Assembly (NCBI RefSeq): GCF_016446285.1
Contig: NZ_CP054140.1
Coordinates: forward strand, 1,717,501-1,781,500
DNA length: 64,000 bases
Source of the DNA: Desulfobulbus oligotrophicus
GTDB lineage: Bacteria > Desulfobacterota > Desulfobulbia > Desulfobulbales > Desulfobulbaceae
Direction of reading: 5' to 3'
The notes below the pieces were generated by a model, which was not told the origin of the DNA, ran no database searches, and saw only the letters and a program-made list of their open reading frames with translations. The translations under genes and the position numbers were made by a program. How positions within the stretch are numbered: the first letter of the stretch is position 1; every line of letters begins with the position of its first letter. This document shows positions 1 to 64,000 of this stretch, in pieces.

Positions 1-6
1 AGCAGA

Positions 7-2196
7 TCAGAACCGGTGCTGGTGCTGCAACTCCCAGCACCGATGCATACGGCGGTTACGTTGAAAGTCGGGTGGAATCGTTTCCGCACTGATTTCCCGC
101 ACCGCAAATTCACTGTCCAGTGTCGTGTCCAGGGTAAATTTTCGGGAGTTAGTGGAAAAGATAAGGAGACCGTCCCTGCTGAGCCGCCGCATCGCCAAAC
201 GAAGGAGAACGGCATGATCTTTTTGTACATCAAAGACCTGTTGTCGGTGCCGAGAGTTGGAAAAGGTTGGCGGGTCGACAAAGATAACGCCGAATCGTTC
301 CGTTGCTGTTGTCAGCCAGTGCAGGCAATCAGCCTGAACAGTCTGATGGAGCGGTCCGCCATAGCCGTTAAGGGCCAGGTTGGCTCTGGCTCTGGCAAGG
401 TAGACCTCGGAGATATCAACAGTGGTTGTGGCTGCTGCGCCTCCCATGGCTGCATAAACTGTTGCCGTCCCTGTGTAGGCAAAAAGATTGAGAAATGTTT
501 TTCCCTGAGACAACTGTTGCAGCCGTGCCCTGGTCAGTCGATGGTCAAGAAAGAGTCCGGTGTCGAGGTAGTCGGTGAAGTTCACCAGAAAACGGGCGCC
601 TCCCTCCCGGACTTCGTATAACGTGCCGGTGTCTGCTGTTTTTTGATACTGTTGCGGTCCTTTCTGCTTTTTTCTGGTTTTAAGAAACACCCGGCTGCGG
701 GGCAGGGAGAAGAGAGAACGGATCACATCCAGGGCGAGGTTGAAACGCTGTTCCGCCTTTTGCCTGTCAACCGTGGATGGTGCCGCATACTCCTGAACAT
801 GCACCCATCCTTCGTAGATATCGATCGCCAGATTGTACTCGGGAATATCAGCATCATACAGACGAAAACAGGAGATCTCCTCACTTCTTGTCCATGGGAG
901 CAGTGCTGCCCAGTTTTTCATGAGTCTTTGCGCAAGGTCCTGACCAGTGGTTCCGGATGGAAGTGGTGTCAACGTCCAGTCAGGCGCCTGTTTTGCAACC
1001 GAGCTGCTTTCTTTGCCAATGAGCAGCTGGCATCTGATCGGACCGTTATAGAGACGCTGACGATCCTTCCACTGTACTCCGACCATTTCAGCCAAATCCG
1101 GGTTGGCAGTAAAAAAGCCGAGCGTCCATCCGGAAAAACGGGTGCGGAAGATCCGTCCCAGACAACGGTACAGGTATTTGACCGTCTCCTTATCGGCGAG
1201 CCGTTCACCGTAGGGAGGGTTGGTCAGAAGACAGCCGTGTGTTCCCGGCGAATGCAGCTGAGCCAGCTGCCGATGCTGGATAACAATCACGTCGCGCAGC
1301 CCGGCGGCAACAGCGTTCTTTCGCGCTGCAGCCACCACTCCGGGGTCGGCATCATAGCCGATAAACTGCGGCCAGACTTTGGGCATACTTCTGTTTTCCT
1401 GTTCAAGCGCCTCCTGTACCAGCCGTTCCCAGAGCAGGTGATCGTGTTTGTTCCAACCCATGAAGCCAAAGGTTTTGCGTAGCAGGCCCGGTGCACTGTT
1501 GCTGATCATGAGAGCCGCCTCGATCAGCAGGGTCCCGCTGCCGCACATCGGATCAAGGAGAATCGGTTCTTCACCGATCCGTTGCGGCCAGCCGGAGAGG
1601 TGCACAATGGCCGCGGCCAGGGTTTCCTTGAGCGGGGCCTCGCCGCTGCCGGTACGATAGCCTCTGCGGTGAAGACTTTCACCCGACAGATCAAGGGAGA
1701 GAGAGGCAGCCGTTCCCTGGATATGGAGATTGAGACGAACATCAGGATCGCTGATATCAACGTTCGGGCGTTTACCAAAGCGTTTGCGAAATTGATCAGC
1801 AATGGCATCTTTGACCCGAAAGGCGGCAAACTGACTGTGATTGATGGCTGCAGATGCGTTCACAAGTGTGGTATGCACTGCAAAGGTCGATTTTACAGTA
1901 AAATGGTCATCCCAGTGAATCGTGCCGACATGCGAGTAGATTGCATCCGGATCAGGTGCATCAAACCGGGTCAGCTCAAGCAGGATTCGCGAGGCAAATC
2001 GTGACCAGAGACAGGCCCGGTATCCTGTTTCCAGGTTGCCGATCCAGGTGACGGCTCCCTGCTGTCTGGTGACAGAGCTTCCGCCGAATCCCTGAATTTC
2101 CGCCTCGACCAGCTCTTCCAGCCCGGAGGCACAGGTGGCGGTGAACTGTAACGGTTGTTTTTTTCGCTTTCTGGCTTTGCGGGGTGAGTTGAGCAT
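7..2196 (-). CDS. rlmL: Bifunctional 23S rRNA methyltransferase RlmKL
   Basis: The product should methylate two guanines of 23S rRNA (m2G2445 by the RlmL half, m7G2069 by the RlmK half) during large-subunit assembly in the cytoplasm. The N-terminal half has a THUMP-like region and a Rossmann methyltransferase with the SAM motif DPMCGSGT and catalytic motif TNPPYGERL. The C-terminal half has a second methyltransferase with FLNLFAYTGTA and the motif VDPPTFSNS. About 729 residues from the chosen ATG at 2196 matches the fused enterobacterial-type protein. The frame stays open to a GTG at 2346, adding 50 residues of low-complexity sequence. Known family members begin close to the QFTATCASGLEEL segment, so the shorter start is preferred, although neither start has a clear ribosome binding site. 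Family assignment is secure; the start is not. Confidence 0.93.
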   Translation of the reverse strand: MLNSPRKARKRKKQPLQFTATCASGLEELVEAEIQGFGGSSVTRQQGAVTWIGNLETGYRACLWSRFASRILLELTRFDAPDPDAIYSHVGTIHWDDHFTVKSTFAVHTTLVNASAAINHSQFAAFRVKDAIADQFRKRFGKRPNVDISDPDVRLNLHIQGTAASLSLDLSGESLHRRGYRTGSGEAPLKETLAAAIVHLSGWPQRIGEEPILLDPMCGSGTLLIEAALMISNSAPGLLRKTFGFMGWNKHDHLLWERLVQEALEQENRSMPKVWPQFIGYDADPGVVAAARKNAVAAGLRDVIVIQHRQLAQLHSPGTHGCLLTNPPYGERLADKETVKYLYRCLGRIFRTRFSGWTLGFFTANPDLAEMVGVQWKDRQRLYNGPIRCQLLIGKESSSVAKQAPDWTLTPLPSGTTGQDLAQRLMKNWAALLPWTRSEEISCFRLYDADIPEYNLAIDIYEGWVHVQEYAAPSTVDRQKAEQRFNLALDVIRSLFSLPRSRVFLKTRKKQKGPQQYQKTADTGTLYEVREGGARFLVNFTDYLDTGLFLDHRLTRARLQQLSQGKTFLNLFAYTGTATVYAAMGGAAATTTVDISEVYLARARANLALNGYGGPLHQTVQADCLHWLTTATERFGVIFVDPPTFSNSRHRQQVFDVQKDHAVLLRLAMRRLSRDGLLIFSTNSRKFTLDTTLDSEFAVREISAETIPPDFQRNRRMHRCWELQHQHRF

Positions 2197-2642
2197 GGAA
2201 AATGGTGGGTAATGGTTGATTGGCTGTGGTGCTGCAGGTGCCTGACACATCAACGGTGTTTCTTTGGCGTCTGCAAAGAGCACTGGGTGGATATGTGCAT
2301 TTTTATATGCAATAAATGCCGGTGAACAAACAGTCTTCAGGTTCACACGGGATTCATTACCAAAGCAGTCTTATGATTTCTGTCAGCAGCTGCATACCTG
2401 ATCCTGTGCGACAAGTAAACAGCAAGCTGCAGGGGATGCTATCTGTGCTGGGCGTCTCTACATGGTAGGCAGACAACAGAGAAAGCGGGTAGTCCGGCCT
2501 GTTGGCGAGATAGAGGTGTCTCCTGCGGCAATGCGGCGATGATCTTCATCTGCCCTGGCCCTGTTTTTTTGTCGGGGTATACGTGTACCCCTGCCTGTCC
2601 TGAGCGTTGTCCCTCTGTCTGGCGGCTGTCTGTTGCCCGTTC
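2197..2642. other. Intergenic region between efflux operon and rlmL
   Basis: No credible gene is seen in this stretch, part of which may be an N-terminal extension of rlmL up to 2346. It contains an inverted repeat GGGGTA-N6-TACCCC at 2574-2591 and an 8-bp stem (2630-2637 with 2646-2653) that spans the stop codon of the RND gene. Neither is followed by a T-tract in the direction of transcription, so intrinsic termination is not established. Confidence 0.5.
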
Positions 2643-2653
2643 TCAGGCAACAG
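2630..2653 (-). other. Hairpin spanning the RND gene stop codon
   Basis: CTGTTGCC and GGCAACAG are perfect 8-bp arms around an 8-nt loop that contains the TGA stop of the RND transporter gene. The hairpin closes the efflux operon transcript. No U-tract follows, so it may stabilise the 3' end or act with Rho; this is inference. Confidence 0.4.
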
Positions 2654-5600
2654 GATCAGTGGGCGTTTTCGGAGCCATTCTCCTTGCTTTGACCATGTAG
2701 TACAGTACCGGCACTGCCATCCGGCTGATGAGCAGTGAGGCAACTTCTCCGAACATCAGGGCAATGGCTAATCCCTGGAAGATCGGGTCAGCAAGAATAA
2801 CCGCCGCTCCAACCACAAGAGCGAGAGCTGTGAGAAGCATGGGGCGGAAACGAATGGCCCCGGCTTCAACCACTGCTTCGGCAAGCCCCAGGCCGTGGCT
2901 GAGGCGCAGTTCAATAAAGTCGACCAAGATGATCGAATTCCGCACCACAATCCCGGCTCCGGCCATAAAGCCGATCATCGAGGTGGCGGTAAAAAATGCG
3001 TTTAATCCCCAGTGGGCGGGCAAAATCCCGATTAAAGAGAAGGGGATGGCCGCCATCACCACCAACGGAGTGATATAGTCCTTAAACCAACCGACCATCA
3101 ACATGTAGATGAGTACCATCACCGCACAGAAGGCCAGACCGAGGTCGCGAAATACTTCCAGGGTAATATGCCACTCACCGTCCCATTTTATGGCCGGTTG
3201 GCTTTCCAGGAAAGGTTGCGTCAGGTTGTAGATGGTGATCGGTTCGTCCCGGCCGCCGAAATCAGCGCTGTTGAGCTGTGCAAGCTGTTGATTCATCTGC
3301 AGAATCGGATAAACAGGGCTTTCAGCTGCTCCGGCCACGTCGCCCAGCACGTGGATGACTGGTTTAAGGTTTTTACGGTAGATGGGTTGGTCAACGGATT
3401 CTTCTCGTACCCGGATAAGTTCGCCCAGCGGGACGAGAGGCGCCTGCGGATCAGCCTGTGGTCGCACACGTATTGACAGGATGTTTTCAACTCGTGCCCG
3501 CTGTGCCTGCGGCAGCTGGACAAGAACATCGATCTCTTCTTTATCCTTAGGTTGGTGAAACAGGTCAACAGACTGCCCGGCGAGTGCCATTGCAACGGTC
3601 TGAATAATCTCTGCTTCCGAAAGTCCGTTGAGAGCAGCCTTTTCCTTGTCAATCTCAAGAACAAGTTTCGTTCGTTCCTGTTCCCGATACCAATCAATAT
3701 CAACCACACCCTCGGTAGCGCTGAAGATATTTTTGACCACGGTTGCCAGCTTTACCCGGCTCTCCTCGTCCGGTCCGTACACCTCAGCCACCAGAGTCTG
3801 CAACACCGGCGGTCCTGGAGGAACTTCGGCAACCGCCGCTGTAGCACCGTAACTGGCTGCAATCCGGGCGATTTCCGGACGTACATGTTTGGCTATCTCG
3901 TGACTTTGCCTGCTTCGCTCACCCTTGGCTTTGAGGTTGACCTGCACATCGGCCACCGTGGATCCGGAGCGAAGAAAGTAGTGTCGAACGAGGCCGTTGA
4001 AGTTAAACGGAGAGGCAGTGCCTGCATACAGTTGATAGTTGACCACCTCAGGTTCACGGGCCACCACATCGGCCATTTCCATGGCAACCCGTGTTGTCTG
4101 TTCCAGTGTGGAACCCTCCGGCATGTCCAGGATGATTTGAAATTCCGATTTGTTGTCAAAGGGCAGCATCTTTACCTTCACGCCACCGAAGAAGAGCAGT
4201 GAACCGGAGGCCAGGAGCAGCAGGAGAATGAGCAGAAAGAACAGAAGTCGCCACCTGGCATGGGCAAGCAGTGGATCCATGACCCGGTGATAGAGCCGGG
4301 TGAACCAGTCGTCAGGGGCGTGGTCCGGGTCCAGTTGTTCACCCTGTTCGTCTTTTGCGGGCCGATGGAGGATGTGGATTGCCGCCCAGGGAGTGACAGT
4401 AAACGCAATCAGCAGGGAGAACACCATGGCCGCCGAAGCACCGATGGGAATGGGCCGCATGTACGGACCCATCAGGCCGCCGACAAAGGCCATGGGTAAG
4501 ATCGCGGCAATGACCGCCCAGGTAGCCAGCGTGGTCGGGTTGCCGACCTCAACAACAGCGGTTACCGCAATGTCCCGCAAAGAGACCTGTCTGCTGCCCT
4601 GAAGCCGGATATGACGGACAATATTTTCGACAACCACAATGGCGTCATCAACGAGGATACCGATCGAAAAAATCAGGGCAAAGAGGGTGATACGGTTCAG
4701 GGTATACCCGTAGAGATAGAAGATCAGCAGGGTGAGCGACAGGGTGGATGGAATGGCGATCAAGACGACGATTGATTCGCGCCACCCCAGAAACAGGAGA
4801 ATGAGCAGCACCACACCGAAAACCGCTATTCCCATATGGAGGAGCAGTTCATTGGATTTTTCGGCTGCAGTGGCCCCGTAATCGCGGGTGATGGTGACCT
4901 CGATATCCTGCGGGATCAGCGTTCCTTTGAGGCTGTCGACTTTACGCAGTACTGTCTGCACAACATCAACGGTGTTGGCACCCGGCCGTTTGGCTATTGA
5001 CAGGGTCACCGCCGGTTCAACGGTATGGTCCTGTTTGCCGAACAGGACGTAGGATTGCGGTTCTTCCGGTCCGTCATGGATGGAGGCGACCTCGTGGAGG
5101 TATACCGGTGCATTGTTGTGCACCCCGACAACCACCTGTCTGAAATCTTCAACCGAGGCAAGAAAGGTGCCCGCCTGGATCAACACCTCGGTGTTTTCGG
5201 CCTGCAGGGTACCGGCCATGGACTGACGGTTAGCCTGCTGAAGACGCTGGACCAGATCAATCGGGCTCAGATGACGGGCCTCCAACTGTATTGGATCAAA
5301 CAGTACCCGTATCTGGCGGCGACTCCCGCCGATGACCTTTGTTTCCGCTACCTCAAAGATTGACTTGATCGCATCGTCGACTTCAGTGGCCAGGCGGCGC
5401 AGAGTAAAGTGATCGTATCGGGTTGAGTGCAGCGTTAACGCCAGGATCGGCACATCATCTATGGTGTGTGGTTTGACCAGCGGCAGGGAAACACCGTGGG
5501 GAATGCGATCAAAGTTGGTTTGCAGTTTCTGGTTGAGAGTAACAATTGATTTCTCAAGATCTTCACCGACAAAAAAACGAGCAATCAGGAGGCACTGGCC

Positions 5601-5891
5601 AGGCATTGAGGTCGAGTAGATGTACTCAATCCCCGGGAGTTCATAGAGCAGCTTCTCCATGGGAACAGCCAGACGCTGCTCCACCTCCTTGGCGGTGGCA
5701 CCGGGCATGGTTACCATCACATCGATCATCGGGACCTTGATCTGCGGCTCCTCCTCCCGCGGCAGCAGAAACACCGCAAAACAACCGAGTAACAGTGAAG
5801 CGATGAGGACTATCGGGATCAGCTTTGAATGGACAGAGGCCGCAGCAAGGCTGCCGGCAAAACCGAGCCTGGAGTTCTTCTGTGCACTCAT
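2643..5891 (-). CDS. RND-family efflux transporter permease
   Basis: This is the inner-membrane pump of a tripartite efflux system, a proton-driven antiporter that passes substrates to an adaptor and an outer-membrane channel. The 1082 residues show the usual RND layout: one N-terminal transmembrane helix (about residues 23-45), a large periplasmic loop, a block of helices (about 350-560), a second periplasmic loop and a C-terminal helix block ending near residue 1070. The motif [13 protein letters not shown] carries the paired aspartates of the proton relay in TM4, as in the HAE (AcrB-like) group rather than the heavy-metal group. The start codon overlaps the adaptor stop by four bases (ATGA), so translation is probably coupled. 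The substrate cannot be read from the sequence. Confidence 0.93.
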
Positions 5892-6928
5892 GGCTGAACC
5901 TGTACAGCCTGACCGTCAACAAGCCGGCTGCTGCTGGTTGTCACCACCTTTTCACCCCGGGTAAGGCCGGCCAGGATTTCCACCATGGCATCATCTTGGG
6001 TCCCGCTGCGTACAATGCGCAACCGTGCCTGTCCGTCGGCAACAACGAAGACGGTTTCCATCTGTCCGGATTGGATGAGCGCACTTTTCGGCACAAAGAG
6101 ACTGTACTTTTCATGGTCTGGTACCAAGACCCGACTGAGTTGGCCGGAACGCAGCGCAGTATTTGATGGAACGGCAAGTTTGATGACAGCACTGCGCGAG
6201 CGGGGATCCACAGCCGGGGCGATTTCGATGACAATGCCTGTGGTTGTCAGGGGTATTGTTTCAACGAGAACCGTGAGTTCATCACCAGGGTGAATGGTGT
6301 GCAGCAGCCGTTCCGAGATCATCACCTCTATCTGCAAGGATTGGTCGTTTTCAAGATGGAGCAACACGGCCCCTGGTGTTGTCAGATCGCCGCTGGTCAG
6401 TAATTTTCGAGCCACCACACCAGCAAACGGGGCAGTGATGCGTGTGTAACCGGCCATGGCTCTGGCCTCGTCATATCCTGCCTGGGCAATGGCCGTCTGT
6501 TCAGCCGCGGTTTTTGCACTCTCCGGAGTGGTGGCGTGTTTTTGAAGAAGAGTCTGTTCTCTTTTCAGTATGCGCCTGGTCTGCGCCAGGGTCGCTTCGG
6601 CCTGGTGGAGACGGGCGGTCAACTCTTCAGCATGGATTTTGGCCAGAAGATCGCCTTTTTTGACGCGTGATCCTAACTGTACCGGCATGGTGACAACAGT
6701 ACCGCTGATCTTTGCTGCGATGGCTGCCTGTTCGGCAGCCTGCACTGTTCCTGTCACCACGGTGAAATGGGGGATTTCCTTTCTATCGACCGTTGCAATA
6801 CGCACCTGTACCGCTGCCCCGGCCCCCCGGGGTGCCGCCTCTACTCCTGCCGTAAAAATGACGAGCAGCCATAACCACAGGACACCGGAGATAAAAGACT
6901 GTTTTGTGAGCAGTTGGTGTAGAGGCAT
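5888..6928 (-). CDS. Efflux RND periplasmic adaptor (membrane fusion protein)
   Basis: This adaptor would bridge the RND pump and the TolC-like channel in the periplasm. It is 346 residues with an N-terminal hydrophobic signal segment (about residues 14-32). A biotinyl-lipoyl-like half motif follows ([20 protein letters not shown], about 70-90), then a short coiled-coil hairpin rich in Ala, Gln and Glu, the returning lipoyl half around [14 protein letters not shown], and beta-barrel plus membrane-proximal domains. It lies between the tolC-like gene (3-nt gap) and the RND gene (4-nt overlap), the classic order of such operons. Assignment to the HlyD/AcrA family is confident; specificity is unknown. 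Confidence 0.92.
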
Positions 6929-6931
6929 AAA

Positions 6932-8275
6932 TCATCTCTCCTGGTCGAATTGGCGCAGACCGATGGCACGGCGTAGATCAGCGATGGCAGTCTTTCGGGC
7001 GGCCGTGGCCTGATCATGGCTTAAGCGGGCGTCAGTGAGTCTGTTTTCAGTGTCAATGAGCTCTGCGGTCAGCAGGGTTCCCTCTTGAAAACGAAGCCGG
7101 GCAAGTCGAGCGCTTTCAGTGGCTGCAGCCACTCTTGCCCCGGTTACTTTCAGCCGTTCTTCTTCCTGGCGGAGGGCAAGAGCTGCCTGCTCCATCTCCA
7201 GATTGCAGTCCAACTCCATCTTTCGCTGTTGCTCTTTAACAGCTCGCCATTGTGCTTCCGCCCTGGCAACAGATGCTTCGACCTGTCGACCTTCATAGAG
7301 CGTGTAGTGTAATCGGACTCCAGCCACCCAGGAGTTGCCGGAGCCTTTTTCCAGCTCAGTTCCTTTGTCTGTCTGCACACTGCCAAAGGCATCGGCTGTC
7401 GGTAAAAATGCTGCTCTGGCCTGCCGGATATGCGCTTCCTGTGCCTTGACAAGCGCTGCAATACCAGCCAGCTCCGGGCGATTGTGGGTGTGACGCTGGG
7501 TAGGAACCTCGGGGCCTGATTCGGTTGTGGCGTCAATGGACACCGTTTTTTCAGGAAGTCCGAGTAGTGAAAGAAACGCATGTTTCGCAAGCTTCAGACC
7601 ATGTTCAGCCCGGATATACAGCTCCTGAGTCCTGGCCTGCTGGACTTCAAGATTCAACACTTCCTCGTGCAGGAGACTGCCCTCTTCAAAACGGGCCCGG
7701 CCCACCTGCAAAGATGCCTGTATCGCCTCAACTGCAGACCGCATGATTTTTACCGTATCTTCACTCTGGGCAATGGTGTAGAAGGCCCGCACAACCTCAT
7801 ACTCCAGGCGGTTACGGACGGCCTGGTGGTCATATCGTGACATCTTGCTGCGTTCATCGGCGGCCTGGATAGCGGCCAGATCATGTCCACCGTTGTACAG
7901 CTGGTACTGCACGGTCGCCTTGGCCCGCAGGTTGTCGGTGGTACCGGGGTTGTTGAAGTTGATGGTCTCGTTAAATACTCCCTGATTGAGGATGTTGCCG
8001 AATGAGTACATGGGATTGTCTGTACGATGATACTCGGCGCTGACCCCAAGGCGCGGGTAAAGAACAGCCCTGACGCGCTCTATGTCGTGATCCGCAGCCC
8101 GGATTCGTTCCAGGGCGGCCCCGATGTCTGGATTGTGGGTAAGAGCATGCTGGACCGCTTCACGAACAGTCCATTGTTTTTCTGCAGAAGGGCGGTCATC
8201 GGCTGACAGGAGCAGCGGAGCACCTGTTGCTGCACACAGCAGAAGGAGGATGAGGAGATAGCGGAGCATAAGCAT
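6932..8275 (-). CDS. TolC-family outer membrane efflux protein
   Basis: This is the outer-membrane channel of the efflux operon and its first gene. The 447 residues begin with a signal peptide (hydrophobic residues 5-24, then SADDRPSAEKQ). They contain the two repeats typical of the OEP family, each with long alpha-helical stretches rich in Ala, Glu, Arg and Gln (around residues 40-240 and 255-440). The opening WTVREAVQHALTHNPDI is a hallmark of the family. Two in-frame ATG codons, at 8275 and 8269, could both start it. A candidate operator lies upstream in the divergent promoter region. Confidence 0.9.
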   Translation of the reverse strand: MLMLRYLLILLLLCAATGAPLLLSADDRPSAEKQWTVREAVQHALTHNPDIGAALERIRAADHDIERVRAVLYPRLGVSAEYHRTDNPMYSFGNILNQGVFNETINFNNPGTTDNLRAKATVQYQLYNGGHDLAAIQAADERSKMSRYDHQAVRNRLEYEVVRAFYTIAQSEDTVKIMRSAVEAIQASLQVGRARFEEGSLLHEEVLNLEVQQARTQELYIRAEHGLKLAKHAFLSLLGLPEKTVSIDATTESGPEVPTQRHTHNRPELAGIAALVKAQEAHIRQARAAFLPTADAFGSVQTDKGTELEKGSGNSWVAGVRLHYTLYEGRQVEASVARAEAQWRAVKEQQRKMELDCNLEMEQAALALRQEEERLKVTGARVAAATESARLARLRFQEGTLLTAELIDTENRLTDARLSHDQATAARKTAIADLRRAIGLRQFDQER

Positions 8276-8404
8276 TGGCTATAAAATAAAGTTTTCAGGT
8301 ACAGAAAAAAGTGATTGTCAATATATGCAGAATTTATGTAATAAATAGCTGTAAAAGTGTAGAAAAAAATTCTTCGAACGAGATTTTATAAATAGAGTAT
8401 CAGT

Positions 8405-8428
8405 CTGTATTTTGCAATAACAATACAG
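8405..8428. promoter_or_regulatory. Inverted repeat, candidate operator
   Basis: Perfect 7-bp arms CTGTATT and AATACAG are separated by 10 bp (TTGCAATAAC) in the AT-rich region between the efflux operon and the gene at 8479. Spacing and symmetry fit a dimeric repressor such as the TetR-type regulators of efflux pumps, but no such regulator gene is next to it. It lies 51 bp before the start of the plus-strand gene and about 130 bp before tolC. Confidence 0.4.
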
Positions 8429-8478
8429 GTCCGTACGGCCATACACTCATACGGTCGAGTGATGAAGAGGAGAGAGCA

Positions 8479-8964
8479 ATGAAAGCGATGCAGAGAATAC
8501 AGCGATTATGGCTGCTGCCTCTTGTGGGAATACTGACGGTTCTGCCCGTGCAAGGCGCAGAGCAGCCGCCGCCGGAAGAGAATGTTCCCCAGGAAAAAAA
8601 GATCGAGCAGCAACCGGATAAGTGGAGTGAGGCCGGTAGAGAGGTGAGGCAGGCAACGGGCTCAGTGGCGGATGCCACGAAAGAGAGCGCCGGTACAGCC
8701 TGGGAGTCCTTAAAAACGGGATCAACAACAGCCTGGGAAAAGACCAGGAGCGGCTCTGTGCACTTATTTGAGTCAGTGGGAGAAAAATCAAGAGAAGCGT
8801 GGTCAGTTACCAAAGAAGAAACCGCGGATTTCTGGAACAAGGGGAAATCTCTGATTCATGAAGCCACAGCTCCTGATCCACCAGCACCCCCGGTGCCGCC
8901 ACAGGAGCCGGTCCCGCCCCCGCCGGCCGACGTTCCCTCCGGCGACACAGGTCAGTCTGACTGA
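8479..8964 (+). CDS. Secreted helical-repeat protein, function unknown
   Basis: The 161-residue product starts with a signal peptide (hydrophobic residues 9-25, cleavage plausible after VQGAE). The mature part has three regions. The first is an acidic Pro/Glu/Gln stretch. The second (about residues 48-130) holds repeated amphipathic segments of the type AxxAWEsxKxG in which tryptophan and charged residues recur roughly every 11 residues. The third is a Pro-rich tail (PPAPPVPPQEPVPPPP). This resembles late-embryogenesis-abundant or apolipoprotein-like periplasmic proteins, but I do not recognise a named family. A strong ribosome binding site (GAGGAGAGAG) precedes the ATG. The gene is divergent from the efflux operon. 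Confidence 0.75.
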   Translation: MKAMQRIQRLWLLPLVGILTVLPVQGAEQPPPEENVPQEKKIEQQPDKWSEAGREVRQATGSVADATKESAGTAWESLKTGSTTAWEKTRSGSVHLFESVGEKSREAWSVTKEETADFWNKGKSLIHEATAPDPPAPPVPPQEPVPPPPADVPSGDTGQSD

Positions 8965-9049
8965 TTCGGGAGCAGGGGCCGGATCGATATCCTGTGAGCG
9001 GCAATGATGATGAAAACGGTCACATCAATGCCGCGGTATGGCCGTGCAC

Positions 9050-10438
9050 CTACAGATCAAAGGATTGGTGCAGCATGGGCATCTCGACATGGGTTGCCGT
9101 GAGATGATCTGCCAGGGCAAGCATGGCTTTTTCTTCACCATGCACCAGAAAGGTTCGTTCGGGTTTGCCGGTTTGGCTGTGCCAGCGAAGGAGTTCGCGC
9201 TGATCGGCATGGGCTGAAAAACCACCGATTGTGTAGATGTCAGCGTGAACTTCTATCTCTTCCTGAAATATTTTAACGACCTCTGCCCCGTCAATGATCT
9301 GCCTGGCCAATGTTCCCTGGGCAGCATAGCCGACAAAGACAATGGCCGCCTCTTTGCGCCAAAGATTATGGCGAAGGTGGTGACGGATACGACCTCCGGT
9401 GCACATGCCCGAGCCGGCGATGATCACCGAGCCACGGGTATGTTTGAGTGCCGTTGATTCGGCAACATCGCGAACAATTTCAAGGTCGGGCAGATCAAAA
9501 GGATCACGGCCGGCTGAGATAACCGCCCAGGTCTCTTCATCAAAACATTCCCGGTGTCGCCGGAAAATCTGGGTGGCTGAAACAGCCATCGGTGAATCAA
9601 GATACACCGGCAAAAAAGGTGGCAGTTGCTGTTGTTCAATACCTTCCCGTAAATAGTAGAGTAACTCCTGTGTACGCTCCAGGGCAAAGCTGGGGATGAG
9701 TACATTGCCGTTACGGGCTATGGTGGTGTTGATTGCCTGGTACAGCTCATCAAGGGAGGGGGCAAGTGATTTGTGGAGTCGGTCGCCATAGGTGGATTCC
9801 ATGATAACGATATCGGCATGGGGAGGCACGGCAGGGTCCGGCAGAATGGCCCGGCCGTTGTAACCGAGATCACCGGAAAACAGTACCCGCCGCTGTTTGC
9901 CGTCTTCTTCCAGCTCCAGGAGGATGCAGGCAGAACCGAGGATGTGACCGGCCTCGTAGAAGGTTGTGCGGATACCTGGACAGAGATCATGGGGACGGGT
10001 AAATGAGGCAATATCGATGAAGGTGTCCAGGCTGTTGAGCGCGTCCAGGGTATCGTACAGCGGCTGCACCGATGCTTCCCGTCCTCGTCGTCTGCCGGCT
10101 CTGGAATTACGGTATCGGGCCTCTTCCTCATGGATTCGGGCTGAATCAAGCATCACAAGGCGGGCCAATTCCCGGCTGGCAGCACTGGTTACGATGGTTC
10201 CCTTAAAGCCCTGTTTGCAGAGAAGCGGAATGCGTCCGCAGTGATCAAGATGGCTATGGGTCAGTAACAGATGATCAATGTCGGCGGGATCAAATCCGAA
10301 GTCGTTTAAATTTTCTTCATCTGTCTCCCGTTTTCCCTGGTAAAGGCCACAGTCAATAAGGATACGCTTATCCCTGCATTCGACCAGGAAACATGAACCG
10401 GTTACATTGCGGGCAGCTCCATGAAAGGTGATACGCAT
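9050..10438 (-). CDS. Beta-CASP metallo-beta-lactamase fold RNase-like hydrolase
   Basis: The 462-residue protein has the metallo-beta-lactamase signature HSHLDHCG near residue 60, which binds two zinc ions, and GHILGSA near residue 165. These are followed by an inserted beta-CASP domain with GSGMCTGGRIRHHL and the C-terminal motifs GFSAHADQ and FLVHGE. This layout is that of bacterial CPSF-73/YSH1-like RNA-processing enzymes (COG1236), known as single-strand-specific nucleases. It lacks the extra C-terminal domain of RNase J. A cytoplasmic RNA-processing role is expected. It lies alone, 475 bp downstream of the heme-gene operon on the same strand. Only the fold and catalytic motifs are visible; the natural RNA substrate is unknown. 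Confidence 0.88.
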   Translation of the reverse strand: MRITFHGAARNVTGSCFLVECRDKRILIDCGLYQGKRETDEENLNDFGFDPADIDHLLLTHSHLDHCGRIPLLCKQGFKGTIVTSAASRELARLVMLDSARIHEEEARYRNSRAGRRRGREASVQPLYDTLDALNSLDTFIDIASFTRPHDLCPGIRTTFYEAGHILGSACILLELEEDGKQRRVLFSGDLGYNGRAILPDPAVPPHADIVIMESTYGDRLHKSLAPSLDELYQAINTTIARNGNVLIPSFALERTQELLYYLREGIEQQQLPPFLPVYLDSPMAVSATQIFRRHRECFDEETWAVISAGRDPFDLPDLEIVRDVAESTALKHTRGSVIIAGSGMCTGGRIRHHLRHNLWRKEAAIVFVGYAAQGTLARQIIDGAEVVKIFQEEIEVHADIYTIGGFSAHADQRELLRWHSQTGKPERTFLVHGEEKAMLALADHLTATHVEMPMLHQSFDL

Positions 10439-10913
10439 GGTCAGTCCTCTCGTGCACTTGATTGAAGATGATCGGTTGGGTGATGCTTGTCTCTGATTAA
10501 GCTGTTTGTTTGAGCTCTAAATGTCTGTGGGTGTGCTCAGGAAGAGCGGTTCTGCATCAGCGCATCGGGATACCGTGATGCTGGTGTTTTTTAGTGCCTT
10601 TGTCCCTGTGCAGTGGAGCGGTGGATGCTGCTGGTCCTCTGCAGTGTCTTCTGATCACTTCTGTCTTTAAAACTATACCGGATTTTTTCATAGGCGTAAT
10701 GAAGATCTTCGGTCTTGCTGTTTTGCTGTGGTCAACGAACCTGAGCAGGGGGCATTGTGCCTTGCCGGTTGTCTGGCGGACTTTTTTTGCATGGTGGTAC
10801 AACTATATCGACCAGTCAGGGGACTGGCTGCTGCAGGTAAGCATGGCTAGGGGTTTTTTCAGCCGGCCGGAGATGTTGAACAAGATAGGGTGTTTTTTTA
10901 AGAAAGAGGCGGG
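10439..10913. other. Gene-free stretch with two hairpins
   Basis: No convincing gene is present in these 475 bp. Two plus-strand structures are visible. GCATCA (10554-10559) pairs with TGATGC (10576-10581), with an inner CGG-GATA-CCG hairpin and TTTTTT shortly after, which looks like an orphan terminator. CCAGTC-AGGG-GACTGG lies at 10812-10827. No tRNA-like fold is evident. Confidence 0.4.
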
Positions 10914-11489
10914 TCAGAAGCGTCCCAGATCTTTCGGGTCAAAGGAGATCCAACGAAAAAGAGAGTCTTCCAGGGTGACACATTGGTCAAAGTTATCCCT
11001 GATCAGACCTTGGCGGGTCGGATTGCCTTTGCCGTAGTGGTCCAGGATGTATTCCAATCGTTCGCTCAGATGCACCACAACATTATGACGAACGCGTTTA
11101 TCGGCATAGTACACAATTTCAGGGGCAGTGAAACGACCGTCCAGATACCGTTGCGGATCATAATCGGCAAGAAGTACATGCTGTTCAACAATTGTCGCAA
11201 TATCCGGATATCCGTGTTGCCGGCAGATGTCACCGCCGATCTTGGCGTGGTCACAGGTGCTGTTCAGACACGGGGTTTTGGCGATGTCATGGAGCAGGGC
11301 GCCGGCGATCACCAGGCGTTGATCGGCCTGGGATCGGTCGGGCGCAAAGGCACATAACCCTGACAGCAGATGGTCAGCCAGCCGGGTAACGACCAGGGAA
11401 TGATGACGGATATTGGCGAGCATTCCATACTGATCCATGAGCTTGATGCACTGTTTCAGGGAAGGGATGGAGGGGCGCGATGGTTCCAT
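10914..11489 (-). CDS. HD-domain phosphohydrolase-like protein
   Basis: The 191-residue protein is a small HD-superfamily member. Metal ligands are seen as IRHHSLVV (His near residue 28), LLHDIAKT (His-Asp near residue 68) and further histidines in HAKIGGDI and VEQHVLL. This pattern matches the HDIG/YqeK-like or tRNA-CCA-adding-type stand-alone HD phosphohydrolases, which cleave phosphate esters of nucleotides. It is the third gene of the run ahbD-hemE-HD (25 bp after hemE), but nothing in it suggests a direct part in heme synthesis. Substrate unknown. Confidence 0.82.
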   Translation of the reverse strand: MEPSRPSIPSLKQCIKLMDQYGMLANIRHHSLVVTRLADHLLSGLCAFAPDRSQADQRLVIAGALLHDIAKTPCLNSTCDHAKIGGDICRQHGYPDIATIVEQHVLLADYDPQRYLDGRFTAPEIVYYADKRVRHNVVVHLSERLEYILDHYGKGNPTRQGLIRDNFDQCVTLEDSLFRWISFDPKDLGRF

Positions 11490-11513
11490 GCTCGTTAAAA
11501 GGTATGTTGTTGT

Positions 11514-12539
11514 TCACGATTTACCGCTGAATCGGTGCACTGCGTTCACTGCAATCCGGACGTGTTCTGTTGGCGTCTCCGGTTGGATGCCATGACCGAG
11601 GTTAAAGATGTACCCCTGCGCATCCTGGGCATCTATCAGCATTGTCCTGATGCGTTCTTCCAGTTGTTTTGGCGGTAAAAAGAGGGCGAGCGGGTCAATA
11701 TTGCCCTGGACGGCGTGCCGTCCGGCCCGGGCAACAGCCTCTCTGATGGGCAGCCGCCAGTCAAAACCAAGCACATCAGCACCCACGGTGGTGGTGAGGT
11801 CGGTCAATGTGGCACCGTTATTTGCAAAGTAGATGATCGGAACATCGGTGCCGGCCCGCAGATCTCTGATAATGGATCGGGTGTAAGGAAGAACAAATTC
11901 TTCGTAATCGCAGGGGGCCAAAATGCCGACCCAGGAGTCGAACAGCTGCAGCGCCTGGGCTCCGGCTCTGGCCTGTGCTTGAAGATAGACACTGGTGCAG
12001 GCGGTAATTTTTGCCATCAGGTTATGGAAGAGCTGCGGCTCCTGGAACATCATCTTCTTGGTGTGAAGAAATACTTTGGAGCTGCCGCCTTCGATGAGAT
12101 AGGTCGCAAGCGTGAAGGGAGCACCGGCAAAACCAATGAGCGGCACCTGCAGGGTGAGACGCAGGAGGCGAATTGTTTCCAGCACAAAGGGAAGTTGTTC
12201 TTCAGGTACGGGAATCACCAGGGCATCAACAGCTTTCTGGCTTCGAACCGGTGTGGGGAAAAGCGGACCCCTGCCCTCATGAAACTCGAGTTCAAGGCCC
12301 ATGGCCTCCATGGGAATGAGGATGTCGGAAAAGAGTATTGCCGCATCAAAACCGAAAATATCAATGGGCTGTAACGTCACTTCAACAGCAAGTTCAGGTG
12401 TCTTGCACAGTTCGAGAAAACTGACTTTCCCTCTGATTTTTTGATACTCAGGTAAATATCTGCCGGCCTGCCGCATGAACCAGACAGGTGTGTGGGTTGT
12501 TTTCTGACCCCGGCAGGCTTGGAGAAATGTGTTGTTCAT
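11514..12539 (-). CDS. hemE: Uroporphyrinogen decarboxylase
   Basis: HemE removes four carboxyl groups from uroporphyrinogen III to give coproporphyrinogen III in the classical tetrapyrrole pathway. The 341-residue length is normal. The N-terminus carries the invariant substrate-binding motif WFMRQAGRYLPEY (residues 20-32), and the catalytic aspartate region FGFDAAILFSDIL is intact. The C-terminal IFNLGHGIQPETP is also canonical, which separates it from the methyltransferase MtaA-like relatives. It follows ahbD by 21 bp on the same strand and is probably co-transcribed. Its pairing with a gene of the siroheme-dependent heme route is noteworthy because that route bypasses HemE. Confidence 0.96.
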   Translation of the reverse strand: MNNTFLQACRGQKTTHTPVWFMRQAGRYLPEYQKIRGKVSFLELCKTPELAVEVTLQPIDIFGFDAAILFSDILIPMEAMGLELEFHEGRGPLFPTPVRSQKAVDALVIPVPEEQLPFVLETIRLLRLTLQVPLIGFAGAPFTLATYLIEGGSSKVFLHTKKMMFQEPQLFHNLMAKITACTSVYLQAQARAGAQALQLFDSWVGILAPCDYEEFVLPYTRSIIRDLRAGTDVPIIYFANNGATLTDLTTTVGADVLGFDWRLPIREAVARAGRHAVQGNIDPLALFLPPKQLEERIRTMLIDAQDAQGYIFNLGHGIQPETPTEHVRIAVNAVHRFSGKS

Positions 12540-12560
12540 CGAATATCCGTGTTTGTGGGT

Positions 12561-13661
12561 TTATGATTCACAGGTTGTCTGTGTTGGGGTACCAGGTTGT
12601 TGGCTCAGGTGCCGGCCGGGAACATGGTTGCAGAAGGGCTCGCCAGCCAGGTAATCTCCGGTCAGTGCATAAGCTCTGGCCCGACAACCGCCACAGACCC
12701 CGACATATTCACAACGGCCACAGTTACCTTTATAGCCGGAAAAGTTGCGCATATCGAGCATGAGCTTTGAATTCTCCCAGATATCCTGGAAGGATTGCGT
12801 CTGGAGATTACCGGCAGCCAGGGGGAAGTAGCTGCACGGCAGAACATTGCCATCAACATCGATCAAACAGATCAGCTGTCCGGCGAGACAGCCTTTGGAT
12901 CCGCCGGTGGAGAATGAAAGACTGCGGCGTTTGAAACGCTCTCCCTCAGCTTTGGAGCGCTGGAGTACAAGGCGATAGTACTGGGGGGCACAGGTCGGGC
13001 GGACCAGGAGCTCATCCTCTTCCTTCTCCATATCATAATGCCAGTTGAGCATCTCCTCATACTCATCAGCCGGAATCAGTTCTGCCAGGATATTTTCACC
13101 ACGGCCGGTGGGTACAATCATGAACAGGTACCAGGCAGTGGCTCCCAGTTTTTTTACCAACTGATAGATTCTGGGTGCTTCTTCTTTGTTACGTTGAGTG
13201 AAGGAGGAGTTGATGAGAAAATCAATACTATGCTCGTTGAACAGGCGAATGGCGTTCATGACTCCGGAAAAGGCTCCGGGCTGGTTTCGGAAATCATCAT
13301 GCACCTCGGCGGTGGCACCGTCCAGGCTTAAAGAAACCATTTTGATACCACTGTCTTTAATGTGTCGGCAGGTTTCGGCATTCACCAGTGATCCGTTGGT
13401 TGCCAAACACATGCGTAAACCAAGCTCCGTCCCGTGGGCGGCAATATCAAATACATCCGGCCGCAGGAGCGGTTCACCGCCGGAAAGCACGACGACCGGA
13501 TTGGCATAGGAGCGGATCTCAGCCAGGATTCGCTTTGCTTCGGCTAAAGAAAAATCGGGATGTCCATCAATCTCAAGCTGGGAAGAGGAACGGCAGTGTA
13601 CACAGTGGAGATTACAGCGGCGGGTAATTTCCCAGGCAATCCATTTGGGGACGAAATCCAT
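12561..13661 (-). CDS. ahbD: Radical SAM protein, AhbD-like heme b synthase
   Basis: The 366-residue enzyme has the radical SAM cluster motif CNLHCVHC (residues 16-23) after [10 protein letters not shown]-terminal SPASM-like auxiliary cluster region follows, with [19 protein letters not shown], then [19 protein letters not shown] and a final GEPFC. The C-terminal [14 protein letters not shown] pattern is characteristic of AhbD, which oxidatively decarboxylates the propionates of Fe-coproporphyrin III to give heme b in sulfate reducers and archaea. NirJ and AhbC are close relatives, so paralogous function cannot be excluded. It is the first gene of a three-gene run with hemE. A 300-bp AT-rich region with an inverted repeat lies upstream. 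Confidence 0.75.
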
Positions 13662-13961
13662 AGTCTGATATCCGATCTTGTGAAGGCAGTAGCGATGTTG
13701 ACACCAGTTTGAACAGAGTATAAACCGGATACTCCAGATCGTAAAACGACCAGAGAGAAAAAGAAGAACAAAAGATATAATCAGTTGAACAGGTTGGACT
13801 ATATATATGATTGATTGGTCTTGCGGTCAACAGCTTTATAAGGATGACGCACGATGATGGCGGGTATCGTGGTTATTTCTGATGAAAAAATCTGTAAACG
13901 ATTTATCTTTATATCATAAAGTAGTTGATCGCCCACCTTCTTTTATGCAAGGAGTCGCCTT
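13662..13961. other. Divergent promoter region ahbD / usp
   Basis: This 300-bp AT-rich stretch separates the ahbD operon (minus) from the universal stress protein gene (plus). It carries the inverted repeat at 13716-13734 and a second one, CTTTAT-ATC-ATAAAG, at 13907-13921, just 41 bp before the usp start. I could not assign convincing -35/-10 pairs. Confidence 0.45.
13716..13734. promoter_or_regulatory. Inverted repeat upstream of ahbD
   Basis: GAGTAT and ATACTC form perfect 6-bp arms around a 7-bp spacer, 55 bp upstream of the ahbD start. The 19-bp size suits a dimeric regulator binding near the promoter. No matching regulator is visible nearby. Confidence 0.35.
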
Positions 13962-14426
13962 ATGCAGAGTATTAAAAGTATCCTGACCCCCATCGATTTT
14001 TCAGACAATGCCGAAAAAATCATCAAGGCAGCTGCTTATATGGCAGGAACATTCAAGGCGGAACTGCACCTGGTGTTTGTGGCACAGACTTTTGAAGATT
14101 ACAGTGGTTTTTTTGTTCCTCCCATAAATCTCCCGAACCTGGAGGAGGAGCTTTTTGCCTCGGCCCAGCAACAGATGGAGACCTATATCGAAGAAAACAG
14201 GGCCGGACTTCTCGAAGCCGGAGTACAGCATGTGACAGGGAAAGTACTTTCCGGTGATATAGCCGAAGAAATTCTGAAGTATGCCGCAAAGAAAAAAGTG
14301 CAGCTGATTATTATGGGGACCCACGGCTACAAAGGTCTTGAGCGAATCATGTTCGGCAGTGTTGCTGAGAAGGTGGTGAAGTCGGCCAGTTGTCCGGTTA
14401 TGACTGTTAATCCGTATCGTGAGTAG
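13962..14426 (+). CDS. Universal stress protein, UspA family
   Basis: The 154-residue protein is a single Usp domain. It opens with KSILTPIDFSDNA, the family's first strand and ATP-contact aspartate, and ends with MGTHGYKGLERIMFGSVAEKVV. The latter contains the G-2X-G-9X-G-(S/T) nucleotide-binding signature of ATP-binding Usps. Such proteins act in the cytoplasm as dimers in stress and starvation adaptation. AAGGAG stands 10 bp before the ATG. The gene is monocistronic as far as can be seen, divergent from ahbD. Confidence 0.93.
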   Translation: MQSIKSILTPIDFSDNAEKIIKAAAYMAGTFKAELHLVFVAQTFEDYSGFFVPPINLPNLEEELFASAQQQMETYIEENRAGLLEAGVQHVTGKVLSGDIAEEILKYAAKKKVQLIIMGTHGYKGLERIMFGSVAEKVVKSASCPVMTVNPYRE

Positions 14427-14522
14427 TATGAAAACCGGGCAGCCTAGGCGCGGGGAAGCGTTTTGTCGCCTCGATGGTCCTGACCAGGAGCGCATCCTGA
14501 TGATAAAACCACGACGCAGGTC

Positions 14523-14529
14523 AGGAGGG
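14523..14529 (+). promoter_or_regulatory. Ribosome binding site that fixes an ATA start
   Basis: AGGAGGG matches the anti-Shine-Dalgarno sequence and lies exactly 7 bp before ATA at 14537. It is 31 bp before the only conventional start (GTG at 14561), which is too far for initiation. Confidence 0.6.
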
Positions 14530-14536
14530 TAACGCT

Positions 14537-14875
14537 ATAAAAAAACGAAAGTATCCACGGGTGCTGGTTACCAATATGTTTATTGATGTCTCTGACGGCA
14601 TAGGCTTCTGTACAGGGACGGTCCAAGACGTTTCGCAGGTGGGTCTTTGTCTGACTGATTTAGCCAAAAGATTCGGTCAGGATATGGATACCTATACCGC
14701 TGTGACCTCCAGTGGAAGTGAGTATTTTAAGTTCAGGGTTCGACCACGATGGGAGCAGACCGGAAGTGTCAGCAAGCGAATGGGAGTGGAGATCACCGAG
14801 CCGTCCGGATCATGGATGGATTTCGTTTCCAGGCTTGAAGCCCGGAACAGAAAGGGGGCACAGCAGGGCCACTGA
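14537..14875 (+). CDS. PilZ-domain protein with probable ATA start codon
   Basis: This small (112-residue) protein is a stand-alone PilZ domain, a cyclic-di-GMP receptor fold. The c-di-GMP motif RxxxR is present as RKYPR (14546-14560), and the second motif DxSxxG as DVSQVG near 14628. The first motif lies upstream of the first usual start codon, GTG 14561. Between the in-frame stop at 14504 and that GTG there is no ATG, GTG or TTG, but ATA at 14537 is perfectly spaced from a strong ribosome binding site. The gene therefore most likely starts at ATA, or a recent ATG-to-ATA change has damaged it. It sits between a usp gene and a convergent unknown gene. Confidence 0.75.
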   Translation: MKKRKYPRVLVTNMFIDVSDGIGFCTGTVQDVSQVGLCLTDLAKRFGQDMDTYTAVTSSGSEYFKFRVRPRWEQTGSVSKRMGVEITEPSGSWMDFVSRLEARNRKGAQQGH

Positions 14876-14879
14876 GACC

Positions 14880-15980
14880 CTATTGCGGAGCCAGTATGCC
14901 GACAACACAACCCGCTGCCGGTTGCGTTGGTCGACAGTACTCCTGTCCTGCGGCATAGCTCTTGGCGAACAGCGAGGGCAGGGAGATGTTTTCAAACAGG
15001 TAGAGTTCAAGTTTCCATTGAACATGTTGTGTCGAATCGGAGTTGGCAGCCGTACATTGCGACCATTCCAAGATACCCTTTTCAAGAAGCTGGATCAGTT
15101 TCTCACGAGAGTACGCCTCTGTCCGGCCGGTGTACAGTGTGCTGAGTGCCATCTTGAGGCTTTGGCATTGTTTTGCCGGCGACACTTCCAGTGTCTGCGC
15201 AAATTCAGAGTCTTTTTGTGTTGCGGGGATCTTCAACGTGGCTAACAGGCGAGGACTCTGTCGCTCTTGTTTTTCATAAAATTCGTGGAGCAGGTCCAGT
15301 GCGGTTTGGTACCTGGTGATCAGGAGCCCCGGGATAACGGGTTGAGCAGCCGTGTGAAAAACAAGCCGGGTCCAGGCCCTGAGCCGGTAACGCAGAAAAC
15401 TGTCCATCTCCTGATCGGACGTTAAGGTTGCAGCGGGAAGGGTGAAGAGGTTGTTCTCATCGTCGCGCAACATTGCTAAGAGCTTGTTTTCCTGTTCAGT
15501 AATATCCTGAAAGGCCAGTCGCAGCCCGGCACGTTCTCGGTCGTACATCTCTGCCAACTGAAGAATAAGTCGCGATTGCCAGAGGAGTTGTTCAGTCTCC
15601 TGTTCCGGACGAATACCGCTGTTGTTGAGAATGTCACTGATGATGGTCCGGCGTGACTCCGACTGATCGCCGCGATTAAGACCTGCCAGGGTGAGCATGC
15701 CCAGCTGGCTGATATACTGACTGCCTCTTTGCTGCAGGTCCTGGTTGAGGGCAATGAACCGTTGACGTTGCTCGCCAAGGGGTACAGCGGTGAAGTACTG
15801 GAGCCTGTCTTCTGCATGGTATCGGCTGATCAGCTGCGATTCGCTCTTTGTCAACGGTAGACCATGTTCAATTGTTTGCAGGTAGACAACCTGATCGAAA
15901 ACTTGTACAAGGGGGCGGAGAAAACGCTCTTCAGGCAGCGTGTCTGGAAATATGCAGGCAATACTTTTGTTTGGAACCAT
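14880..15980 (-). CDS. Conserved-looking cytoplasmic protein, unknown
   Basis: I do not recognise this 366-residue product. It has no signal peptide or membrane helix. It looks like an all-alpha protein with many Gln, Glu, Arg and Leu residues, including a segment around LRYRLRAWTRLVFHTA. The frame is open upstream to an ATG at 16031. The ATG at 15980 is preferred because the sequence from MVPNKSIACIFPD onward looks like a natural N-terminus and because it would then abut the divergent gene at 15979. The two starts share a CCATGG site, an unusually tight divergent arrangement. Its stop lies 4 bp after the PilZ gene on the opposite strand. Confidence 0.7.
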   Translation of the reverse strand: MVPNKSIACIFPDTLPEERFLRPLVQVFDQVVYLQTIEHGLPLTKSESQLISRYHAEDRLQYFTAVPLGEQRQRFIALNQDLQQRGSQYISQLGMLTLAGLNRGDQSESRRTIISDILNNSGIRPEQETEQLLWQSRLILQLAEMYDRERAGLRLAFQDITEQENKLLAMLRDDENNLFTLPAATLTSDQEMDSFLRYRLRAWTRLVFHTAAQPVIPGLLITRYQTALDLLHEFYEKQERQSPRLLATLKIPATQKDSEFAQTLEVSPAKQCQSLKMALSTLYTGRTEAYSREKLIQLLEKGILEWSQCTAANSDSTQHVQWKLELYLFENISLPSLFAKSYAAGQEYCRPTQPAAGCVVGILAPQ

Positions 15981-16344
15981 GGCAACACTTCGAGAAAAAA
16001 TAACGTTTATTGGAACAGCACTGGCGTACATCCTGTTTCATCTGCGTTTAGGGGCTGACTGGTATGCCGTTTTTACAGGCACCCTGTACCAGGTTTTGCT
16101 CACAGCGCCCTATGCACTGGGGTTTACCTATATCATTGCCGTTATTATCCGGCGCTTAACCGGTAAAGGATGGCTGCCGTGGGACCGGTTGTTGCGTCTT
16201 TTTTTTACTGTGGGCATTCTTTTCGCCTTTTATTTTGCGCTGTACGAGTATGCCGGTCAGCAACCACCGCTTACGGATCGGCAACTGGAGTCTGACTCTA
16301 GCGTATCACGCTTTTTTGAGGATGTACTCCAGCGAGTGCGGTAG
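15979..16344 (+). CDS. Small integral membrane protein, unknown
   Basis: The 121-residue product has three likely transmembrane helices: TALAYILFHLRLG (about residues 11-25), a long segment from LYQVLLTAPYALGFTYIIAVII (about 35-57), and LLRLFFTVGILFAFYFALY (about 73-92). An acidic and polar tail follows. It matches no family I recognise. The frame also opens at GTG 15940, but ATG 15979 gives a better N-terminus. The gene diverges from the protein at 14880-15980, with which it may share regulation. Its last 47 bp overlap the 3' end of the convergent beta-helix gene. Confidence 0.6.
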   Translation: MATLREKITFIGTALAYILFHLRLGADWYAVFTGTLYQVLLTAPYALGFTYIIAVIIRRLTGKGWLPWDRLLRLFFTVGILFAFYFALYEYAGQQPPLTDRQLESDSSVSRFFEDVLQRVR

Positions 16345-17098
16345 AGTTGGGCATAAGAAGGCTGTCCGGCCCTATAAGGGTACCCGGGCTGGTTACCGCG
16401 TTACAACCGGTTTGCACATTGTCCCCGAGCACAGCACCGAGTTTATGTAAACCGGTGTCAACAGAGCCGTTGCTGGTCCGAAGTTTGACCGTTCCTGTAA
16501 AGAAACGTAAGTTTGCACACTTGGTCCCTGCACCAAGGTTGACTTTTCTGCCAAGGATAGAGTCACCAAGATAGGCAAAATGACCGGCTTTGGCATCGTC
16601 CAGAAAAATGGAGTGCTTGACTTCAGTGGTATGACCAACCACACAACGCCTGCCGATGAGACAGTTGCCCCGCAGATAGGCGCCTTGGCGAATTTCCGAA
16701 CCATCGCCGATGATGGCCGGGGATTTAATCATGGCCCCGGATTCAATGAGAACCCCTTTACCGATTGCAACATGCTTGCCCAGGATCACAGCACCCGCCA
16801 TGATGACCGAGGCCCCTTCCAGAATCTGACCGTTTTCCCAGACTGAAAGACCGCCTTTGGTCGCATCTCCATAGGTGATAATGCACTCTCTGGCATTGCG
16901 CAGTTTGCCGTTGAAGGAGATGTACGGGCTGTCAAGAGGTACACCGTCGGTGATGCACAGGTGCTGGAAAGTCGGTTTGACCAGGCCGGCGATGTACTCC
17001 TTCAGCTTTTTTAAAGGAGCCCAGACATGGGGGCAATCTGCAAAAAGTTCCTGATGAGTGCAGTCATCAAGGGAAAAATAGGATTCGACTGATAGCAT
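16298..17098 (-). CDS. Left-handed beta-helix acyltransferase-like protein (GlmU C-domain type)
   Basis: Residues 75-260 of this 266-residue protein show hexapeptide repeats ([LIV]-G-x4) of a left-handed beta-helix. They include VILGKHVAIGKGVLIESGAMI and the stretch EVKHSIFLDDAKAGHFAYLGDSILG followed by VNLGAGT. The latter is nearly the active-site loop of the GlmU acetyltransferase domain. There is no uridylyltransferase domain; a helical domain of about 70 residues precedes the helix. It may acetylate a sugar or amino sugar, perhaps for the envelope, but the substrate is unknown. The start at 17098 (after GGAGCC) is chosen over ATG 17173. Confidence 0.75.
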   Translation of the reverse strand: MLSVESYFSLDDCTHQELFADCPHVWAPLKKLKEYIAGLVKPTFQHLCITDGVPLDSPYISFNGKLRNARECIITYGDATKGGLSVWENGQILEGASVIMAGAVILGKHVAIGKGVLIESGAMIKSPAIIGDGSEIRQGAYLRGNCLIGRRCVVGHTTEVKHSIFLDDAKAGHFAYLGDSILGRKVNLGAGTKCANLRFFTGTVKLRTSNGSVDTGLHKLGAVLGDNVQTGCNAVTSPGTLIGPDSLLMPNSTALAGVHPQKSVIR

Positions 17099-17206
17099 AG
17101 GGGGCTCCGATATAAATGAAAAATGAAACGGATGAATGATCTTTTGTATATTGAGCGGCTGGTAATTATTCAAGGAAAATCTTCGTTTACTGCATGTAGC
17201 GTCTGC

Positions 17207-17235
17207 TTGACTTCGGAAAGGGTCATGTTTACTGT
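17207..17235 (+). promoter_or_regulatory. Possible sigma-70-type promoter of lon
   Basis: TTGACT (17207-17212) and TACTGT (17230-17235) are separated by 17 bp and lie about 60 bp before the lon start. The -10 match is weak, and no clear heat-shock (sigma-32) element is seen. Confidence 0.3.
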
Positions 17236-17261
17236 CGTGGGACTATTTTGAGCATAGAAGC

Positions 17262-17278
17262 CATTACCTGAGGTAATG
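17262..17278 (+). promoter_or_regulatory. Perfect inverted repeat in the lon leader
   Basis: CATTACC-TGA-GGTAATG is a 17-bp perfect dyad ending 2 bp before the GAGGAGG ribosome binding site of lon. It is neither a CIRCE element nor a terminator. It could be an operator or a small hairpin that gates the ribosome binding site. Confidence 0.45.
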
Positions 17279-17293
17279 TTGAGGAGGAAAGAC

Positions 17294-19717
17294 GTGGAAT
17301 TTGATGATTCGTTGTCCACCAGTATGGGTGATTTTGACGAGCAGGCACAGGATTTAGAGATCCCGGATTCTCTGCCGATGATGGCGGTGCGAGATGTTGT
17401 GGTCTTTAATTATATGATTATTCCGTTGTTTGTCGGCCGTCCAGGTTCCATTGAGGCGGTGAATGAAGGGCTGGCCGCCAACAAGCTGTTGATGCTGGTT
17501 ACCCAGAAAGATGCCACCAAGGATGATCCTGAAGAAAAGGATATCTATGAGGTGGGTATGGTCTCAATGATTATGCGGACTCTCAAGCTCCCGGATGGAC
17601 GGTTGAAGGTGTTGGTCCAGGCCTTGTCAAAAGCCCGCATTCGTTCGTTTCTTCAGGAGAAGCCGTTTTATCGGGTGGAAATTGATCTGATTGAGGAACC
17701 CGAATCTCCTGAAATGACAGTGGAGATCGAAGCGCTGATGCGTAATGTGCGTGAGCAGACCGAAAAGATCATGTCGCTTCGCGGACTCCTTTCCTCAGAC
17801 CTGATGACGATCATTAATAATATTGAAGAGCCGGGGCGCCTTGCTGACCTGGTAGGTTCCAACCTCCGATTGAAGATTGCAGAATCTCAGAAGATCCTGG
17901 AAACCATTGATCCGGTTGCACGCCTTCGTCTTGTTGCGGATTTGCTGCACAAGGAACTGGAAGTCTCGACTGTGCAAGCTAAAATTCAGTCGGATGTCAA
18001 AGAGGAGATGACACGCAGCCAGCGGGAGTATTTTCTCCGTGAACAGATCCAGGCGCTGAAGCGGGAACTCGGTGACGAGGACAGCTATTCTCAGGAGATT
18101 GAGGAGCTCCGTCAGCAGCTGCGCAAGAAGAAGATGCCGAAGTATGCCAAAAAAGAGGCCCGCAAACAGCTGCGGCGCCTGGAGATGATGCATCCGGAAG
18201 CTTCCGAGGCAACCATCGTCCGCACCTATCTTGACTGGTTCCTTGATTTACCGTGGCGGCAGTCCTCACCCGATGTGCTTGACCTGAAGGAGGCGGCAGC
18301 GGTTCTTGACGAGGATCATTACGGCCTTGACCGTATCAAGGAACGCATCCTGGAATATCTGGCTGTCCGTAAGCTTAATGCCGATACCAAGGGGCCGATC
18401 ATCTGTTTTGTCGGTCCGCCGGGTGTTGGCAAGACTTCCCTTGGGCAGGCGATAGCCAAGGCCATGGGGCGAAAGTTTTACCGTCTTTCGTTGGGTGGTA
18501 TGCGGGATGAAGCAGAGATCCGCGGTCATCGCCGCACGTACATCGGTGCCATGCCCGGTCGGATCCTGCAGGGGTTGAAAAGTGTCGGTGCCAACAATCC
18601 TGTGTTTATGATGGATGAGATCGATAAGATCGGTGATGACTACCGGGGTGATCCCAGCTCAGCCTTACTTGAAGTGCTTGATCCGGAACAGAACAACACC
18701 TTCTCCGACCACTATATGAACTTACCCTTTGATCTCTCCAAGGTCATGTTCATCACTACAGCCAACCGCAGTGATACTATTCCAGGACCATTGCTCGATC
18801 GTATGGAGGTGATCCAGCTTTCGGGTTACACGCTGGAAGAGAAAATGGCAATCGCCACCAAGTATCTTTTACCCCGACAGATCCAGGAAAACGGGATCAG
18901 GCCCAGCCAGATCAGGATTGACGACGCCACTCTGGAGACAATTATCAGCAGATATACACATGAGGCAGGGGTCAGAAATCTGGAACGTGCCCTGGGCAAG
19001 GTCTGCCGCAAGATCGCACGTAAGGTTGCCGAAGGTGGTAAGGGGCCGTATGTTGTTTCCGGAAACACACTGGAAAAGTATTTAGGTCCGTACAGGTATC
19101 TTCCTGAAACCGAACTGGATACCACCAATCAGCCCGGGCTTGTCATCGGTCTTGCCTGGACAGAGGTCGGTGGTGAACTGTTGCATATCGAGACCTCGGT
19201 TTTGCCGGGGAAGGGGAAACTGTTACTGACCGGTCAGCTGGGTGAGGTCATGAAAGAGTCTGCCCAGGCGGCTCTCAGTTACTGCCGGAGTCGTAATAAG
19301 GTTCTTGGTGTGGATCCGGAGTACTTTGATGCCGTGGATATTCATATCCACGTTCCTGCCGGCGCCATCCCCAAAGACGGCCCTTCCGCCGGTATTACCA
19401 TGACCACGGCACTGTTTTCAGCAATCAGCGGCAAAGCGGTGAAACGCGGTTTTGCCATGACCGGTGAAGTGACTCTGCGCGGGAGAATTTTACCGATAGG
19501 TGGATTGAAGGATAAGGCGCTGGCTGCCCTGCGAGCCGGTATCAGCAAGGTGATTATTCCTGAGGAAAATAAAAAAGACCTGGTGGAGATTCCCGAGGAG
19601 TTGCGTAAGAAGATCACCTTTTTTCCGGTTAAACACATGGATGAGGTCATTGAGCTGACACTGGGTAAGATTCCGAAAGGGAAACTGCAGCTAAAAAAGA
19701 TCGACAAAAAAGAGTGA
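17294..19717 (+). CDS. lon: ATP-dependent protease Lon
   Basis: Lon degrades misfolded and regulatory proteins in the cytoplasm as a hexameric AAA+ serine protease. The 807 residues show the N-terminal substrate-binding domain, coiled-coil linker, Walker A GPPGVGKTS near residue 380 and Walker B VFMMDEIDKIG. The proteolytic domain has the Ser of KDGPSAGIT near residue 700 and the Lys of AVKRGFAMTGE about 43 residues later, the Ser-Lys dyad. A GTG start at 17294 is chosen because GAGGAGG lies 7 bp before it; the in-frame ATG at 17276 is inside the inverted repeat and has no ribosome binding site. mltG follows after about 100 bp. Confidence 0.97.
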   Translation: MEFDDSLSTSMGDFDEQAQDLEIPDSLPMMAVRDVVVFNYMIIPLFVGRPGSIEAVNEGLAANKLLMLVTQKDATKDDPEEKDIYEVGMVSMIMRTLKLPDGRLKVLVQALSKARIRSFLQEKPFYRVEIDLIEEPESPEMTVEIEALMRNVREQTEKIMSLRGLLSSDLMTIINNIEEPGRLADLVGSNLRLKIAESQKILETIDPVARLRLVADLLHKELEVSTVQAKIQSDVKEEMTRSQREYFLREQIQALKRELGDEDSYSQEIEELRQQLRKKKMPKYAKKEARKQLRRLEMMHPEASEATIVRTYLDWFLDLPWRQSSPDVLDLKEAAAVLDEDHYGLDRIKERILEYLAVRKLNADTKGPIICFVGPPGVGKTSLGQAIAKAMGRKFYRLSLGGMRDEAEIRGHRRTYIGAMPGRILQGLKSVGANNPVFMMDEIDKIGDDYRGDPSSALLEVLDPEQNNTFSDHYMNLPFDLSKVMFITTANRSDTIPGPLLDRMEVIQLSGYTLEEKMAIATKYLLPRQIQENGIRPSQIRIDDATLETIISRYTHEAGVRNLERALGKVCRKIARKVAEGGKGPYVVSGNTLEKYLGPYRYLPETELDTTNQPGLVIGLAWTEVGGELLHIETSVLPGKGKLLLTGQLGEVMKESAQAALSYCRSRNKVLGVDPEYFDAVDIHIHVPAGAIPKDGPSAGITMTTALFSAISGKAVKRGFAMTGEVTLRGRILPIGGLKDKALAALRAGISKVIIPEENKKDLVEIPEELRKKITFFPVKHMDEVIELTLGKIPKGKLQLKKIDKKE

Positions 19718-19818
19718 TCGCTTGGTCGGAGAACAGTGGTGAGCAAGGTTGCGCTGTTGTGCCGGCGACTTTCACCCTTTAACTCCCCGGATGTTTTGAA
19801 TTGTTACAGGTCCCGCTT

Positions 19819-20808
19819 ATGCGTCGTATTCTGCTGCTGCTTCTCCTTTTCTTCCTGATCATCGGCAGTGGTGTCGGATTGTGGTACCTCTCCTATCTGA
19901 CGACGAGAGCACCCGGAGAGGGTGATGTTGTTCTTCTGATTCCCAAAGGATCAGGTGTACGCTCCATTGGCAGACTGCTTGCCACCAGTGGACTGCTTGA
20001 AGACGATGCCCGTTACCTGGCCCTTGTTTATCTGTCCGGGGCCAGGTCCAGGTTGAAGGCAGGCGAGTACAGCATCCCCAGAGGCCTGACTCCACCCGAG
20101 ATCTTAGATCTGCTTGTACAGGGGAAAACGCTGCGACATTATATCACTGTCCCCGAAGGAGTGACTGCTGAGCAGATTGCCGCTATCTTTGCAAAAGACG
20201 GCTGGGTCGAACAGGAGCGTTTCTTGTCGCTTGTGACGGACCTGTCTTTTATCAGACAGTTTGGGATTAAGGCTCCGCATCTTGAGGGGTATCTTTTCCC
20301 GGAAACATATGCACTGGTTCGAAATGAAACGAGTGAAGAGGCCATCATTCGCAACATGGTGGGCCGGTTTCAACAGGTCTGGCACAGTCTTGAAGTGCCG
20401 GCCCGCACAGCATTAAATCAGCACCAGCTGCTTACGTTGGCATCAGTTGTGGAAAAAGAAGCAGCCGTTGCAGCTGAACGACCACTGATTGCCAGGGTTT
20501 TTTATAATCGATTGGACAGGAAGATGCGCCTGCAATCAGATCCGACCGTAAGTTATGGGGTTCGCGATTTTAACGGCAAGCTGACCAGGGCTGATCTTAG
20601 ACGACCCACACCCTACAACACCTATGTTATTCCGGCCTTGCCACCCGGGCCTATCTGTAGCCCGGGACGGGCATCTTTAGAGGCAGTGCTTCATCCAGTT
20701 GAGTCTGACGCGCTCTACTTTGTCTCAAAGAATGACGGTACACACGTCTTCTCAACCAATTTAACCGATCACAATCGGGCGGTACAACTGTATCAGCGTG
20801 GTTTGTAA
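19819..20808 (+). CDS. mltG: Endolytic murein transglycosylase MltG
   Basis: MltG cleaves nascent glycan strands at the inner membrane and so sets their length. The 329 residues begin with a transmembrane anchor (about residues 2-25). A LysM-like or YceG N-domain follows, then the catalytic YceG/DUF175 domain with LEGYLFPETY, the active-site glutamate in LASVVEKEA, and the conserved RLQSDPTVSYG and YNTYVIPALPPGPICSPG. Length and motifs are normal. The TTG at 19801 is an alternative start, but ATG 19819 begins exactly at the basic residues before the anchor. The gene lies downstream of lon on the same strand. Confidence 0.95.
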   Translation: MRRILLLLLLFFLIIGSGVGLWYLSYLTTRAPGEGDVVLLIPKGSGVRSIGRLLATSGLLEDDARYLALVYLSGARSRLKAGEYSIPRGLTPPEILDLLVQGKTLRHYITVPEGVTAEQIAAIFAKDGWVEQERFLSLVTDLSFIRQFGIKAPHLEGYLFPETYALVRNETSEEAIIRNMVGRFQQVWHSLEVPARTALNQHQLLTLASVVEKEAAVAAERPLIARVFYNRLDRKMRLQSDPTVSYGVRDFNGKLTRADLRRPTPYNTYVIPALPPGPICSPGRASLEAVLHPVESDALYFVSKNDGTHVFSTNLTDHNRAVQLYQRGL

Positions 20809-21039
20809 TGGTTTTAAATGAAAACGACCGGCATCTCCTTTGTGTAAGGAGCAGGGGCGGCCGATAACCGTGCCATCAAATTTCTTGTTTTTCATGCTGA
20901 GAATGGTATGTTTGCACGGAGAGGCAGATTAGACGACGCTGTGTCGAGTGCAGTCTCGCGAGTTTTTTTGAGGCAAAAAATAGGCGACCCTGTCGCATGA
21001 ATACAACGTATAGCCCACGTTAAGGAGTAAAAAGGAACG

Positions 21040-21240
21040 ATGCTGGAAGGAAAAGTAAAATGGTTTAACGAGTCGAAAGGTTTTGGTTTTATTGAACACG
21101 AAGCAGGCAAAGATGTCTTTGTCCATTATTCAGCGATCAGCGGCTCGGGATTTAAAACGCTTAATGAGGGCGATACGGTCCAGTTTGAAATTGTTGACGG
21201 ACCCAAGGGGCCGGCAGCAGCCAACGTTATCAGGAAGTAA
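21040..21240 (+). CDS. csp: Cold-shock domain protein, CspA family
   Basis: This 66-residue single cold-shock domain binds single-stranded RNA or DNA. The RNP1 motif KGFGFIEH and RNP2 motif DVFVHYSAI are both intact, as is the KWFN start. AAGGAGTAAAAAGGA precedes the ATG. The upstream leader is at least 100 bp and AT-rich, as often seen for csp genes, but no specific cold box was identified. A clear intrinsic terminator follows within 20 bp, so the gene appears monocistronic. Confidence 0.96.
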
Positions 21241-21257
21241 TTCAACGTTCTTTGCAG

Positions 21258-21286
21258 CCCGGCTACTTTCTGTTGCCGGGTTTTTT
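21258..21286 (+). terminator. Rho-independent terminator of csp
   Basis: CCCGGC (21258-21263) pairs with GCCGGG (21275-21280), with a flanking G-T wobble pair and an A-T pair, around an 11-nt loop. TTTTTT follows immediately. It begins 18 bp after the csp stop codon. Confidence 0.85.
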
Positions 21287-21412
21287 GTGTGCGCAGAACA
21301 GGCGACCATCTGCTTCGCATATCGAAATCCCCGGCCAACGAGGCTGGATTCAATAGAGCCGCACATCCATTGTACTGTGCAATGGCATTAATCAGTTTTC
21401 CTGGTTGGTAAG

Positions 21413-23041
21413 ATGGCGAAAATCGCACTTGTGCAAACAAATCCTATCATCGGTGCTTTTGAGCGGAATCTTCGCCAGGTCCTTCAGTGGATTGACAAAG
21501 CCAGAGAGGCCCGTTGCGACCTGGTGATCTTTCCCGAACTGACACTGAGCGGGTCTCCTCCCTATGATTTTCTGGAACGCTCCTCATTTCTTGAGACACA
21601 TGACCGTGTTCTGGCTGAGCTCATTCAAACACTGGAAGGTGTCACCTGTATTGTTGGTGTGCCGGAGCGGCGACAGGGACCGGGCAAACCGTTGTATAAC
21701 TCGGCTTTGGTTCTGGAACGTAACAAAATCGTCTTTCATGCACGGAAACAGTTGCTTGCATCCAACTGTGTGTGTGAGGAAGCCCGCTATTTCGAACCTG
21801 GAACAACCCCGACGATCTTTCCCTTCCAAAAAATGTACTACGGTTTGACTCTTGGTGAAGACATCCTGCCGGAGAGTCGTTCAGGTCGGGTGCATCCACT
21901 TGCCGGTTTGGCCGTGGAACCGGTTATGCCGGATGTACTGATCAATATCGCCGCCTCTCCCTACTATTTCGGAAAGTTGAAAGCCTATCAGGACACTTTC
22001 AGTCAGATGTGCAGGCAGAACAACATCCCCCTGCTGTACGTGAACCAGATCGGTGCGCAGGACGGGTTGGTTTTTGACGGGCATTCCATGGTCATGACAG
22101 CCGGTGGTGTGCTCCATCAGATTGGTGCCGGTTATGCAGAGGATATGTTGATCGTTGACAGCGATGAGATTGACACAACGAGTGTTCCGTTTGTCGAAGA
22201 AACCGTTACTCAGGTCTATAAAGCGCTGGTGCTGGGTGTCCGTGATTATTCCCGTAAGACCGGACTGACCAAAGCAGTGTTGGGACTGTCCGGAGGGATC
22301 GATTCCGCGGTTGCCGCAGTGATTGCCTGCCATGCCCTGGGGCCTGAAAATGTGCTTTGTGTCGCTCTGCCATCTCCGTACACGTCCCCGCAATCCGTTG
22401 AAGACGCTGAAAAATTAGCAGAGATTGCCGGCTGTGATTTTGAAGTTATCAATATATCTGCAGCCATGGAAGCTTATCGGCTCGGTTTGGCCGCTTGTTT
22501 TACCGGATACCCTGAAGATACAACAGAACAAAACATCCAGTCCCGGATTCGGGGCAATCTGCTCATGGCCCTGTCCAATAAATTTAACCGGTTGCTTTTA
22601 ACTGCAAGCAACAGATCGGAGCTAGCCATGGGATACTGTACGCTTTATGGTGATATGTGCGGTGGGCTGGCTGTTATTGCTGATGTACCGAAAACCCTGG
22701 TGTATACTCTGGCTCACTTTATCAATAAGGAAAGTGAACGTATACCTGAGCAGATCATACTTCGCCCACCGACCGCAGAGCTCAAGCCCAATCAATATGA
22801 CCAGGATGACTTGCCGCCGTACGATGTGCTTGACGCTGTTTTGCAGGCTTACCTGGAAGAGGGAAAGGGTGTTGAAGAGATTGCAGCCCTGGGATTTGAT
22901 ACCTCGTTAGTGCGTGATATCATTCGTCGAGTAAAAACAAACGCCTATAAACGTCAGCAGGCTCCGCCTTGTATCAGAATAACCACCAGGTGTGCGGCTC
23001 CCGGCTGGCGTTATCCACTGGCGCATGGGTTTGTTGAGTGA
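21413..23041 (+). CDS. nadE: NAD+ synthase, two-domain type with altered glutaminase site
   Basis: NadE amidates nicotinic acid adenine dinucleotide to NAD+. The 542 residues comprise an N-terminal nitrilase-like glutaminase domain (about 1-260) and a C-terminal synthetase with the ATP-pyrophosphatase loop LGLSGGIDSAV and the motif ASNRSELAMGYCTLYGDMCGG. In the glutaminase domain the catalytic Glu (FPELTLSG) and Lys (HARKQLL) are present. The nucleophilic Cys of the usual CEDIW motif is replaced: the text reads GLTLGEDILPE, giving Gly148. The family rule predicts loss of glutamine hydrolysis, so the enzyme may rely on free ammonia. The synthetase half looks intact. Confidence 0.93.
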   Translation: MAKIALVQTNPIIGAFERNLRQVLQWIDKAREARCDLVIFPELTLSGSPPYDFLERSSFLETHDRVLAELIQTLEGVTCIVGVPERRQGPGKPLYNSALVLERNKIVFHARKQLLASNCVCEEARYFEPGTTPTIFPFQKMYYGLTLGEDILPESRSGRVHPLAGLAVEPVMPDVLINIAASPYYFGKLKAYQDTFSQMCRQNNIPLLYVNQIGAQDGLVFDGHSMVMTAGGVLHQIGAGYAEDMLIVDSDEIDTTSVPFVEETVTQVYKALVLGVRDYSRKTGLTKAVLGLSGGIDSAVAAVIACHALGPENVLCVALPSPYTSPQSVEDAEKLAEIAGCDFEVINISAAMEAYRLGLAACFTGYPEDTTEQNIQSRIRGNLLMALSNKFNRLLLTASNRSELAMGYCTLYGDMCGGLAVIADVPKTLVYTLAHFINKESERIPEQIILRPPTAELKPNQYDQDDLPPYDVLDAVLQAYLEEGKGVEEIAALGFDTSLVRDIIRRVKTNAYKRQQAPPCIRITTRCAAPGWRYPLAHGFVE

Positions 23042-23162
23042 ACGTCCGGGATATCCTCAGATCTGTAGTATTGTTTTTTTGCCGCTGCTTTGTTCTGTCT
23101 CTTAGATAAACCTGCCCATCTCTTCCAATCTCAATGCGTATCTGAGACAATCTACATGCACT

Positions 23163-24935
23163 ATGGCCCGGTCGTCTAAAAATCCTGCTCCGATTATAAC
23201 CTTTGTTCTCGTTGCCCTTGTTTTGGTCGGTGTTCTCATCACCCGTGAATATACAACTTCGCGACCGGAACAGCTTGCCGTGACCACCTCCGGTATGGTT
23301 GAAATGTGCTTGAATTGCCATACCGATGAAAAGCTGGATGGCGCCCATGATCGTTTAGTCGTCGGCTGTTCACCCTGTCATCTCGGTGACCCGTTGGCTA
23401 TTGATAAGGACAAGGCGCATGCGGGTATGGTGCTCAACCCCGGTGATTTACGATGGGTTGAAAAGACCTGTGGTGTCGAGGGGTGTCATCCCGCTGATAT
23501 CGGTAAGGTGAAAAACTCGTTGATGGCGACAAATCGGGGTATTTTAGCAACACTCCTGTACTATTGGGGAGAAGAGGAGCACCAGCATGCTGACATAAGC
23601 GTTGAGCAACTGCTGAAGACCGGTAAAAACTCCCTTGCCCTTGATTACTACCGCAAGTTATGTGCAACCTGCCATTTGTGGAAACAGAAGAACGATCTGC
23701 CCGGTGCACCCGCCTTTTTTAACGAGAAGGGTGGTGGTTGTTCAGCCTGCCATTACATCCTTCCCTCAGAGGTACCGAGAAATACGGTCACCACGGAACT
23801 CTCTGACAAGACTTTGAAGGCAGTCAAAAAAAGTCTTCCCCACCCTCAGGTGGTTAAACAGATACCAACGGAAAACTGTGTGCGCTGTCATAACCGGTCC
23901 GCCCGGATCGGCCTGTCGTACACGGGGGTTTTCGAATCTGAAGGGTATGGAACCCCTTATGAGAAGGGGGAGCAGACCACGCAACGGCTGCCCGGTGATC
24001 GTTTTTACTTGCAGATAGCTGATGATGTTCACCATGCAAAGGGGATGGAGTGCATTGATTGTCACACCCGTGAGGAAGTCATGGGTGATGGGACCAGCTA
24101 TGCACACTATGAGGAGCAAATTGAGATAACGTGTGCAAGTTGTCATAGCGACAGCCCCGGGTTAACCCGTAAAAACAATCCGTTGAATAACCTTTCCCGC
24201 AAACAGGGCCAATGGTTTCTTACTGGTAAGGTTGATGGAAAAGAACGGTTGCTCCGGCCGGCATCACAGCAGGTTTGTCTGATGCCGGCGCATAAACGGG
24301 TCTCTTGTTCGGCCTGTCATTCCTCCTGGGTCCCCCAGTGCTACGGGTGCCATATAAAGCGCGATAAACGGGAATCACATCTTGATAAACTGACGTTGAA
24401 AGAGACCCCGGGCTGGTGGGAGGAGGGACGGTCGTACATCCGCTATGAGAGACCAATGCTTGCTGTCTGGGGAGAGGAGGTGGTGATAGTCACTCCCGGA
24501 TGCCAGGATCTGGTCACGCTTGTTGACGAGCAGGGTGCGGCAGAGGGCGGGTTTAACCGGTTTACGATGGCTGCCATCAACCCGCACACCATCCAGGCTA
24601 AGGGCCGGACGTGTAAAGACTGTCACGCCTCTTCAAAAACAGTTGGACTGGGAGAGGGGAGTGTTGAGAAGAAGAACGGGCAGTGGCACTTTACTCCGGT
24701 TGATCGCGGTGTGGAAAATGAACATGGCCGGACACCCGGTTTTGACAATTTTGTGACCATCGATGGTACTCCTCTGCAGCATGGCTCTCGTGCCAACTTG
24801 CGACCCTTTAATGGCGAAGAACTTCGACGTATCCTGCGGGTCGGTCTGTGTCTTGAATGTCACCCGCAGGCAGATGATCCAGCCTATCGAAATTATGATT
24901 CGCAGCGCCCCTGTCCGGTTTATGTTGAACCGTAG
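23163..24935 (+). CDS. Membrane-anchored multiheme cytochrome c (about 12 hemes)
   Basis: The 590-residue protein has an N-terminal transmembrane anchor (about residues 9-27) and then a periplasmic part with eleven CXXCH heme motifs: CLNCH, CSPCH, CATCH, CSACH, CVRCH, CIDCH, CASCH, CSACH, CYGCH, CKDCH and CLECH. One CX4CH motif (Cys103 to His109) is of the kind known from cytochromes c3, giving up to 12 hemes. The architecture suits electron transfer between the quinone pool or periplasmic carriers and a terminal acceptor. No partner subunits are adjacent: nadE lies upstream and an aminotransferase downstream. I do not recognise a named family. Confidence 0.9.
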   Translation: MARSSKNPAPIITFVLVALVLVGVLITREYTTSRPEQLAVTTSGMVEMCLNCHTDEKLDGAHDRLVVGCSPCHLGDPLAIDKDKAHAGMVLNPGDLRWVEKTCGVEGCHPADIGKVKNSLMATNRGILATLLYYWGEEEHQHADISVEQLLKTGKNSLALDYYRKLCATCHLWKQKNDLPGAPAFFNEKGGGCSACHYILPSEVPRNTVTTELSDKTLKAVKKSLPHPQVVKQIPTENCVRCHNRSARIGLSYTGVFESEGYGTPYEKGEQTTQRLPGDRFYLQIADDVHHAKGMECIDCHTREEVMGDGTSYAHYEEQIEITCASCHSDSPGLTRKNNPLNNLSRKQGQWFLTGKVDGKERLLRPASQQVCLMPAHKRVSCSACHSSWVPQCYGCHIKRDKRESHLDKLTLKETPGWWEEGRSYIRYERPMLAVWGEEVVIVTPGCQDLVTLVDEQGAAEGGFNRFTMAAINPHTIQAKGRTCKDCHASSKTVGLGEGSVEKKNGQWHFTPVDRGVENEHGRTPGFDNFVTIDGTPLQHGSRANLRPFNGEELRRILRVGLCLECHPQADDPAYRNYDSQRPCPVYVEP

Positions 24936-25043
24936 TTCTTTGTATTTTTAACAAGAGTTGTTTTTTGTTCTTGTGCATTTTGATGAAACACGTTACAGCG
25001 CACTGCTTTTTTTACCAACAGAGAAACAAGAGGAAGGGGGGCG

Positions 25044-26255
25044 ATGATTTTTTCAAAAAAATTTGTCTTGGCTGACCGGGTTCTGCAAATTGCACCTTCA
25101 TTGACACTGGCGGTCAATGCCAAGGCCAAAGCTTTGCGGGAAGCCGGGGTGGATGTGTTAAACTTCAGTGTCGGTGAGCCTGATTTGGAAACACCGGCTC
25201 ATGTCTGCGAGGCGGGAAAGAAGGCCATTGACGACGGACGCACCCGTTATACACCTGCTGCCGGAATCCTGGAATTGCGCCAAGCTGTTTGCGATAAGCT
25301 GCAGAAAGAGCAGGGCTGGGAGTATGAACCCGAAGATGTCCAGATCAGCTGTGGCGGCAAACATGGTCTTTACAATATCTTTCAGGCGATTCTGAATCCC
25401 GGCGACGAAGTGCTTGTCCCTGCACCTTATTGGGTTTCATATCCACCCATGATTCAGTTGGCCTGTGGCACACCGGTCACCGTCCCCCTGAAAGAGGAAG
25501 ATCATTTTGATATTGCTCCCGAGATCCTGCTCAAGTGTGCAACGGAAAAAACCAAGGCTATTGTTTTAAACAGTCCGTCAAACCCCACGGGAGCTGTCTA
25601 CTCCTATGAGGCCCTCGCCGAGGTCGGTAAGCTGGCTTATGAGAACGGTTGGTTGATCATCAGCGATGATATGTATGAAGACCTGTATTACGGTGAAGGG
25701 AAAGTGCCGCACATCTTGCATGTCGACCCGCGGTTAAAAGCACAGACAGTCCTGTGTAACGGTGTGTCCAAATCGTTTGCCATGACCGGGTGGCGCATCG
25801 GCTACTCTATCGGCCCGCGTGATGTTATCCGGATGATGAACAGAATCCAGAGCCAGTCAACATCCAATCCGGCAGCGCCGTCCCAGTATGCTGCACTGGC
25901 GGCCCTGACCGGGCCCCAGGAATTTCCTCATCTGCTGCGTGAGGCGTTCATTCCGCGTCGATCCTATATTGTTGAGGCCCTGGACGCGTTACCGGGCGTC
26001 ACCTGTGTTGCACCCATGGGTGCTTTTTATGTGTTCCCTAACTTCTCAGCCTATTATGGCAGGTCCTTCCGCGGCACCACCATTGATGGTTCAGTCTCGC
26101 TTGCCGATTATTTCCTCAGTGAGGCTCAGGTTGCCTCTGTGCCGGGAGCAGCGTTCGGCGCTGATGATTTTGTTCGATTTTCCTTTGCCACCTCCATGGA
26201 CATCATTGAAAAGGGGATGGTGCGTATTCAGCAGGCCTTGGCAGCTCTTCAGTAA
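25044..26255 (+). CDS. Class I pyridoxal-phosphate aminotransferase (aspartate type)
   Basis: This cytoplasmic PLP enzyme of 403 residues belongs to the fold-type I aspartate/prephenate aminotransferase group. Recognisable are FSVGEPDLETP, the cofactor-contacting SNPTGAVY region, the PLP-binding lysine in NGVSKSFAMTGWRIG and the C-terminal arginine in FVRFSFATS that binds the substrate carboxylate. It likely transfers amino groups between aspartate and 2-oxoglutarate, possibly also prephenate or aromatic substrates. GAGGAAGGGGGG stands just before the ATG. It lies alone between the cytochrome gene and a convergent lysR. Confidence 0.92.
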   Translation: MIFSKKFVLADRVLQIAPSLTLAVNAKAKALREAGVDVLNFSVGEPDLETPAHVCEAGKKAIDDGRTRYTPAAGILELRQAVCDKLQKEQGWEYEPEDVQISCGGKHGLYNIFQAILNPGDEVLVPAPYWVSYPPMIQLACGTPVTVPLKEEDHFDIAPEILLKCATEKTKAIVLNSPSNPTGAVYSYEALAEVGKLAYENGWLIISDDMYEDLYYGEGKVPHILHVDPRLKAQTVLCNGVSKSFAMTGWRIGYSIGPRDVIRMMNRIQSQSTSNPAAPSQYAALAALTGPQEFPHLLREAFIPRRSYIVEALDALPGVTCVAPMGAFYVFPNFSAYYGRSFRGTTIDGSVSLADYFLSEAQVASVPGAAFGADDFVRFSFATSMDIIEKGMVRIQQALAALQ

Positions 26256-26327
26256 CTGATGCGGCAGCGGCCGCCGATTGATCGCATGCCGGGCAGCTGG
26301 TTCGCCTGGAAGGAGCGCGGAGGAAAG

Positions 26328-27311
26328 TCAGCTGTCTGCCGGCGGTGTCGAGAGTTGACTTTTATTGAGGAGAGACTGCAGTTTCCAGGGGGAAGAGAGG
26401 CATTCACGGCCAAGATGATTTTTGGCCACAACCTCACAGAATCGGAGGAACTCGGCCATCAAACGGGTGATGATTTTGTCCTTGTGCTGAATGATCCAGA
26501 GCTGGCGGCTCATGTCCATACCCTCAATGGGTAAAATTTTAAGCCAACCCTCCTCAGCCTCTCGACCGACCGTCAACATAGAGAGACAGGCCGCACCCAC
26601 ACCGGCTTCCACCGCCTTTTTTATGGCCTCAGTGTGGCCGGTTTTAGTGACTACTCGTAAGAAAGAAGCGTGGCGGCCGAGTTTTTTTGTAAAGATCTCA
26701 GCTGTCCCTGATCCTTCTTCCCGCATAACCCAACTTGTTTCCTTAAGATCGTCCGGAATCCGAAAGGTTGTTCTCTTGGCCAGGTTATGGGTTGAGCTGA
26801 CAATAATTCCCAGCTCGTCTTCAAACCATGGGGTGGCTACCAGCGCATCCACATTGATATCCCCTTCCACAAAACCAAGATCAGCCTGACCCGTGGCTAC
26901 TAACTTTTCTGCGGTCATGGTATTGACGACCAGCATGTTGATATGTGCCTCCGGGTGGAGGTGCATGAAGGTGCCGATGAGATAGGGGAGAACGTAGTTA
27001 CCGAGGGTGGTGCTGGCGACTATTTCGAGAACGCCGGCAACAACATCCTGCTGTTCCGTGAGGATGGTCTCAATATTGGCGACCTGATGTAAGATATTTT
27101 TGGCAAGAGGGAGGAGGTAGCGACCACGATCATTGAGCAGTAAGCTTCGACCGTGTCGGTCAAAGAGGTGACCACCCAACTGGTTCTCCAGTTCACCAAG
27201 GGCCATGCTGACAGCAGACTGAGTAAGCAGTAATTTTTTGCTGGCCCGTGTGACCTGTTGTGTTTCAGCGACGGCAATGAATATTTCTATCTGCCGGAAA
27301 GTAATTGGCAT
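26328..27311 (-). CDS. LysR-family transcriptional regulator
   Basis: The 327-residue protein has the N-terminal winged helix-turn-helix of LysR regulators (RQIEIFIAVAETQQVTRASKKLLLTQSAVSMALGELE region, residues 6-43). A periplasmic-binding-like effector domain (about 90-295) follows, resembling CysB/CbbR/YeiE-type proteins. It is divergent from the nuo operon, the usual arrangement for a LysR protein and its target. GTATCAGT motifs lie beside its own start and beside the nuoA start. This makes autoregulation and control of complex I a reasonable inference. The inducer is unknown. Confidence 0.92.
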   Translation of the reverse strand: MPITFRQIEIFIAVAETQQVTRASKKLLLTQSAVSMALGELENQLGGHLFDRHGRSLLLNDRGRYLLPLAKNILHQVANIETILTEQQDVVAGVLEIVASTTLGNYVLPYLIGTFMHLHPEAHINMLVVNTMTAEKLVATGQADLGFVEGDINVDALVATPWFEDELGIIVSSTHNLAKRTTFRIPDDLKETSWVMREEGSGTAEIFTKKLGRHASFLRVVTKTGHTEAIKKAVEAGVGAACLSMLTVGREAEEGWLKILPIEGMDMSRQLWIIQHKDKIITRLMAEFLRFCEVVAKNHLGRECLSSPWKLQSLLNKSQLSTPPADS

Positions 27312-27314
27312 AGC

Positions 27315-27340
27315 GTATCAGTACAGCTGTATCAGTTTGA
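27315..27340. promoter_or_regulatory. Two GTATCAGT repeats next to lysR start
   Basis: GTATCAGT occurs at 27315-27322 and again at 27329-27336, 14 bp apart, directly upstream of the lysR ATG. The same octamer recurs at 27524-27531 near nuoA. They are candidate regulator contacts. Confidence 0.4.
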
Positions 27341-27473
27341 CTGAAGAGATTCATGATCTAAATTGAAACAGCAGTAACCGTAACACGTTCCGGAAATTGG
27401 TCAACGTTTTTTCGACTGTTCGAGAAAATATCATGGCTGGCCAGCGCGATATCCATAGACTTTTAAATTGTGC

Positions 27474-27502
27474 TTGACACAGAAGCGGGTATTCGGTAAT
27501 TT
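27474..27502 (+). promoter_or_regulatory. Promoter of the nuo operon
   Basis: A consensus -35 element TTGACA (27474-27479) is followed after exactly 17 bp by TAATTT (27497-27502), about 70 bp before the nuoA start. The -35 is perfect; the -10 is weaker, consistent with activator or repressor control. Confidence 0.5.
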
Positions 27503-27524
27503 AATAAGCTGTGTTGATATGAAG

Positions 27525-27541
27525 TATCAGTTGAATTGATA
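27525..27541. promoter_or_regulatory. LysR-type T-N11-A dyad before nuoA
   Basis: TATCA-N7-TGATA is a 17-bp dyad containing the T-N11-A core expected for LysR boxes. A further TGATA at 27515-27519 forms an overlapping dyad with the same TATCA. It lies downstream of the predicted -10. Confidence 0.45.
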
Positions 27542-27570
27542 CCGGTCTCATGGCTGACGAAGGAGCGGAA

Positions 27571-27978
27571 ATGGATCAGGTTGTTCTCACCGACATCATC
27601 TACATTGCCATTTTCTTAATGGGAGCCCTCCTGTTCGGAGTCGGGCCGATCATCATAGTCAAGCTGGTGAGCCCCACCTCACATACCAGACAGACAGCCG
27701 ACCGCACTGATCAGTTGATCGAGTGCGGTATGGAACCCATCGGTACCGCCTGGATTCGTTTTGGTATCGTTTATTACCTGTACGCCTTGATTTTCCTCGC
27801 CTTTGATGTTGATGTCATCTTTCTTTTTCCCGCAGCGGTTGCTTACAACCATCCGGAACTTGGCGTTCAGGACTTTTTTGAAATAGTACTGTTTGTTGCC
27901 ATCCTTTCATTGGCCATTGTTTACGCCTGGCGCAAAGGAGTTTTTACATGGGAGAAGAAAGCGTACCTTCGTCAATAG
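27571..27978 (+). CDS. nuoA: Complex I subunit NuoA
   Basis: NuoA is a three-helix membrane subunit near the quinone site of complex I. The 135 residues contain three hydrophobic segments and the hallmark loop with YECG-like [15 protein letters not shown] and the acidic [13 protein letters not shown] helix. The start at 27571 is preferred to ATG 27550 because AAGGAG lies 5 bp before it. The gene opens the operon. Its 3' end overlaps nuoB by 31 bp within a tandem duplication. Confidence 0.94.
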
Positions 27979-28466
27979 AAAGTGTACCTTCGTCGATAGT
28001 TCAGTTTGCACAACTGGATAAGCTGCTGAATCTCGGTCGGGCCAATTCATTGTGGCCCATGACCTTCGGGCTTGCCTGCTGCGCCATTGAGATGATGTGC
28101 ACCGGTGGTTCCCGTTACGACATCTCCCGGTTCGGGGCTGAAGTGTTTCGACCCTCTCCGCGACAAAGTGATGTGATGATCGTCGCCGGAACCATCAATA
28201 AGAAACTCGAGCTGGCCGTTAAAACACTGTACGACCAGATGCCTGAACCCAAATGGGTGATTGCCATGGGGAACTGCGCCATCAGTGGCGGACCGTTTAA
28301 AGTCAAAAACAATTATAATGTGATTGAGGGAGCGGACAAACTTTTTCCTGTAGATGTCTATATCCCCGGTTGCCCTCCCCGACCCGAAGCATTGCTTGAG
28401 GGTATTATGACCCTTGAGGAAAAGATAACCGGCAAACGGCGTTGGCCGCGAGTAGAGTCGTGCTGA
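27948..28466 (+). CDS. nuoB: Complex I subunit NuoB (N2 cluster)
   Basis: NuoB carries the terminal 4Fe-4S cluster N2 that reduces quinone. The ligands are visible as the paired cysteines in [11 protein letters not shown], then [10 protein letters not shown] and [10 protein letters not shown]. The 172 residues start with a direct repeat [14 protein letters not shown] (residues 4-17) created by a 21-bp duplication. This extends the overlap with nuoA and adds seven residues to a normally variable N-terminus. The cluster-binding core looks unaffected. Confidence 0.95.
27957..27998 (+). repeat. 21-bp tandem duplication at nuoA/nuoB junction
   Basis: Units 27957-27977 and 27978-27998 differ at only two third-codon positions of nuoB. 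Each encodes ESVPSSI in the nuoB frame, and the nuoA stop TAG is also duplicated in the nuoA frame. Confidence 0.9.
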
Positions 28467-28479
28467 AGAGGGCAATCTT

Positions 28480-29019
28480 ATGACGATATGCGAAAAACTT
28501 CAGCAGGCATTGCAACCGCTTTTCCCCTTGTGTGATGTGTCTTCTGAACCACTGGTAAAGGATGAACCTCAGGTCGCTGATTCTGAAAAAGAGGAGTCGC
28601 AGACTGCTGATACGCCGACTGTCGGAGTGCTGTGGACTGATGCAGGCAGGTATGGCCATCATCTTGATATCGTCTGCCTTCCAGACCAGGTGGTGCCTGT
28701 GGCCGGTATTATGGACAGGGAGGGGTTCTTCCTTGAGGCCATTACCGGCGTTGATTGGCTCAAGCGACAGCAACTTGAAGTGGTGTACGATTACAATCGG
28801 TTGGGCGGTGAACATTGCCGGGTCATGGTCAGAACATTTCTTCCCCGCAATAATCCGGTCGTACCGACGGTCTCCTCGGTTTTTCCGGCTGCTGACTGGC
28901 ATGAACGAGAAACCTATGACTTTTATGGAATACAGTTTCAGGGTCATCCAAACCTGATCCGCATCCTGCTGCCTGAAGATGCTGATTTCCATCCCCTCCT
29001 CAAGGATTATACCCCATGA
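28480..29019 (+). CDS. nuoC: Complex I subunit NuoC (30 kDa)
   Basis: NuoC is a peripheral-arm scaffold subunit next to NuoD. In this 179-residue protein the conserved segments are the domain around DVTGVDW-like TGVDWLKRQQLEVVYDYN and the family signature ERETYDFYGIQFQGHPNLIRILLPEDADFHPLLKDY at the C-terminus. An acidic insertion near residues 24-45 (KDEPQVADSEKEESQ) is unusual but at a variable site. It is not fused to NuoD, whose ATG overlaps the stop codon by four bases. Confidence 0.93.
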   Translation: MTICEKLQQALQPLFPLCDVSSEPLVKDEPQVADSEKEESQTADTPTVGVLWTDAGRYGHHLDIVCLPDQVVPVAGIMDREGFFLEAITGVDWLKRQQLEVVYDYNRLGGEHCRVMVRTFLPRNNPVVPTVSSVFPAADWHERETYDFYGIQFQGHPNLIRILLPEDADFHPLLKDYTP

Positions 29020-30134
29020 GCGTTCCTCTCCATCTGCGGTCGGATGAAGTTTTTGTTCTCAATCTGGGGCCGCAGCACCCTGCCACCCACGGTGTCCTCC
29101 GGGTGAAGCTCACCATGGATGGCGAGTATATTGTCAAGGCGGAACCGGTATTGGGATACATTCATCGCATGCATGAAAAGATGGCGGAAGACGGCATCTT
29201 TGCTCAGTTTATGCCCAATACCGCCCGTATGGATTACCTGCATGCCCTTGCCTTTAACCATGGTTGGGCCCTGGTCGTTGAAAAGGCAGCCGACATTGAA
29301 GTCCCTGAACGTGCCGAGTATATCCGGGTTATCACCGTTGAACTCAACCGTATAGCCAGCCACCTCTTGTGGTGGGCGGCATTTCTTTTGGATCTGGGTG
29401 GCTTTACTCCGCTGTTGTATGCCTTTGATGATCGCGAAAAAATTATTGATCTGCTTGAGCGTGTCACAGGATCGCGGTTGACGTACTGCTACATGCGTTT
29501 CGGTGGCGTCTTAAACGACATTGACGATGAGTTCATCACCGGTACCCGTGACTTTATCAAACGGCTTCGCAGCCGTCTGCCGCGCCAGTATCATGATCTG
29601 GTCACACACAATATTATTCTCATAAAACGAATTAAAGATATCGGTTTTGTTTCAGCTGAGCAATGTCGTCGTTACGGTGCAACCGGACCTGTGGCCCGCG
29701 GTTCAGGCATCAACTACGATGTCCGTAAAAATGAACCGTACTCGGTTTATCCGGAGTTTGATTTTGATATCCCGGTTTTTCCGGAAGGCGATTCCATGGC
29801 TCGTTACATGGTCCGCATGCATGAAATTGAGCAGTCGATGCGTATCATCGAACAGGCGCTTGACAAGCTGCCTGCCGGTCCGGTGATGGGCAAGGCACCA
29901 CGGCAGTTGAAACCCGATGCCGGTTACTACTATTCGGCGGTTGAAACTGCCAGAGGGTTACTCGGTCACCGACTGGTCTGTGATGGAGACAAAAATCCCT
30001 ACAAACTGAAACTGCGTTCACCAACCTTTTCCAACCTGAGTCTGTTCGGCGAAGTCGCTGAAGGCATGCTGCTGGCAGATGCTTTGGCCTTCATGGGGAG
30101 CCTTGACCTGGTTATTCCCGAAATAGATCGCTGA
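29016..30134 (+). CDS. nuoD: Complex I subunit NuoD (49 kDa)
   Basis: NuoD forms the quinone-binding cavity with NuoB. The 372-residue protein has LGPQHPATHGVLR (residues 13-25), with the histidine lining the quinone site, and the central ARMDYL and YSMGV-related regions typical of the family. It ends in the normal LAFMGSLDLVIPEIDR. It lacks the [NiFe] cysteines of the related hydrogenase large subunits, so it is a true complex I subunit. Translation is probably coupled to nuoC through the ATGA overlap. Confidence 0.95.
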   Translation: MSVPLHLRSDEVFVLNLGPQHPATHGVLRVKLTMDGEYIVKAEPVLGYIHRMHEKMAEDGIFAQFMPNTARMDYLHALAFNHGWALVVEKAADIEVPERAEYIRVITVELNRIASHLLWWAAFLLDLGGFTPLLYAFDDREKIIDLLERVTGSRLTYCYMRFGGVLNDIDDEFITGTRDFIKRLRSRLPRQYHDLVTHNIILIKRIKDIGFVSAEQCRRYGATGPVARGSGINYDVRKNEPYSVYPEFDFDIPVFPEGDSMARYMVRMHEIEQSMRIIEQALDKLPAGPVMGKAPRQLKPDAGYYYSAVETARGLLGHRLVCDGDKNPYKLKLRSPTFSNLSLFGEVAEGMLLADALAFMGSLDLVIPEIDR

Positions 30135-30152
30135 CCGGCGGAGGAGTCATTG

Positions 30153-31145
30153 ATGGAAACAAGTGTGTGGCGTGCCCTGCTTTATCTGGTGGGTATCATG
30201 GTCTTTGCCGGACTCAATGCCGCCTATCTCGGCTGGTGTGAAAGAAAGGGAGCCGGCCGGATTCAGCGTCGTATCGGCCCCTGTGAGGTGGGGTATGCCG
30301 GTTTGCTCCAACCAATAGCCGATGGTGTGAAGCTGTTGAGCAAGCAACTCCTGGTTCCGCGCGGTGTTGACCATATCCTTTTTCGCACAGCACCGGTTTT
30401 GGCTATGATTCCGGCCATGACCTCGATGGTGGCGATACCTTTTTCAGCAAACATTCAGGCACGTGCTATTGAGCTGTCTGTCCTCTTACTTTTTGCCCTG
30501 GCATCAATCGGGATGATGGCTGTGCTTCTGGGAGGCTGGGCTTCCGGAAACAAGTACGCCATCATCTCCTCGGCTCGGGCCGTCTCCCAGAATCTGGCTT
30601 ATGAAATCCCAATGCTGGTGACAGTCATCACAGTGGTGCTGCTCACCGGCTCCCTTGAACTGCGGGAGATCGCTCTTAAGCAGCAGGGTGGGTTCTGGCA
30701 CTGGAATGTTTTCCGTCTGGAAAATGGTCATTTTCTGACCATGTGGATCTCGTTTATCATTTTTTTCATCTGCTCTGTTGCGGAGACCAACCGGGCACCG
30801 TTTGATATGGCTGAGGCGGAAAGTGAACTGGTGGCCGGATATATGACGGAATACAGTTCCATGGGGTTCGGCCTTTTCATGATGGGCGAGTATCTTAACA
30901 TCGTGGTTGGTGCTTGTCTGACGACGACGCTCTTTCTCGGAGGGTGGGACTGCCCCCTTGGTCTGACACCGGGTGTCTGGTGGTTTTTAATTAAAATTTA
31001 TATCCTTATCTTTACATTTATCTGGATTCGCTGGACCTATCCGCGCACGCAGATCTATAAGCTCCTGAATCTTTCCTGGAAGTTTCTGATTCCTTTTTCT
31101 TTTGCGAATCTTTTGATTACAGCCGCTTTGATTAAGGTGTTTTGA
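30153..31145 (+). CDS. nuoH: Complex I subunit NuoH
   Basis: NuoH is the eight-helix membrane subunit that links the quinone cavity to the pump modules. The 330 residues contain ERKGAGRIQRRIGP on the first loop and the conserved acidic loop VAETNRAPFDMAEAESELVAGYMTEYS facing the quinone channel. The C-terminal FIWIRWTYPRTQIYKLLNLSWKFLIP is also typical. ATG 30153 is preferred to the TTG just before it because GGAGGAG is then 7 bp upstream. Confidence 0.96.
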   Translation: METSVWRALLYLVGIMVFAGLNAAYLGWCERKGAGRIQRRIGPCEVGYAGLLQPIADGVKLLSKQLLVPRGVDHILFRTAPVLAMIPAMTSMVAIPFSANIQARAIELSVLLLFALASIGMMAVLLGGWASGNKYAIISSARAVSQNLAYEIPMLVTVITVVLLTGSLELREIALKQQGGFWHWNVFRLENGHFLTMWISFIIFFICSVAETNRAPFDMAEAESELVAGYMTEYSSMGFGLFMMGEYLNIVVGACLTTTLFLGGWDCPLGLTPGVWWFLIKIYILIFTFIWIRWTYPRTQIYKLLNLSWKFLIPFSFANLLITAALIKVF

Positions 31146-31147
31146 CG

Positions 31148-31603
31148 ATGAACCAATATTGGACAGATATTATTTATGGCGGTAAAAGCCTGCTCACCGG
31201 GCTCGCCATCACTGCACGGGAGTTTTTCAGTCCGGTGGTTACGGAACAGTATCCGTACGAAGTACCGACCATGACGCCGTTGTTTCGCGGGCATACTGAG
31301 TTGATCGGCAATGAGGAAACCGGTCTGCCGAACTGCGTTGTCTGCGGGGCCTGTCCCAGGGCCTGCCCGTCCAACTGTATTACACTGGAGGGTAAAAAGG
31401 CGGAGAGCGGCAAGGGGCGGGTGTTGACCCGGTATATCCTTGATTTCAGCAAGTGCAGCCTCTGTGGTCTGTGTGTTGAAAGCTGTAAGTTTAATGCGCT
31501 GCGTTTTTCCAGGGATTACAATCTTGTCAGTTTCGATAAAGACGATTTTATCTATATGGATTTAATGAAAAGATTGGAGGAACAGAACAGATGCAAGAAA
31601 TAA
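31148..31603 (+). CDS. nuoI: Complex I subunit NuoI (two 4Fe-4S clusters)
   Basis: NuoI passes electrons to N2 through clusters N6a and N6b. The 151 residues carry two full ferredoxin motifs, CVVCGACPRACP and CSLCGLCVESCK. Because nuoE, nuoF and nuoG are absent, NuoI is the outermost Fe-S subunit encoded here, and a soluble carrier such as ferredoxin could dock near it. The downstream nuoJ start overlaps the end of this gene. Confidence 0.95.
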   Translation: MNQYWTDIIYGGKSLLTGLAITAREFFSPVVTEQYPYEVPTMTPLFRGHTELIGNEETGLPNCVVCGACPRACPSNCITLEGKKAESGKGRVLTRYILDFSKCSLCGLCVESCKFNALRFSRDYNLVSFDKDDFIYMDLMKRLEEQNRCKK

Positions 31604-32163
31604 TCTGTCAGACCGAAGCTCCTGCCGATCTTTTTTCTGCAGAGGCAATGGTCGGGTTGATCTTTCTGATGGCCGTGTTTCTTGTTGTTGCAGGTGCCGT
31701 TGTCGCCGTGGCAAGCGGGGGGCGAGTGCGTTCAATGCGTTTAGTCCGTGCGATCGCCGGTCTGGCTGTCTGTTTTTCCGGGTTAGCCATAGTGTATTAC
31801 TATCTGCTCAGTCCGTTTCTGGCGATGATGCAGCTGTTGATCTATGTCGGCGCTGTATCGGTTCTGATCGCTTTTGGAATTATGATGGCTACGCCGGATG
31901 CCGGCAAGCTCTCAGGTATGAAAAATCCTGCAGCTCTGGCGGGGCCCCTTGCCCTCGGGGTCGGCGGATTGCTGTTTGCGGGGTTGACGGTCCTCGTCGC
32001 CAGAACCCAGTGGCAGCCTTGGCCACGTCAGAAATCAGGGGATATTGAGGCAATCGGCTTATCCCTTTTAACGACTCATTCCATGGTCTTCGAACTCATC
32101 TCCATTGTTCTGTTAATGGCTATTATAGGTGCTTTGGTCCTGGCGCGAAAGGGAAGGAGTTGA
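31591..32163 (+). CDS. nuoJ: Complex I subunit NuoJ
   Basis: This 190-residue membrane subunit has five predicted helices (starting near residues 20, 50, 70, 105 and 155). It includes the conserved QLLIYVGAVSVLIAFGIMM segment, which holds the helix that changes conformation in coupling. GGAGG lies 9 bp before the ATG, inside the nuoI coding sequence. Confidence 0.93.
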   Translation: MQEIICQTEAPADLFSAEAMVGLIFLMAVFLVVAGAVVAVASGGRVRSMRLVRAIAGLAVCFSGLAIVYYYLLSPFLAMMQLLIYVGAVSVLIAFGIMMATPDAGKLSGMKNPAALAGPLALGVGGLLFAGLTVLVARTQWQPWPRQKSGDIEAIGLSLLTTHSMVFELISIVLLMAIIGALVLARKGRS

Positions 32164-32166
32164 TCT

Positions 32167-32493
32167 ATGTTTCTTCTGAATTTGCACAACTGCCTGACAA
32201 CTTACCTGGTGCTGGCCGCCCTGTTGTTTGCTTTTGGCATGTACGGCATGGTCACACGACGCACGGTCATCGGCATGTTGATTTCATCCGAACTGCTTCT
32301 TTCCGCTGCATCCACTAATTTTATTGCGTTCAGTCGATTCTTAGCCCCTGATCCTGCTACTGGTCAGATTTTTGCACTGTTTATCATGGCGATTGCCGCT
32401 GCCGAAGCCGCCATTGCTGTCAGTATCATGATTGCCGTCTACCGGAACTACAAATCGGTCGACACTGAAGATCTTGTCGACCTGCAAGGGTAA
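32167..32493 (+). CDS. nuoK: Complex I subunit NuoK
   Basis: NuoK (108 residues) has three helices with the membrane glutamates in LISSELLLSAASTNF and in AIAAAEAAIAVSIMIAVYRNY, which take part in the proton path. AAGGAG precedes the ATG, and the gene follows nuoJ directly. Confidence 0.94.
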   Translation: MFLLNLHNCLTTYLVLAALLFAFGMYGMVTRRTVIGMLISSELLLSAASTNFIAFSRFLAPDPATGQIFALFIMAIAAAEAAIAVSIMIAVYRNYKSVDTEDLVDLQG

Positions 32494-32508
32494 ACGGAGA
32501 ACTGGTCT

Positions 32509-34005
32509 ATGGAAACCCTTCTTGTTCATGCCGATATCATAGAAAATTCGAATCTTTTACTGGCAGTCATCATACCGTTGTTCGGCAGTCTGGTGGTCAT
32601 GACGTTGCGGGAACATCCGAATTTAAGGGAGTTTGTCTCGTCAAGCGCATCGGTTTTGTTGTTTTTGATGGTGCTGTCGTTTATTCCGGCACTGCAATCC
32701 GGACAAACCCTGGTGTACCCGATCTTTCAACTCCTTCCCGGCCTGTCGATCACCCTTCGGGCAGACGGCTTTTCCATGATCTTTGCCCTGGTGGCTTCAT
32801 CATTATGGATGATAGCCGTGTTCTATTCCCTGGGGTATATGCGGGCCCATGATGAACCGTGCCAGACCAGGTTCAATGCCTGCTTTGCCCTGGCGATTTT
32901 CGGGGCCATAGGTGTGGCTTTTTCCGACAATCTGCTGACCCTGTATCTTTTTTATGAGATTGTCTCGATCTGCACCTATCCGCTGGTGGCGCATCATCAA
33001 GATGAAGAGTCGTATGAGGGGGCCAGAAAGTACATTGTGTATCTGACCGCAACAGCCAAATTTTTTCTCCTGCCGGCGTTGATTCTTATTTATGTTCTTT
33101 CCGGAACGCTGGATTTTCCACACAATATCAATACCGGCATCATCCCTGCCTCCACTACTGAGTGGGTAGTGATCATGCTCTATATCTTTTGTCTCTTCGG
33201 GTTTGCCAAAAACGGGATCATGCCTTTTCATCACTGGCTTCCCGGTGCAATGGTGGCCCCGACTCCGGTCTCCGCCCTTCTCCATGCAGTGGCTGTGGTC
33301 AAGGTCGGCGTGTTCTGTACGACCCGAACCATGTTGTACATCTTTGGCGTTGATCTCATGGACAGTCTGAACCTTGGGATACCAACCGCCTACTTTGTCG
33401 GTTTTACAATTATCGTGGCATCGATGATTGCCCTGTCCAAGGATAACCTGAAGGCACGACTCGCCTATTCAACGGTGAGCCAACTGTCCTATATTATCCT
33501 CGGAGTGGCGCTCCTGACACCACACGCCATAGAAGGCGGACTCCTCCACATTGTCAATCATGCCTTCTCCAAGATAACCCTGTTCTTTTGCGCAGGTGCC
33601 ATTTACATCGCAGCTCATAAGAAGTGTATCTCGGAAATGGGTGGACTCGGGCGAGTTATGCCCTTCACATTCGGGGCCTTTGCTGTGGCATCTCTTTCCA
33701 TGATCGGTGTACCGCCGGTAGCGGGCTTTGTATCTAAATGGTATTTGCTGGTCGGTTCGATGGAGGCACATCAAGTGGGTATTGTTCTCATTCTGATAGC
33801 TTCCACGGTGTTGAATGTCGCTTACTTTGCGCCGGTCACCTATAAGGCTTTTTTCGGAAAGCCACCGGAAGGAGAGGTGACGGGCGGCATTAAAGAAGCA
33901 CCACTCAGTATGCTTATCCCGTTGTTGATTGCGGTGACTGTTTCGGTGATTATCGGCATTTACCCTAACTTCATGATGCAATTTGTATGGATGATAACAG
34001 GATGA
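32509..34005 (+). CDS. Antiporter-like complex I subunit (NuoL/MrpD type, short)
   Basis: The 498-residue protein is a member of the NuoL/M/N-MrpA/D proton-translocating family, with about 14 helices. The TM5 glutamate region LYLFYEIVSICTYPLVAHH, the TM7 lysine region FGFAKNGIMPFHHWLPGAMVAPTPVSALLHAVAVVKVG and the broken helices are present. It stands where nuoL would be, but it lacks the long amphipathic C-terminal helix of NuoL and reads closer to MrpD or formate-hydrogenlyase-type subunits. Together with the 596-residue homologue downstream it gives this operon four antiporter-like subunits instead of three. Confidence 0.85.
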   Translation: METLLVHADIIENSNLLLAVIIPLFGSLVVMTLREHPNLREFVSSSASVLLFLMVLSFIPALQSGQTLVYPIFQLLPGLSITLRADGFSMIFALVASSLWMIAVFYSLGYMRAHDEPCQTRFNACFALAIFGAIGVAFSDNLLTLYLFYEIVSICTYPLVAHHQDEESYEGARKYIVYLTATAKFFLLPALILIYVLSGTLDFPHNINTGIIPASTTEWVVIMLYIFCLFGFAKNGIMPFHHWLPGAMVAPTPVSALLHAVAVVKVGVFCTTRTMLYIFGVDLMDSLNLGIPTAYFVGFTIIVASMIALSKDNLKARLAYSTVSQLSYIILGVALLTPHAIEGGLLHIVNHAFSKITLFFCAGAIYIAAHKKCISEMGGLGRVMPFTFGAFAVASLSMIGVPPVAGFVSKWYLLVGSMEAHQVGIVLILIASTVLNVAYFAPVTYKAFFGKPPEGEVTGGIKEAPLSMLIPLLIAVTVSVIIGIYPNFMMQFVWMITG

Positions 34006-34280
34006 CCAACTGTACGACTTTTTTACAAACCCGACAAAAAACACTGGTTGCACTTGGTTGGACGCTGCTGGTGCTGATTGCCGGTGCGTCTTTAGTGGTT
34101 GACTCTGGAAGCGCTCATTCGTGGGCTGAGCAGCATGTACCTTTTTTCTGGTCGCTGTTCGGTTTTATCGCCGCAGTTGTGATCATCGGCATTGCCCGAT
34201 GGCTCGGACGTTCCGGTATTCAGGCCCCGACCGACATATATGATCGCTCCCTGACTCCAATCTGTGAGGAAGAAGAATGA
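34002..34280 (+). CDS. Small two-helix membrane protein in nuo operon
   Basis: The 92-residue product has two hydrophobic segments (LVALGWTLLVLIAGASLVV, about residues 14-32, and FFWSLFGFIAAVVIIGIARWLG, about 48-69) and an acidic tail ending EEEE. I do not recognise a family. Both its start and its stop overlap its neighbours by four bases (ATGA), so it is translationally coupled to the two antiporter-like genes. It is probably an accessory subunit of the membrane arm. The upstream ATG at 33987 is less likely as the start. Confidence 0.8.
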   Translation: MTNCTTFLQTRQKTLVALGWTLLVLIAGASLVVDSGSAHSWAEQHVPFFWSLFGFIAAVVIIGIARWLGRSGIQAPTDIYDRSLTPICEEEE

Positions 34281-36067
34281 GCTTTGGTTTCATCCACCCC
34301 TCTTTGCTGCTGATACTGGGTGCGTTTCTTGTGCCATTCATTCGTGGACCGTTGCGGCAGCCGTACCTCTTTTTCATTCCCCTGCTGACCCTGGTGACGG
34401 TGGTGTTCAACAGTTCATTGACCGGTAATTTCGGAGTGGTGTCATTTCTCGAGTGGCAACTGGTCTTTGGTCGCATCGACAGGCTGACCACGGTATTTGC
34501 CCTGATCATGGCCCTGATGGCCGTTCTTGGGACGCTGTACGGACTGCATGTTGATCGGGCTGCAGAGCACATCGCTGCCTGGTTGTATGCGGCTGGATCC
34601 CTTGGTGTCATTTATAGCGGCGATTATCTCAGCCTCTTTGTATTTTGGGAGATGATGGCTTTTTCCTCGGTTTTTCTCATCTGGTTCAGAAGGGGTCCAC
34701 AATCGATACAGGTTGGGTATCGTTATCTTCTTATCCATACCATCGGCGGTATTATGCTGCTTGGCGGTATCGTCTTACACTATAATTCGGTGGGTAATCT
34801 TGTTTTCACGCATTTGGATGTCACTGCCCCTGATCTCTCCACCTGGCTCATTCTGATTGGTTTCGGGTTAAATGCCGCCATCGTTCCCCTACATTCCTGG
34901 TTACCCGAAGCTTACTCTGAAGCCTCGTTCAATGGTGCGGTCTTTCTCTGTGCCTTTACCACCAAAACAGCAGTGTATGCCCTGGCACGGGGCTTTGCCG
35001 GTATGGATATTCTCATCGTACTTGGCGTTATCATGGCGCTGTACGGTGTTATTTATGCGGTTATGGAAAATGATATCCGTAAGCTGCTGGCCTGGTCGAT
35101 TGTATCACAGGTAGGGTATATGGTTGCCGGTATCGGTATAGGGACTGAGCTGGCCATCAATGGAGCCGTTGCCCATGCAGTTATCCATATCCTGTATAAA
35201 AGTCTGCTGTTTATGGGAACCGGAGCGGTTTTGTACATGACCGGGAAGACCAAGTTCACAGAGTTAGGTGGACTGCATGCCAAGATGCCTGTCACCTTCT
35301 TTTTTACTCTTGTCGGCTGTCTGTCGATTTCAGGGGCTCCATTTTTCGCTGCATACGCCAGCAAATCGATGATCATCACCGCTGGGTTTGAACACCACCT
35401 CAACTGGGCTCCATGGTTGTTGATGTTTGGTGCCACCGGAACCTTTCTGTACAATGGACTCAAGTTGCCTTATTTCCTCTTTTTTGGACGGAACAACTGT
35501 ACCGGATCCACGTGGGAGCGGGCAGCCGATCCATCCTGGAACATGCTGGTCGCCATGACTCTGGGTGCCACCCTCTGTATTCTGGTCGGCACCGGGCCCG
35601 GTTTTCTCTACGCGCTTCTACCCTATGCGTCCGCCTATACACCACATACCCTCTATCATTTTGTGGAAACCCTGCAGTTACTCGGGTTTGCAACGTTGGC
35701 CTTTGTTTTGCTGAAACGATACCTTGAACCGGTTGATCGCCTCCTGGTTGATCTTGATTGGCTGTACCGGCATGTGGGATGCGCCTTTTTATGGCTGGTC
35801 AGGCATCCACTGCAGTGGCTTGATACAGCATGGGGGGAAGCTTACCGGACGGTGGGCATTTATTGTTTGATGGTTGTCAGCCGCTTTTGGAGCTGGTTTG
35901 ACTGGCACGCCATTGATGGGGTCGTTGACGGTCTTGCCAGGTCGGTGAAAGGGACCGGTAACAGGCTTCGCATCCTGCAGAGCGGCCAAATCCAGCTGAC
36001 TTTGTATGCAGTGTTTACGCTTGCTGCTATTTTGCTGGTCACCTTTATTTTCTATCAGTTGCTCTAA
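34277..36067 (+). CDS. Antiporter-like complex I subunit with NuoL-type C-terminus
   Basis: This 596-residue protein is a second NuoL/MrpD-type subunit. The pump core includes LFVFWEMMAFSSVFLIW (TM5 glutamate), GFGLNAAIVPLHSWLPEAYSEAS and ILYKSLLFMGTGAVLY. After about residue 460 it continues with a tail containing WFDWHAIDGVVDGLARSVK and LRILQSGQIQLTLYAVF. This resembles the end of true NuoL proteins, where a lateral helix runs along the membrane arm and is anchored by a last helix. It is therefore the best NuoL candidate of the operon although its core is MrpD-like. Confidence 0.85.
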   Translation: MSFGFIHPSLLLILGAFLVPFIRGPLRQPYLFFIPLLTLVTVVFNSSLTGNFGVVSFLEWQLVFGRIDRLTTVFALIMALMAVLGTLYGLHVDRAAEHIAAWLYAAGSLGVIYSGDYLSLFVFWEMMAFSSVFLIWFRRGPQSIQVGYRYLLIHTIGGIMLLGGIVLHYNSVGNLVFTHLDVTAPDLSTWLILIGFGLNAAIVPLHSWLPEAYSEASFNGAVFLCAFTTKTAVYALARGFAGMDILIVLGVIMALYGVIYAVMENDIRKLLAWSIVSQVGYMVAGIGIGTELAINGAVAHAVIHILYKSLLFMGTGAVLYMTGKTKFTELGGLHAKMPVTFFFTLVGCLSISGAPFFAAYASKSMIITAGFEHHLNWAPWLLMFGATGTFLYNGLKLPYFLFFGRNNCTGSTWERAADPSWNMLVAMTLGATLCILVGTGPGFLYALLPYASAYTPHTLYHFVETLQLLGFATLAFVLLKRYLEPVDRLLVDLDWLYRHVGCAFLWLVRHPLQWLDTAWGEAYRTVGIYCLMVVSRFWSWFDWHAIDGVVDGLARSVKGTGNRLRILQSGQIQLTLYAVFTLAAILLVTFIFYQLL

Positions 36068-36079
36068 AGGGAAGGAAAG

Positions 36080-37597
36080 ATGGAATTATTGCTTATCAAA
36101 GAGGGGTTTCCTCTCCTGAGTTTTCTCATTTTTCTCCCCCTGGTCGGAGCTGTTGTCTTACTGTTTTTCCATGGACAAACTTTTGCCCGCTTCTGGGCGT
36201 TACTTGTTACCGGGGTAACTGCCGTCAGCTCGATTCCCCTGCTCATAAGTTTTGATAGCAGCAGTACGAAGTACCAGTTAGCCGAAGCCTACTCGTGGAT
36301 TCCACGGTTTCACATCAACTATATTGTCGGTGTAGACGGCATTTCAATTCTTCTGGTCCTTCTGACAACGCTCATCATGCCGTTTTGCGTACTGGCATCC
36401 TGGAAGTACATCCAACAGCGGGTGGCACCTTTTATGTTTTGCCTGCTGGTCATGGAAACCTCCATGATAGGCGTGTTTGTGGCGCTTGATTTTGTCCTGT
36501 TTTATATTTTCTGGGAATTTATGTTAATCCCGATGTACCTGCTGATAGCTGTTTGGGGTGGTCCACGCAGGGTGTACGCTTCGATTAAATTTTTCCTGTA
36601 CACCCTTGCCGGATCAGTCCTTCTTCTGGTAGCCATCATAGCCCTCTATCTCAAGTCAGGCAGTTTCTTTATCCCTGAGATGATGTGGCAACCGTATTCA
36701 CTTACCTTTCAGATTCTTGTATTTTTAGCCTTTTTCTTGGCCTTTGCCATCAAGGTACCGATGTTTCCTTTCCATACCTGGTTGCCTGCAGCTCATGTGG
36801 AGGCGCCGACCGCGGGATCCGTTATCCTGGCATCGGTCCTGCTCAAAATGGGAACATACGGCATGCTCCGCTTTTGCCTGCCCATCACACCTGATGCCAC
36901 CTTCCTTTTAGCAACACCCATTCTCTGGTTATCGATAGCCGGTATTATTTATGGTGGTTTCACTGCTTTGGCGCAGCAGGATATGAAAAAGCTGATAGCC
37001 TATTCTTCGGTAGGGCACATGGGGTTCGTCACCCTGGGGATCTTCGTTCTTAACACCCGCGGAGTTGAAGGCGCAATCTTACAAATGGTCAATCACGGTG
37101 TAACGACCGGTGCTCTCTTTCTTTTAGTGGGTATGATCTATGAACGCACCCATAGTCGGGAATTGGCCCTGGCAACGGGTGTGGGGCGGTATATGCCTTG
37201 GTTTGTCACACTGCTGACCTTTTTTTCACTTTCCGCTTTCGCCTTTCCTGGAACCAATTCGTTTATCGGTGAATTTATGGTGCTGGCCGGGGCATTCCAA
37301 CACAACACTGCATTGGCCCTGGCAGCTATCCCGGGTGCCGTGCTGGCCGCTGCCTATATGTTGAGGATGCTGCAGAAAATTGTCTGGGGAGGAACAGCTA
37401 ATCCTGATCAATCGTATCTGACCGATCTCGGTGTTCGGGAAGTAGTGGTGCTCACGCCTTTCCTGCTGTTTGTTTTTTGGATAGGGTTGGGACCGCAGCC
37501 CTTTGTTAACCTGATCCATGGATCGGTAAACCATTTACTTGAACAGTTGCAGGACTGGCAACAACACCAACAGGTAGCCAGTGTGCTGTGGCATTGA
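36080..37597 (+). CDS. nuoM: Complex I subunit NuoM
   Basis: NuoM is an antiporter-like pump subunit of 505 residues with 14 helices. Family marks include the TM5 glutamate in FYIFWEFMLIPMYLLIAVWGG, KVPMFPFHTWLPAAHVEAPTAGSVILASVLLKMGTYG with the TM7 and TM8 residues, and HMGFVTLGIF. Sequence and length are ordinary for NuoM. AAGGGAAGGAAAG precedes the ATG. Confidence 0.95.
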   Translation: MELLLIKEGFPLLSFLIFLPLVGAVVLLFFHGQTFARFWALLVTGVTAVSSIPLLISFDSSSTKYQLAEAYSWIPRFHINYIVGVDGISILLVLLTTLIMPFCVLASWKYIQQRVAPFMFCLLVMETSMIGVFVALDFVLFYIFWEFMLIPMYLLIAVWGGPRRVYASIKFFLYTLAGSVLLLVAIIALYLKSGSFFIPEMMWQPYSLTFQILVFLAFFLAFAIKVPMFPFHTWLPAAHVEAPTAGSVILASVLLKMGTYGMLRFCLPITPDATFLLATPILWLSIAGIIYGGFTALAQQDMKKLIAYSSVGHMGFVTLGIFVLNTRGVEGAILQMVNHGVTTGALFLLVGMIYERTHSRELALATGVGRYMPWFVTLLTFFSLSAFAFPGTNSFIGEFMVLAGAFQHNTALALAAIPGAVLAAAYMLRMLQKIVWGGTANPDQSYLTDLGVREVVVLTPFLLFVFWIGLGPQPFVNLIHGSVNHLLEQLQDWQQHQQVASVLWH

Positions 37598-37638
37598 TGC
37601 ATTCCTTCTGTTTTGGGTTTTCATATCCATTGATGATC

Positions 37639-37657
37639 GGACCGCTGTCAGCGGTTC
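37639..37657 (+). other. Hairpin between nuoM and nuoN
   Basis: ACCGCT-GTC-AGCGGT (37641-37655), extended by one wobble and one C-G pair, forms an 8-bp stem in the 91-bp nuoM-nuoN gap, the largest gap inside the operon. There is no T-tract, so it may mark RNA processing or stabilise one half of the message. Confidence 0.35.
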
Positions 37658-37688
37658 AGGTTGAGGCAATACGTTGCAAGGCATATAT

Positions 37689-39104
37689 ATGACTATCTTT
37701 CCCGAACTTGTTCTGGCCGCTGGCGCGCTGACTCTTTTTCTGGTCAGTCTTGCCAAGACACCTTCTGAGCGACTGTCCTACGCAGTGGCTTTGGTGTTTG
37801 GCACGGCAACATTCGTTGCGACTCTGCTTTCGTTTCACTCCCAGGGGCTGCTGTTTTACGGTGCGTATGCTGTTGATCAGTATTCGCAACTGTTTAAGGT
37901 ATTAATCGCTTTTTCCCTGCTCATCAGCCTTGGTTTTGTAAAAAATCTCAAAGGGGTAAGTATAGACATCCATGCAGAGTACTATCTGTTCCTTCTGCTC
38001 TGTGTACTCGGCCTGATGATGCTTGTAAGTTCGGTTGAACTTATTGCGATTCTTGTGTCATTGGAGCTCTCTTCTTTTGCTCTCTACCTTCTGGTTCCCA
38101 TGCGGGATGATCGTACCGGTCTTCGTATGCAGATGGAAGCCGGTATGAAGTATATTCTGTTTGGTATCATGGCAACCGGATTTATGCTGTACGGGATGAG
38201 CCTCCTCTTCGGCCTGACCGGTACCACCTATCTGAAAGACATTTTAGTCTTTTTGGGAAACAGTCCGCCTCAGCCTGTTGTGGTGATTGCCATTCTCATG
38301 GTTCAAGCCGGCTTTCTTTACAAATTGGCCGCATTTCCCATGCATTTTTGGGTACCGGATGTGTATCAAGGTGCATGCAATGCGACTGCCGGTGTCATAG
38401 CAACACTCCCTAAATTTGCAGCTGTAGCCCTCCTGATTCGATTTTTTATTCTGCCGACCGGTCATGCACCAATGGTCGTGGAGTTGCTTGCTGTTCTGGC
38501 TCTGTGTTCGATGTTTTACGGGAATCTCTGTGCTCTGGTACAAAAAGATTTGAAGCGGATGCTTGGATTTTCAGGCATTGCCCATGCCGGTTTTATCCTC
38601 TTGGCACTGCTGACCCTCAAGGCTGAAGGATATGGCGTGGCGATTTACTATATTGCCGGTTATGTACTGATGAATCTGGCCTGTTTTCTGGTCATTAATC
38701 AGGCTTCTCAAGGTGGTGAGAATGTACGAATTGATGATTTAAGCGGATTGTACAAACGACAGCCAATGCTCGCGTTTGTGCTGGCCACCGGGTTGTTTGG
38801 ATTGGCCGGCATACCCCCGTTTATCGGCTTTATGGGCAAGTTTCTGGTGTTGACCACTGTGCTGCGTGCAGATCATTTACTTGTGGTCTGTTTGGCTGTA
38901 ATCAACACCGCCATTGCCATTTATTACTACCTGTCGGTTGTCAAGGTCGTCTATACGGTTGAGCCTGAGGACAGACCAGCTATTGCGGTTGGACCGATGG
39001 TGCAGCTCAGCGGTATTGTTTTGGTCATTATGATCACGCTGCTTGGTGTTTTCCCGGGAAAACTTGTCGATTACGCCAGTACGGTCGTGCAATCGTTACA
39101 TTGA
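37689..39104 (+). CDS. nuoN: Complex I subunit NuoN
   Basis: NuoN is the antiporter-like subunit nearest the peripheral arm. The 471 residues show the TM5 glutamate in VSLELSSFALYLLVPM, the TM7 lysine in FLYKLAAFPMHFWVPDVYQGACNATAGVIATLPK and GIAHAGFILLALL. ATG 37689 is taken as the start, with AAGG about 9 bp before it, rather than TTG 37674. It ends the operon, 83 bp before the convergent glyA. Confidence 0.94.
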   Translation: MTIFPELVLAAGALTLFLVSLAKTPSERLSYAVALVFGTATFVATLLSFHSQGLLFYGAYAVDQYSQLFKVLIAFSLLISLGFVKNLKGVSIDIHAEYYLFLLLCVLGLMMLVSSVELIAILVSLELSSFALYLLVPMRDDRTGLRMQMEAGMKYILFGIMATGFMLYGMSLLFGLTGTTYLKDILVFLGNSPPQPVVVIAILMVQAGFLYKLAAFPMHFWVPDVYQGACNATAGVIATLPKFAAVALLIRFFILPTGHAPMVVELLAVLALCSMFYGNLCALVQKDLKRMLGFSGIAHAGFILLALLTLKAEGYGVAIYYIAGYVLMNLACFLVINQASQGGENVRIDDLSGLYKRQPMLAFVLATGLFGLAGIPPFIGFMGKFLVLTTVLRADHLLVVCLAVINTAIAIYYYLSVVKVVYTVEPEDRPAIAVGPMVQLSGIVLVIMITLLGVFPGKLVDYASTVVQSLH

Positions 39105-39123
39105 TGTATCCTGGTGAGGGCAG

Positions 39124-39158
39124 AAAAAAGGGAAGCCGATATGTACCGGTCTTCCCTT
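39124..39158 (-). terminator. Terminator of glyA, probably bidirectional
   Basis: AAGGGAAG (39128-39135) pairs with CTTCCCTT (39151-39158), with an inner CCG/CGG extension. On the minus strand a run of six T follows the stem. It lies between the convergent nuoN and glyA genes and may stop both, though the plus-strand T-tract is only three bases. Confidence 0.8.
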
Positions 39159-39187
39159 TGATCTTGAGTATAGTGTCGGTTGTGTGT

Positions 39188-40441
39188 TCAGGCTGCCAGG
39201 TGCTCCAGGCCGGGAGCTGGAAAGCCGATACAGAGACGTTGCACAGCTGTTGCAGTTTCCTGTTGTAATTGAAGGTTGGATGGATCGGCTACAATGGCAT
39301 CGATCCATTTGCCGATCTGCACCATCTGCTCTTCCTTGAACCCCCGTGAAGTCACTGCAGCGGAGCCCAGGCGTATGCCGCTTGGATCAAAAGGCTTGCG
39401 CGTATCGTAAGGAACAGCATTGTAATTAAGGACAATACCTGCGGCATCAAGTGCTTTGGCTGCAACTTTTCCGGTTATTCCCTTGTTGGTCAGATCGATG
39501 AGCATGAGATGATTCTCTGTTCCACCGGTAACGAGGTTGAACCCTCTGTCAAGCAGGGTCGCTGCCAGGGCCTGAGCGTTTTTGACAATCTGTTGCGCAT
39601 AGAGTCGAAAGTCATCGGTTGCAGCCTCCTTCAGGGCTACGGCAATGGCTGCGGTGGTGTTGTTATGCGGACCACCTTGCAAGCCTGGGAAGACGGCCTT
39701 GTCAATGGCTGCAGCATACTCTTGTTTACAGAAGATCATGGCGCCACGTGGACCACGCAGTGACTTGTGGGTCGTGGTTGTGACCACATCAGCATAGGGG
39801 ATGGGAGTGGGATGCACACCTCCCACCACCAGGCCGGCGAAATGGGCCATATCAACGAGCAGAAGAGCTCCACAGGCATCTGCGATTTTTCTGAATGCAG
39901 GGAAATCCAGGATACGTGAATAGGCCGAGTGGCCGGCAATTAAAATTTTTGGCTTGCAGCGCAGGGCTGTTTCGCGAATAGCGTCATAGTTAAGGCGGCC
40001 CGTGGTCTCGTCAAGAGTATAGAATTCGGCATTGAAATACTTGCCGGAGATGGAGACCTTGGCGCCATGCGTAAGATGGCCGCCATGGGGAAGGGCCATA
40101 CCGAGAATTGTGTCACCGGGCTTGAGAAAGGCGAGGTAGACTGCCAGGTTAGCCGGAGATCCGGAGTAGGGTTGCACATTGACATGTTCTGCCTTGAAAA
40201 GAGTTTTTGCCCGTTCTATAGCTATGCTCTCAACCTGGTCAATGTACTGTTGGCCCTCGTAATACCGTTTCCCGGGATATCCTTCTGAGTACTTATTGGT
40301 CAGAACTGAACCGGTGGCCGCCATGACTGCAGTTGATACATAATTTTCAGAAGCAATGAGACGAATTTTGTCCCTTTGGCGTCGTTCTTCCTGTTCAATC
40401 AGATGAAAGATTTCAGGGTCATACTGTTGCAGGTTATTCAT
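39188..40441 (-). CDS. glyA: Serine hydroxymethyltransferase
   Basis: GlyA interconverts serine and glycine with tetrahydrofolate, feeding one-carbon metabolism. The 417-residue PLP enzyme has LIASENYVS, the substrate region SGSPANLAVY, the cofactor lysine in VVTTTTHKSLRGPRGA and the closing sequence around GFKEEQMVQIGKWIDA. The frame extends upstream to 40597, but ATG 40441 has AAGGAG 7 bp before it and matches the family N-terminus. Its leader contains a nested hairpin at 40472-40512. Confidence 0.97.
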   Translation of the reverse strand: MNNLQQYDPEIFHLIEQEERRQRDKIRLIASENYVSTAVMAATGSVLTNKYSEGYPGKRYYEGQQYIDQVESIAIERAKTLFKAEHVNVQPYSGSPANLAVYLAFLKPGDTILGMALPHGGHLTHGAKVSISGKYFNAEFYTLDETTGRLNYDAIRETALRCKPKILIAGHSAYSRILDFPAFRKIADACGALLLVDMAHFAGLVVGGVHPTPIPYADVVTTTTHKSLRGPRGAMIFCKQEYAAAIDKAVFPGLQGGPHNNTTAAIAVALKEAATDDFRLYAQQIVKNAQALAATLLDRGFNLVTGGTENHLMLIDLTNKGITGKVAAKALDAAGIVLNYNAVPYDTRKPFDPSGIRLGSAAVTSRGFKEEQMVQIGKWIDAIVADPSNLQLQQETATAVQRLCIGFPAPGLEHLAA

Positions 40442-40932
40442 AGAGTCTCCTTCGGTGTTTCTTACTGAGCGACAAACACGTTTTCCTGCTCTTGCAGGAG
40501 CAGGTTGTTTGTACGGATAGCATGAGAGTACAGCAGTACATATATCTAAGAAAAAAAATTGTACTATACTCAACCTTCCGGTTGTTGAACAGTACAAAAA
40601 ATGGTCGCTGAATGGACCTTTTGTTGACGGCAGGTTTTTGCTCTCGGTTCTGCAGGGGGGCTGATTTTTTTGATATACTGCTTATGCACTTGGAATTTAA
40701 CCGATAATCGAGTAACTTCAGCCTTTGTTTTGATTCGTACATATTCTGTCGTTCTTGCCCCACTCCGATGGACGGGACGGAGGAAATGTACGCAGTTGCG
40801 TGTATCAAAAAGGAGAAAGGACTGCGTGTTGTTGTTTGCCGAAAAATGAAGCATCTGTAATGGTTGTAGCGTTGGAATGGTAATGCAGGGAGTCGAAAGG
40901 CCCCACAAATCAGCTGAAGAGTGGTCGAGAGT
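40442..40932. other. Divergent control region glyA / gamma-glutamylcyclotransferase
   Basis: No credible gene is seen. The region holds the glyA leader with a nested hairpin (40472-40512), an AT-rich tract near 40540-40565 and the dyad CAACC-TTCC-GGTTG (40571-40584). The dyad is flanked by GTACT and AGTAC and lies next to TATAGT on the minus strand. That suggests a glyA promoter and operator near 40560-40600. Confidence 0.45.
40472..40512 (-). promoter_or_regulatory. Nested hairpin in the glyA leader
   Basis: The outer arms ACAAAC and GTTTGT and the inner arms CCTGCTC and GAGCAGG (6-nt loop) form a two-stem structure about 30 nt upstream of the glyA start. It does not match the glycine or THF riboswitch cores that I know, but its position suits leader-mediated control. 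Confidence 0.35.
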
Positions 40933-41373
40933 ATGGAGAAAACAGCCTTGTTTTGTTATGGGACTTTACAGTCTCCACTCGTGATGAAGGTTGTAACCGG
41001 TCAGCCCTATGAGGGCCGGGAAGCCACATTGATTGATTGGGCAAGATACCGAGTTCGTGGTTCAGAATATCCCGGGATTGTGCCGCAAGAGGGTTCTCTT
41101 GTCTGCGGCAAGCTTTATTGGGGATTAGATGAGCAGGCAGTTGAAAAGCTCGATGCCTTTGAAGGTGACAAGTATGAACGTGTGCTTGTCAACGTTATCC
41201 TGGCTGATGGCAGTAACCAGCAAGCCTATGTATATGCTATCCGGCAGGACTGCCGGACAATGCTCTCAAATGACCCCTGGGATTTTGATCGTTTTTTGCA
41301 AAACGGGTTGGAGAGGTTCATTCATTGGTTTGTTGAAGACCGTCGAGACCTCTTTGACAGAGGAGACCTCTAG
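40933..41373 (+). CDS. Gamma-glutamylcyclotransferase-like (AIG2 family) protein
   Basis: The 146-residue protein has the family's substrate-binding loop CYGTLQSP (residues 9-16) and the catalytic glutamate in KLDAFEGDKYERV (near residue 76). It has a beta-barrel-like pattern between them. Members act on gamma-glutamyl-amines or related glutathione breakdown products in the cytoplasm; the exact substrate is not predictable. ATG 40933 is chosen over GTG 40921 because the YGTL motif then lies at the usual distance from the N-terminus. It stands alone. Confidence 0.85.
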   Translation: MEKTALFCYGTLQSPLVMKVVTGQPYEGREATLIDWARYRVRGSEYPGIVPQEGSLVCGKLYWGLDEQAVEKLDAFEGDKYERVLVNVILADGSNQQAYVYAIRQDCRTMLSNDPWDFDRFLQNGLERFIHWFVEDRRDLFDRGDL

Positions 41374-41494
41374 CCGCTATTTTCGCGTTCAGTACTTTTT
41401 TTAAAGACAATAACGGCACCCGGTCGGCTGTGCGCGGGATGGCGTTCTGCTTGGGGGTACACAGTCGTGCTCAATTCCCCTTATGCCCATCGCA

Positions 41495-41839
41495 TCAATG
41501 GTCTGTGGCGGCTGTCATAAGTTTAAGCTGTTTTTCCGGCGGCAGGTCAGGATTCGCCAGATAAAGGGTAACGACCCGACCAATAGACTGCACCAGGTCA
41601 GCTCCAGTGATGTCAACCAGTTCCTGTGTCGCAACTTTTCTTTCCACAGGGCAGTTCTGCCCAATTTTAACCTTAATCAACTCATGCGTCTTTAAAGCAG
41701 CCTTGAGAGCCTGGCACATGGTGGGTGAGAATCCCTCCTTGCCGACATAGACAACCGGGGCAAGATGATGGGCCCGGCTGCGCAGGAATTTTTTCTGTGC
41801 ACTGGTCAGTGCAGATGGTGCAGTCGTTTTGTCATGCAT
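41495..41839 (-). CDS. yhbY: CRM-domain RNA-binding protein, YhbY family
   Basis: This 114-residue protein is a single CRM (YhbY) domain, which binds pre-50S ribosomal particles. Typical are LTSAQKKFLRSRAHHLAPVVYVGKEG with its GxxG-like loop, HELIKVKIG and the ending IGRVVTLYLANP. The frame continues upstream to 41989 without family similarity, so ATG 41839 is taken even though its ribosome binding site is poor. It is followed by a small gap and a plus-strand gene. Confidence 0.87.
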   Translation of the reverse strand: MHDKTTAPSALTSAQKKFLRSRAHHLAPVVYVGKEGFSPTMCQALKAALKTHELIKVKIGQNCPVERKVATQELVDITGADLVQSIGRVVTLYLANPDLPPEKQLKLMTAATDH

Positions 41840-42024
41840 GGCAAGATCCGTTAGTATAGTAAATGTCCACACGCACTTCAGTTTCAGAATACAGCCATTA
41901 CCGGTTGATGAATGTGCGGGTCGTTTTTGCCAAGTCTGTACTCTATATTGTCTTGTGGAGCTATAACAAATGAGCTCAACAGACGTCACAGATCGATATT
42001 ACCGTGCTGTGCATTCACTTTGCT

Positions 42025-43473
42025 TTAAGAAAGAGAGGTCTGTCTTTTGAGAGCACGAGTTGCAATCTGCTGACAGAGGCGGGGAAAAACCAGGTTGTGG
42101 AAAGGAAGAACCGCATACCAGTACAGGTATCCCATAAGACCGTTGGGCACAAAACCAGCAGTTTGTCTCAGCGTCTCCTGTTGAATATCAAACTCCAACC
42201 ACCCTTTTCCCGGGAGCTTCAGCTGGGCCACCAGGAGCAGCCGTTTGTCGGGAATGAGGTCTGCAACCTTCCAGAAGTCCAAAGCATCGCCGATGCGCAG
42301 GTCGCAAATTTTTCTTCGTCCCCGATTTACTCCGTATCCGCCGACGATTTTATCCAGCCATCCCCTCAGGTTCCATAAAAATGAATAAGAGAACCACCCA
42401 TTTTTACCACCAATACGTGTCACGATGGCAAAGACCTGTTCCGGCGCTATACCGGTGATGGAGATGGTACGGACATCGTAGAAGATTTTTCGGTTTGTGG
42501 TGAGGGGTTTGTCGATATCACAGACAGGGCCCGGGGTGGAGTCACACCAGCGGCTCAAGACATGGTCCTTGTGTACTTCATCAAGAGCCTGGCGTATCGT
42601 CTCTGGAAACGGGTGAAGTCTGATCTGGGGAAAATACTGGTTGGCAGAGGTGTTCTCATCCACTGCTTTTGCTTGTAATGCCTTAATGAGTGCAGCTGCT
42701 CTTTGATAGGAAACTCGCGTCAACAGCATGAGCAATGAGGAGCTGAGGCGAGGAGCAGAGGGAAAGCCGGGTAAGAGCCGACAACGGATCCCCATGACCT
42801 GAGCCGCCTGGCGCAGCATCTCCAGAAAGGTTATCTGAGGAAGCCCGATGTTAACCGTTACGTTTTCATCCGGTGTTACATCAAGAGCCGCATTAAGATA
42901 AGCAATAACATCTTCTACCCCTATGCACCGGGTTTTGGTTGCTGCCCAGCGGGGCATGACCATGGCAGGAGTTTTTTTCACTAAATCGTGAAGTATTTCA
43001 AAGCTGTGACTGCCGGAGCCGATGATGATACCTGTCCGCAACCAAAGAGTACGAATGCGGTCTGGACGGCTGGAGAGTATTTTACCCGTCACAGTATGGC
43101 TTGGTATCTGTGAAGAACCTGATCCATGAGCCTCAAGGCCACTCAGGTAGATTATCTTTTTAACCCCCTGGGTCAGGCAGGCACGGAGAAAATGTGTGGC
43201 ACTGATCTGGTTGAGGTGACTGAGTCGGCGGTTTTCCTCTACCGGTTGTACAAGATAGACAGCGGTATGAACCCCGGTGAGAGCGTGTTGTAAGATCGGT
43301 AAACTCAACGTGTCTCCTTCGATTATATCTACATCAGAAGAGGGGTGTTGAGTAAACTTTTGAACATGACGAACCAGCAGGCGCAGATGTATATCAGGAC
43401 GGGTTCGCAGTATTTTTTCGAAACGTCGTCCAATATAGCCGGTTGCTCCGGTGAGAAGAACGGTACGTTTCAT
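42025..43473 (-). CDS. SDR-family NAD(P)-binding protein with C-terminal DUF2867-like domain
   Basis: The 482 residues combine an atypical short-chain dehydrogenase (about 1-300) with a C-terminal region (about 325-475) that resembles DUF2867, a START/SRPBCC-like ligand-binding domain. The first part has the nucleotide-binding motif TGATGYIG (residues 8-15) and the YLSGLEA and WLRTGIIIGSGS regions. The second part has segments such as GWFSYSFLWNLRGWLDKIVGG and LRIGDALDFWKVADL. This two-domain architecture is known from uncharacterised YbjT-like proteins. The catalytic Tyr-x3-Lys of classical SDRs is not obvious. The substrate is unknown. Confidence 0.82.
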   Translation of the reverse strand: MKRTVLLTGATGYIGRRFEKILRTRPDIHLRLLVRHVQKFTQHPSSDVDIIEGDTLSLPILQHALTGVHTAVYLVQPVEENRRLSHLNQISATHFLRACLTQGVKKIIYLSGLEAHGSGSSQIPSHTVTGKILSSRPDRIRTLWLRTGIIIGSGSHSFEILHDLVKKTPAMVMPRWAATKTRCIGVEDVIAYLNAALDVTPDENVTVNIGLPQITFLEMLRQAAQVMGIRCRLLPGFPSAPRLSSSLLMLLTRVSYQRAAALIKALQAKAVDENTSANQYFPQIRLHPFPETIRQALDEVHKDHVLSRWCDSTPGPVCDIDKPLTTNRKIFYDVRTISITGIAPEQVFAIVTRIGGKNGWFSYSFLWNLRGWLDKIVGGYGVNRGRRKICDLRIGDALDFWKVADLIPDKRLLLVAQLKLPGKGWLEFDIQQETLRQTAGFVPNGLMGYLYWYAVLPFHNLVFPRLCQQIATRALKRQTSLS

Positions 43474-43638
43474 GGCCGATGTGCTGGTTGCCTGTGTCGA
43501 CCGGGTGTGGGAAATATGGCAGTCCCTTCAGAGACACTGCAATCATACCCTGTTGACGAAAAATGCAAAATCGCGAGCTGAAAAGATCTCAATTCATTGC
43601 TGACGGAGGATATGTAAAGTGCGTATCTGCGGCTGGGA

Positions 43639-45417
43639 TTACCCTTTTTTTACAATGAGCTTGTTGCCGATCTGCACAGTTGTACTGCTGAGTCTGTTCC
43701 AGCTGCGAAGATCTTGAGGAGATGTTTGAAATTTTTTGGCGATGCCCGACAGGGTGTCACCCTGTTTGACCACATACCAGGTGTTGGGTATTTTTTTCTG
43801 TGGTGAGGATGCGACAGATTTTACCACTGGTTTGAGTTGTGTTTTAGCAAGACCAGCTTTTGGGGTCGGTGGGGAGGCTTGTTTGTGTGCCGCCACCTTG
43901 ATGTTGGTCGCTATTTTTGCAACAGAAGCGTTCTTATGGGCAACAGAAGGAGAACCCGCTGTTTTTTGCGGGGCAGCTGTGGAACGCAGGGTGATCTGTT
44001 GACCCTGTTTGACAATGGTTTTTGCGTCAAGTTTATTTAAAGCGAGAAGGTTTTTAAGCGGGATCTGGTGTTTTTTGGCCACAGCTTCCAGCGTATCGCC
44101 GGATTTCAACGTATAGGTGGTTTGCTGTGGCTGATTGCCTTTTTTACCGGCAATCGCTATGCGTCCAACAGGTTGTTGATGTTTTTGAGCCACAAGGTAT
44201 TTGGTTGACGTCGACGGGATACGAAGCCGGAGCCCTTGTGGAAGCCGGGAAGAACGGAGATTGTTGGCCTTGAGCAGTGCTGTTTTGTTGGTGCCATACT
44301 TTTTGCAGATGCTGGTCAGCGTTTCATTCTTTTTAACCACATGGGTGATAAAAACAGTGGTCGTCACTGGTTGCAGTTTATTGATATTCGCGGCAATTAG
44401 TTCTTTGGTGCCGACAGGAATGCGGAGCGTGTACTTTTGGCTCGGAGGAGTCTGACTTTTTCGTAACTCGTTGTTTAAAGAGCGCAATGTCTTTACCGAG
44501 GTATTGGCGGTGGCGGCAACGGCATCAAGGCTGACTCCGCCCGGTACACTGATGACCTCATATTGAGTGGGTTGCATGTACTGCGTGTTCCTGAAACCGT
44601 ACTGTTCCGGATTGCGTGCAATGATGATGGCAGCGATCAGTTTGGGAACATAGCGTTTGGTCTCCATGAAAATACCATCGGAAACAGCGACCTCCCAGAA
44701 ATCTTTGGCATTGTGGGTCTTCATGGCATTGCCTATTTTACCCTCGCCGGCATTGTACGCTGCAACCGCAAGATGCCAGTCACCAAACTGATTGTACAGA
44801 TTGGCGAGATAGCGCGTGGCCGCCTTGGTGGCCTTTTCCGGTTCCCGGCGTTCATCCACCCATGAGTCGATCTTGAGTCCGTATCGGGTGCCCGTACCGG
44901 CAATAAATTGCCAGAGACCGCAGGCATTGGCCGGTGAGTAGGCCGAGGGATTGAAACCCGATTCGATCATCGCAAGATAGACGAGATCCCGGGGTAGACC
45001 AGCCTTCTTCAGTTCCGACTCGATATAGGGTTGGTAGATGGTGGATCGGGCGAGCCACTGGCTGAAATAATTTCTCTGTTTGCCTTGAAAGAGTTCCAGG
45101 TAGTACAGAACCTGTTTGTTGATGGTGATGGGGAAATCGTATCTGGAAGGATCAATTCCGAACTTTTCGGGAGAATAGTTTTGATTGGCTCCATACTCCC
45201 ACATACCGGGTTTATTCAGTGCTTCAAGTTCTTCGAGGGCGGTTTCCTCGGGCTCTGCCGGCTCGACATCCTCTTCTTCCACATCATGTGATATATCTGT
45301 TTTGCCGTAATTGCTGTACGACTCAACCGGTGCTGGAGAGTGCGTGGTACAGGCTGAAAAGGAAAGTGCAAGAAACAGGATCAAACAGTGCGTCAGCAAA
45401 GTGGTCGATGTTTTCAT
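43639..45417 (-). CDS. mltD: Membrane-bound lytic murein transglycosylase D-like lipoprotein
   Basis: The 592-residue protein is a lipoprotein (lipobox FSAC, Cys23) that cleaves peptidoglycan glycan strands from the outer membrane side. An SLT domain (about residues 130-270) contains the catalytic glutamate in AMIESGFNPSAYS and the conserved ACGLWQFIAGTGTRYGL. Three LysM glycan-binding modules follow (near residues 357-405, 437-480 and 546-590), with a degenerate one around 290-340. Ala/Lys/Thr/Gln-rich linkers separate them. It is divergent from a penicillin-binding protein gene, so synthesis and remodelling enzymes lie side by side. Confidence 0.94.
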   Translation of the reverse strand: MKTSTTLLTHCLILFLALSFSACTTHSPAPVESYSNYGKTDISHDVEEEDVEPAEPEETALEELEALNKPGMWEYGANQNYSPEKFGIDPSRYDFPITINKQVLYYLELFQGKQRNYFSQWLARSTIYQPYIESELKKAGLPRDLVYLAMIESGFNPSAYSPANACGLWQFIAGTGTRYGLKIDSWVDERREPEKATKAATRYLANLYNQFGDWHLAVAAYNAGEGKIGNAMKTHNAKDFWEVAVSDGIFMETKRYVPKLIAAIIIARNPEQYGFRNTQYMQPTQYEVISVPGGVSLDAVAATANTSVKTLRSLNNELRKSQTPPSQKYTLRIPVGTKELIAANINKLQPVTTTVFITHVVKKNETLTSICKKYGTNKTALLKANNLRSSRLPQGLRLRIPSTSTKYLVAQKHQQPVGRIAIAGKKGNQPQQTTYTLKSGDTLEAVAKKHQIPLKNLLALNKLDAKTIVKQGQQITLRSTAAPQKTAGSPSVAHKNASVAKIATNIKVAAHKQASPPTPKAGLAKTQLKPVVKSVASSPQKKIPNTWYVVKQGDTLSGIAKKFQTSPQDLRSWNRLSSTTVQIGNKLIVKKG

Positions 45418-45975
45418 ATGGAATAGTGTGATGTATGCAATGAATTATGCTGCATTTAAAGCGATATCATTTTGATCTGATTGCTGTTTGAGAAAAAGTA
45501 CGACGTTTCTATTTAACTTTTCACCACAAGAATGACAAGCAAAAGTCTTTGTTTGCGTTGTTTTGTTTCTTTTTTCCGCCTTTTTCACGCTGCTCTGTTT
45601 TTTGTGTACTTTATGTTTTCCGATTTTTCGATTGCAAATATTAATGAAATGATTATCAACCTATCCCCGGTTTTTAATGAGGAGAGTTCTGTTAAAAGAT
45701 GAATTTAACGTGAATGTCACTGGCTGTTTCCGCAAAAATCTTATGTGGAGCCACTCTGTTCTCAGTACAGGGAAGGGGGTGTGTGGCCCGAGCTGTGTGT
45801 TAACCTGTCGTTTGTTTGCGACGGTAAAAAAAACACCCTTTTTTTTAGGAACATGCTACAACTTCTCGCGTTGTGTGCATGAATAGAAGCTTGCAGCACG
45901 TTGACGATACTTTTTTGGATCGTGTGGAGATTGTATCAGTCAACTGCACAAGTGAAACATATTTTTTTAACCTGT
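45418..45975. other. Divergent region mltD / penicillin-binding protein
   Basis: This 558-bp AT-rich stretch has T-rich tracts and stop codons in all frames and no convincing gene. It should contain the promoters of both genes, but no clear -35/-10 pair was recognised. A stem CTGTCG/CGACGG around TTTGTTTG lies near 45800-45825. Confidence 0.45.
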
Positions 45976-48900
45976 ATGCTGAAACTCATAAAGTACTGTT
46001 GTGCTCTCTTTCTCTTTCTGCTGATCCTGCTTGCCGCACTTGGAGCGGGAAGTTTTTATTATTTTATTGTTCTGGCACCGGCACCGGAGACTGAAGAAGC
46101 AGCTATTAGTGAAATTTTAGGTCGGGAAAGCCCGGTCTATTATCGTGACGGACAGACGAAACTAGGGGTGATCTTCGAGGGGATTCATCGTCAGTACGTG
46201 TCGTATGAAGATATCCCCAAAGCATTTGTCAGTGCTTTATTGGCCGCTGAAGACAAGCAGTTTTTTCACCATGTCGGTTTTGAAATATCTGGAATCATCC
46301 GGGCGTCGATTGCCAATCTGAGGGCCGGTCGGGTAGTGCAGGGGGGGAGTACCATTACCCAGCAGACCGCCAAAAATTTATTTAAACGGGAATCACGAAG
46401 CATCAGGGCCAAACTGAAGGAGCTGGTGTACGCCTTGCGGCTGGAGCGTAAGTACAGCAAGGAAAAGATCTTTGAGTTTTATACCAATCAGTTTTTTGTC
46501 AGTGGCAATGGCCATGGGCTTGGTGTTGCTGCCCGATATTTTTTTGATAAGGAACCGGAAGAGCTCACATTACTGGAGTGTGCGTTTATCGCCGGCAGTG
46601 TCAAGCGGCCCAATTACTATAACCCTTTCTTAAAGAAAAATTTGGCCAATGCTGAAGAGGTCCGGCAGCGTATCGACGAGCGTGTCCGTTACGTTCTTGA
46701 TCAGATGCGTAAAGAAGGCATGCTCAGCGAGGCTGAGTACACCTCTTTGCAGACAGATGATCTTGTCTTTAAGCAGGGGAAGATGGGATTTTCTCAGAGC
46801 ACGGCAATGGACCTGGTCAGGGAAGGGGTGGAGACGCCATTTATTGCCGACTCTCTTGAGGAGAACGGTATTTCAAACATTTCCACTTCCGGCGTCCGCA
46901 TTATCACCTCATTGGATCCGGAAGTGCAGCACAGTACCATGCAGGCTTTACGAAAACATCTCTCTCAGCTTGATGTGCGTTTGCGGGGGTACCAGCAAAC
47001 GAAAGTGCAAGCCGAGTACAATGACATGGAATACCGGGGAGATGAGGATGTCAGTCCGGGTAACTTTGTTTTTGGTTTGATCGCTGCTGTTCATGATGCC
47101 AGGGGTAAAGAACCAGAGGTCCGCGTGCACTTTGATGATGGTCGCCTTGAAGGTCTGATTGACGCAGCGGGATTGACGCGTCTGGCCAATGCCTATGCCA
47201 TGTATACGCGGGGTGCCGGTACAGCGACGATGGTGGACCGTAAAGCGCTCGTGCGCCAGATGAAAGTCGGCGACAAGGTGTATGCCAGTGTCCGCGGTCG
47301 TGTGGAAACTGGTGGCCTGCTGCTTGATCTTGAGCGATATCCCAAAGTTGAGGGAGCGGCTTTTGTTGTCCAGGAAGGAGCGATCAGAGCCATGAGCGGC
47401 GGCATGTCGAACCTCAATTTTAATCGGGCGACAACTGCCAAACGGCTGATGGGATCAACGTTTAAAACTTTTCTGTTAACTGCAGCTCTTCAGATGGGAT
47501 GGAGTCCTGTAGACATGATCAGTAACAGCCGGCAGACCTTTGTCTTCTCTAACCGGCCTTATTCACCCCAACCGGATCATAACAGCCCGTTTAGCTCTGT
47601 ATCACTCAGCTGGGCCGGCGTTACCTCTGAAAATGTCGCTGTTATCTGGTTACTGTATCACCTGACTGATCATCTTACCTTGCCTATGATCCGGGAATTA
47701 GCGACCAAAGTGGATATGGCTCCTCGTGTGGTGAATGGCAAAACCGAAGATAAACAGCGTTATCGAGAGAGGATTCGTGATTCCTTTGGCATTACCATTT
47801 CACGTCAGTACCTGGATTACGCCGCCTATGCCGGAGCGGTTCGGGCGTTGCAGCCGGACTTTATTTTTGATGGTCGTGAAGAGGAGTACAATCAGCTGCA
47901 GCGCATGCGCTTTGATGACTTTCATGCCGCCCGTTCGTTGATTCCGGCTCTGCAGGCTTTTCGTACCGATCTTGCCTTTTCCGGCCACCGTATCAATCCG
48001 GATGTCATTTTTGAAGATCCGGAGTCGGCTATGGCGATGAGTGGTGGGCAGATGGCGCGTACCGGTGGCGGCCGATATGTGTTCACCCTGCGCCAGAACT
48101 TACCGGATCACTGGGTACCGGTCAGCCCGGCTGAGCTTATTGATCATCTGACGCTCCTTGATGCCGCCGACCTTGACACATTCTGGCAGGATCAGGTCCT
48201 GCTCAACGGCACGGTCACGGCAACGACTGTGCAGCAGGTTGAGCAGCAGTTGCACGTTGAACGGGGGAAGTTGGGACCGGATACGCTGTACTCATTGGAT
48301 GTGTTGGCTGAAGTGCGTGATTTCAGAGTGATGCTTGGCCTGCAGTATTTAGTGCAGTTTGCCAGGGAGTGTGGTGTCAACAGCAGGTTTGAACCGGTTT
48401 TATCGTCTCCGCTCGGATCGAATGTGGTGTCCTTGTCGGAACTTACCCGTATGTATGAAACCCTGATTACAGGTTTTCGCTACGATTCGGCTGATGCCTC
48501 CACATTAATTCTGGCCGAACTCGACGGCAAAGTGGACCCTGACAGTGCCGCCATCATTGAACGGATCGAAACACCGGAAGGCCGTGTTGTCTACTCGCGA
48601 CAGGCGCATAAGGTCAGGGTGGTGGATGCGAAAAGTGCTGCCGGCACAGCCAATATCCTCCAGAATGTCATTTCGTACGGCACGGGAAGATATGCCCTCA
48701 ATCATGTAAAACTGCGCAGTGATGCTGCTGATCGCAACAGGTTGCTCGGGAAATCAGGTCAACCCTATCCGCTGCTCGGGAAAACAGGGACAGCCAACGA
48801 GTATCGGAACTCCGCCTTTGTAGGGTATGTGCCTGTTCTCAATGCGGATCAGTCCAGCCTGGTCCTCGATGGAGGGTACACTGTCGGGGTGTATGCCGGA

Positions 48901-49248
48901 TATGACCATAACGCCCCCATGGTGAGAGGGGGATTTCGGGTTACCGGATCCGTGGGGGCCCTGCCGGCGTGGAGCGCCATTGTGCAGAGTCTGTTGGAGA
49001 CAGAGAAGATAGCTGATCGAATTGATATTGCCGACCTGGCTTTTAATGGCCTGACATTGCAGTATCCAGAGGTGCAACAGGTGTTTCTGCCGGTTCTTCC
49101 GCGCCAGGGAGGGGCGGTCAGAGGGACGGCCGGGCTGCGACAGACAGCTGCCCCAAAATATCCGGCAAGCCTTTGTTTTGGGAGCGTGGATGCTGATGGT
49201 CGTTTTAAGCCGAATCGATTATTCATGCCCTATTGGAAAAATCAATAA
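45976..49248 (+). CDS. Class A penicillin-binding protein, unusually long
   Basis: This bifunctional peptidoglycan synthase polymerises glycan (GT51 domain) and cross-links peptides (transpeptidase domain) in the periplasm, anchored by an N-terminal helix (about residues 5-30). GT51 marks are AAEDKQFFHHVG, GGSTITQQTAKNL and RKYSKEKIFEFYTN. Transpeptidase marks are STFK (Ser494), SEN (551-553) and KTG (936-938). SxN and KTG are about 385 residues apart, roughly twice the usual distance in PBP1A, so about 190 residues are inserted. ATG 45976 is chosen over TTG 45901; its ribosome binding site is weak. A TPR-like lipoprotein gene follows. Confidence 0.93.
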   Translation: MLKLIKYCCALFLFLLILLAALGAGSFYYFIVLAPAPETEEAAISEILGRESPVYYRDGQTKLGVIFEGIHRQYVSYEDIPKAFVSALLAAEDKQFFHHVGFEISGIIRASIANLRAGRVVQGGSTITQQTAKNLFKRESRSIRAKLKELVYALRLERKYSKEKIFEFYTNQFFVSGNGHGLGVAARYFFDKEPEELTLLECAFIAGSVKRPNYYNPFLKKNLANAEEVRQRIDERVRYVLDQMRKEGMLSEAEYTSLQTDDLVFKQGKMGFSQSTAMDLVREGVETPFIADSLEENGISNISTSGVRIITSLDPEVQHSTMQALRKHLSQLDVRLRGYQQTKVQAEYNDMEYRGDEDVSPGNFVFGLIAAVHDARGKEPEVRVHFDDGRLEGLIDAAGLTRLANAYAMYTRGAGTATMVDRKALVRQMKVGDKVYASVRGRVETGGLLLDLERYPKVEGAAFVVQEGAIRAMSGGMSNLNFNRATTAKRLMGSTFKTFLLTAALQMGWSPVDMISNSRQTFVFSNRPYSPQPDHNSPFSSVSLSWAGVTSENVAVIWLLYHLTDHLTLPMIRELATKVDMAPRVVNGKTEDKQRYRERIRDSFGITISRQYLDYAAYAGAVRALQPDFIFDGREEEYNQLQRMRFDDFHAARSLIPALQAFRTDLAFSGHRINPDVIFEDPESAMAMSGGQMARTGGGRYVFTLRQNLPDHWVPVSPAELIDHLTLLDAADLDTFWQDQVLLNGTVTATTVQQVEQQLHVERGKLGPDTLYSLDVLAEVRDFRVMLGLQYLVQFARECGVNSRFEPVLSSPLGSNVVSLSELTRMYETLITGFRYDSADASTLILAELDGKVDPDSAAIIERIETPEGRVVYSRQAHKVRVVDAKSAAGTANILQNVISYGTGRYALNHVKLRSDAADRNRLLGKSGQPYPLLGKTGTANEYRNSAFVGYVPVLNADQSSLVLDGGYTVGVYAGYDHNAPMVRGGFRVTGSVGALPAWSAIVQSLLETEKIADRIDIADLAFNGLTLQYPEVQQVFLPVLPRQGGAVRGTAGLRQTAAPKYPASLCFGSVDADGRFKPNRLFMPYWKNQ

Positions 49249-49564
49249 AGTCAAAAAGAGCTGTCTGTCATCTGTCGTTGTATCGCCTTGATGTACGGTT
49301 TTTTTAAGAGCAGAGGAGAAAGCGATTGTCCAGTCAAAGCTTATTTGCTATCTTTTCTGCGCAGCGGCCATGGTACGGTTGCATCATCCCAGGCGGGCCG
49401 ACAGTGCAGACTCTGTTCAATCGTTTATGGTAACGGGTGTTGCTGTTGATAGTGACTGCCCGGTTCAATGATAAACCATTGATAAAAACAGCTCTGCCCA
49501 GCTCCATGAATTTTGGCAACAGTGACAGTGCGTCTGATCTTTCATCTACTGTGATAAGCGAATC
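49249..49564. other. Gene-free stretch before the lipoprotein gene
   Basis: These 316 bp hold no credible gene. A dyad TCAATG-ATAAAC-CATTGA lies at 49465-49482, and TTGATA at 49446 could be a weak -35, so a promoter for the lipoprotein gene may lie here. Confidence 0.4.
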
Positions 49565-51271
49565 ATGAAACATGCATCTTGTTTAATACCCTTACGGTTG
49601 GTCATCGCCATCGGCACCTGCGTACTTGTTCTTGCCGGTTGTGCAATGGATGGGGGAGTGGTGGATCCTTATGATGCACGGGCCCGCCGGGAGGCGGCCG
49701 GACAGCAGACAGGGGCCGGCCGGACAGAGGCCGAAGCTGCACAGAGGGACGTGCTGACGCCGGTGATGAGTTCGATCAACAGCCGCATCAGAGCCAGTGA
49801 AAAGAAGATTGAGGAATGGAAGGACATTGAACAAAAAACCGCCTCTATGTCGCTGCCGCAGGAGAAACTGAACCGGATTGATGAGTGTCGCTCGCACCTG
49901 CAGCACATTTTACTTGAGTACACCTCCCTGAAGAAGCAGCTGCAGGAGGAAACCCAGGTTGAGGCGGCTCAGGTCTTTGCCGGCACCTCTTTACTCCGGC
50001 TTAATCAGCAGGATATTGAATATCTTGAAAGTGGCTGTGTGAAATTTTTAACTGAGCTGAAAGCAGCCGGCCAACCAATGGTTATCCAGCCTGACCCCCA
50101 AATTAAGGCTGCCTATGAAAATCATGATTATGACCAGGTCATCAATCTTTACTCGAGGATTGCTGCAACCCCGGGTCAGGTGATGGCTGCGGAAACAACG
50201 TATCAGTACGGTCAGGCTCTTCTTAAAAATTATCAGGAAGTGGAGGCGAAACGGGTTTTTTCTGATCTGTTGTCCGGGATTCGCTCACAAAAAGGGCAGG
50301 GTGAGCTGCAGTTGTATCTGTTGCAAAAGGTTGCTGATGTGAACTTCAGTTTAGAATCTTTTGATGAGGCCCGTAAACAGTATGAGGAACTGATTCAACT
50401 TTCCATTGAAAAAGGTGCAAGCCGTGATGAATGGGCTGGTCTGCAACTTGCCGCACTGCAATCATCGGCGCTGATGGCGCCTGAATTTAAAGAGTATATC
50501 GTACTGCTTAAGAGACACCTTGCCTTTGTTCCCAAACGTGATGGGTACAGTGTTGCTGAACTTGCGGATAAGTTTTTGCTTGCCTATCCGGCATCAACAC
50601 TGACAGCAAACGTCAACCTTATAAAACGTTCCACTCGAGAGCAGCTGGATGCCTGGTTGAGTCAGGGTGTCAGGCGGGTGGAAAACCAGGTTGAGGAACG
50701 AAAGGCTGCTGATCTGCCGGTGGTTCCGGATGGGCAGGGAACAACTGCACCAGCCCCGCAGGAAAAACCGTTTATTGGTGCTGCGGGTTCGGCTGCGAGT
50801 ACACCTGTTGTTGACGGCGGTGGCGAAAAAAATCTGCAGGAGGAGTACGATCGGGGGGTTGCCCATCTGCAGGCCAGGGAATATGACAAGGCGATTGAAT
50901 GCTTCAATCGACTGCAACACACAGCTTTGGAAGCGCAGGCCCGACCTCACATGCAGGAGGCTTCTCGACTTGCAGTCCAGGATGCACGGCAGAAGGCTGC
51001 GGAGTTATTCGTTCGCGCCGCCAACAGCCGGGATACGGATGAAAAGCGAAAGCTTCTGCTGTCATCAAGGGATCTGTTGCAGGGTGCTCTGGTCAAATAC
51101 CCGCAGTCCGGCCTGACCGACAGGGTACAGAAGAACCTTGTCCGGATCGAGGCTGAGCTGCAAGCCGTTGGGACTGGTTTGACGCCAAGGCCGGTAACCA
51201 GCGGTGGTGCTTATGTCCCGTCGAGCTCTGGAACCGGCGGGGGAGGTGGAACTCCGCCGGCATCACTGTAG
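49565..51271 (+). CDS. Large lipoprotein with TPR-like helical repeats
   Basis: The 568-residue product is a lipoprotein with lipobox LAGC (Cys26) and no aspartate at +2, so outer-membrane targeting is expected. A coiled-coil segment (about residues 70-130) is followed by helical repeats of TPR type (about 180-340), then a Pro/Ala/Gly linker (about 385-420). A second TPR-like segment follows, GVAHLQAREYDKAIECFNRLQ (about 430-475), and the tail is rich in Gly and Ser. It lies downstream of the class A PBP. LpoA, a TPR outer-membrane lipoprotein, activates PBP1A in enterobacteria, so an analogous role is possible but unproven. Confidence 0.8.
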   Translation: MKHASCLIPLRLVIAIGTCVLVLAGCAMDGGVVDPYDARARREAAGQQTGAGRTEAEAAQRDVLTPVMSSINSRIRASEKKIEEWKDIEQKTASMSLPQEKLNRIDECRSHLQHILLEYTSLKKQLQEETQVEAAQVFAGTSLLRLNQQDIEYLESGCVKFLTELKAAGQPMVIQPDPQIKAAYENHDYDQVINLYSRIAATPGQVMAAETTYQYGQALLKNYQEVEAKRVFSDLLSGIRSQKGQGELQLYLLQKVADVNFSLESFDEARKQYEELIQLSIEKGASRDEWAGLQLAALQSSALMAPEFKEYIVLLKRHLAFVPKRDGYSVAELADKFLLAYPASTLTANVNLIKRSTREQLDAWLSQGVRRVENQVEERKAADLPVVPDGQGTTAPAPQEKPFIGAAGSAASTPVVDGGGEKNLQEEYDRGVAHLQAREYDKAIECFNRLQHTALEAQARPHMQEASRLAVQDARQKAAELFVRAANSRDTDEKRKLLLSSRDLLQGALVKYPQSGLTDRVQKNLVRIEAELQAVGTGLTPRPVTSGGAYVPSSSGTGGGGGTPPASL

Positions 51272-51284
51272 AGCGTTTTTACTG

Positions 51285-52301
51285 TCAGGTGCAGGTAAGC
51301 AGCTGTTTGACGTGCTCAAATATACTTTTTTCGTTTGTCACTGTCATCTCGTACATGCTGCTTAGCCCCCGGGCCTGCTCTTCGTTCAACCCGGCGACAC
51401 AGAGAAGAAAGTGCTCCGGTGCTATCTGCATCCGGCTGCGTAAGCGTTGCAGTTTGTCGAGGTCGCGACGAAATTCTCCGGACTTGCATTCGATGCAAAG
51501 AAGGATGGACTGGTTGATCAGAAAAACAGCATCCAGCTCATGGGTATCTTCATTGGCAAAGCGGATGTTCATCCGCCGTGTTCCGGAAAACGGCAGCTGT
51601 TTTTCCTGGAGTATGTTTGCCAGTTTGATAAAAACAAACCACTCAAGCCAGGAACCCTGGAAGAATTGAACAATAGCCGGTGAGGTCTGCAGGCTGATAT
51701 GGGCAATTTTTTCTTTTTTCTGGTAAAAGTACTTGGCGATAAAAGAGTACGTGTACAGTTGTGAAAAGAAACTGGTGATTTTCTGAATATTTTTCTGGCT
51801 TTCCTGGGCAAGGGGGAAGTTGAGGTTGGTATATCCCTTGGTATGAGCTCGTCTGATCTTTTCACCTATTTTTCCGAAAACATCATACTCATTGCCTAGT
51901 TCAAGGGCGACTTCATCGAAAAAACCGGTGGTATCGAGTTCTTTCTGATCCACAGAGGCCTGCATCTGTTTTTGCGCAAACCAGTCGACTATCGGTGCGT
52001 ACTGTTCGCTGGTTGCCAAAACTGTGGTGTTATGAATATCGATATCCTGCAGCGAGACATACTCTTCGCCCGGTCTGTCAACCACTTCCATCTCCAGGTG
52101 ATCAGGTGGGCTGGTTGACTGACGCAGGGCGGCCAGTTCTTTTTGCAGAACCATAATCTGCTCAACGATCTTCTCGATGAAGAGGAGGGTGTCGTAAATT
52201 GGCGAGACCTCCCGGCACTGTGTACACTTTGCCTGTTTACCGATATGTTCCTGTGCAACTTCACGAAGATGTCCGCAGTGTCTGCAGTGAAAAAGAGCCA
52301 T
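51285..52301 (-). CDS. Zinc-ribbon protein with PD-(D/E)XK (Card1/DUF1887-like) nuclease domain
   Basis: The 338-residue protein begins with a four-cysteine zinc ribbon (C6, C9, C26, C29). A helical middle region follows, then a C-terminal restriction-like fold (about 215-310) with FFQGSWLEWFVFIKL and the catalytic pattern Asp257, Glu271-x-Lys273 (ELDAVFL and CIECKSG). The WLE helix plus ELD...ECK arrangement resembles the nuclease domain of Card1/Can2 and other DUF1887 proteins. No CARF sensor domain and no CRISPR genes are visible, so it is an orphan. It probably cleaves nucleic acid; the signal and target are unknown. Other PD-(D/E)XK families cannot be excluded. Confidence 0.7.
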   Translation of the reverse strand: MALFHCRHCGHLREVAQEHIGKQAKCTQCREVSPIYDTLLFIEKIVEQIMVLQKELAALRQSTSPPDHLEMEVVDRPGEEYVSLQDIDIHNTTVLATSEQYAPIVDWFAQKQMQASVDQKELDTTGFFDEVALELGNEYDVFGKIGEKIRRAHTKGYTNLNFPLAQESQKNIQKITSFFSQLYTYSFIAKYFYQKKEKIAHISLQTSPAIVQFFQGSWLEWFVFIKLANILQEKQLPFSGTRRMNIRFANEDTHELDAVFLINQSILLCIECKSGEFRRDLDKLQRLRSRMQIAPEHFLLCVAGLNEEQARGLSSMYEMTVTNEKSIFEHVKQLLTCT

Positions 52302-52537
52302 ATTGCACCTGCCCGGTAAAAGAGATGTCTGATTTTGATGGATATAGATTTTCTTTAAGCACAGGCAGAGTTGCGCTGTTAAATAAAATGCAGATCCGGT
52401 TCTTTATTGACCGGTCATCCCGCAACTTAAGGAATTCACCTGGTTGACAAAGTGAGCTGAGTCGCTTACTTCTGTGACAACTTCTCTGACAGACAGCAGT
52501 TGTTGATCAGGGAGGAAGGAACAGGAAGGAGGAGAGA

Positions 52538-53137
52538 ATGGAAACGATCCAAGTAAAAAAAATCGATTGCAACGGGTGCTCTGTTCACTGCCTTGAAAGC
52601 GGTCCAACAGACGGACTGCCGGTTGTTTTGTTGCACGGGATGAAATTTCAGGCAGAGACATGGCGGGAGCTGGGAACCATCCAGGCGCTTTCTGCATTAC
52701 AACTCCGTGTGACAGCATTGGATATGCCGGGGTTTGGCAAAAGTCCGGACTGTACGCAAGAGCCCGCAGAGATCCTGGTGGAGGCGTTGCAGCAGTTGGG
52801 GGTGCAACAGGCTGTTTTGATCGGCCCGTCCATGGGGGGGCGAATTGCTCTGGAATTTGCCATGGCGCATCCGCAGAGGATCACCGGCCTGGTTCTGGTT
52901 GGTGCGGTGGGTGTGGAAGAAAATAGAGCCCGGCTGGGTATGATCACGGTCCCCTGCCTGATTGTCTGGGGTGAAGATGACCAGGTGTCTCCCCTTGCCA
53001 ACAGTGATATCCTGCTCAGCAAACTGCCGGACGCCCGCCGTGAAATAGTGGCCAAAGCGTCTCATCCCTGTTATCTGGATCAACCTGCGCATTGGCATGA
53101 TCTGCTGCGTACCTTTTTCACCACTCGGTTTTCTTGA
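52538..53137 (+). CDS. Small alpha/beta hydrolase
   Basis: The 199-residue protein has a complete alpha/beta-hydrolase triad: the nucleophile serine in GPSMGGR (near residue 98), the aspartate in WGEDDQVSP and the histidine in KASHPCYLDQP. The oxyanion region is VVLLHGMKFQAETW. The compact size without a lid domain resembles ABHD14/CIB-type hydrolases. A cytoplasmic esterase or thioesterase-like role is likely; the substrate is unknown. AAGGAGGAGAG precedes the ATG. Its stop is directly followed by the topoisomerase gene, whose frame opens at the overlap. Confidence 0.88.
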   Translation: METIQVKKIDCNGCSVHCLESGPTDGLPVVLLHGMKFQAETWRELGTIQALSALQLRVTALDMPGFGKSPDCTQEPAEILVEALQQLGVQQAVLIGPSMGGRIALEFAMAHPQRITGLVLVGAVGVEENRARLGMITVPCLIVWGEDDQVSPLANSDILLSKLPDARREIVAKASHPCYLDQPAHWHDLLRTFFTTRFS

Positions 53138-53157
53138 GGATGCTCAGCAGTACGTTC

Positions 53158-55638
53158 ATGGGAAAGACACTGATTATTGCCGAGAAGCCAAGTGTTGCCG
53201 CTGATATTGTCAGAGCGCTTCCCGGTAAGTTTACCAAGAGTAAAACCCATTTTGAGGGTGACGAGTATATTGTATCGTTTGCCATCGGCCACCTGGTTTC
53301 CATTGCCTATCCCGAGGAGATTAACCCGGAGTACCAGAAATGGAGTCTGGATACTCTACCTATTCTTCCTGAAGATTTTCCTCTGGCTGTTTTACCGGAG
53401 ACCAAGGCACAGTTTAATGCCCTGACCAAACTGATCCGTCGCCGGGATGTGGATGTGATCGTCAACGGCTGCGATGCCGGTCGTGAAGGTGAACTGATTT
53501 TCAAGTATATCCTCAAACAGGCGACCAATCGGTCGCTTGGCCACAAGAAGATCAAGCGTTTATGGTTGCAATCCATGACCCTGGACGCCATTCGCGATGG
53601 GCTGGGTAAACTCCGTGATGACGCTGAGATGCGACCGTTGGAAGACACGGCGCTGTGTCGCTCTGAGGCTGACTGGTTGATCGGTATCAATGCCACTCGG
53701 GCTCTGACCTCTTTTAATTCCCGCTTCGGTGGTTTTCGTAAGACTCCCTGTGGTCGTGTACAGACACCGACCCTGTCGCTTCTCGTCAAACGGGAATCTG
53801 AGCGTCGTGGATTTGTGCCACAGACCTACTGGGAGCTGCACGGACATTTCCACTGTGGTGGAGTTGACTATACAGGTGTGTGGATTGACCCTGAGTATAT
53901 CAAGGATGAGGAACAGACCCACGGTCGCCGCAACCGGCTTTGGCAGGAAGAGCAGGTTGCAGACATTATCCAAAAATGCACCGGTAAACCGGCGCTGGTT
54001 GAGGAGACCAGTAAAAAGTCAACAAAGGGCGCCCCACCGCTCTACGACCTCACCCTCCTACAACGGGAGGCTAACAACCGTTTCGGTTTTTCCGCTAAAA
54101 ACACCCTGGCCCTGGCTCAGGCCCTGTATGAACGGCACAAGCTGATCACCTATCCGCGAACAGACAGCCGCTGCCTGCCTGAAGACTATCTGGCAACAGT
54201 GAAAAAGGTGGTGCATCAGCAGCAGAACTGGCAGTATGGGCAGTTCGCCACTGAGATGCTTGCTAAAAAATACCTTCGCCAAGATAAGCGGATCTTCAAT
54301 AATAAGAAGATTTCCGATCACTTTGCCATTATACCGACCACCGGTTTACCTAAAACACTGTCCGAACCTGAACAGAAGATTTACCAGATGATTGTTCAGC
54401 GTTTTCTTGCCGTCTTTTTTCCGGTAGCAGTGTATCATAACACCCGGCGCCTGTCTGTGGTTGAGGCGGAGACTTTCCTTACCGAGGGGAAAATTCTGAT
54501 AGAACCGGGATGGAAGGCCATCTATGGATCGGTCAGCGAAGAGGGTGACGATAAGGAGCTGCAGGCATTGCCGCCGGCAACCACGGTACTGTGCCGGGAA
54601 ATCGAACAACAGGAACACCAGACCAAGCCACCGCCACGCTTTACTGAAGCAACGTTGCTGTCAGCCATGGAGAATTCCGGAAAAATGGTTGAAGATGAGG
54701 AGCTGGCAGAGGCCATGAAGGAACGTGGCCTGGGGACTCCGGCTACACGTGCTGCAATCATTGAAAAACTCCTCAATGAGAAATACGTTGTCCGCGAGCA
54801 ACGTGAGCTCATTCCCACAGGCAAGGCTTTTGAACTGCTGAATTTGCTGGAAGCAAGGAATATTGATGTACTGGCTTCACCGGAGTTGACCGGTGAGTGG
54901 GAATACAAGCTGAACCAGATTCTGAAAGGCACCATGACTCGCCCGCAGTTCATGGGCGAAATTCGCCGGATGACAGCGGATATTGTGGATAAGGTCAAGC
55001 AGGGAGGGACTGAGAAGCGTCGGGAGGCCGACTTTTCTCCAGTAGCCGGCCGTCGGTTTTATGAAACGATCTCTGCATATGAGTCAGAGGACAAAGAGCT
55101 TGTCATCCGCAAGGTACTGGGCGGGCGGGTAATGACGGAAAATGAGATTCTGGCCCTGGTCAGGGGAGAAACCTTGGGGCCCTTCACTGATTTCCGGTCA
55201 AAGAAAGGGCATCCGTTCACTGCTTCGATCCACCTGGCTGATTCTAAGGTGCAGTTTCTCTTTGCTGATTCCACAGCTGAACTTGACCTTGAGGCAATCC
55301 GCGATCAGGAGCCGTTGGGGTTTTCACCCATTGATCAGTCAAAGGTGTTTGAAACCCCGATTGGCTTTTTATCTGAATCGGCCCTGGGCGGAGATCAGAA
55401 AAAGGGTTTACGCATTGCCAAGGTTATTCTTGGTCGACAGCTTGATGCACAGCATATCAGGCAACTGCTGACCGCCGGCAGGACCGGATTGATCAGCGGG
55501 TTTATCTCGAAGAAAAAAAGACCTTTTGATGCCTTTTTACTTCTTGATAAGAAGGGCAAGCTGAGTTTTGAATTTCCACCCCGCGGTTGGAAAAAAGATG
55601 CCGGACAGAGAACGGGGAACGAATCTGCCCCGTTGTAA
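53158..55638 (+). CDS. topB: Type IA DNA topoisomerase, TopB (topoisomerase III)-like
   Basis: This enzyme relaxes or decatenates DNA by single-strand passage. The 826 residues begin with the Toprim domain (KTLIIAEKPSVAADIV and NGCDAGREGELIFKYI with the metal-binding acidic residues). They continue with the clamp domains, including the active-site tyrosine in KLITYPRTDSR, and the GLGTPATRAAIIEKL motif. The C-terminus carries two copies of a small topoisomerase C-terminal repeat (about residues 650-710 and 755-815) instead of zinc fingers, which is common in TopB of Bacteroidetes and deltaproteobacteria. In-frame starts at 53134 (TTG) and 53140 (ATG) are also possible. Confidence 0.94.
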   Translation: MGKTLIIAEKPSVAADIVRALPGKFTKSKTHFEGDEYIVSFAIGHLVSIAYPEEINPEYQKWSLDTLPILPEDFPLAVLPETKAQFNALTKLIRRRDVDVIVNGCDAGREGELIFKYILKQATNRSLGHKKIKRLWLQSMTLDAIRDGLGKLRDDAEMRPLEDTALCRSEADWLIGINATRALTSFNSRFGGFRKTPCGRVQTPTLSLLVKRESERRGFVPQTYWELHGHFHCGGVDYTGVWIDPEYIKDEEQTHGRRNRLWQEEQVADIIQKCTGKPALVEETSKKSTKGAPPLYDLTLLQREANNRFGFSAKNTLALAQALYERHKLITYPRTDSRCLPEDYLATVKKVVHQQQNWQYGQFATEMLAKKYLRQDKRIFNNKKISDHFAIIPTTGLPKTLSEPEQKIYQMIVQRFLAVFFPVAVYHNTRRLSVVEAETFLTEGKILIEPGWKAIYGSVSEEGDDKELQALPPATTVLCREIEQQEHQTKPPPRFTEATLLSAMENSGKMVEDEELAEAMKERGLGTPATRAAIIEKLLNEKYVVREQRELIPTGKAFELLNLLEARNIDVLASPELTGEWEYKLNQILKGTMTRPQFMGEIRRMTADIVDKVKQGGTEKRREADFSPVAGRRFYETISAYESEDKELVIRKVLGGRVMTENEILALVRGETLGPFTDFRSKKGHPFTASIHLADSKVQFLFADSTAELDLEAIRDQEPLGFSPIDQSKVFETPIGFLSESALGGDQKKGLRIAKVILGRQLDAQHIRQLLTAGRTGLISGFISKKKRPFDAFLLLDKKGKLSFEFPPRGWKKDAGQRTGNESAPL

Positions 55639-55705
55639 TGCAAGGACGTGTCTCAGACATGCAGGCGACCGGCTTTACCGACGAACTTTACAGAATAAAG
55701 GATAG

Positions 55706-56098
55706 ATGAAGCATCTCAAGAAAAAATATGCTGATAAAGAGGGCAGGGAGCTCGTCGCTGTTTGCACCCGGATTGCGCTGGAAACAAAGGCGGAAGATGT
55801 GATGGTGCTGGATGTACGCGGGCTGGCATCTTTCACGGATTACTTTGTCATTATGAGCGGTCGATCCACTCGCCATGTGCAGGGGGTGGCTGAGGCGATT
55901 GTCGGGGAGCTGCAGACCAAGCGCATCAACAGTAAGAGTAGTGAGGGGTTGAATGAGGGGCTCTGGGTTCTCCTTGATCTTGGTGATGTGGTTGTTCATA
56001 TTTTTTATCATGAAAATAGGGGCTTTTACAATCTGGAAGGACTGTGGCACGATGCTCCGCGAATTGATGTGGAAGCACTGCTCACTGTTCAGGCTTAA
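55706..56098 (+). CDS. rsfS: Ribosome silencing factor RsfS
   Basis: RsfS binds ribosomal protein uL14 and blocks subunit joining in poor growth conditions. The 130 residues contain the family's FTDYFVIMSGRSTRHVQGVAE, WVLLDLGDVVVHIFYHENRGFYNLEGLW and the final region with WHDAPRIDV. An AAGGA ribosome binding site is in place. It is 24 bp before gpmI, an operon pairing often seen in this group. Confidence 0.95.
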   Translation: MKHLKKKYADKEGRELVAVCTRIALETKAEDVMVLDVRGLASFTDYFVIMSGRSTRHVQGVAEAIVGELQTKRINSKSSEGLNEGLWVLLDLGDVVVHIFYHENRGFYNLEGLWHDAPRIDVEALLTVQA

Positions 56099-56122
56099 CA
56101 AGAAGCAGCAAGAGAGGTAACC

Positions 56123-57697
56123 ATGCCCGTCCCTGTTCCGATTATCCTGACGATCCTTGATGGCTGGGGGATTGCGCCCCCAAGCTCCACGAATGCGGTC
56201 TCTGTTGCCAAGACTCCGAATATGGACCGGTTGAGCAGCTCGTTTCCGATGACGACCCTGACAGCTCACAACGGGATGGTCGGGCTGCCTGAAGGGCAGA
56301 TGGGGAACTCTGAAGTCGGGCATTTGAATATCGGTGCCGGTCGGATCGTATACCAGGATTATACCCGGATCAACCGTGCGGTTGATGCAGGAGAATTTGC
56401 TGCCAATCCGGTGTTCAACAAGATACTGGACGCAGCCGGGACCGGTGGGGGATGTCTTCATCTCTGCGGCCTGGTATCCGACGGGGGGGTGCATAGCCAT
56501 ATACGTCATCTGATCGCTCTTCTTGAACTCGCTGCCGGCAGGAAGGTTGAGGTTGCGGTGCACTGTTTTATGGATGGCCGTGATACTCTGCCCACCAGTG
56601 GCCTTGATTATATCCGGCAACTGACTGCAGCCATGGCGCGTCTTGGTCATGGCCGGGTGGCCACCGTTTCAGGGCGCTATTGGGCCATGGATCGTGATAA
56701 GCGTTGGGACCGTGTGAAAAAAGCCTGGGATGCCATGGTCAGGGGCGAGGGGTTAACGGCTGTGGATGCGGTGACCTGTGTTGCAGATGCCTATGAGCGG
56801 GGTGAGACCGACGAGTTTATTACGCCGACGGTGCTGGTGGATGACCGGGGAACGCCTGTGGGGCGTATCAGCAGCGGTGATACGGTATTCTTCTTCAACT
56901 TCCGTGCTGACCGGGTTCGGCAACTCTGCCATGCCTTCAGTGATGTCGATTTTTCCGGTTTTGATACCGGTGCTCGACCTGCCTTGCGATTGCTGGCCAC
57001 CATGACCGAGTATGAGGCGGACTTTACCTTTCCGGTTGCCTTTCCGCCGGTCAGCCTGACCCACATCCTTGGTGAAGAGATCAGTCGTCACGGGAAGAGA
57101 CAGTTGCGGATCGCTGAAACCGAAAAGTATGCCCATGTCACCTATTTTTTCAACGGCGGCAATGAGGAGCCCTATGCAGGTGAAGATCGGGTTCTCATCA
57201 ATTCTCCCCGTGATGTGGCAACCTATGATCTTAAGCCCGCCATGAGTGCGGTGGAGGTGACTGACACACTGCTGCGCGTGCTGACCGAGCAGGAAGTGGC
57301 CGGTACACCCTATGATCTGGTGATCCTCAACTTTGCAAACGGGGACATGGTCGGTCATACCGGGGTTATGCAGGCAGCAGTGGCAGCCTGTGAAACTGTT
57401 GACATCTGTGTCGGCCGGATTGAAACCTTTGTTCGGGAGCGCGGTGGGATCATGCTGATCACTGCTGATCACGGGAACGCTGAACAGATGGTTGACCCGG
57501 CAACCGGGGGGCCGCATACCGCGCACACCGTCAATCCTGTCCCGTTCATCGTGGTCGCTGATGGCTGTGCAGGATGCCGGCTCCGTGCCGATGGGGCATT
57601 GAAAGACATTGCACCGACTATCCTCGCTCTGATGGACCTGCCGATTCCATCAGAGATGGGAGGCGAACCACTTCTTCTGCCCCGTTGCTGCCGTTAA
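56123..57697 (+). CDS. gpmI: 2,3-bisphosphoglycerate-independent phosphoglycerate mutase
   Basis: GpmI interconverts 3- and 2-phosphoglycerate in glycolysis and gluconeogenesis, using two manganese ions. The 524-residue length is normal. Metal and phosphoserine residues appear in ILTILDGWGIAP and QMGNSEVGHLNIGAGR (catalytic Ser). Further motifs are HCFMDGRDTLPTSG, SGRYWAMDRDKRWDR, NFRADRVRQL, NFANGDMVGHTG and ITADHGNAEQM. GAGAGG precedes the ATG. It is probably co-transcribed with rsfS. Confidence 0.97.
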   Translation: MPVPVPIILTILDGWGIAPPSSTNAVSVAKTPNMDRLSSSFPMTTLTAHNGMVGLPEGQMGNSEVGHLNIGAGRIVYQDYTRINRAVDAGEFAANPVFNKILDAAGTGGGCLHLCGLVSDGGVHSHIRHLIALLELAAGRKVEVAVHCFMDGRDTLPTSGLDYIRQLTAAMARLGHGRVATVSGRYWAMDRDKRWDRVKKAWDAMVRGEGLTAVDAVTCVADAYERGETDEFITPTVLVDDRGTPVGRISSGDTVFFFNFRADRVRQLCHAFSDVDFSGFDTGARPALRLLATMTEYEADFTFPVAFPPVSLTHILGEEISRHGKRQLRIAETEKYAHVTYFFNGGNEEPYAGEDRVLINSPRDVATYDLKPAMSAVEVTDTLLRVLTEQEVAGTPYDLVILNFANGDMVGHTGVMQAAVAACETVDICVGRIETFVRERGGIMLITADHGNAEQMVDPATGGPHTAHTVNPVPFIVVADGCAGCRLRADGALKDIAPTILALMDLPIPSEMGGEPLLLPRCCR

Positions 57698-57752
57698 AAG
57701 ATCGCTGACCAGTCCACTGGGGAGTTGATTCAATCTTACAGAGAGAAACACT

Positions 57753-59144
57753 ATGCGCTATATCAGTACCCGGGGCGGTATCGAGCCTCTTGCGTTTCAG
57801 GATGCCGTCATGATGGGGCTGGCCCGGGACGGTGGTCTGCTTCTACCACAGACGCTGCCGACAGTGGGTAATCAGGTGGTGCAACGCTGGCAGCAGCTCC
57901 ACTATCAGGCCCTGGCCAGGGAAGTGCTGTCCCTGTTCATCGACGATATCCCGGAGACTGATCTTGAGGATCTGATTGACCGGTCCTATGCCTCTTTCGC
58001 ACATCCGCAGGTGACGCCGATCACCCAACAGGGGGATCTGTATATCCTGGAACTCTTCCATGGCCCTACGCTGGCATTCAAGGATGTGGCCCTGCAACTG
58101 CTGGGCAATCTGTTTGAATATGTGCTGGCCCGCCGCGGCGGTTTTATGAATATCCTCGGCGCCACTTCCGGTGATACCGGCAGCGCCGCCATTGCCGGAG
58201 TGCGCGGCAAGGCCAATATTAACATCTTTATTCTTCATCCGCACGGTCGGACCAGCCCTGTTCAGGCGTTGCAGATGACCACTGTTCTGGACCCCAACGT
58301 GTTTAACATCGCGGTACGCGGCACCTTTGATGATGCCCAGGGGATTGTCAAGGCCATCTTCAATGACCTTGATTTCCGCGATCAATATCAGTTGGGAGCG
58401 ATTAATTCCATCAACTGGGCTCGGGTTCTGGCGCAGGTGGTGTACTATGTGTTTGCTTACTGCAAGCTGTCCAGACTGGGAATGAAGAGTGTTGATTTCT
58501 CGGTACCAACAGGAAATTTCGGCGATATATTTGCCGGTTATATCGCCCGTCGGCTGTTGCCTCCCGGGTGTATTCACAGGCTGATCCTGGCAACGAACGC
58601 CAATGACATCCTGACCCGGTTTGTCACCAGTGGTGATTATTCCTGCAGTCAGGTCCAGGCTACCTTCAGTCCATCAATGGACATCCAGGTGGCATCCAAC
58701 TTTGAGCGCTACCTGTACTATTTCTTGAATGAGGACGGGGCAGCGGTCAGGCGGTCGATGGAGAGTTTTGTCGCCTCGGGTCGACTTGATCTCACTGCAG
58801 ATCGTCAACGGATAGGGCAGGATTTCAGCTCCCGTTCAGTGTCTGAGGAAGAGACCATCGCCACGATACGTGACTTTTATAGTGAACATCATTATCTGCT
58901 GGATCCGCATACGGCGGTCGGTGTCAAAGCAGGACTGGAGTTGCGCGATCCCGGCCGGCCGGTGGTCTGCCTGGCAACGGCACACCCGGCGAAATTCGGA
59001 GAGGCGGTCTCTTTGGCCATCGGTAACGAGCCGCCGTTACCTCCGGCGCTGGCTGAACTTCAAAAGCGTGAAAGTCGCTGTGTGATCCTTGATGCACAAC
59101 AGGATACCATCAAGGAGTATGTTGCCGCCAACGCTCTTCACTGA
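57753..59144 (+). CDS. thrC: Threonine synthase
   Basis: ThrC converts O-phosphohomoserine to threonine with PLP. The 463 residues fit the longer bacterial/yeast class of threonine synthase, with the N-terminal MRYISTRGG, the PLP lysine in HGPTLAFKDVALQLLGN and the phosphate-binding GATSGDTGSAA. SVPTGNFGDIFAGYIA and ATAHPAKFGEAV are also present. Spacing to gpmI (55 bp) and pnp (30 bp) suggests one transcription unit. Confidence 0.96.
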   Translation: MRYISTRGGIEPLAFQDAVMMGLARDGGLLLPQTLPTVGNQVVQRWQQLHYQALAREVLSLFIDDIPETDLEDLIDRSYASFAHPQVTPITQQGDLYILELFHGPTLAFKDVALQLLGNLFEYVLARRGGFMNILGATSGDTGSAAIAGVRGKANINIFILHPHGRTSPVQALQMTTVLDPNVFNIAVRGTFDDAQGIVKAIFNDLDFRDQYQLGAINSINWARVLAQVVYYVFAYCKLSRLGMKSVDFSVPTGNFGDIFAGYIARRLLPPGCIHRLILATNANDILTRFVTSGDYSCSQVQATFSPSMDIQVASNFERYLYYFLNEDGAAVRRSMESFVASGRLDLTADRQRIGQDFSSRSVSEEETIATIRDFYSEHHYLLDPHTAVGVKAGLELRDPGRPVVCLATAHPAKFGEAVSLAIGNEPPLPPALAELQKRESRCVILDAQQDTIKEYVAANALH

Positions 59145-59174
59145 TACCCGGACTGGACAAGGGGGCGCGCAAGA

Positions 59175-60014
59175 ATGATAGACCTGACCGAACATCAGCA
59201 GCAGGTTGAGTCGGCTGTTGCATTTATCCGTTCCCGTATCAGCGAGCCATTTGAAGTTTTAATTCAGCTGGGCACCGGTCTGGGCGAGTTGGCCAGGGCC
59301 ATGCAGGTCGACTGCTCTTTGAACTACGCGGATATTCCCTATTTTCCCGAGGCCACGGTTGCCAGCCATGCCGGTAATCTGGTGGTCGGTACTTTAGCCG
59401 GCAAACGTACCGCTATTCTGCAGGGCCGTTTTCATTACTATGAAGGGTATACCGCCCGTGAAGTTGCCTTTCCGGTACGGGTTCTTGCCTTATTAGGGGC
59501 CTCCACGGCCATCATCACCAACGCCGGCGGTGGCCTTAATCCGACCTTCCAACCCGGCAATATCATGGTGTTGAACGACCATATCAACCTGCTGGGGGAC
59601 AATCCGTTACGTGGACCTAACATCGATGCCTGGGGACCGCGTTTCCCTGATCTGTCCACCCCCTATGATCCTGAACTGTCACAACTGACCATGAAACTGG
59701 CCAGTCGGCTGGGCCTTGAAGAGGTGGTCAGCGGAACCTATGTCTGCGTTCCCGGACCCAGTCTGGAAACACCGGCGGAAACCAGATTTCTGCGCATGAT
59801 CGGGGCTGATGCGGTGGGTATGTCTTCGGTGCCTGAAATTCTGGTGGCCCTGCATGCCGGAATGCGGGTACTGGGGTTATCGGTGGTGGCCAATGTCAAC
59901 GATCCTGATCACTTTCAGCCGATTCTGATCGATGATATCATCACTGCTGCGAGCAGGGCTGAACCACGTTTGCAGCAGCTGATTGTTCAGATTCTGGCGG
60001 AGCTTACTCCATGA
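59175..60014 (+). CDS. Purine nucleoside phosphorylase (trimeric, 6-oxopurine type)
   Basis: The 279-residue enzyme cleaves purine nucleosides with phosphate. Family marks are QLGTGLGEL, TITNAGG-like AIITNAGGGLNP, the phosphate loop RFHYYEGY, and GADAVGMSSVPE. The glutamate in GPSLET and the asparagine in VVANVND occupy the positions that in trimeric PNPs bind 6-oxopurines (hypoxanthine, guanine) rather than adenine. Its stop overlaps the start of the MTA/SAH deaminase gene by four bases. This supports a joint pathway in which the deaminated product (methylthioinosine or inosine-type nucleoside) is phosphorolysed here. Confidence 0.92.
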   Translation: MIDLTEHQQQVESAVAFIRSRISEPFEVLIQLGTGLGELARAMQVDCSLNYADIPYFPEATVASHAGNLVVGTLAGKRTAILQGRFHYYEGYTAREVAFPVRVLALLGASTAIITNAGGGLNPTFQPGNIMVLNDHINLLGDNPLRGPNIDAWGPRFPDLSTPYDPELSQLTMKLASRLGLEEVVSGTYVCVPGPSLETPAETRFLRMIGADAVGMSSVPEILVALHAGMRVLGLSVVANVNDPDHFQPILIDDIITAASRAEPRLQQLIVQILAELTP

Positions 60015-61342
60015 GCGCACCAACTGCTGACCTTCTCCTCACCGGCCGTTTCGTTCTGCCGATGGATACGAAGAAGACCGTTATTAAAGACGGGGGAGCG
60101 GCTATTGGTGGTGACACTCTTCTTGCGGTTGATACGACTGCAGAGCTGCTGAGGCGTTATCCTCAGGCAGAGGTGCTGCACGAGCCGCACGGCCTGATCA
60201 TGCCCGGACTGGTCAATGTCCACACCCACGCCGCCATGGCGCTGTTCCGTGGCCTTGCCGACGACTTACCGTTGATGCAGTGGCTGCAGGACTACATCTT
60301 TCCGGTGGAGGCGTCGTTGACCGGTGAGCTGGTCTATCAGGGCAGTCTGCTGTCAATCTGCGAGATGATCCGGTCGGGCACCACCTCATTTTGTGATATG
60401 TACCTCTTTGCCGATGAGGTGGCGCAGGCAGCGGCAAAAGCAGGTATCCGGGCCTGGGTCGGCGAGGTTCTCTATGATTTTCCTTCGCCAAACTATGGGG
60501 AATCGGCAAACGGTCTTGCCTGTACGAAAGATCTTTTTGCCCGTTGGCGGAACCATCCCCTGATTACCGTCACTGTTGATCCCCATGCCGTGTACACCTG
60601 TTCGCCCGACTTACTGACAGAGCTCGGAGGGATGGCTCGGGATGAGGGGGCACTCTATGTGATTCATCTGGCGGAAAATGCGGAAGAGGTGCGCATCTGC
60701 CGGGAGCGCTACGGCTGTACCCCTGTGGAACATCTGGAGGCCCTTGGATTGCTTGGTCCGCATGTGGTGGCCGATCACTGTGTGATGTTGACGGCAACGG
60801 AGATTGCCCTGCTGGCGGAACGGGGCGTCAAGGTGGCGCACTGTCCGGAATCGAACCTCAAACTGGCTTCAGGGATTGCTCCTGTCGCTGAGATGCTGGC
60901 AGCCGGCATCACCGTCGGCATCGGCACTGACGGTAGTGCCTCGAACAATGATGTTGATATGTTCGGTGAAATGAATACCGCTGCCAAGATCCAGAAATTT
61001 CGATGTATGGATCCGACCGCCATGAGCGCAGATCTGACCCTCACGGCTGCAACCAGCGGCGGGGCTAAGGTGTTGGGTGCTGAAGCGTGCATTGGCAGCC
61101 TGGAACCCGGTAAAAAAGCGGACTGTATTGTGGTCGACTTTGATCAGCCGCACCTGACCCCTGTCTATCATCCGATCTCCCATCTGGTCTACGCCGCCCG
61201 GGGTGCCGATGTCCTGCATTCGGTGATCAACGGTCAGGTAGTAATGCGCAATCGGGAGCTGCTCACCATAGATGAAAAGGCGGTCCTGGCTCACGCTGCT
61301 GAAATCGGCGCTAGATTTCGCAGGCTTTGTAATGGCGGTTGA
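60011..61342 (+). CDS. mtaD: 5-methylthioadenosine/S-adenosylhomocysteine deaminase
   Basis: This amidohydrolase deaminates MTA and SAH to the inosyl compounds. The 443 residues show the metal motif NVHTHAAMALFRG (near residue 68), the region HLAENAEEV with the conserved His and Glu, HCVMLTATE and the final metal aspartate in VGIGTDGSASNNDVDMFGEM. The last string is typical of the MtaD/SsnA-like group. Guanine or other deaminases of the superfamily are less likely because of the match through CPESNLKLASGIAPV. It is coupled to pnp by an ATGA overlap. Confidence 0.92.
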   Translation: MSAPTADLLLTGRFVLPMDTKKTVIKDGGAAIGGDTLLAVDTTAELLRRYPQAEVLHEPHGLIMPGLVNVHTHAAMALFRGLADDLPLMQWLQDYIFPVEASLTGELVYQGSLLSICEMIRSGTTSFCDMYLFADEVAQAAAKAGIRAWVGEVLYDFPSPNYGESANGLACTKDLFARWRNHPLITVTVDPHAVYTCSPDLLTELGGMARDEGALYVIHLAENAEEVRICRERYGCTPVEHLEALGLLGPHVVADHCVMLTATEIALLAERGVKVAHCPESNLKLASGIAPVAEMLAAGITVGIGTDGSASNNDVDMFGEMNTAAKIQKFRCMDPTAMSADLTLTAATSGGAKVLGAEACIGSLEPGKKADCIVVDFDQPHLTPVYHPISHLVYAARGADVLHSVINGQVVMRNRELLTIDEKAVLAHAAEIGARFRRLCNGG

Positions 61343-61410
61343 CAGACAATCCGGCCAAATGGTAGTATCAGCTGCCATACACTCCTAATTATACGATACG
61401 AGGTGGTACC

Positions 61411-61593
61411 ATGTTTGGACTCGGCATGCCGGAGTTAGTTGTTATCCTGGTCATAGTTGTCATCATTTTTGGTGCCGGGAAATTGCCGGAGATCGGCAGT
61501 GGTATCGGCAAGGGAATTCGCAACTTCAAAGAGGCCACCAGGAAAGACGACGAATCCAAGGTCATTGAAGAAGACAAAAACAAGGAGAGTTGA
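61411..61593 (+). CDS. tatA: Twin-arginine translocase protein TatA/E
   Basis: This 60-residue protein has the TatA plan: a short N-terminal helix ([15 protein letters not shown]), the hinge motif [22 protein letters not shown] and a charged tail. It forms the pore-like oligomer of the Tat export system in the inner membrane. GAGGTGG precedes the ATG. A second TatA-like gene follows 36 bp later; tatC is not in the window. Confidence 0.95.
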
Positions 61594-61629
61594 GCAGCTC
61601 CCCCATACTCTTTACAAAAGGTGACCGTA

Positions 61630-61878
61630 ATGTTTGGACTTGGTACCCCGGAACTGATCGTTATACTGCTGATAGCCTTTGTCCTCTTTGGCGGCAAAAA
61701 GTTACCCGAAATCGGTGCCGGACTGGGTAAGGCCATCGGCTCCTTTAAAAGAGGGCTGAACGAGGTAGAGGAGGCGAAGACTGATCTTATCAAAAATCTG
61801 CCCGGGGCTCAGGAGGTCGTCAAAGTTCAGGAGACCATCAAGTCAGCGAAAGATCTGACCAGGCTTTCCAGTAAGTAA
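61630..61878 (+). CDS. Second TatA-family protein
   Basis: The 82-residue protein repeats the TatA pattern (MFGLGTPELIVILLIAFVLFGGKKLPEIGAGLGKAIGSFKRGL) but has a longer amphipathic tail. It is TatA-like rather than a clear TatB, which usually has a conserved Pro-Glu pair and a longer tail, so a TatB-like role remains possible. ATG 61630 is preferred over GTG 61621 because AAAGGTGA then acts as the ribosome binding site. It is paralogous to the gene before it. Confidence 0.9.
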   Translation: MFGLGTPELIVILLIAFVLFGGKKLPEIGAGLGKAIGSFKRGLNEVEEAKTDLIKNLPGAQEVVKVQETIKSAKDLTRLSSK

Positions 61879-61911
61879 ACAGCCTCTCCCCTCTCTTGAG
61901 GCACATTCCGG

Positions 61912-61940
61912 CAGCCTCGTCATGATGGAAGATGAGGCTG
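61912..61940. terminator. Hairpin between convergent tatA2 and GH108 genes
   Basis: CAGCCTC (61912-61918) pairs with GAGGCTG (61934-61940). Three further pairs (one wobble) give a 10-bp stem and a 9-nt loop. It lies between two convergent genes. There is no good T-tract on either strand, so it may act with Rho or as an RNA 3' stabiliser. Confidence 0.5.
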
Positions 61941-61965
61941 ACCGTGATCTGCACTTTGGACCAGA

Positions 61966-62727
61966 TCAGTCGATCAGCCCCAAGGCCCGGTATGTGAGTC
62001 GGCCGGCAATGCCATCTGCTTCCAGGCCGTTTTTCTTTTGAAAATCCCTGAGCGTTGCTTCAGTCTTGGGACCAAAGCGACCATCAGCTCTGAGGCCAAG
62101 AGCCTTCTGCAGTTTAACAACCCAGGGGCCTTTATCTCCCCGTCGCACAGTATCATAGTCTGCCTGCGCAGGAATTTGCTCGGTTTTGTCGACCTTTTCG
62201 TCGCTCTCCGGGTCGTCGCCGGCCATGGCAAGGGCGGTTTGTCGTACTTCGGCCACCCGTCTGCTCCATCCTCTGCCGAATGTGTCAAAGGCAGGTAGTC
62301 CCTTGAGGAAGGAGAAGCGCCTGTCACAGAGCGCGGTGATAATGGTTGCCGAATCCTGAGAGGTTATTGTCTCCAGCGTGACAGGACCAATAACACCGTC
62401 CTGGTCGGTATTGACCACAGACTGCAATGTTTTAACGGCCCGTCCAGGGCCGGAGTTGACGGCAAAGTCAAAGACAGCGTAATCAACACCGCGGGGTAAT
62501 GCATCGCAGCTACACTTGTCCCAGTAACCGGTCCGATAGATGTGAGCAAGTTGTTCTTCGGTGATGTGTTGCAGATCGGACACTGTTTTCTCGGCACCAA
62601 AAAACCGGCGAAAGGTAAGCAGCGTGACACCTTTCATCGTGGCCCCGCCGGGATCCCTGGGGTGGTCGGTAAATCCGCCTTCATGAAGTAGAACATTGTG
62701 CAGCGATCTGGCGAAATTTTCTTGCAT
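61966..62727 (-). CDS. GH108-type lysozyme with peptidoglycan-binding domain
   Basis: The 253-residue protein has an N-terminal glycoside hydrolase family 108 domain (about 5-165). The catalytic glutamate is in LLHEGGFTDHPRDPGGATMKGVT, and YWDKCSCDALPRGVDYAVFDFAVNSGP is typical. A C-terminal peptidoglycan-binding domain follows (about 190-252, with LQKALGLRADGRFGPKTEATLRDFQKKNGL). No signal peptide is visible, so it resembles phage endolysins or effectors that depend on another export route. GGGGAGG lies just before the ATG. An LprI-like inhibitor gene stands directly upstream on the same strand. Confidence 0.88.
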   Translation of the reverse strand: MQENFARSLHNVLLHEGGFTDHPRDPGGATMKGVTLLTFRRFFGAEKTVSDLQHITEEQLAHIYRTGYWDKCSCDALPRGVDYAVFDFAVNSGPGRAVKTLQSVVNTDQDGVIGPVTLETITSQDSATIITALCDRRFSFLKGLPAFDTFGRGWSRRVAEVRQTALAMAGDDPESDEKVDKTEQIPAQADYDTVRRGDKGPWVVKLQKALGLRADGRFGPKTEATLRDFQKKNGLEADGIAGRLTYRALGLID

Positions 62728-62763
62728 AATGCCTCCCCTTATGACCTTTTCGATGGTTAAAGG

Positions 62764-63243
62764 TTAATTGTTCTGCTGGTTTTCCTCCCTGGGGCAGTCC
62801 GTACCCCGGGTTGTTTCGGATGTGTCTGCTTTTTTGAGATATGCCCGCAACTGCTCAGTTCTGGCCTTGGTCATGGTGGTTAATTCGGCAGTTTCAAGAA
62901 GAGGGGCTATGCTCCCATCTTCGGCAACACCGGCGGCAAAGACGGCATTCTTGTCGCGAAAAGCAAGCCAGGCACGCTGACTTGCCTGCAGCTGTACCTT
63001 TCTTCGCCCGTTCAGTTCGGTTGTGAGTTGTCGGTAGACCCTGTTGAGTTCAGCATCAGCCTCCTGATACACCCTGGTGGCACAGTGCATCATCTCTGCC
63101 GTGGAAACAGCGCGCGAGCAGTCCGTATCGGTGCCAGCCGTACCTGCGATCAGTCCCAACGGCCCTGCCAGGAGTATTGCCGACAACAGTACGAGAATGT
63201 AGGTGGTTTTTAACGACATAACGCGTTGTCTTTTGGGTTCCAT
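62764..63243 (-). CDS. LprI-like (DUF1311) lysozyme inhibitor-type secreted protein
   Basis: The 159-residue product has a signal peptide (hydrophobic residues 15-33; ATG 63219 is a good alternative start) followed by a DUF1311/LprI domain. The domain has two disulfide-type cysteines (TDCSRA and MHCATR), the family helix LNRVYRQLTTEL and SQRAWLAFRDKNAVF. Characterised LprI proteins inhibit lysozyme. Located 36 bp upstream of a GH108 lysozyme gene on the same strand, it could protect the cell from its neighbour's product; this is inference. The tail is charged and Gln/Asn-rich. Confidence 0.85.
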   Translation of the reverse strand: MEPKRQRVMSLKTTYILVLLSAILLAGPLGLIAGTAGTDTDCSRAVSTAEMMHCATRVYQEADAELNRVYRQLTTELNGRRKVQLQASQRAWLAFRDKNAVFAAGVAEDGSIAPLLETAELTTMTKARTEQLRAYLKKADTSETTRGTDCPREENQQNN

Positions 63244-63299
63244 GGGTGAGTCGGCACGAGGAACCTTGCCTGAGACTTTACTCTCCAGGCTCGTGCGCT

Positions 63300-63464
63300 T
63301 TATCCCTGCTCTTCTGCCGTCTCTATGGCGCGTTTAAACCGTTCGGTTGAAAGACGCAGTTGGCAACCAGGGCAGCATGTACCCGGTTTTTTGAACCAAC
63401 TGACAGGATTGGTGATTTTGATACCGCATTTGGGGCAGGTCACGGTGATTATCTTGTCGTCCAT
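63300..63464 (-). CDS. Small zinc-ribbon protein (54 residues)
   Basis: This short gene encodes a compact zinc ribbon with two cysteine pairs, CPKCG (residues 10-14) and CCPGC (30-34), followed by a basic helix. The ribosome binding site AAGGAGG lies 9 bp before ATG 63464; another in-frame ATG at 63473 directly abuts the ribosome binding site and is less likely. Such ribbons bind nucleic acid or proteins, but the role is unknown. It is read on the same strand as the LprI-like gene, 56 bp upstream of it. Confidence 0.7.
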   Translation of the reverse strand: MDDKIITVTCPKCGIKITNPVSWFKKPGTCCPGCQLRLSTERFKRAIETAEEQG

Positions 63465-63850
63465 CTTTGTCATCCTCCTTGGCAGAAAGAAAAAACCTGA
63501 TAACCGCAGTACGCTCCTTGATCGTTCTATTGGCTAGATGCAGCCGGTGGTAAGGCCGTCTGCAGCGATGGAGTATGGTGAACTGTATAAATGGCACATT
63601 ATCGATCATTTTAAGTTGCGTCAAGTACGATGGTACCGTGGTTTTGTTTCTGATCAGCTACGATATACTTTTCCGCAGACAGGATGCAGATATCAGCTGT
63701 CTCTGGTACAAAAATTTCACAACAGCGGTCCTGCCGCCATGGACCGGGAACACGTTTCGTTCTTCATCGGCCTGGATTCAGGCACAGTGACCAGCGCGTA
63801 TCATGGACTGCGGGTGGCTTTTTGTGCACCGATATGATGAGAAAATCCGG
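63465..63850. other. Gene-poor stretch near the right edge
   Basis: Several overlapping plus-strand frames are open here (for example 63538-63837), but none has a ribosome binding site, family motif or credible composition. I call no gene. Confidence 0.4.
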
Positions 63851-64000
63851 TTATTTTTTTTTGAAGCGGAGCAGCACCTGGTAATTTTTGGTGTCCAGAT
63901 CCTTTGGCAGGACAGCACTGTCAGCGACCAGCAGCGTCAACACCTTGCCCTTGAACGGATCCTGTCGTGGTTGCCGACGTCGTTCCTGGCCGATGGGGCC
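63851..64000 (-). CDS. 3' end of an unrecognised gene, cut by the window edge
   Basis: An open minus-strand frame enters from the right edge and ends at TAA (63851-63853). It encodes at least 49 C-terminal residues, with KGKVLTLLVADSAVLPKDL followed by a basic KKK end. Codon third positions are GC-rich as in neighbouring genes. A plus-strand frame from ATG 63803 is also open to the edge, so the strand is not certain. The function is unknown. Confidence 0.45.
   Translation of the reverse strand, partial: GPIGQERRRQPRQDPFKGKVLTLLVADSAVLPKDLDTKNYQVLLRFKKK

Follow-up and report, generated by a model that had tools for sequence, protein, structure and literature searches.

An operon predicted to encode a green-type complex I with four antiporter-like subunits in Desulfobulbus oligotrophicus

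Background

Green-type complex I is a known but little-studied respiratory type published from rhizobia and Manganitrophaceae, and the biological green complex I appears in text passages of PMC9040806, PMC7415380, PMC5419562 and PMC4967309. According to excerpts of two of these papers, the order of the whole operon is rearranged in rhizobia and NuoG carries an extra cluster (PMC7415380, PMC4967309). Complete nuo sets are called characteristic of Desulfobulbaceae in a passage of PMC5109826. Two points about the protons are disputed: whether one is moved per antiporter-like subunit, and whether all of them exit via the outermost one (the "domino" proposal, in an excerpt of PMC10212512). Here, we analysed a nuo operon of Desulfobulbus oligotrophicus within a window of 64,000 nt, which is the whole stretch of DNA examined.

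Results

Gene content of the operon

The operon consists of 13 genes (27550-39104, + strand) in the order nuoA-B-C-D-H-I-J-K, P1, small protein S, P2, nuoM, nuoN, forming a single + strand run with intergenic gaps of -31 to +76 nt. It begins with nuoA (27550..27978; PF00507, 97.6 bits), nuoB (27948..28466; PF01058), nuoC (28480..29019; PF00329), nuoD (29016..30134; PF00346 and the NuoD model NF004739, both above cut-off), nuoH (30150..31145; PF00146, 368 bits), nuoI (31142..31603; PF12838 above cut-off), nuoJ (31591..32163; PF00499) and nuoK (32167..32493; PF00420). Cluster motifs are present in NuoB, the N2 cluster subunit (CC-x5-C and GCPP), and in NuoI (two CxxCxxCxxxC motifs, at residues 65 and 105), for which the top NCBIfam matches are NuoI models, all below their cut-offs.

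Then follow P1 (498 aa, 32509..34005; NF006236, 817 bits, cut-off 663), S (97 aa, 33987..34280), P2 (596 aa, 34277..36067; NF009310, 699 bits, cut-off 564), nuoM (505 aa, 36080..37597; TIGR01972, 607 bits, cut-off 264) and finally nuoN (476 aa, 37674..39104; TIGR01770, 340 bits, cut-off 333). P1, S and P2 mutually overlap, 15 nt downstream of nuoK and 12 nt upstream of nuoM. The ORFs of P1, P2, NuoM and NuoN are intact and each matches PF00361 (157–250 bits, cut-off 21.5), which confirms four antiporter-like subunits in a single complex I operon, as a previous sequence-only reading had claimed; nuoN lies just past the range it quoted. A canonical 14-subunit complex I has NuoE, NuoF, NuoG and one NuoL, and this operon is not of that kind: nuoE, nuoF and nuoG are absent from the operon and from the window, and no other NuoL was found among the operon's genes, where P1 and P2 stand in its stead.

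The ORF of S was overlooked in the sequence-only reading. It has no NCBIfam match and no Pfam match above cut-off, contains two hydrophobic stretches (judged by eye), is 32–34% identical to its rhizobial counterpart, and conserves H, E, W, G, D and Y in an alignment of 80 sequences.

Of 197 genomes sampled in the phylum, 95 have a match to the P2 family above its cut-off; P1, an S-like protein and P2 occur together at 76 of 80 named loci, and the whole operon at 54 of them, 43 with an order identical to that in Desulfobulbus, while nuoE/F/G-type genes were found at one of the 80 (flanks up to 10 kb). In the passages covered by a literature text search, the green type in Desulfobacterota, a NuoL-type P1 and a missing TM7 lysine are all unmentioned.

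Affinities of P1 and P2

In a careful tree of 47 rows, the core of P1 clades with NuoL and MrpA (support 100/98) and that of P2 with MrpD (89/92), the latter support being moderate in a tree built without MBH/MBS subunits. Relic rows and E. coli HyfD, included in a quick 70-row tree with long-branch warnings, were omitted from it. A grouping of P2 with NuoL and MrpA was rejected (p-AU 0.015), this hypothesis having been chosen after the quick tree. An MrpD-type P1 was also considered and finds no backing in the careful tree; its MrpD label comes from database names only. The proposed "MrpD-like pair" is not supported as worded, P1 grouping with NuoL and MrpA. The NuoL-like C-terminal tail ascribed to P2 is borne out: residues 66–589 align to positions 79–628 of the 630 of the NDH_I_L profile (145.7 bits, below the model cut-off). 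The solved chain nearest P2 by sequence is an MBS subunit (6u8y_X), and the best solved relative of P1 is an MrpA. The top Foldseek rows for P2 were MrpA and the top VIA rows NuoL, in near ties; fold comparison is unable to separate the NuoL, MrpA and MrpD kinds.

Lateral helix of P2

P1 is without a lateral helix, and P2 joins an MrpD-type core to a lateral helix and a final TM helix of NuoL type. In an AlphaFold2 model of P2 alone, the predicted lateral helix (residues 493 to ~568; 35753..35980, + strand) is part of a single helix of residues 493–595 that includes the last TM helix, with pLDDT of 51–80 by blocks over residues 481–596, least sure in the tail. The spacing from the DWxY/DExY motif to the LQxG motif (SENG in E. 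coli) is 69 residues in P2 and in rhizobial P2, 45 and 44 in the genome's canonical NuoLs, and 40 in E. coli. Structure alignments stop where P2 514 matches E. coli NuoL 562 and where 525 matches 572–574, giving an offset of 47–49 against a motif offset of 48; some extend further in another register, at rmsd of 6–12. By motif and structure register, the helix of P2 is about 25 (24–29) residues longer than the canonical one, or about one subunit, and this is how the length check suggested by the sequence-only reading came out. MAFFT left the two helix-start motifs unaligned, and a hand count that starts where TM15 ends gives P2 an excess of only ~11 residues.

Key residues

P1 contains E150, K234, K265 and K410. 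P2 contains E125, K230, K308 and K363, and has N199 (codon 34871..34873, + strand) where alignment places the TM7 ion-pair lysine (NuoL K229, NuoM K234, NuoN K217). This lysine is found in all P1 (73 of 73), NuoM (76 of 76) and NuoN (70 of 70) sequences and in none of 83 P2 sequences, which have Asn (82 of 83) or Ser (1 of 83), while the TM5 Glu and the Lys of TM8, TM10 and TM12 are kept in all 83. These counts come from a faster MAFFT run, in which the TM7 lysine falls in column 772 for NuoM and 768 for L, N and P1 and P2 has a gap in the column of the TM8 histidine; the table was accordingly read subunit by subunit; relic proteins (v_ rows) are badly placed there, and three were checked by pairwise alignment. 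Moreover, NuoL has an acid, D, beside the TM12 Lys, and 4 of 4 MrpA have E; in P1 this position is W (66) or L (7).

Discussion

The gene set, the families, the affinities of P1 and P2, the residue pattern and, by motif and structure register, the helix length are read from the sequence, whereas the subunit order, the donor and the ions moved are inferred. The explanation that we consider likely as a whole is a complex I of green type that has no NADH module of its own, is probably fed by ferredoxin and has the arm N-M-P1-P2. Electrons would be supplied not by NADH through NuoF but by another donor, probably reduced ferredoxin; they would pass along the B-C-D-I arm and reduce a membrane quinone, probably menaquinone. 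The membrane arm may be ordered A/H/J/K - N - M - P1 - P2, with P2 added at the far end and its lengthened lateral helix, anchored near N, clamping the arm. The low-potential donor of the sequence-only reading is plausible because the operon lacks an NADH module. Furthermore, four genomes (G034, G036, G047 and G048, each at least 93% complete) contain a single NuoD and only the operon's four PF00361 genes, and a search for NuoF in them found none; this complex being their sole complex I, its donor is probably not NADH. The genome of D. oligotrophicus has three NuoF-type genes, one inside another nuo cluster, so the operon's complex could there borrow an NADH module.

A P1 of NuoL/MrpA type without a lateral helix, together with an MrpD-type P2 with a longer one, most likely places P1 in the position of NuoL and P2 beyond it, and the loss of the acid beside the TM12 Lys would fit a P1 that has ceased to be the end subunit. 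The reverse arrangement, with P1 outermost and P2 in the place of NuoL, its helix being in effect no longer than the canonical one, would suit the tail being carried by P2 and the excess of just ~11 residues counted from TM15. We regard it as improbable, as the structure register and the common DWxY motif concur on 24–29 residues, P1 lacks an acid found in both NuoL and MrpA, and, in a passage of PMC9040806, a fifth subunit coincides with a further insertion of 26 residues. Far less probable still is that P1-S-P2 belong to an Mrp-type antiporter of their own whose genes lie in the nuo operon by chance, although Desulfurivibrio (L087) has the cassette in an Mrp operon without MrpA, and at 5 of 80 loci the retrieved stretch holds the cassette and no nuo gene. 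MrpE (PF01899) and MrpG (PF03334) gave no match in the one-contig genome, while the same search was positive in G001 and G243, so the operon is not Mrp. The close spacing of the cassette to nuoK and nuoM and the absence of a further NuoL also argue against it; a separate Mrp antiporter, which the sequence-only reading had named as what would overturn it, was therefore rejected.

If P2 does lie at the far end, the question is what it does. As it retains the TM5 Glu and three TM lysines, P2 probably conducts protons, judging from these residues. In a genuine four-pump enzyme, the view taken by the sequence-only reading and by papers on four-pump complexes, each of P1, P2, M and N would move one proton and the E-channel another, making five for every two electrons, with the ferredoxin-to-menaquinone span as the source of energy. 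This span is roughly 0.4 V per electron by textbook potentials, sufficient for about five protons. The retained residues, the helix longer by about one subunit and the four genomes without detected NuoF fit such an enzyme, and PMC9040806 proposes 5 to 6 ions where a complex has gained one or two subunits. However, the TM7 lysine is gone from every P2, so a fifth pumped proton is an unsafe assumption, and the suggested change of the ion-to-electron ratio by a fourth pump is unproven and weakened. In B. pseudofirmus, MrpA K223 and MrpD K219, here taken as counterparts of this lysine, are essential for antiport according to an excerpt of PMC5703873. A passage of PMC4938563 cites Nakamaru-Ogiso for K229A in NuoL strongly lowering pumping and activity; the same source describes little harm from K196A in MrpA and K229A in NuoL in a B. 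subtilis complementation assay, so the missing lysine of P2 may be tolerated. On balance, the four-pump enzyme is a serious candidate at somewhat less than even odds, and we give a slightly better chance, about even, to P2 being either an outlet at the end of the arm or a relay with different gating. More specifically, and tentatively, the fourth antiporter-like subunit would not be a fourth pump: the outermost P2 may act as outlet and clamp with its ion-pair switch lost, N, M and P1 would set the stoichiometry, and P1-S-P2 would be a portable end module replacing NuoL in complex I or MrpA in Mrp, in a ferredoxin-fed enzyme that is the sole complex I of several relatives.

With an added subunit that most likely sits at the far end, and a tail-bearing P2 in which one switch residue is missing from all the sequences analysed, the enzyme is a natural test of proton movement in complex I and could speak directly to the dispute over the protons. 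A further suggestion is that many anaerobes of the sulfur cycle use a variant complex I which may be taken for ordinary Nuo, as in passages of the AMeS2 paper (PMC12142623).

Comparison with known systems

The Mrp operon of Desulfurivibrio shares P1-S-P2 of the same families and the Asn in P2, but its cassette follows MrpE, G, B, a NuoK/MrpC-like gene and MrpD, in the spot of the missing MrpA, redox subunits are absent, and its P2 has no LQxG motif. The 2M complex I (Chadwick et al. 2018), known from Nitrospira among others and compared by its description in excerpts of PMC9040806, likewise combines four antiporter-like subunits with a lengthened lateral helix, but it retains NuoL and owes its additional subunit to a second NuoM. 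This type was rejected for the Desulfobulbus operon, which has one NuoM only and whose P1 and P2 group with NuoL/MrpA and MrpD. Complex_I_3 of Ca. Manganitrophaceae, compared by description from the same excerpts (PMC9040806), also replaces NuoL with a rhizobium-like pair, but has two NuoM and five antiporter-like subunits, and the lateral helix of its MrpD2 is 26 residues longer than in rhizobia.

The closest likeness is to rhizobial green complex I, with identities of 52% for P1 and 47–48% for P2. NF006236 and NF009310 are above cut-off in the proteins of both this operon and Sinorhizobium, replacing NuoL, and the block J-K-P1-S-P2-M-N, including the small protein between the pair, the 69-residue helix stretch and the Asn at the TM7 place are shared. 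In the two rhizobial operons compared, E, F and G come after A-D, and I and H lie on the opposite strand. Rhizobial green M and N clade with the other nuo operon of the Desulfobulbus genome (91/85), while one clade of all green M and N was not rejected (p-AU 0.158), own104 and E. coli being very long branches. In summary, by its gene content and order the operon is a green complex I, a described type with an added subunit, such as the sequence-only reading had mentioned; as it is collinear and has no NuoE, F or G, and so neither the rearranged order nor the extra-cluster NuoG, we class it as a green-type variant and not as the rhizobial form.

The complex I operon and its genome

The complex I operon A-B-C-D-H-I-J-K-P1-S-P2-M-N (letters for nuo genes) is located at 27550-39104 on the + strand, with gaps of -31 to +76 nt, and encodes two antiporter-like subunits, P1 (498 aa) and P2 (596 aa), and a small protein S (97 aa) between them, besides NuoM and NuoN. 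The catalytic core B-C-D-H-I is complete, with cluster motifs in NuoB and NuoI, and no match to rhizobial NuoE, F or G turned up among all window ORFs of at least 50 aa. A LysR-type protein, recognized by eye and encoded divergently from nuoA (26328-27311, - strand), is a candidate for regulating the operon. Further upstream, about 2.6 kb before the operon, lies the gene of a multihaem cytochrome c (23163-24935; 590 aa, many CxxCH motifs).

The D. oligotrophicus genome (one contig, 3.10 Mb) contains ten PF00361 genes in three clusters, four in the window operon and three in each of the others, and three NuoF-type genes (PF01512) in total. E, F and G adjoin one of these clusters (L104). In the other (L103), E and F were not found in the fetched stretch, and a 704-aa molybdopterin oxidoreductase (5185-7299) lies just upstream of nuoA, which is possibly the electron input of that cluster.

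A role of P1-S-P2 as an Mrp antiporter was also considered. This is excluded for the window because MrpE and MrpG were not found in the D. oligotrophicus genome, and the assignment of all four pump subunits to one complex I operon, made by the sequence-only reading, holds. P1 reaches 817 bits against NF006236 (cut-off 663) and P2 699 bits against NF009310 (cut-off 564). With the same models, their counterparts from the Sinorhizobium plasmid reach 853 and 792 bits. Judged by sequence, the operon is of the "green complex I" type of Degli Esposti and Martinez-Romero, in which an MrpD-named pair takes the place of NuoL, as described via PMC9040806, PMC7415380, PMC4967309 and PMC5419562.

Affinities and key residues of P1 and P2

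In a careful tree of 47 rows, built without MBH/MBS proteins, P1 clades with NuoL and MrpA (support 100/98) and P2 with MrpD (89/92). Constraining P2 to NuoL and MrpA, a hypothesis chosen after the first quick tree, was rejected (p-AU 0.0146). The top solved chain by sequence is MrpA for P1 and an MBS subunit for P2. P1 is accordingly a NuoL/MrpA-type core minus the tail, and P2 an MrpD-type core plus the tail. The tree and the solved-chain comparison therefore indicate that speaking of two MrpD-like subunits, as had been done from the sequence, masks a NuoL/MrpA-type P1.

Key charged residues (E. coli numbering) were summarized for those fetched-locus sequences that passed limits on score and length, with shorter pieces dropped and many close relatives among them. 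The TM7 lysine of the ion pair (NuoL K229) is present in P1 (73 of 73), NuoM (76 of 76) and NuoN (70 of 70), and absent in all 83 P2 (Asn in 82, Ser in 1), every one of which contains TM5 Glu, TM8 Lys, the NuoL K342 counterpart and TM12 Lys. All 73 P1 contain TM5 Glu, the K342 counterpart and TM12 Lys, and 71 contain TM8 Lys. Of 23 pooled ORFs from canonical loci, presumed to be NuoL (21 had qualified as such in the tail alignment), 21 follow the motif with an acid beside TM12 Lys; this residue is E in 4 of 4 MrpA, and W (66) or L (7) in P1. In current models, TM7 Lys forms the ion pair or switch (PMC9271201, PMC10212512). Antiport was lost in MrpA-K223A and MrpD-K219A (PMC5703873); PMC4938563 gives both a reported activity loss for NuoL K229A and little harm from MrpA K196A and NuoL K229A in a B. 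subtilis complementation assay.

Lateral helix of P2 and arrangement of the membrane arm

In the P2 structure predicted by AlphaFold2 from 34 sequences (mean pLDDT 84.6), TM15 spans 459-483 and a single helix spans 493-595 (pLDDT 51-80). The VIA-align match with E. coli NuoL stops at P2 513-514 / NuoL 561-562 (7z84, 7p7c, 7zci) or at P2 525 / NuoL 572-574 (3rko_B, 9q8i, 7z7s and others), and P2 residues past 525 were barely probed. The P2-NuoL offset of 47-49 is that of the common DWLY motif (494 and 542); longer rows (8e9g_L, 9bwd_l, 8e73_5M, 7p7m_L, 7p7e_L) have an rmsd of 5.9-12 and a different register.

From the DWxY/DExY motif to the LQxG-type motif there are 69 residues in P2 as well as rhizobial P2, compared with 45 and 44 in the canonical NuoLs of the same genome and 40 in E. 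coli. By script, the spacing in 83 P2 is 69 (30), 70 (22) or 74 (19), with regex artefacts of 10 (2) and no match in 10; Mrp-borne P2 sequences are without the LQxG motif. In the tail alignment, 21 canonical NuoLs have a motif-to-motif length of 43-48; among the 83 P2 it is 72-73 in 77, 83 in five and 9 in one truncated sequence. By motif and structure register, the P2 lateral helix has an excess of 24-29 residues (about 36-44 angstroms), equal to about one subunit; whether it could span an extra one was a check proposed from the sequence alone. However, MAFFT set the two helix motifs in separate columns, and the excess counted by hand from the TM15 end is only about 11 residues, since the loop that precedes the motif is shorter.

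In the proposed arrangement, P1 would hold the place of NuoL, and P2 would be joined outside P1, clamping the membrane arm. P2 may be an outlet or relay, to which we lean slightly, or the source of a fifth proton. In E. coli, pumping is reported to fall strongly when six or seven residues are inserted into the lateral helix at P552 (PMC3274701).

Distribution of the P1-S-P2 cassette

At least 563 P2 relatives were found in the genome contig scan, and the best 80 were analysed. By title, these 80 come mainly from Desulfobulbales and Verrucomicrobiota, also from Geobacteraceae and others, and the nearest named one belongs to a Desulfobulbus MAG (90% identity). Within flanks of at most 10 kb, many of them clipped by contig ends, P1, S and P2 occur together in 76 of the 80 loci, and A-D, H-K, P1, P2, M and N are all present in 54, of which 43 have the exact window order. 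E/F-type genes occur in one locus (L059), and five loci contain P1 and P2 without any nuo gene in the fetched stretch; S was not found in L089 despite P1 and P2 there. The NF009310 cut-off is exceeded in 46 of 55 genomes of relatives (D. oligotrophicus included) and in 95 of 197 genomes drawn evenly from the phylum; these figures take in Mrp-borne copies. A P1-S-P2 cassette in Desulfurivibrio (L087, 3896-11773) follows Mrp genes (MnhB/B and MrpD-type by tree or Pfam, MrpE and MrpG by Pfam, and by eye F and C). MrpA is missing there, and the cassette seems to stand in for it.

Two further clusters come from the genus of the window organism. L114 (genome G018) contains P1-, P2-, M- and N-like genes, and L115 (genome G013), clipped by a contig end, contains P2-, M- and N-like genes; no further nuo gene was matched in either fetched stretch, and identity with the window counterparts is 33-38% over matched parts. 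In pairwise alignments of L114, the P1-like protein has lost all four key charges, the M-like protein TM5 E, TM8 K and TM12 E (with TM7 K changed to R), and the P2-like protein TM8 K and TM12 K, with TM5 E present. The reading frames are open, but the products are apparently dead as pumps. The sole NuoD gene of G018 adjoins a different pump cluster.

Genomes with green complex I only

Exactly four PF00361 genes, NuoD matches in one place and no match to PF01512 (NuoF) were found in each of five genomes: G034, G036, G047 and G048 (93-98% complete) and G025 (86%). As far as these assemblies show, NADH entry via NuoF is impossible there, and ferredoxin is the predicted electron donor of such a green complex I. 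G039 has four PF00361 genes too, but two NuoF-like genes elsewhere; in G018, NuoF was not found and the green operon is absent as well. For Desulfurivibrio AMeS2, PMC12142623 describes one nuo cluster (RS03515-03575) without NuoEFG, whose expression is not high, yet strongly upregulated during sulfur disproportionation; an unknown donor or a hydrogenase-type NuoEFG is considered possible there. The AMeS2 genome contains an A-B-C-D-H-I-J-K-P1-S-P2-M-N operon, presumably this cluster.

Comparison with rhizobial operons

P2 matches 387 records of the plasmid collection; coverage is at least 80% in 106 of them, and the 30 listed are all from Rhizobium, Sinorhizobium or Ensifer (identity 47-48%). 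Against two rhizobial sets, the identity of the window proteins is 52/52% for P1, 47/48% for P2 and 32/34% for S. In the two rhizobial plasmid regions examined, I and H are encoded on the opposite strand, and the remaining genes run J-K-P1-S-P2-M-N-A-B-C-D-E-F-G. The block J-K-P1-S-P2-M-N is common to these two rhizobial operons and the window operon; the former also include E, F and G, whereas the latter lies entirely on the + strand and lacks them.
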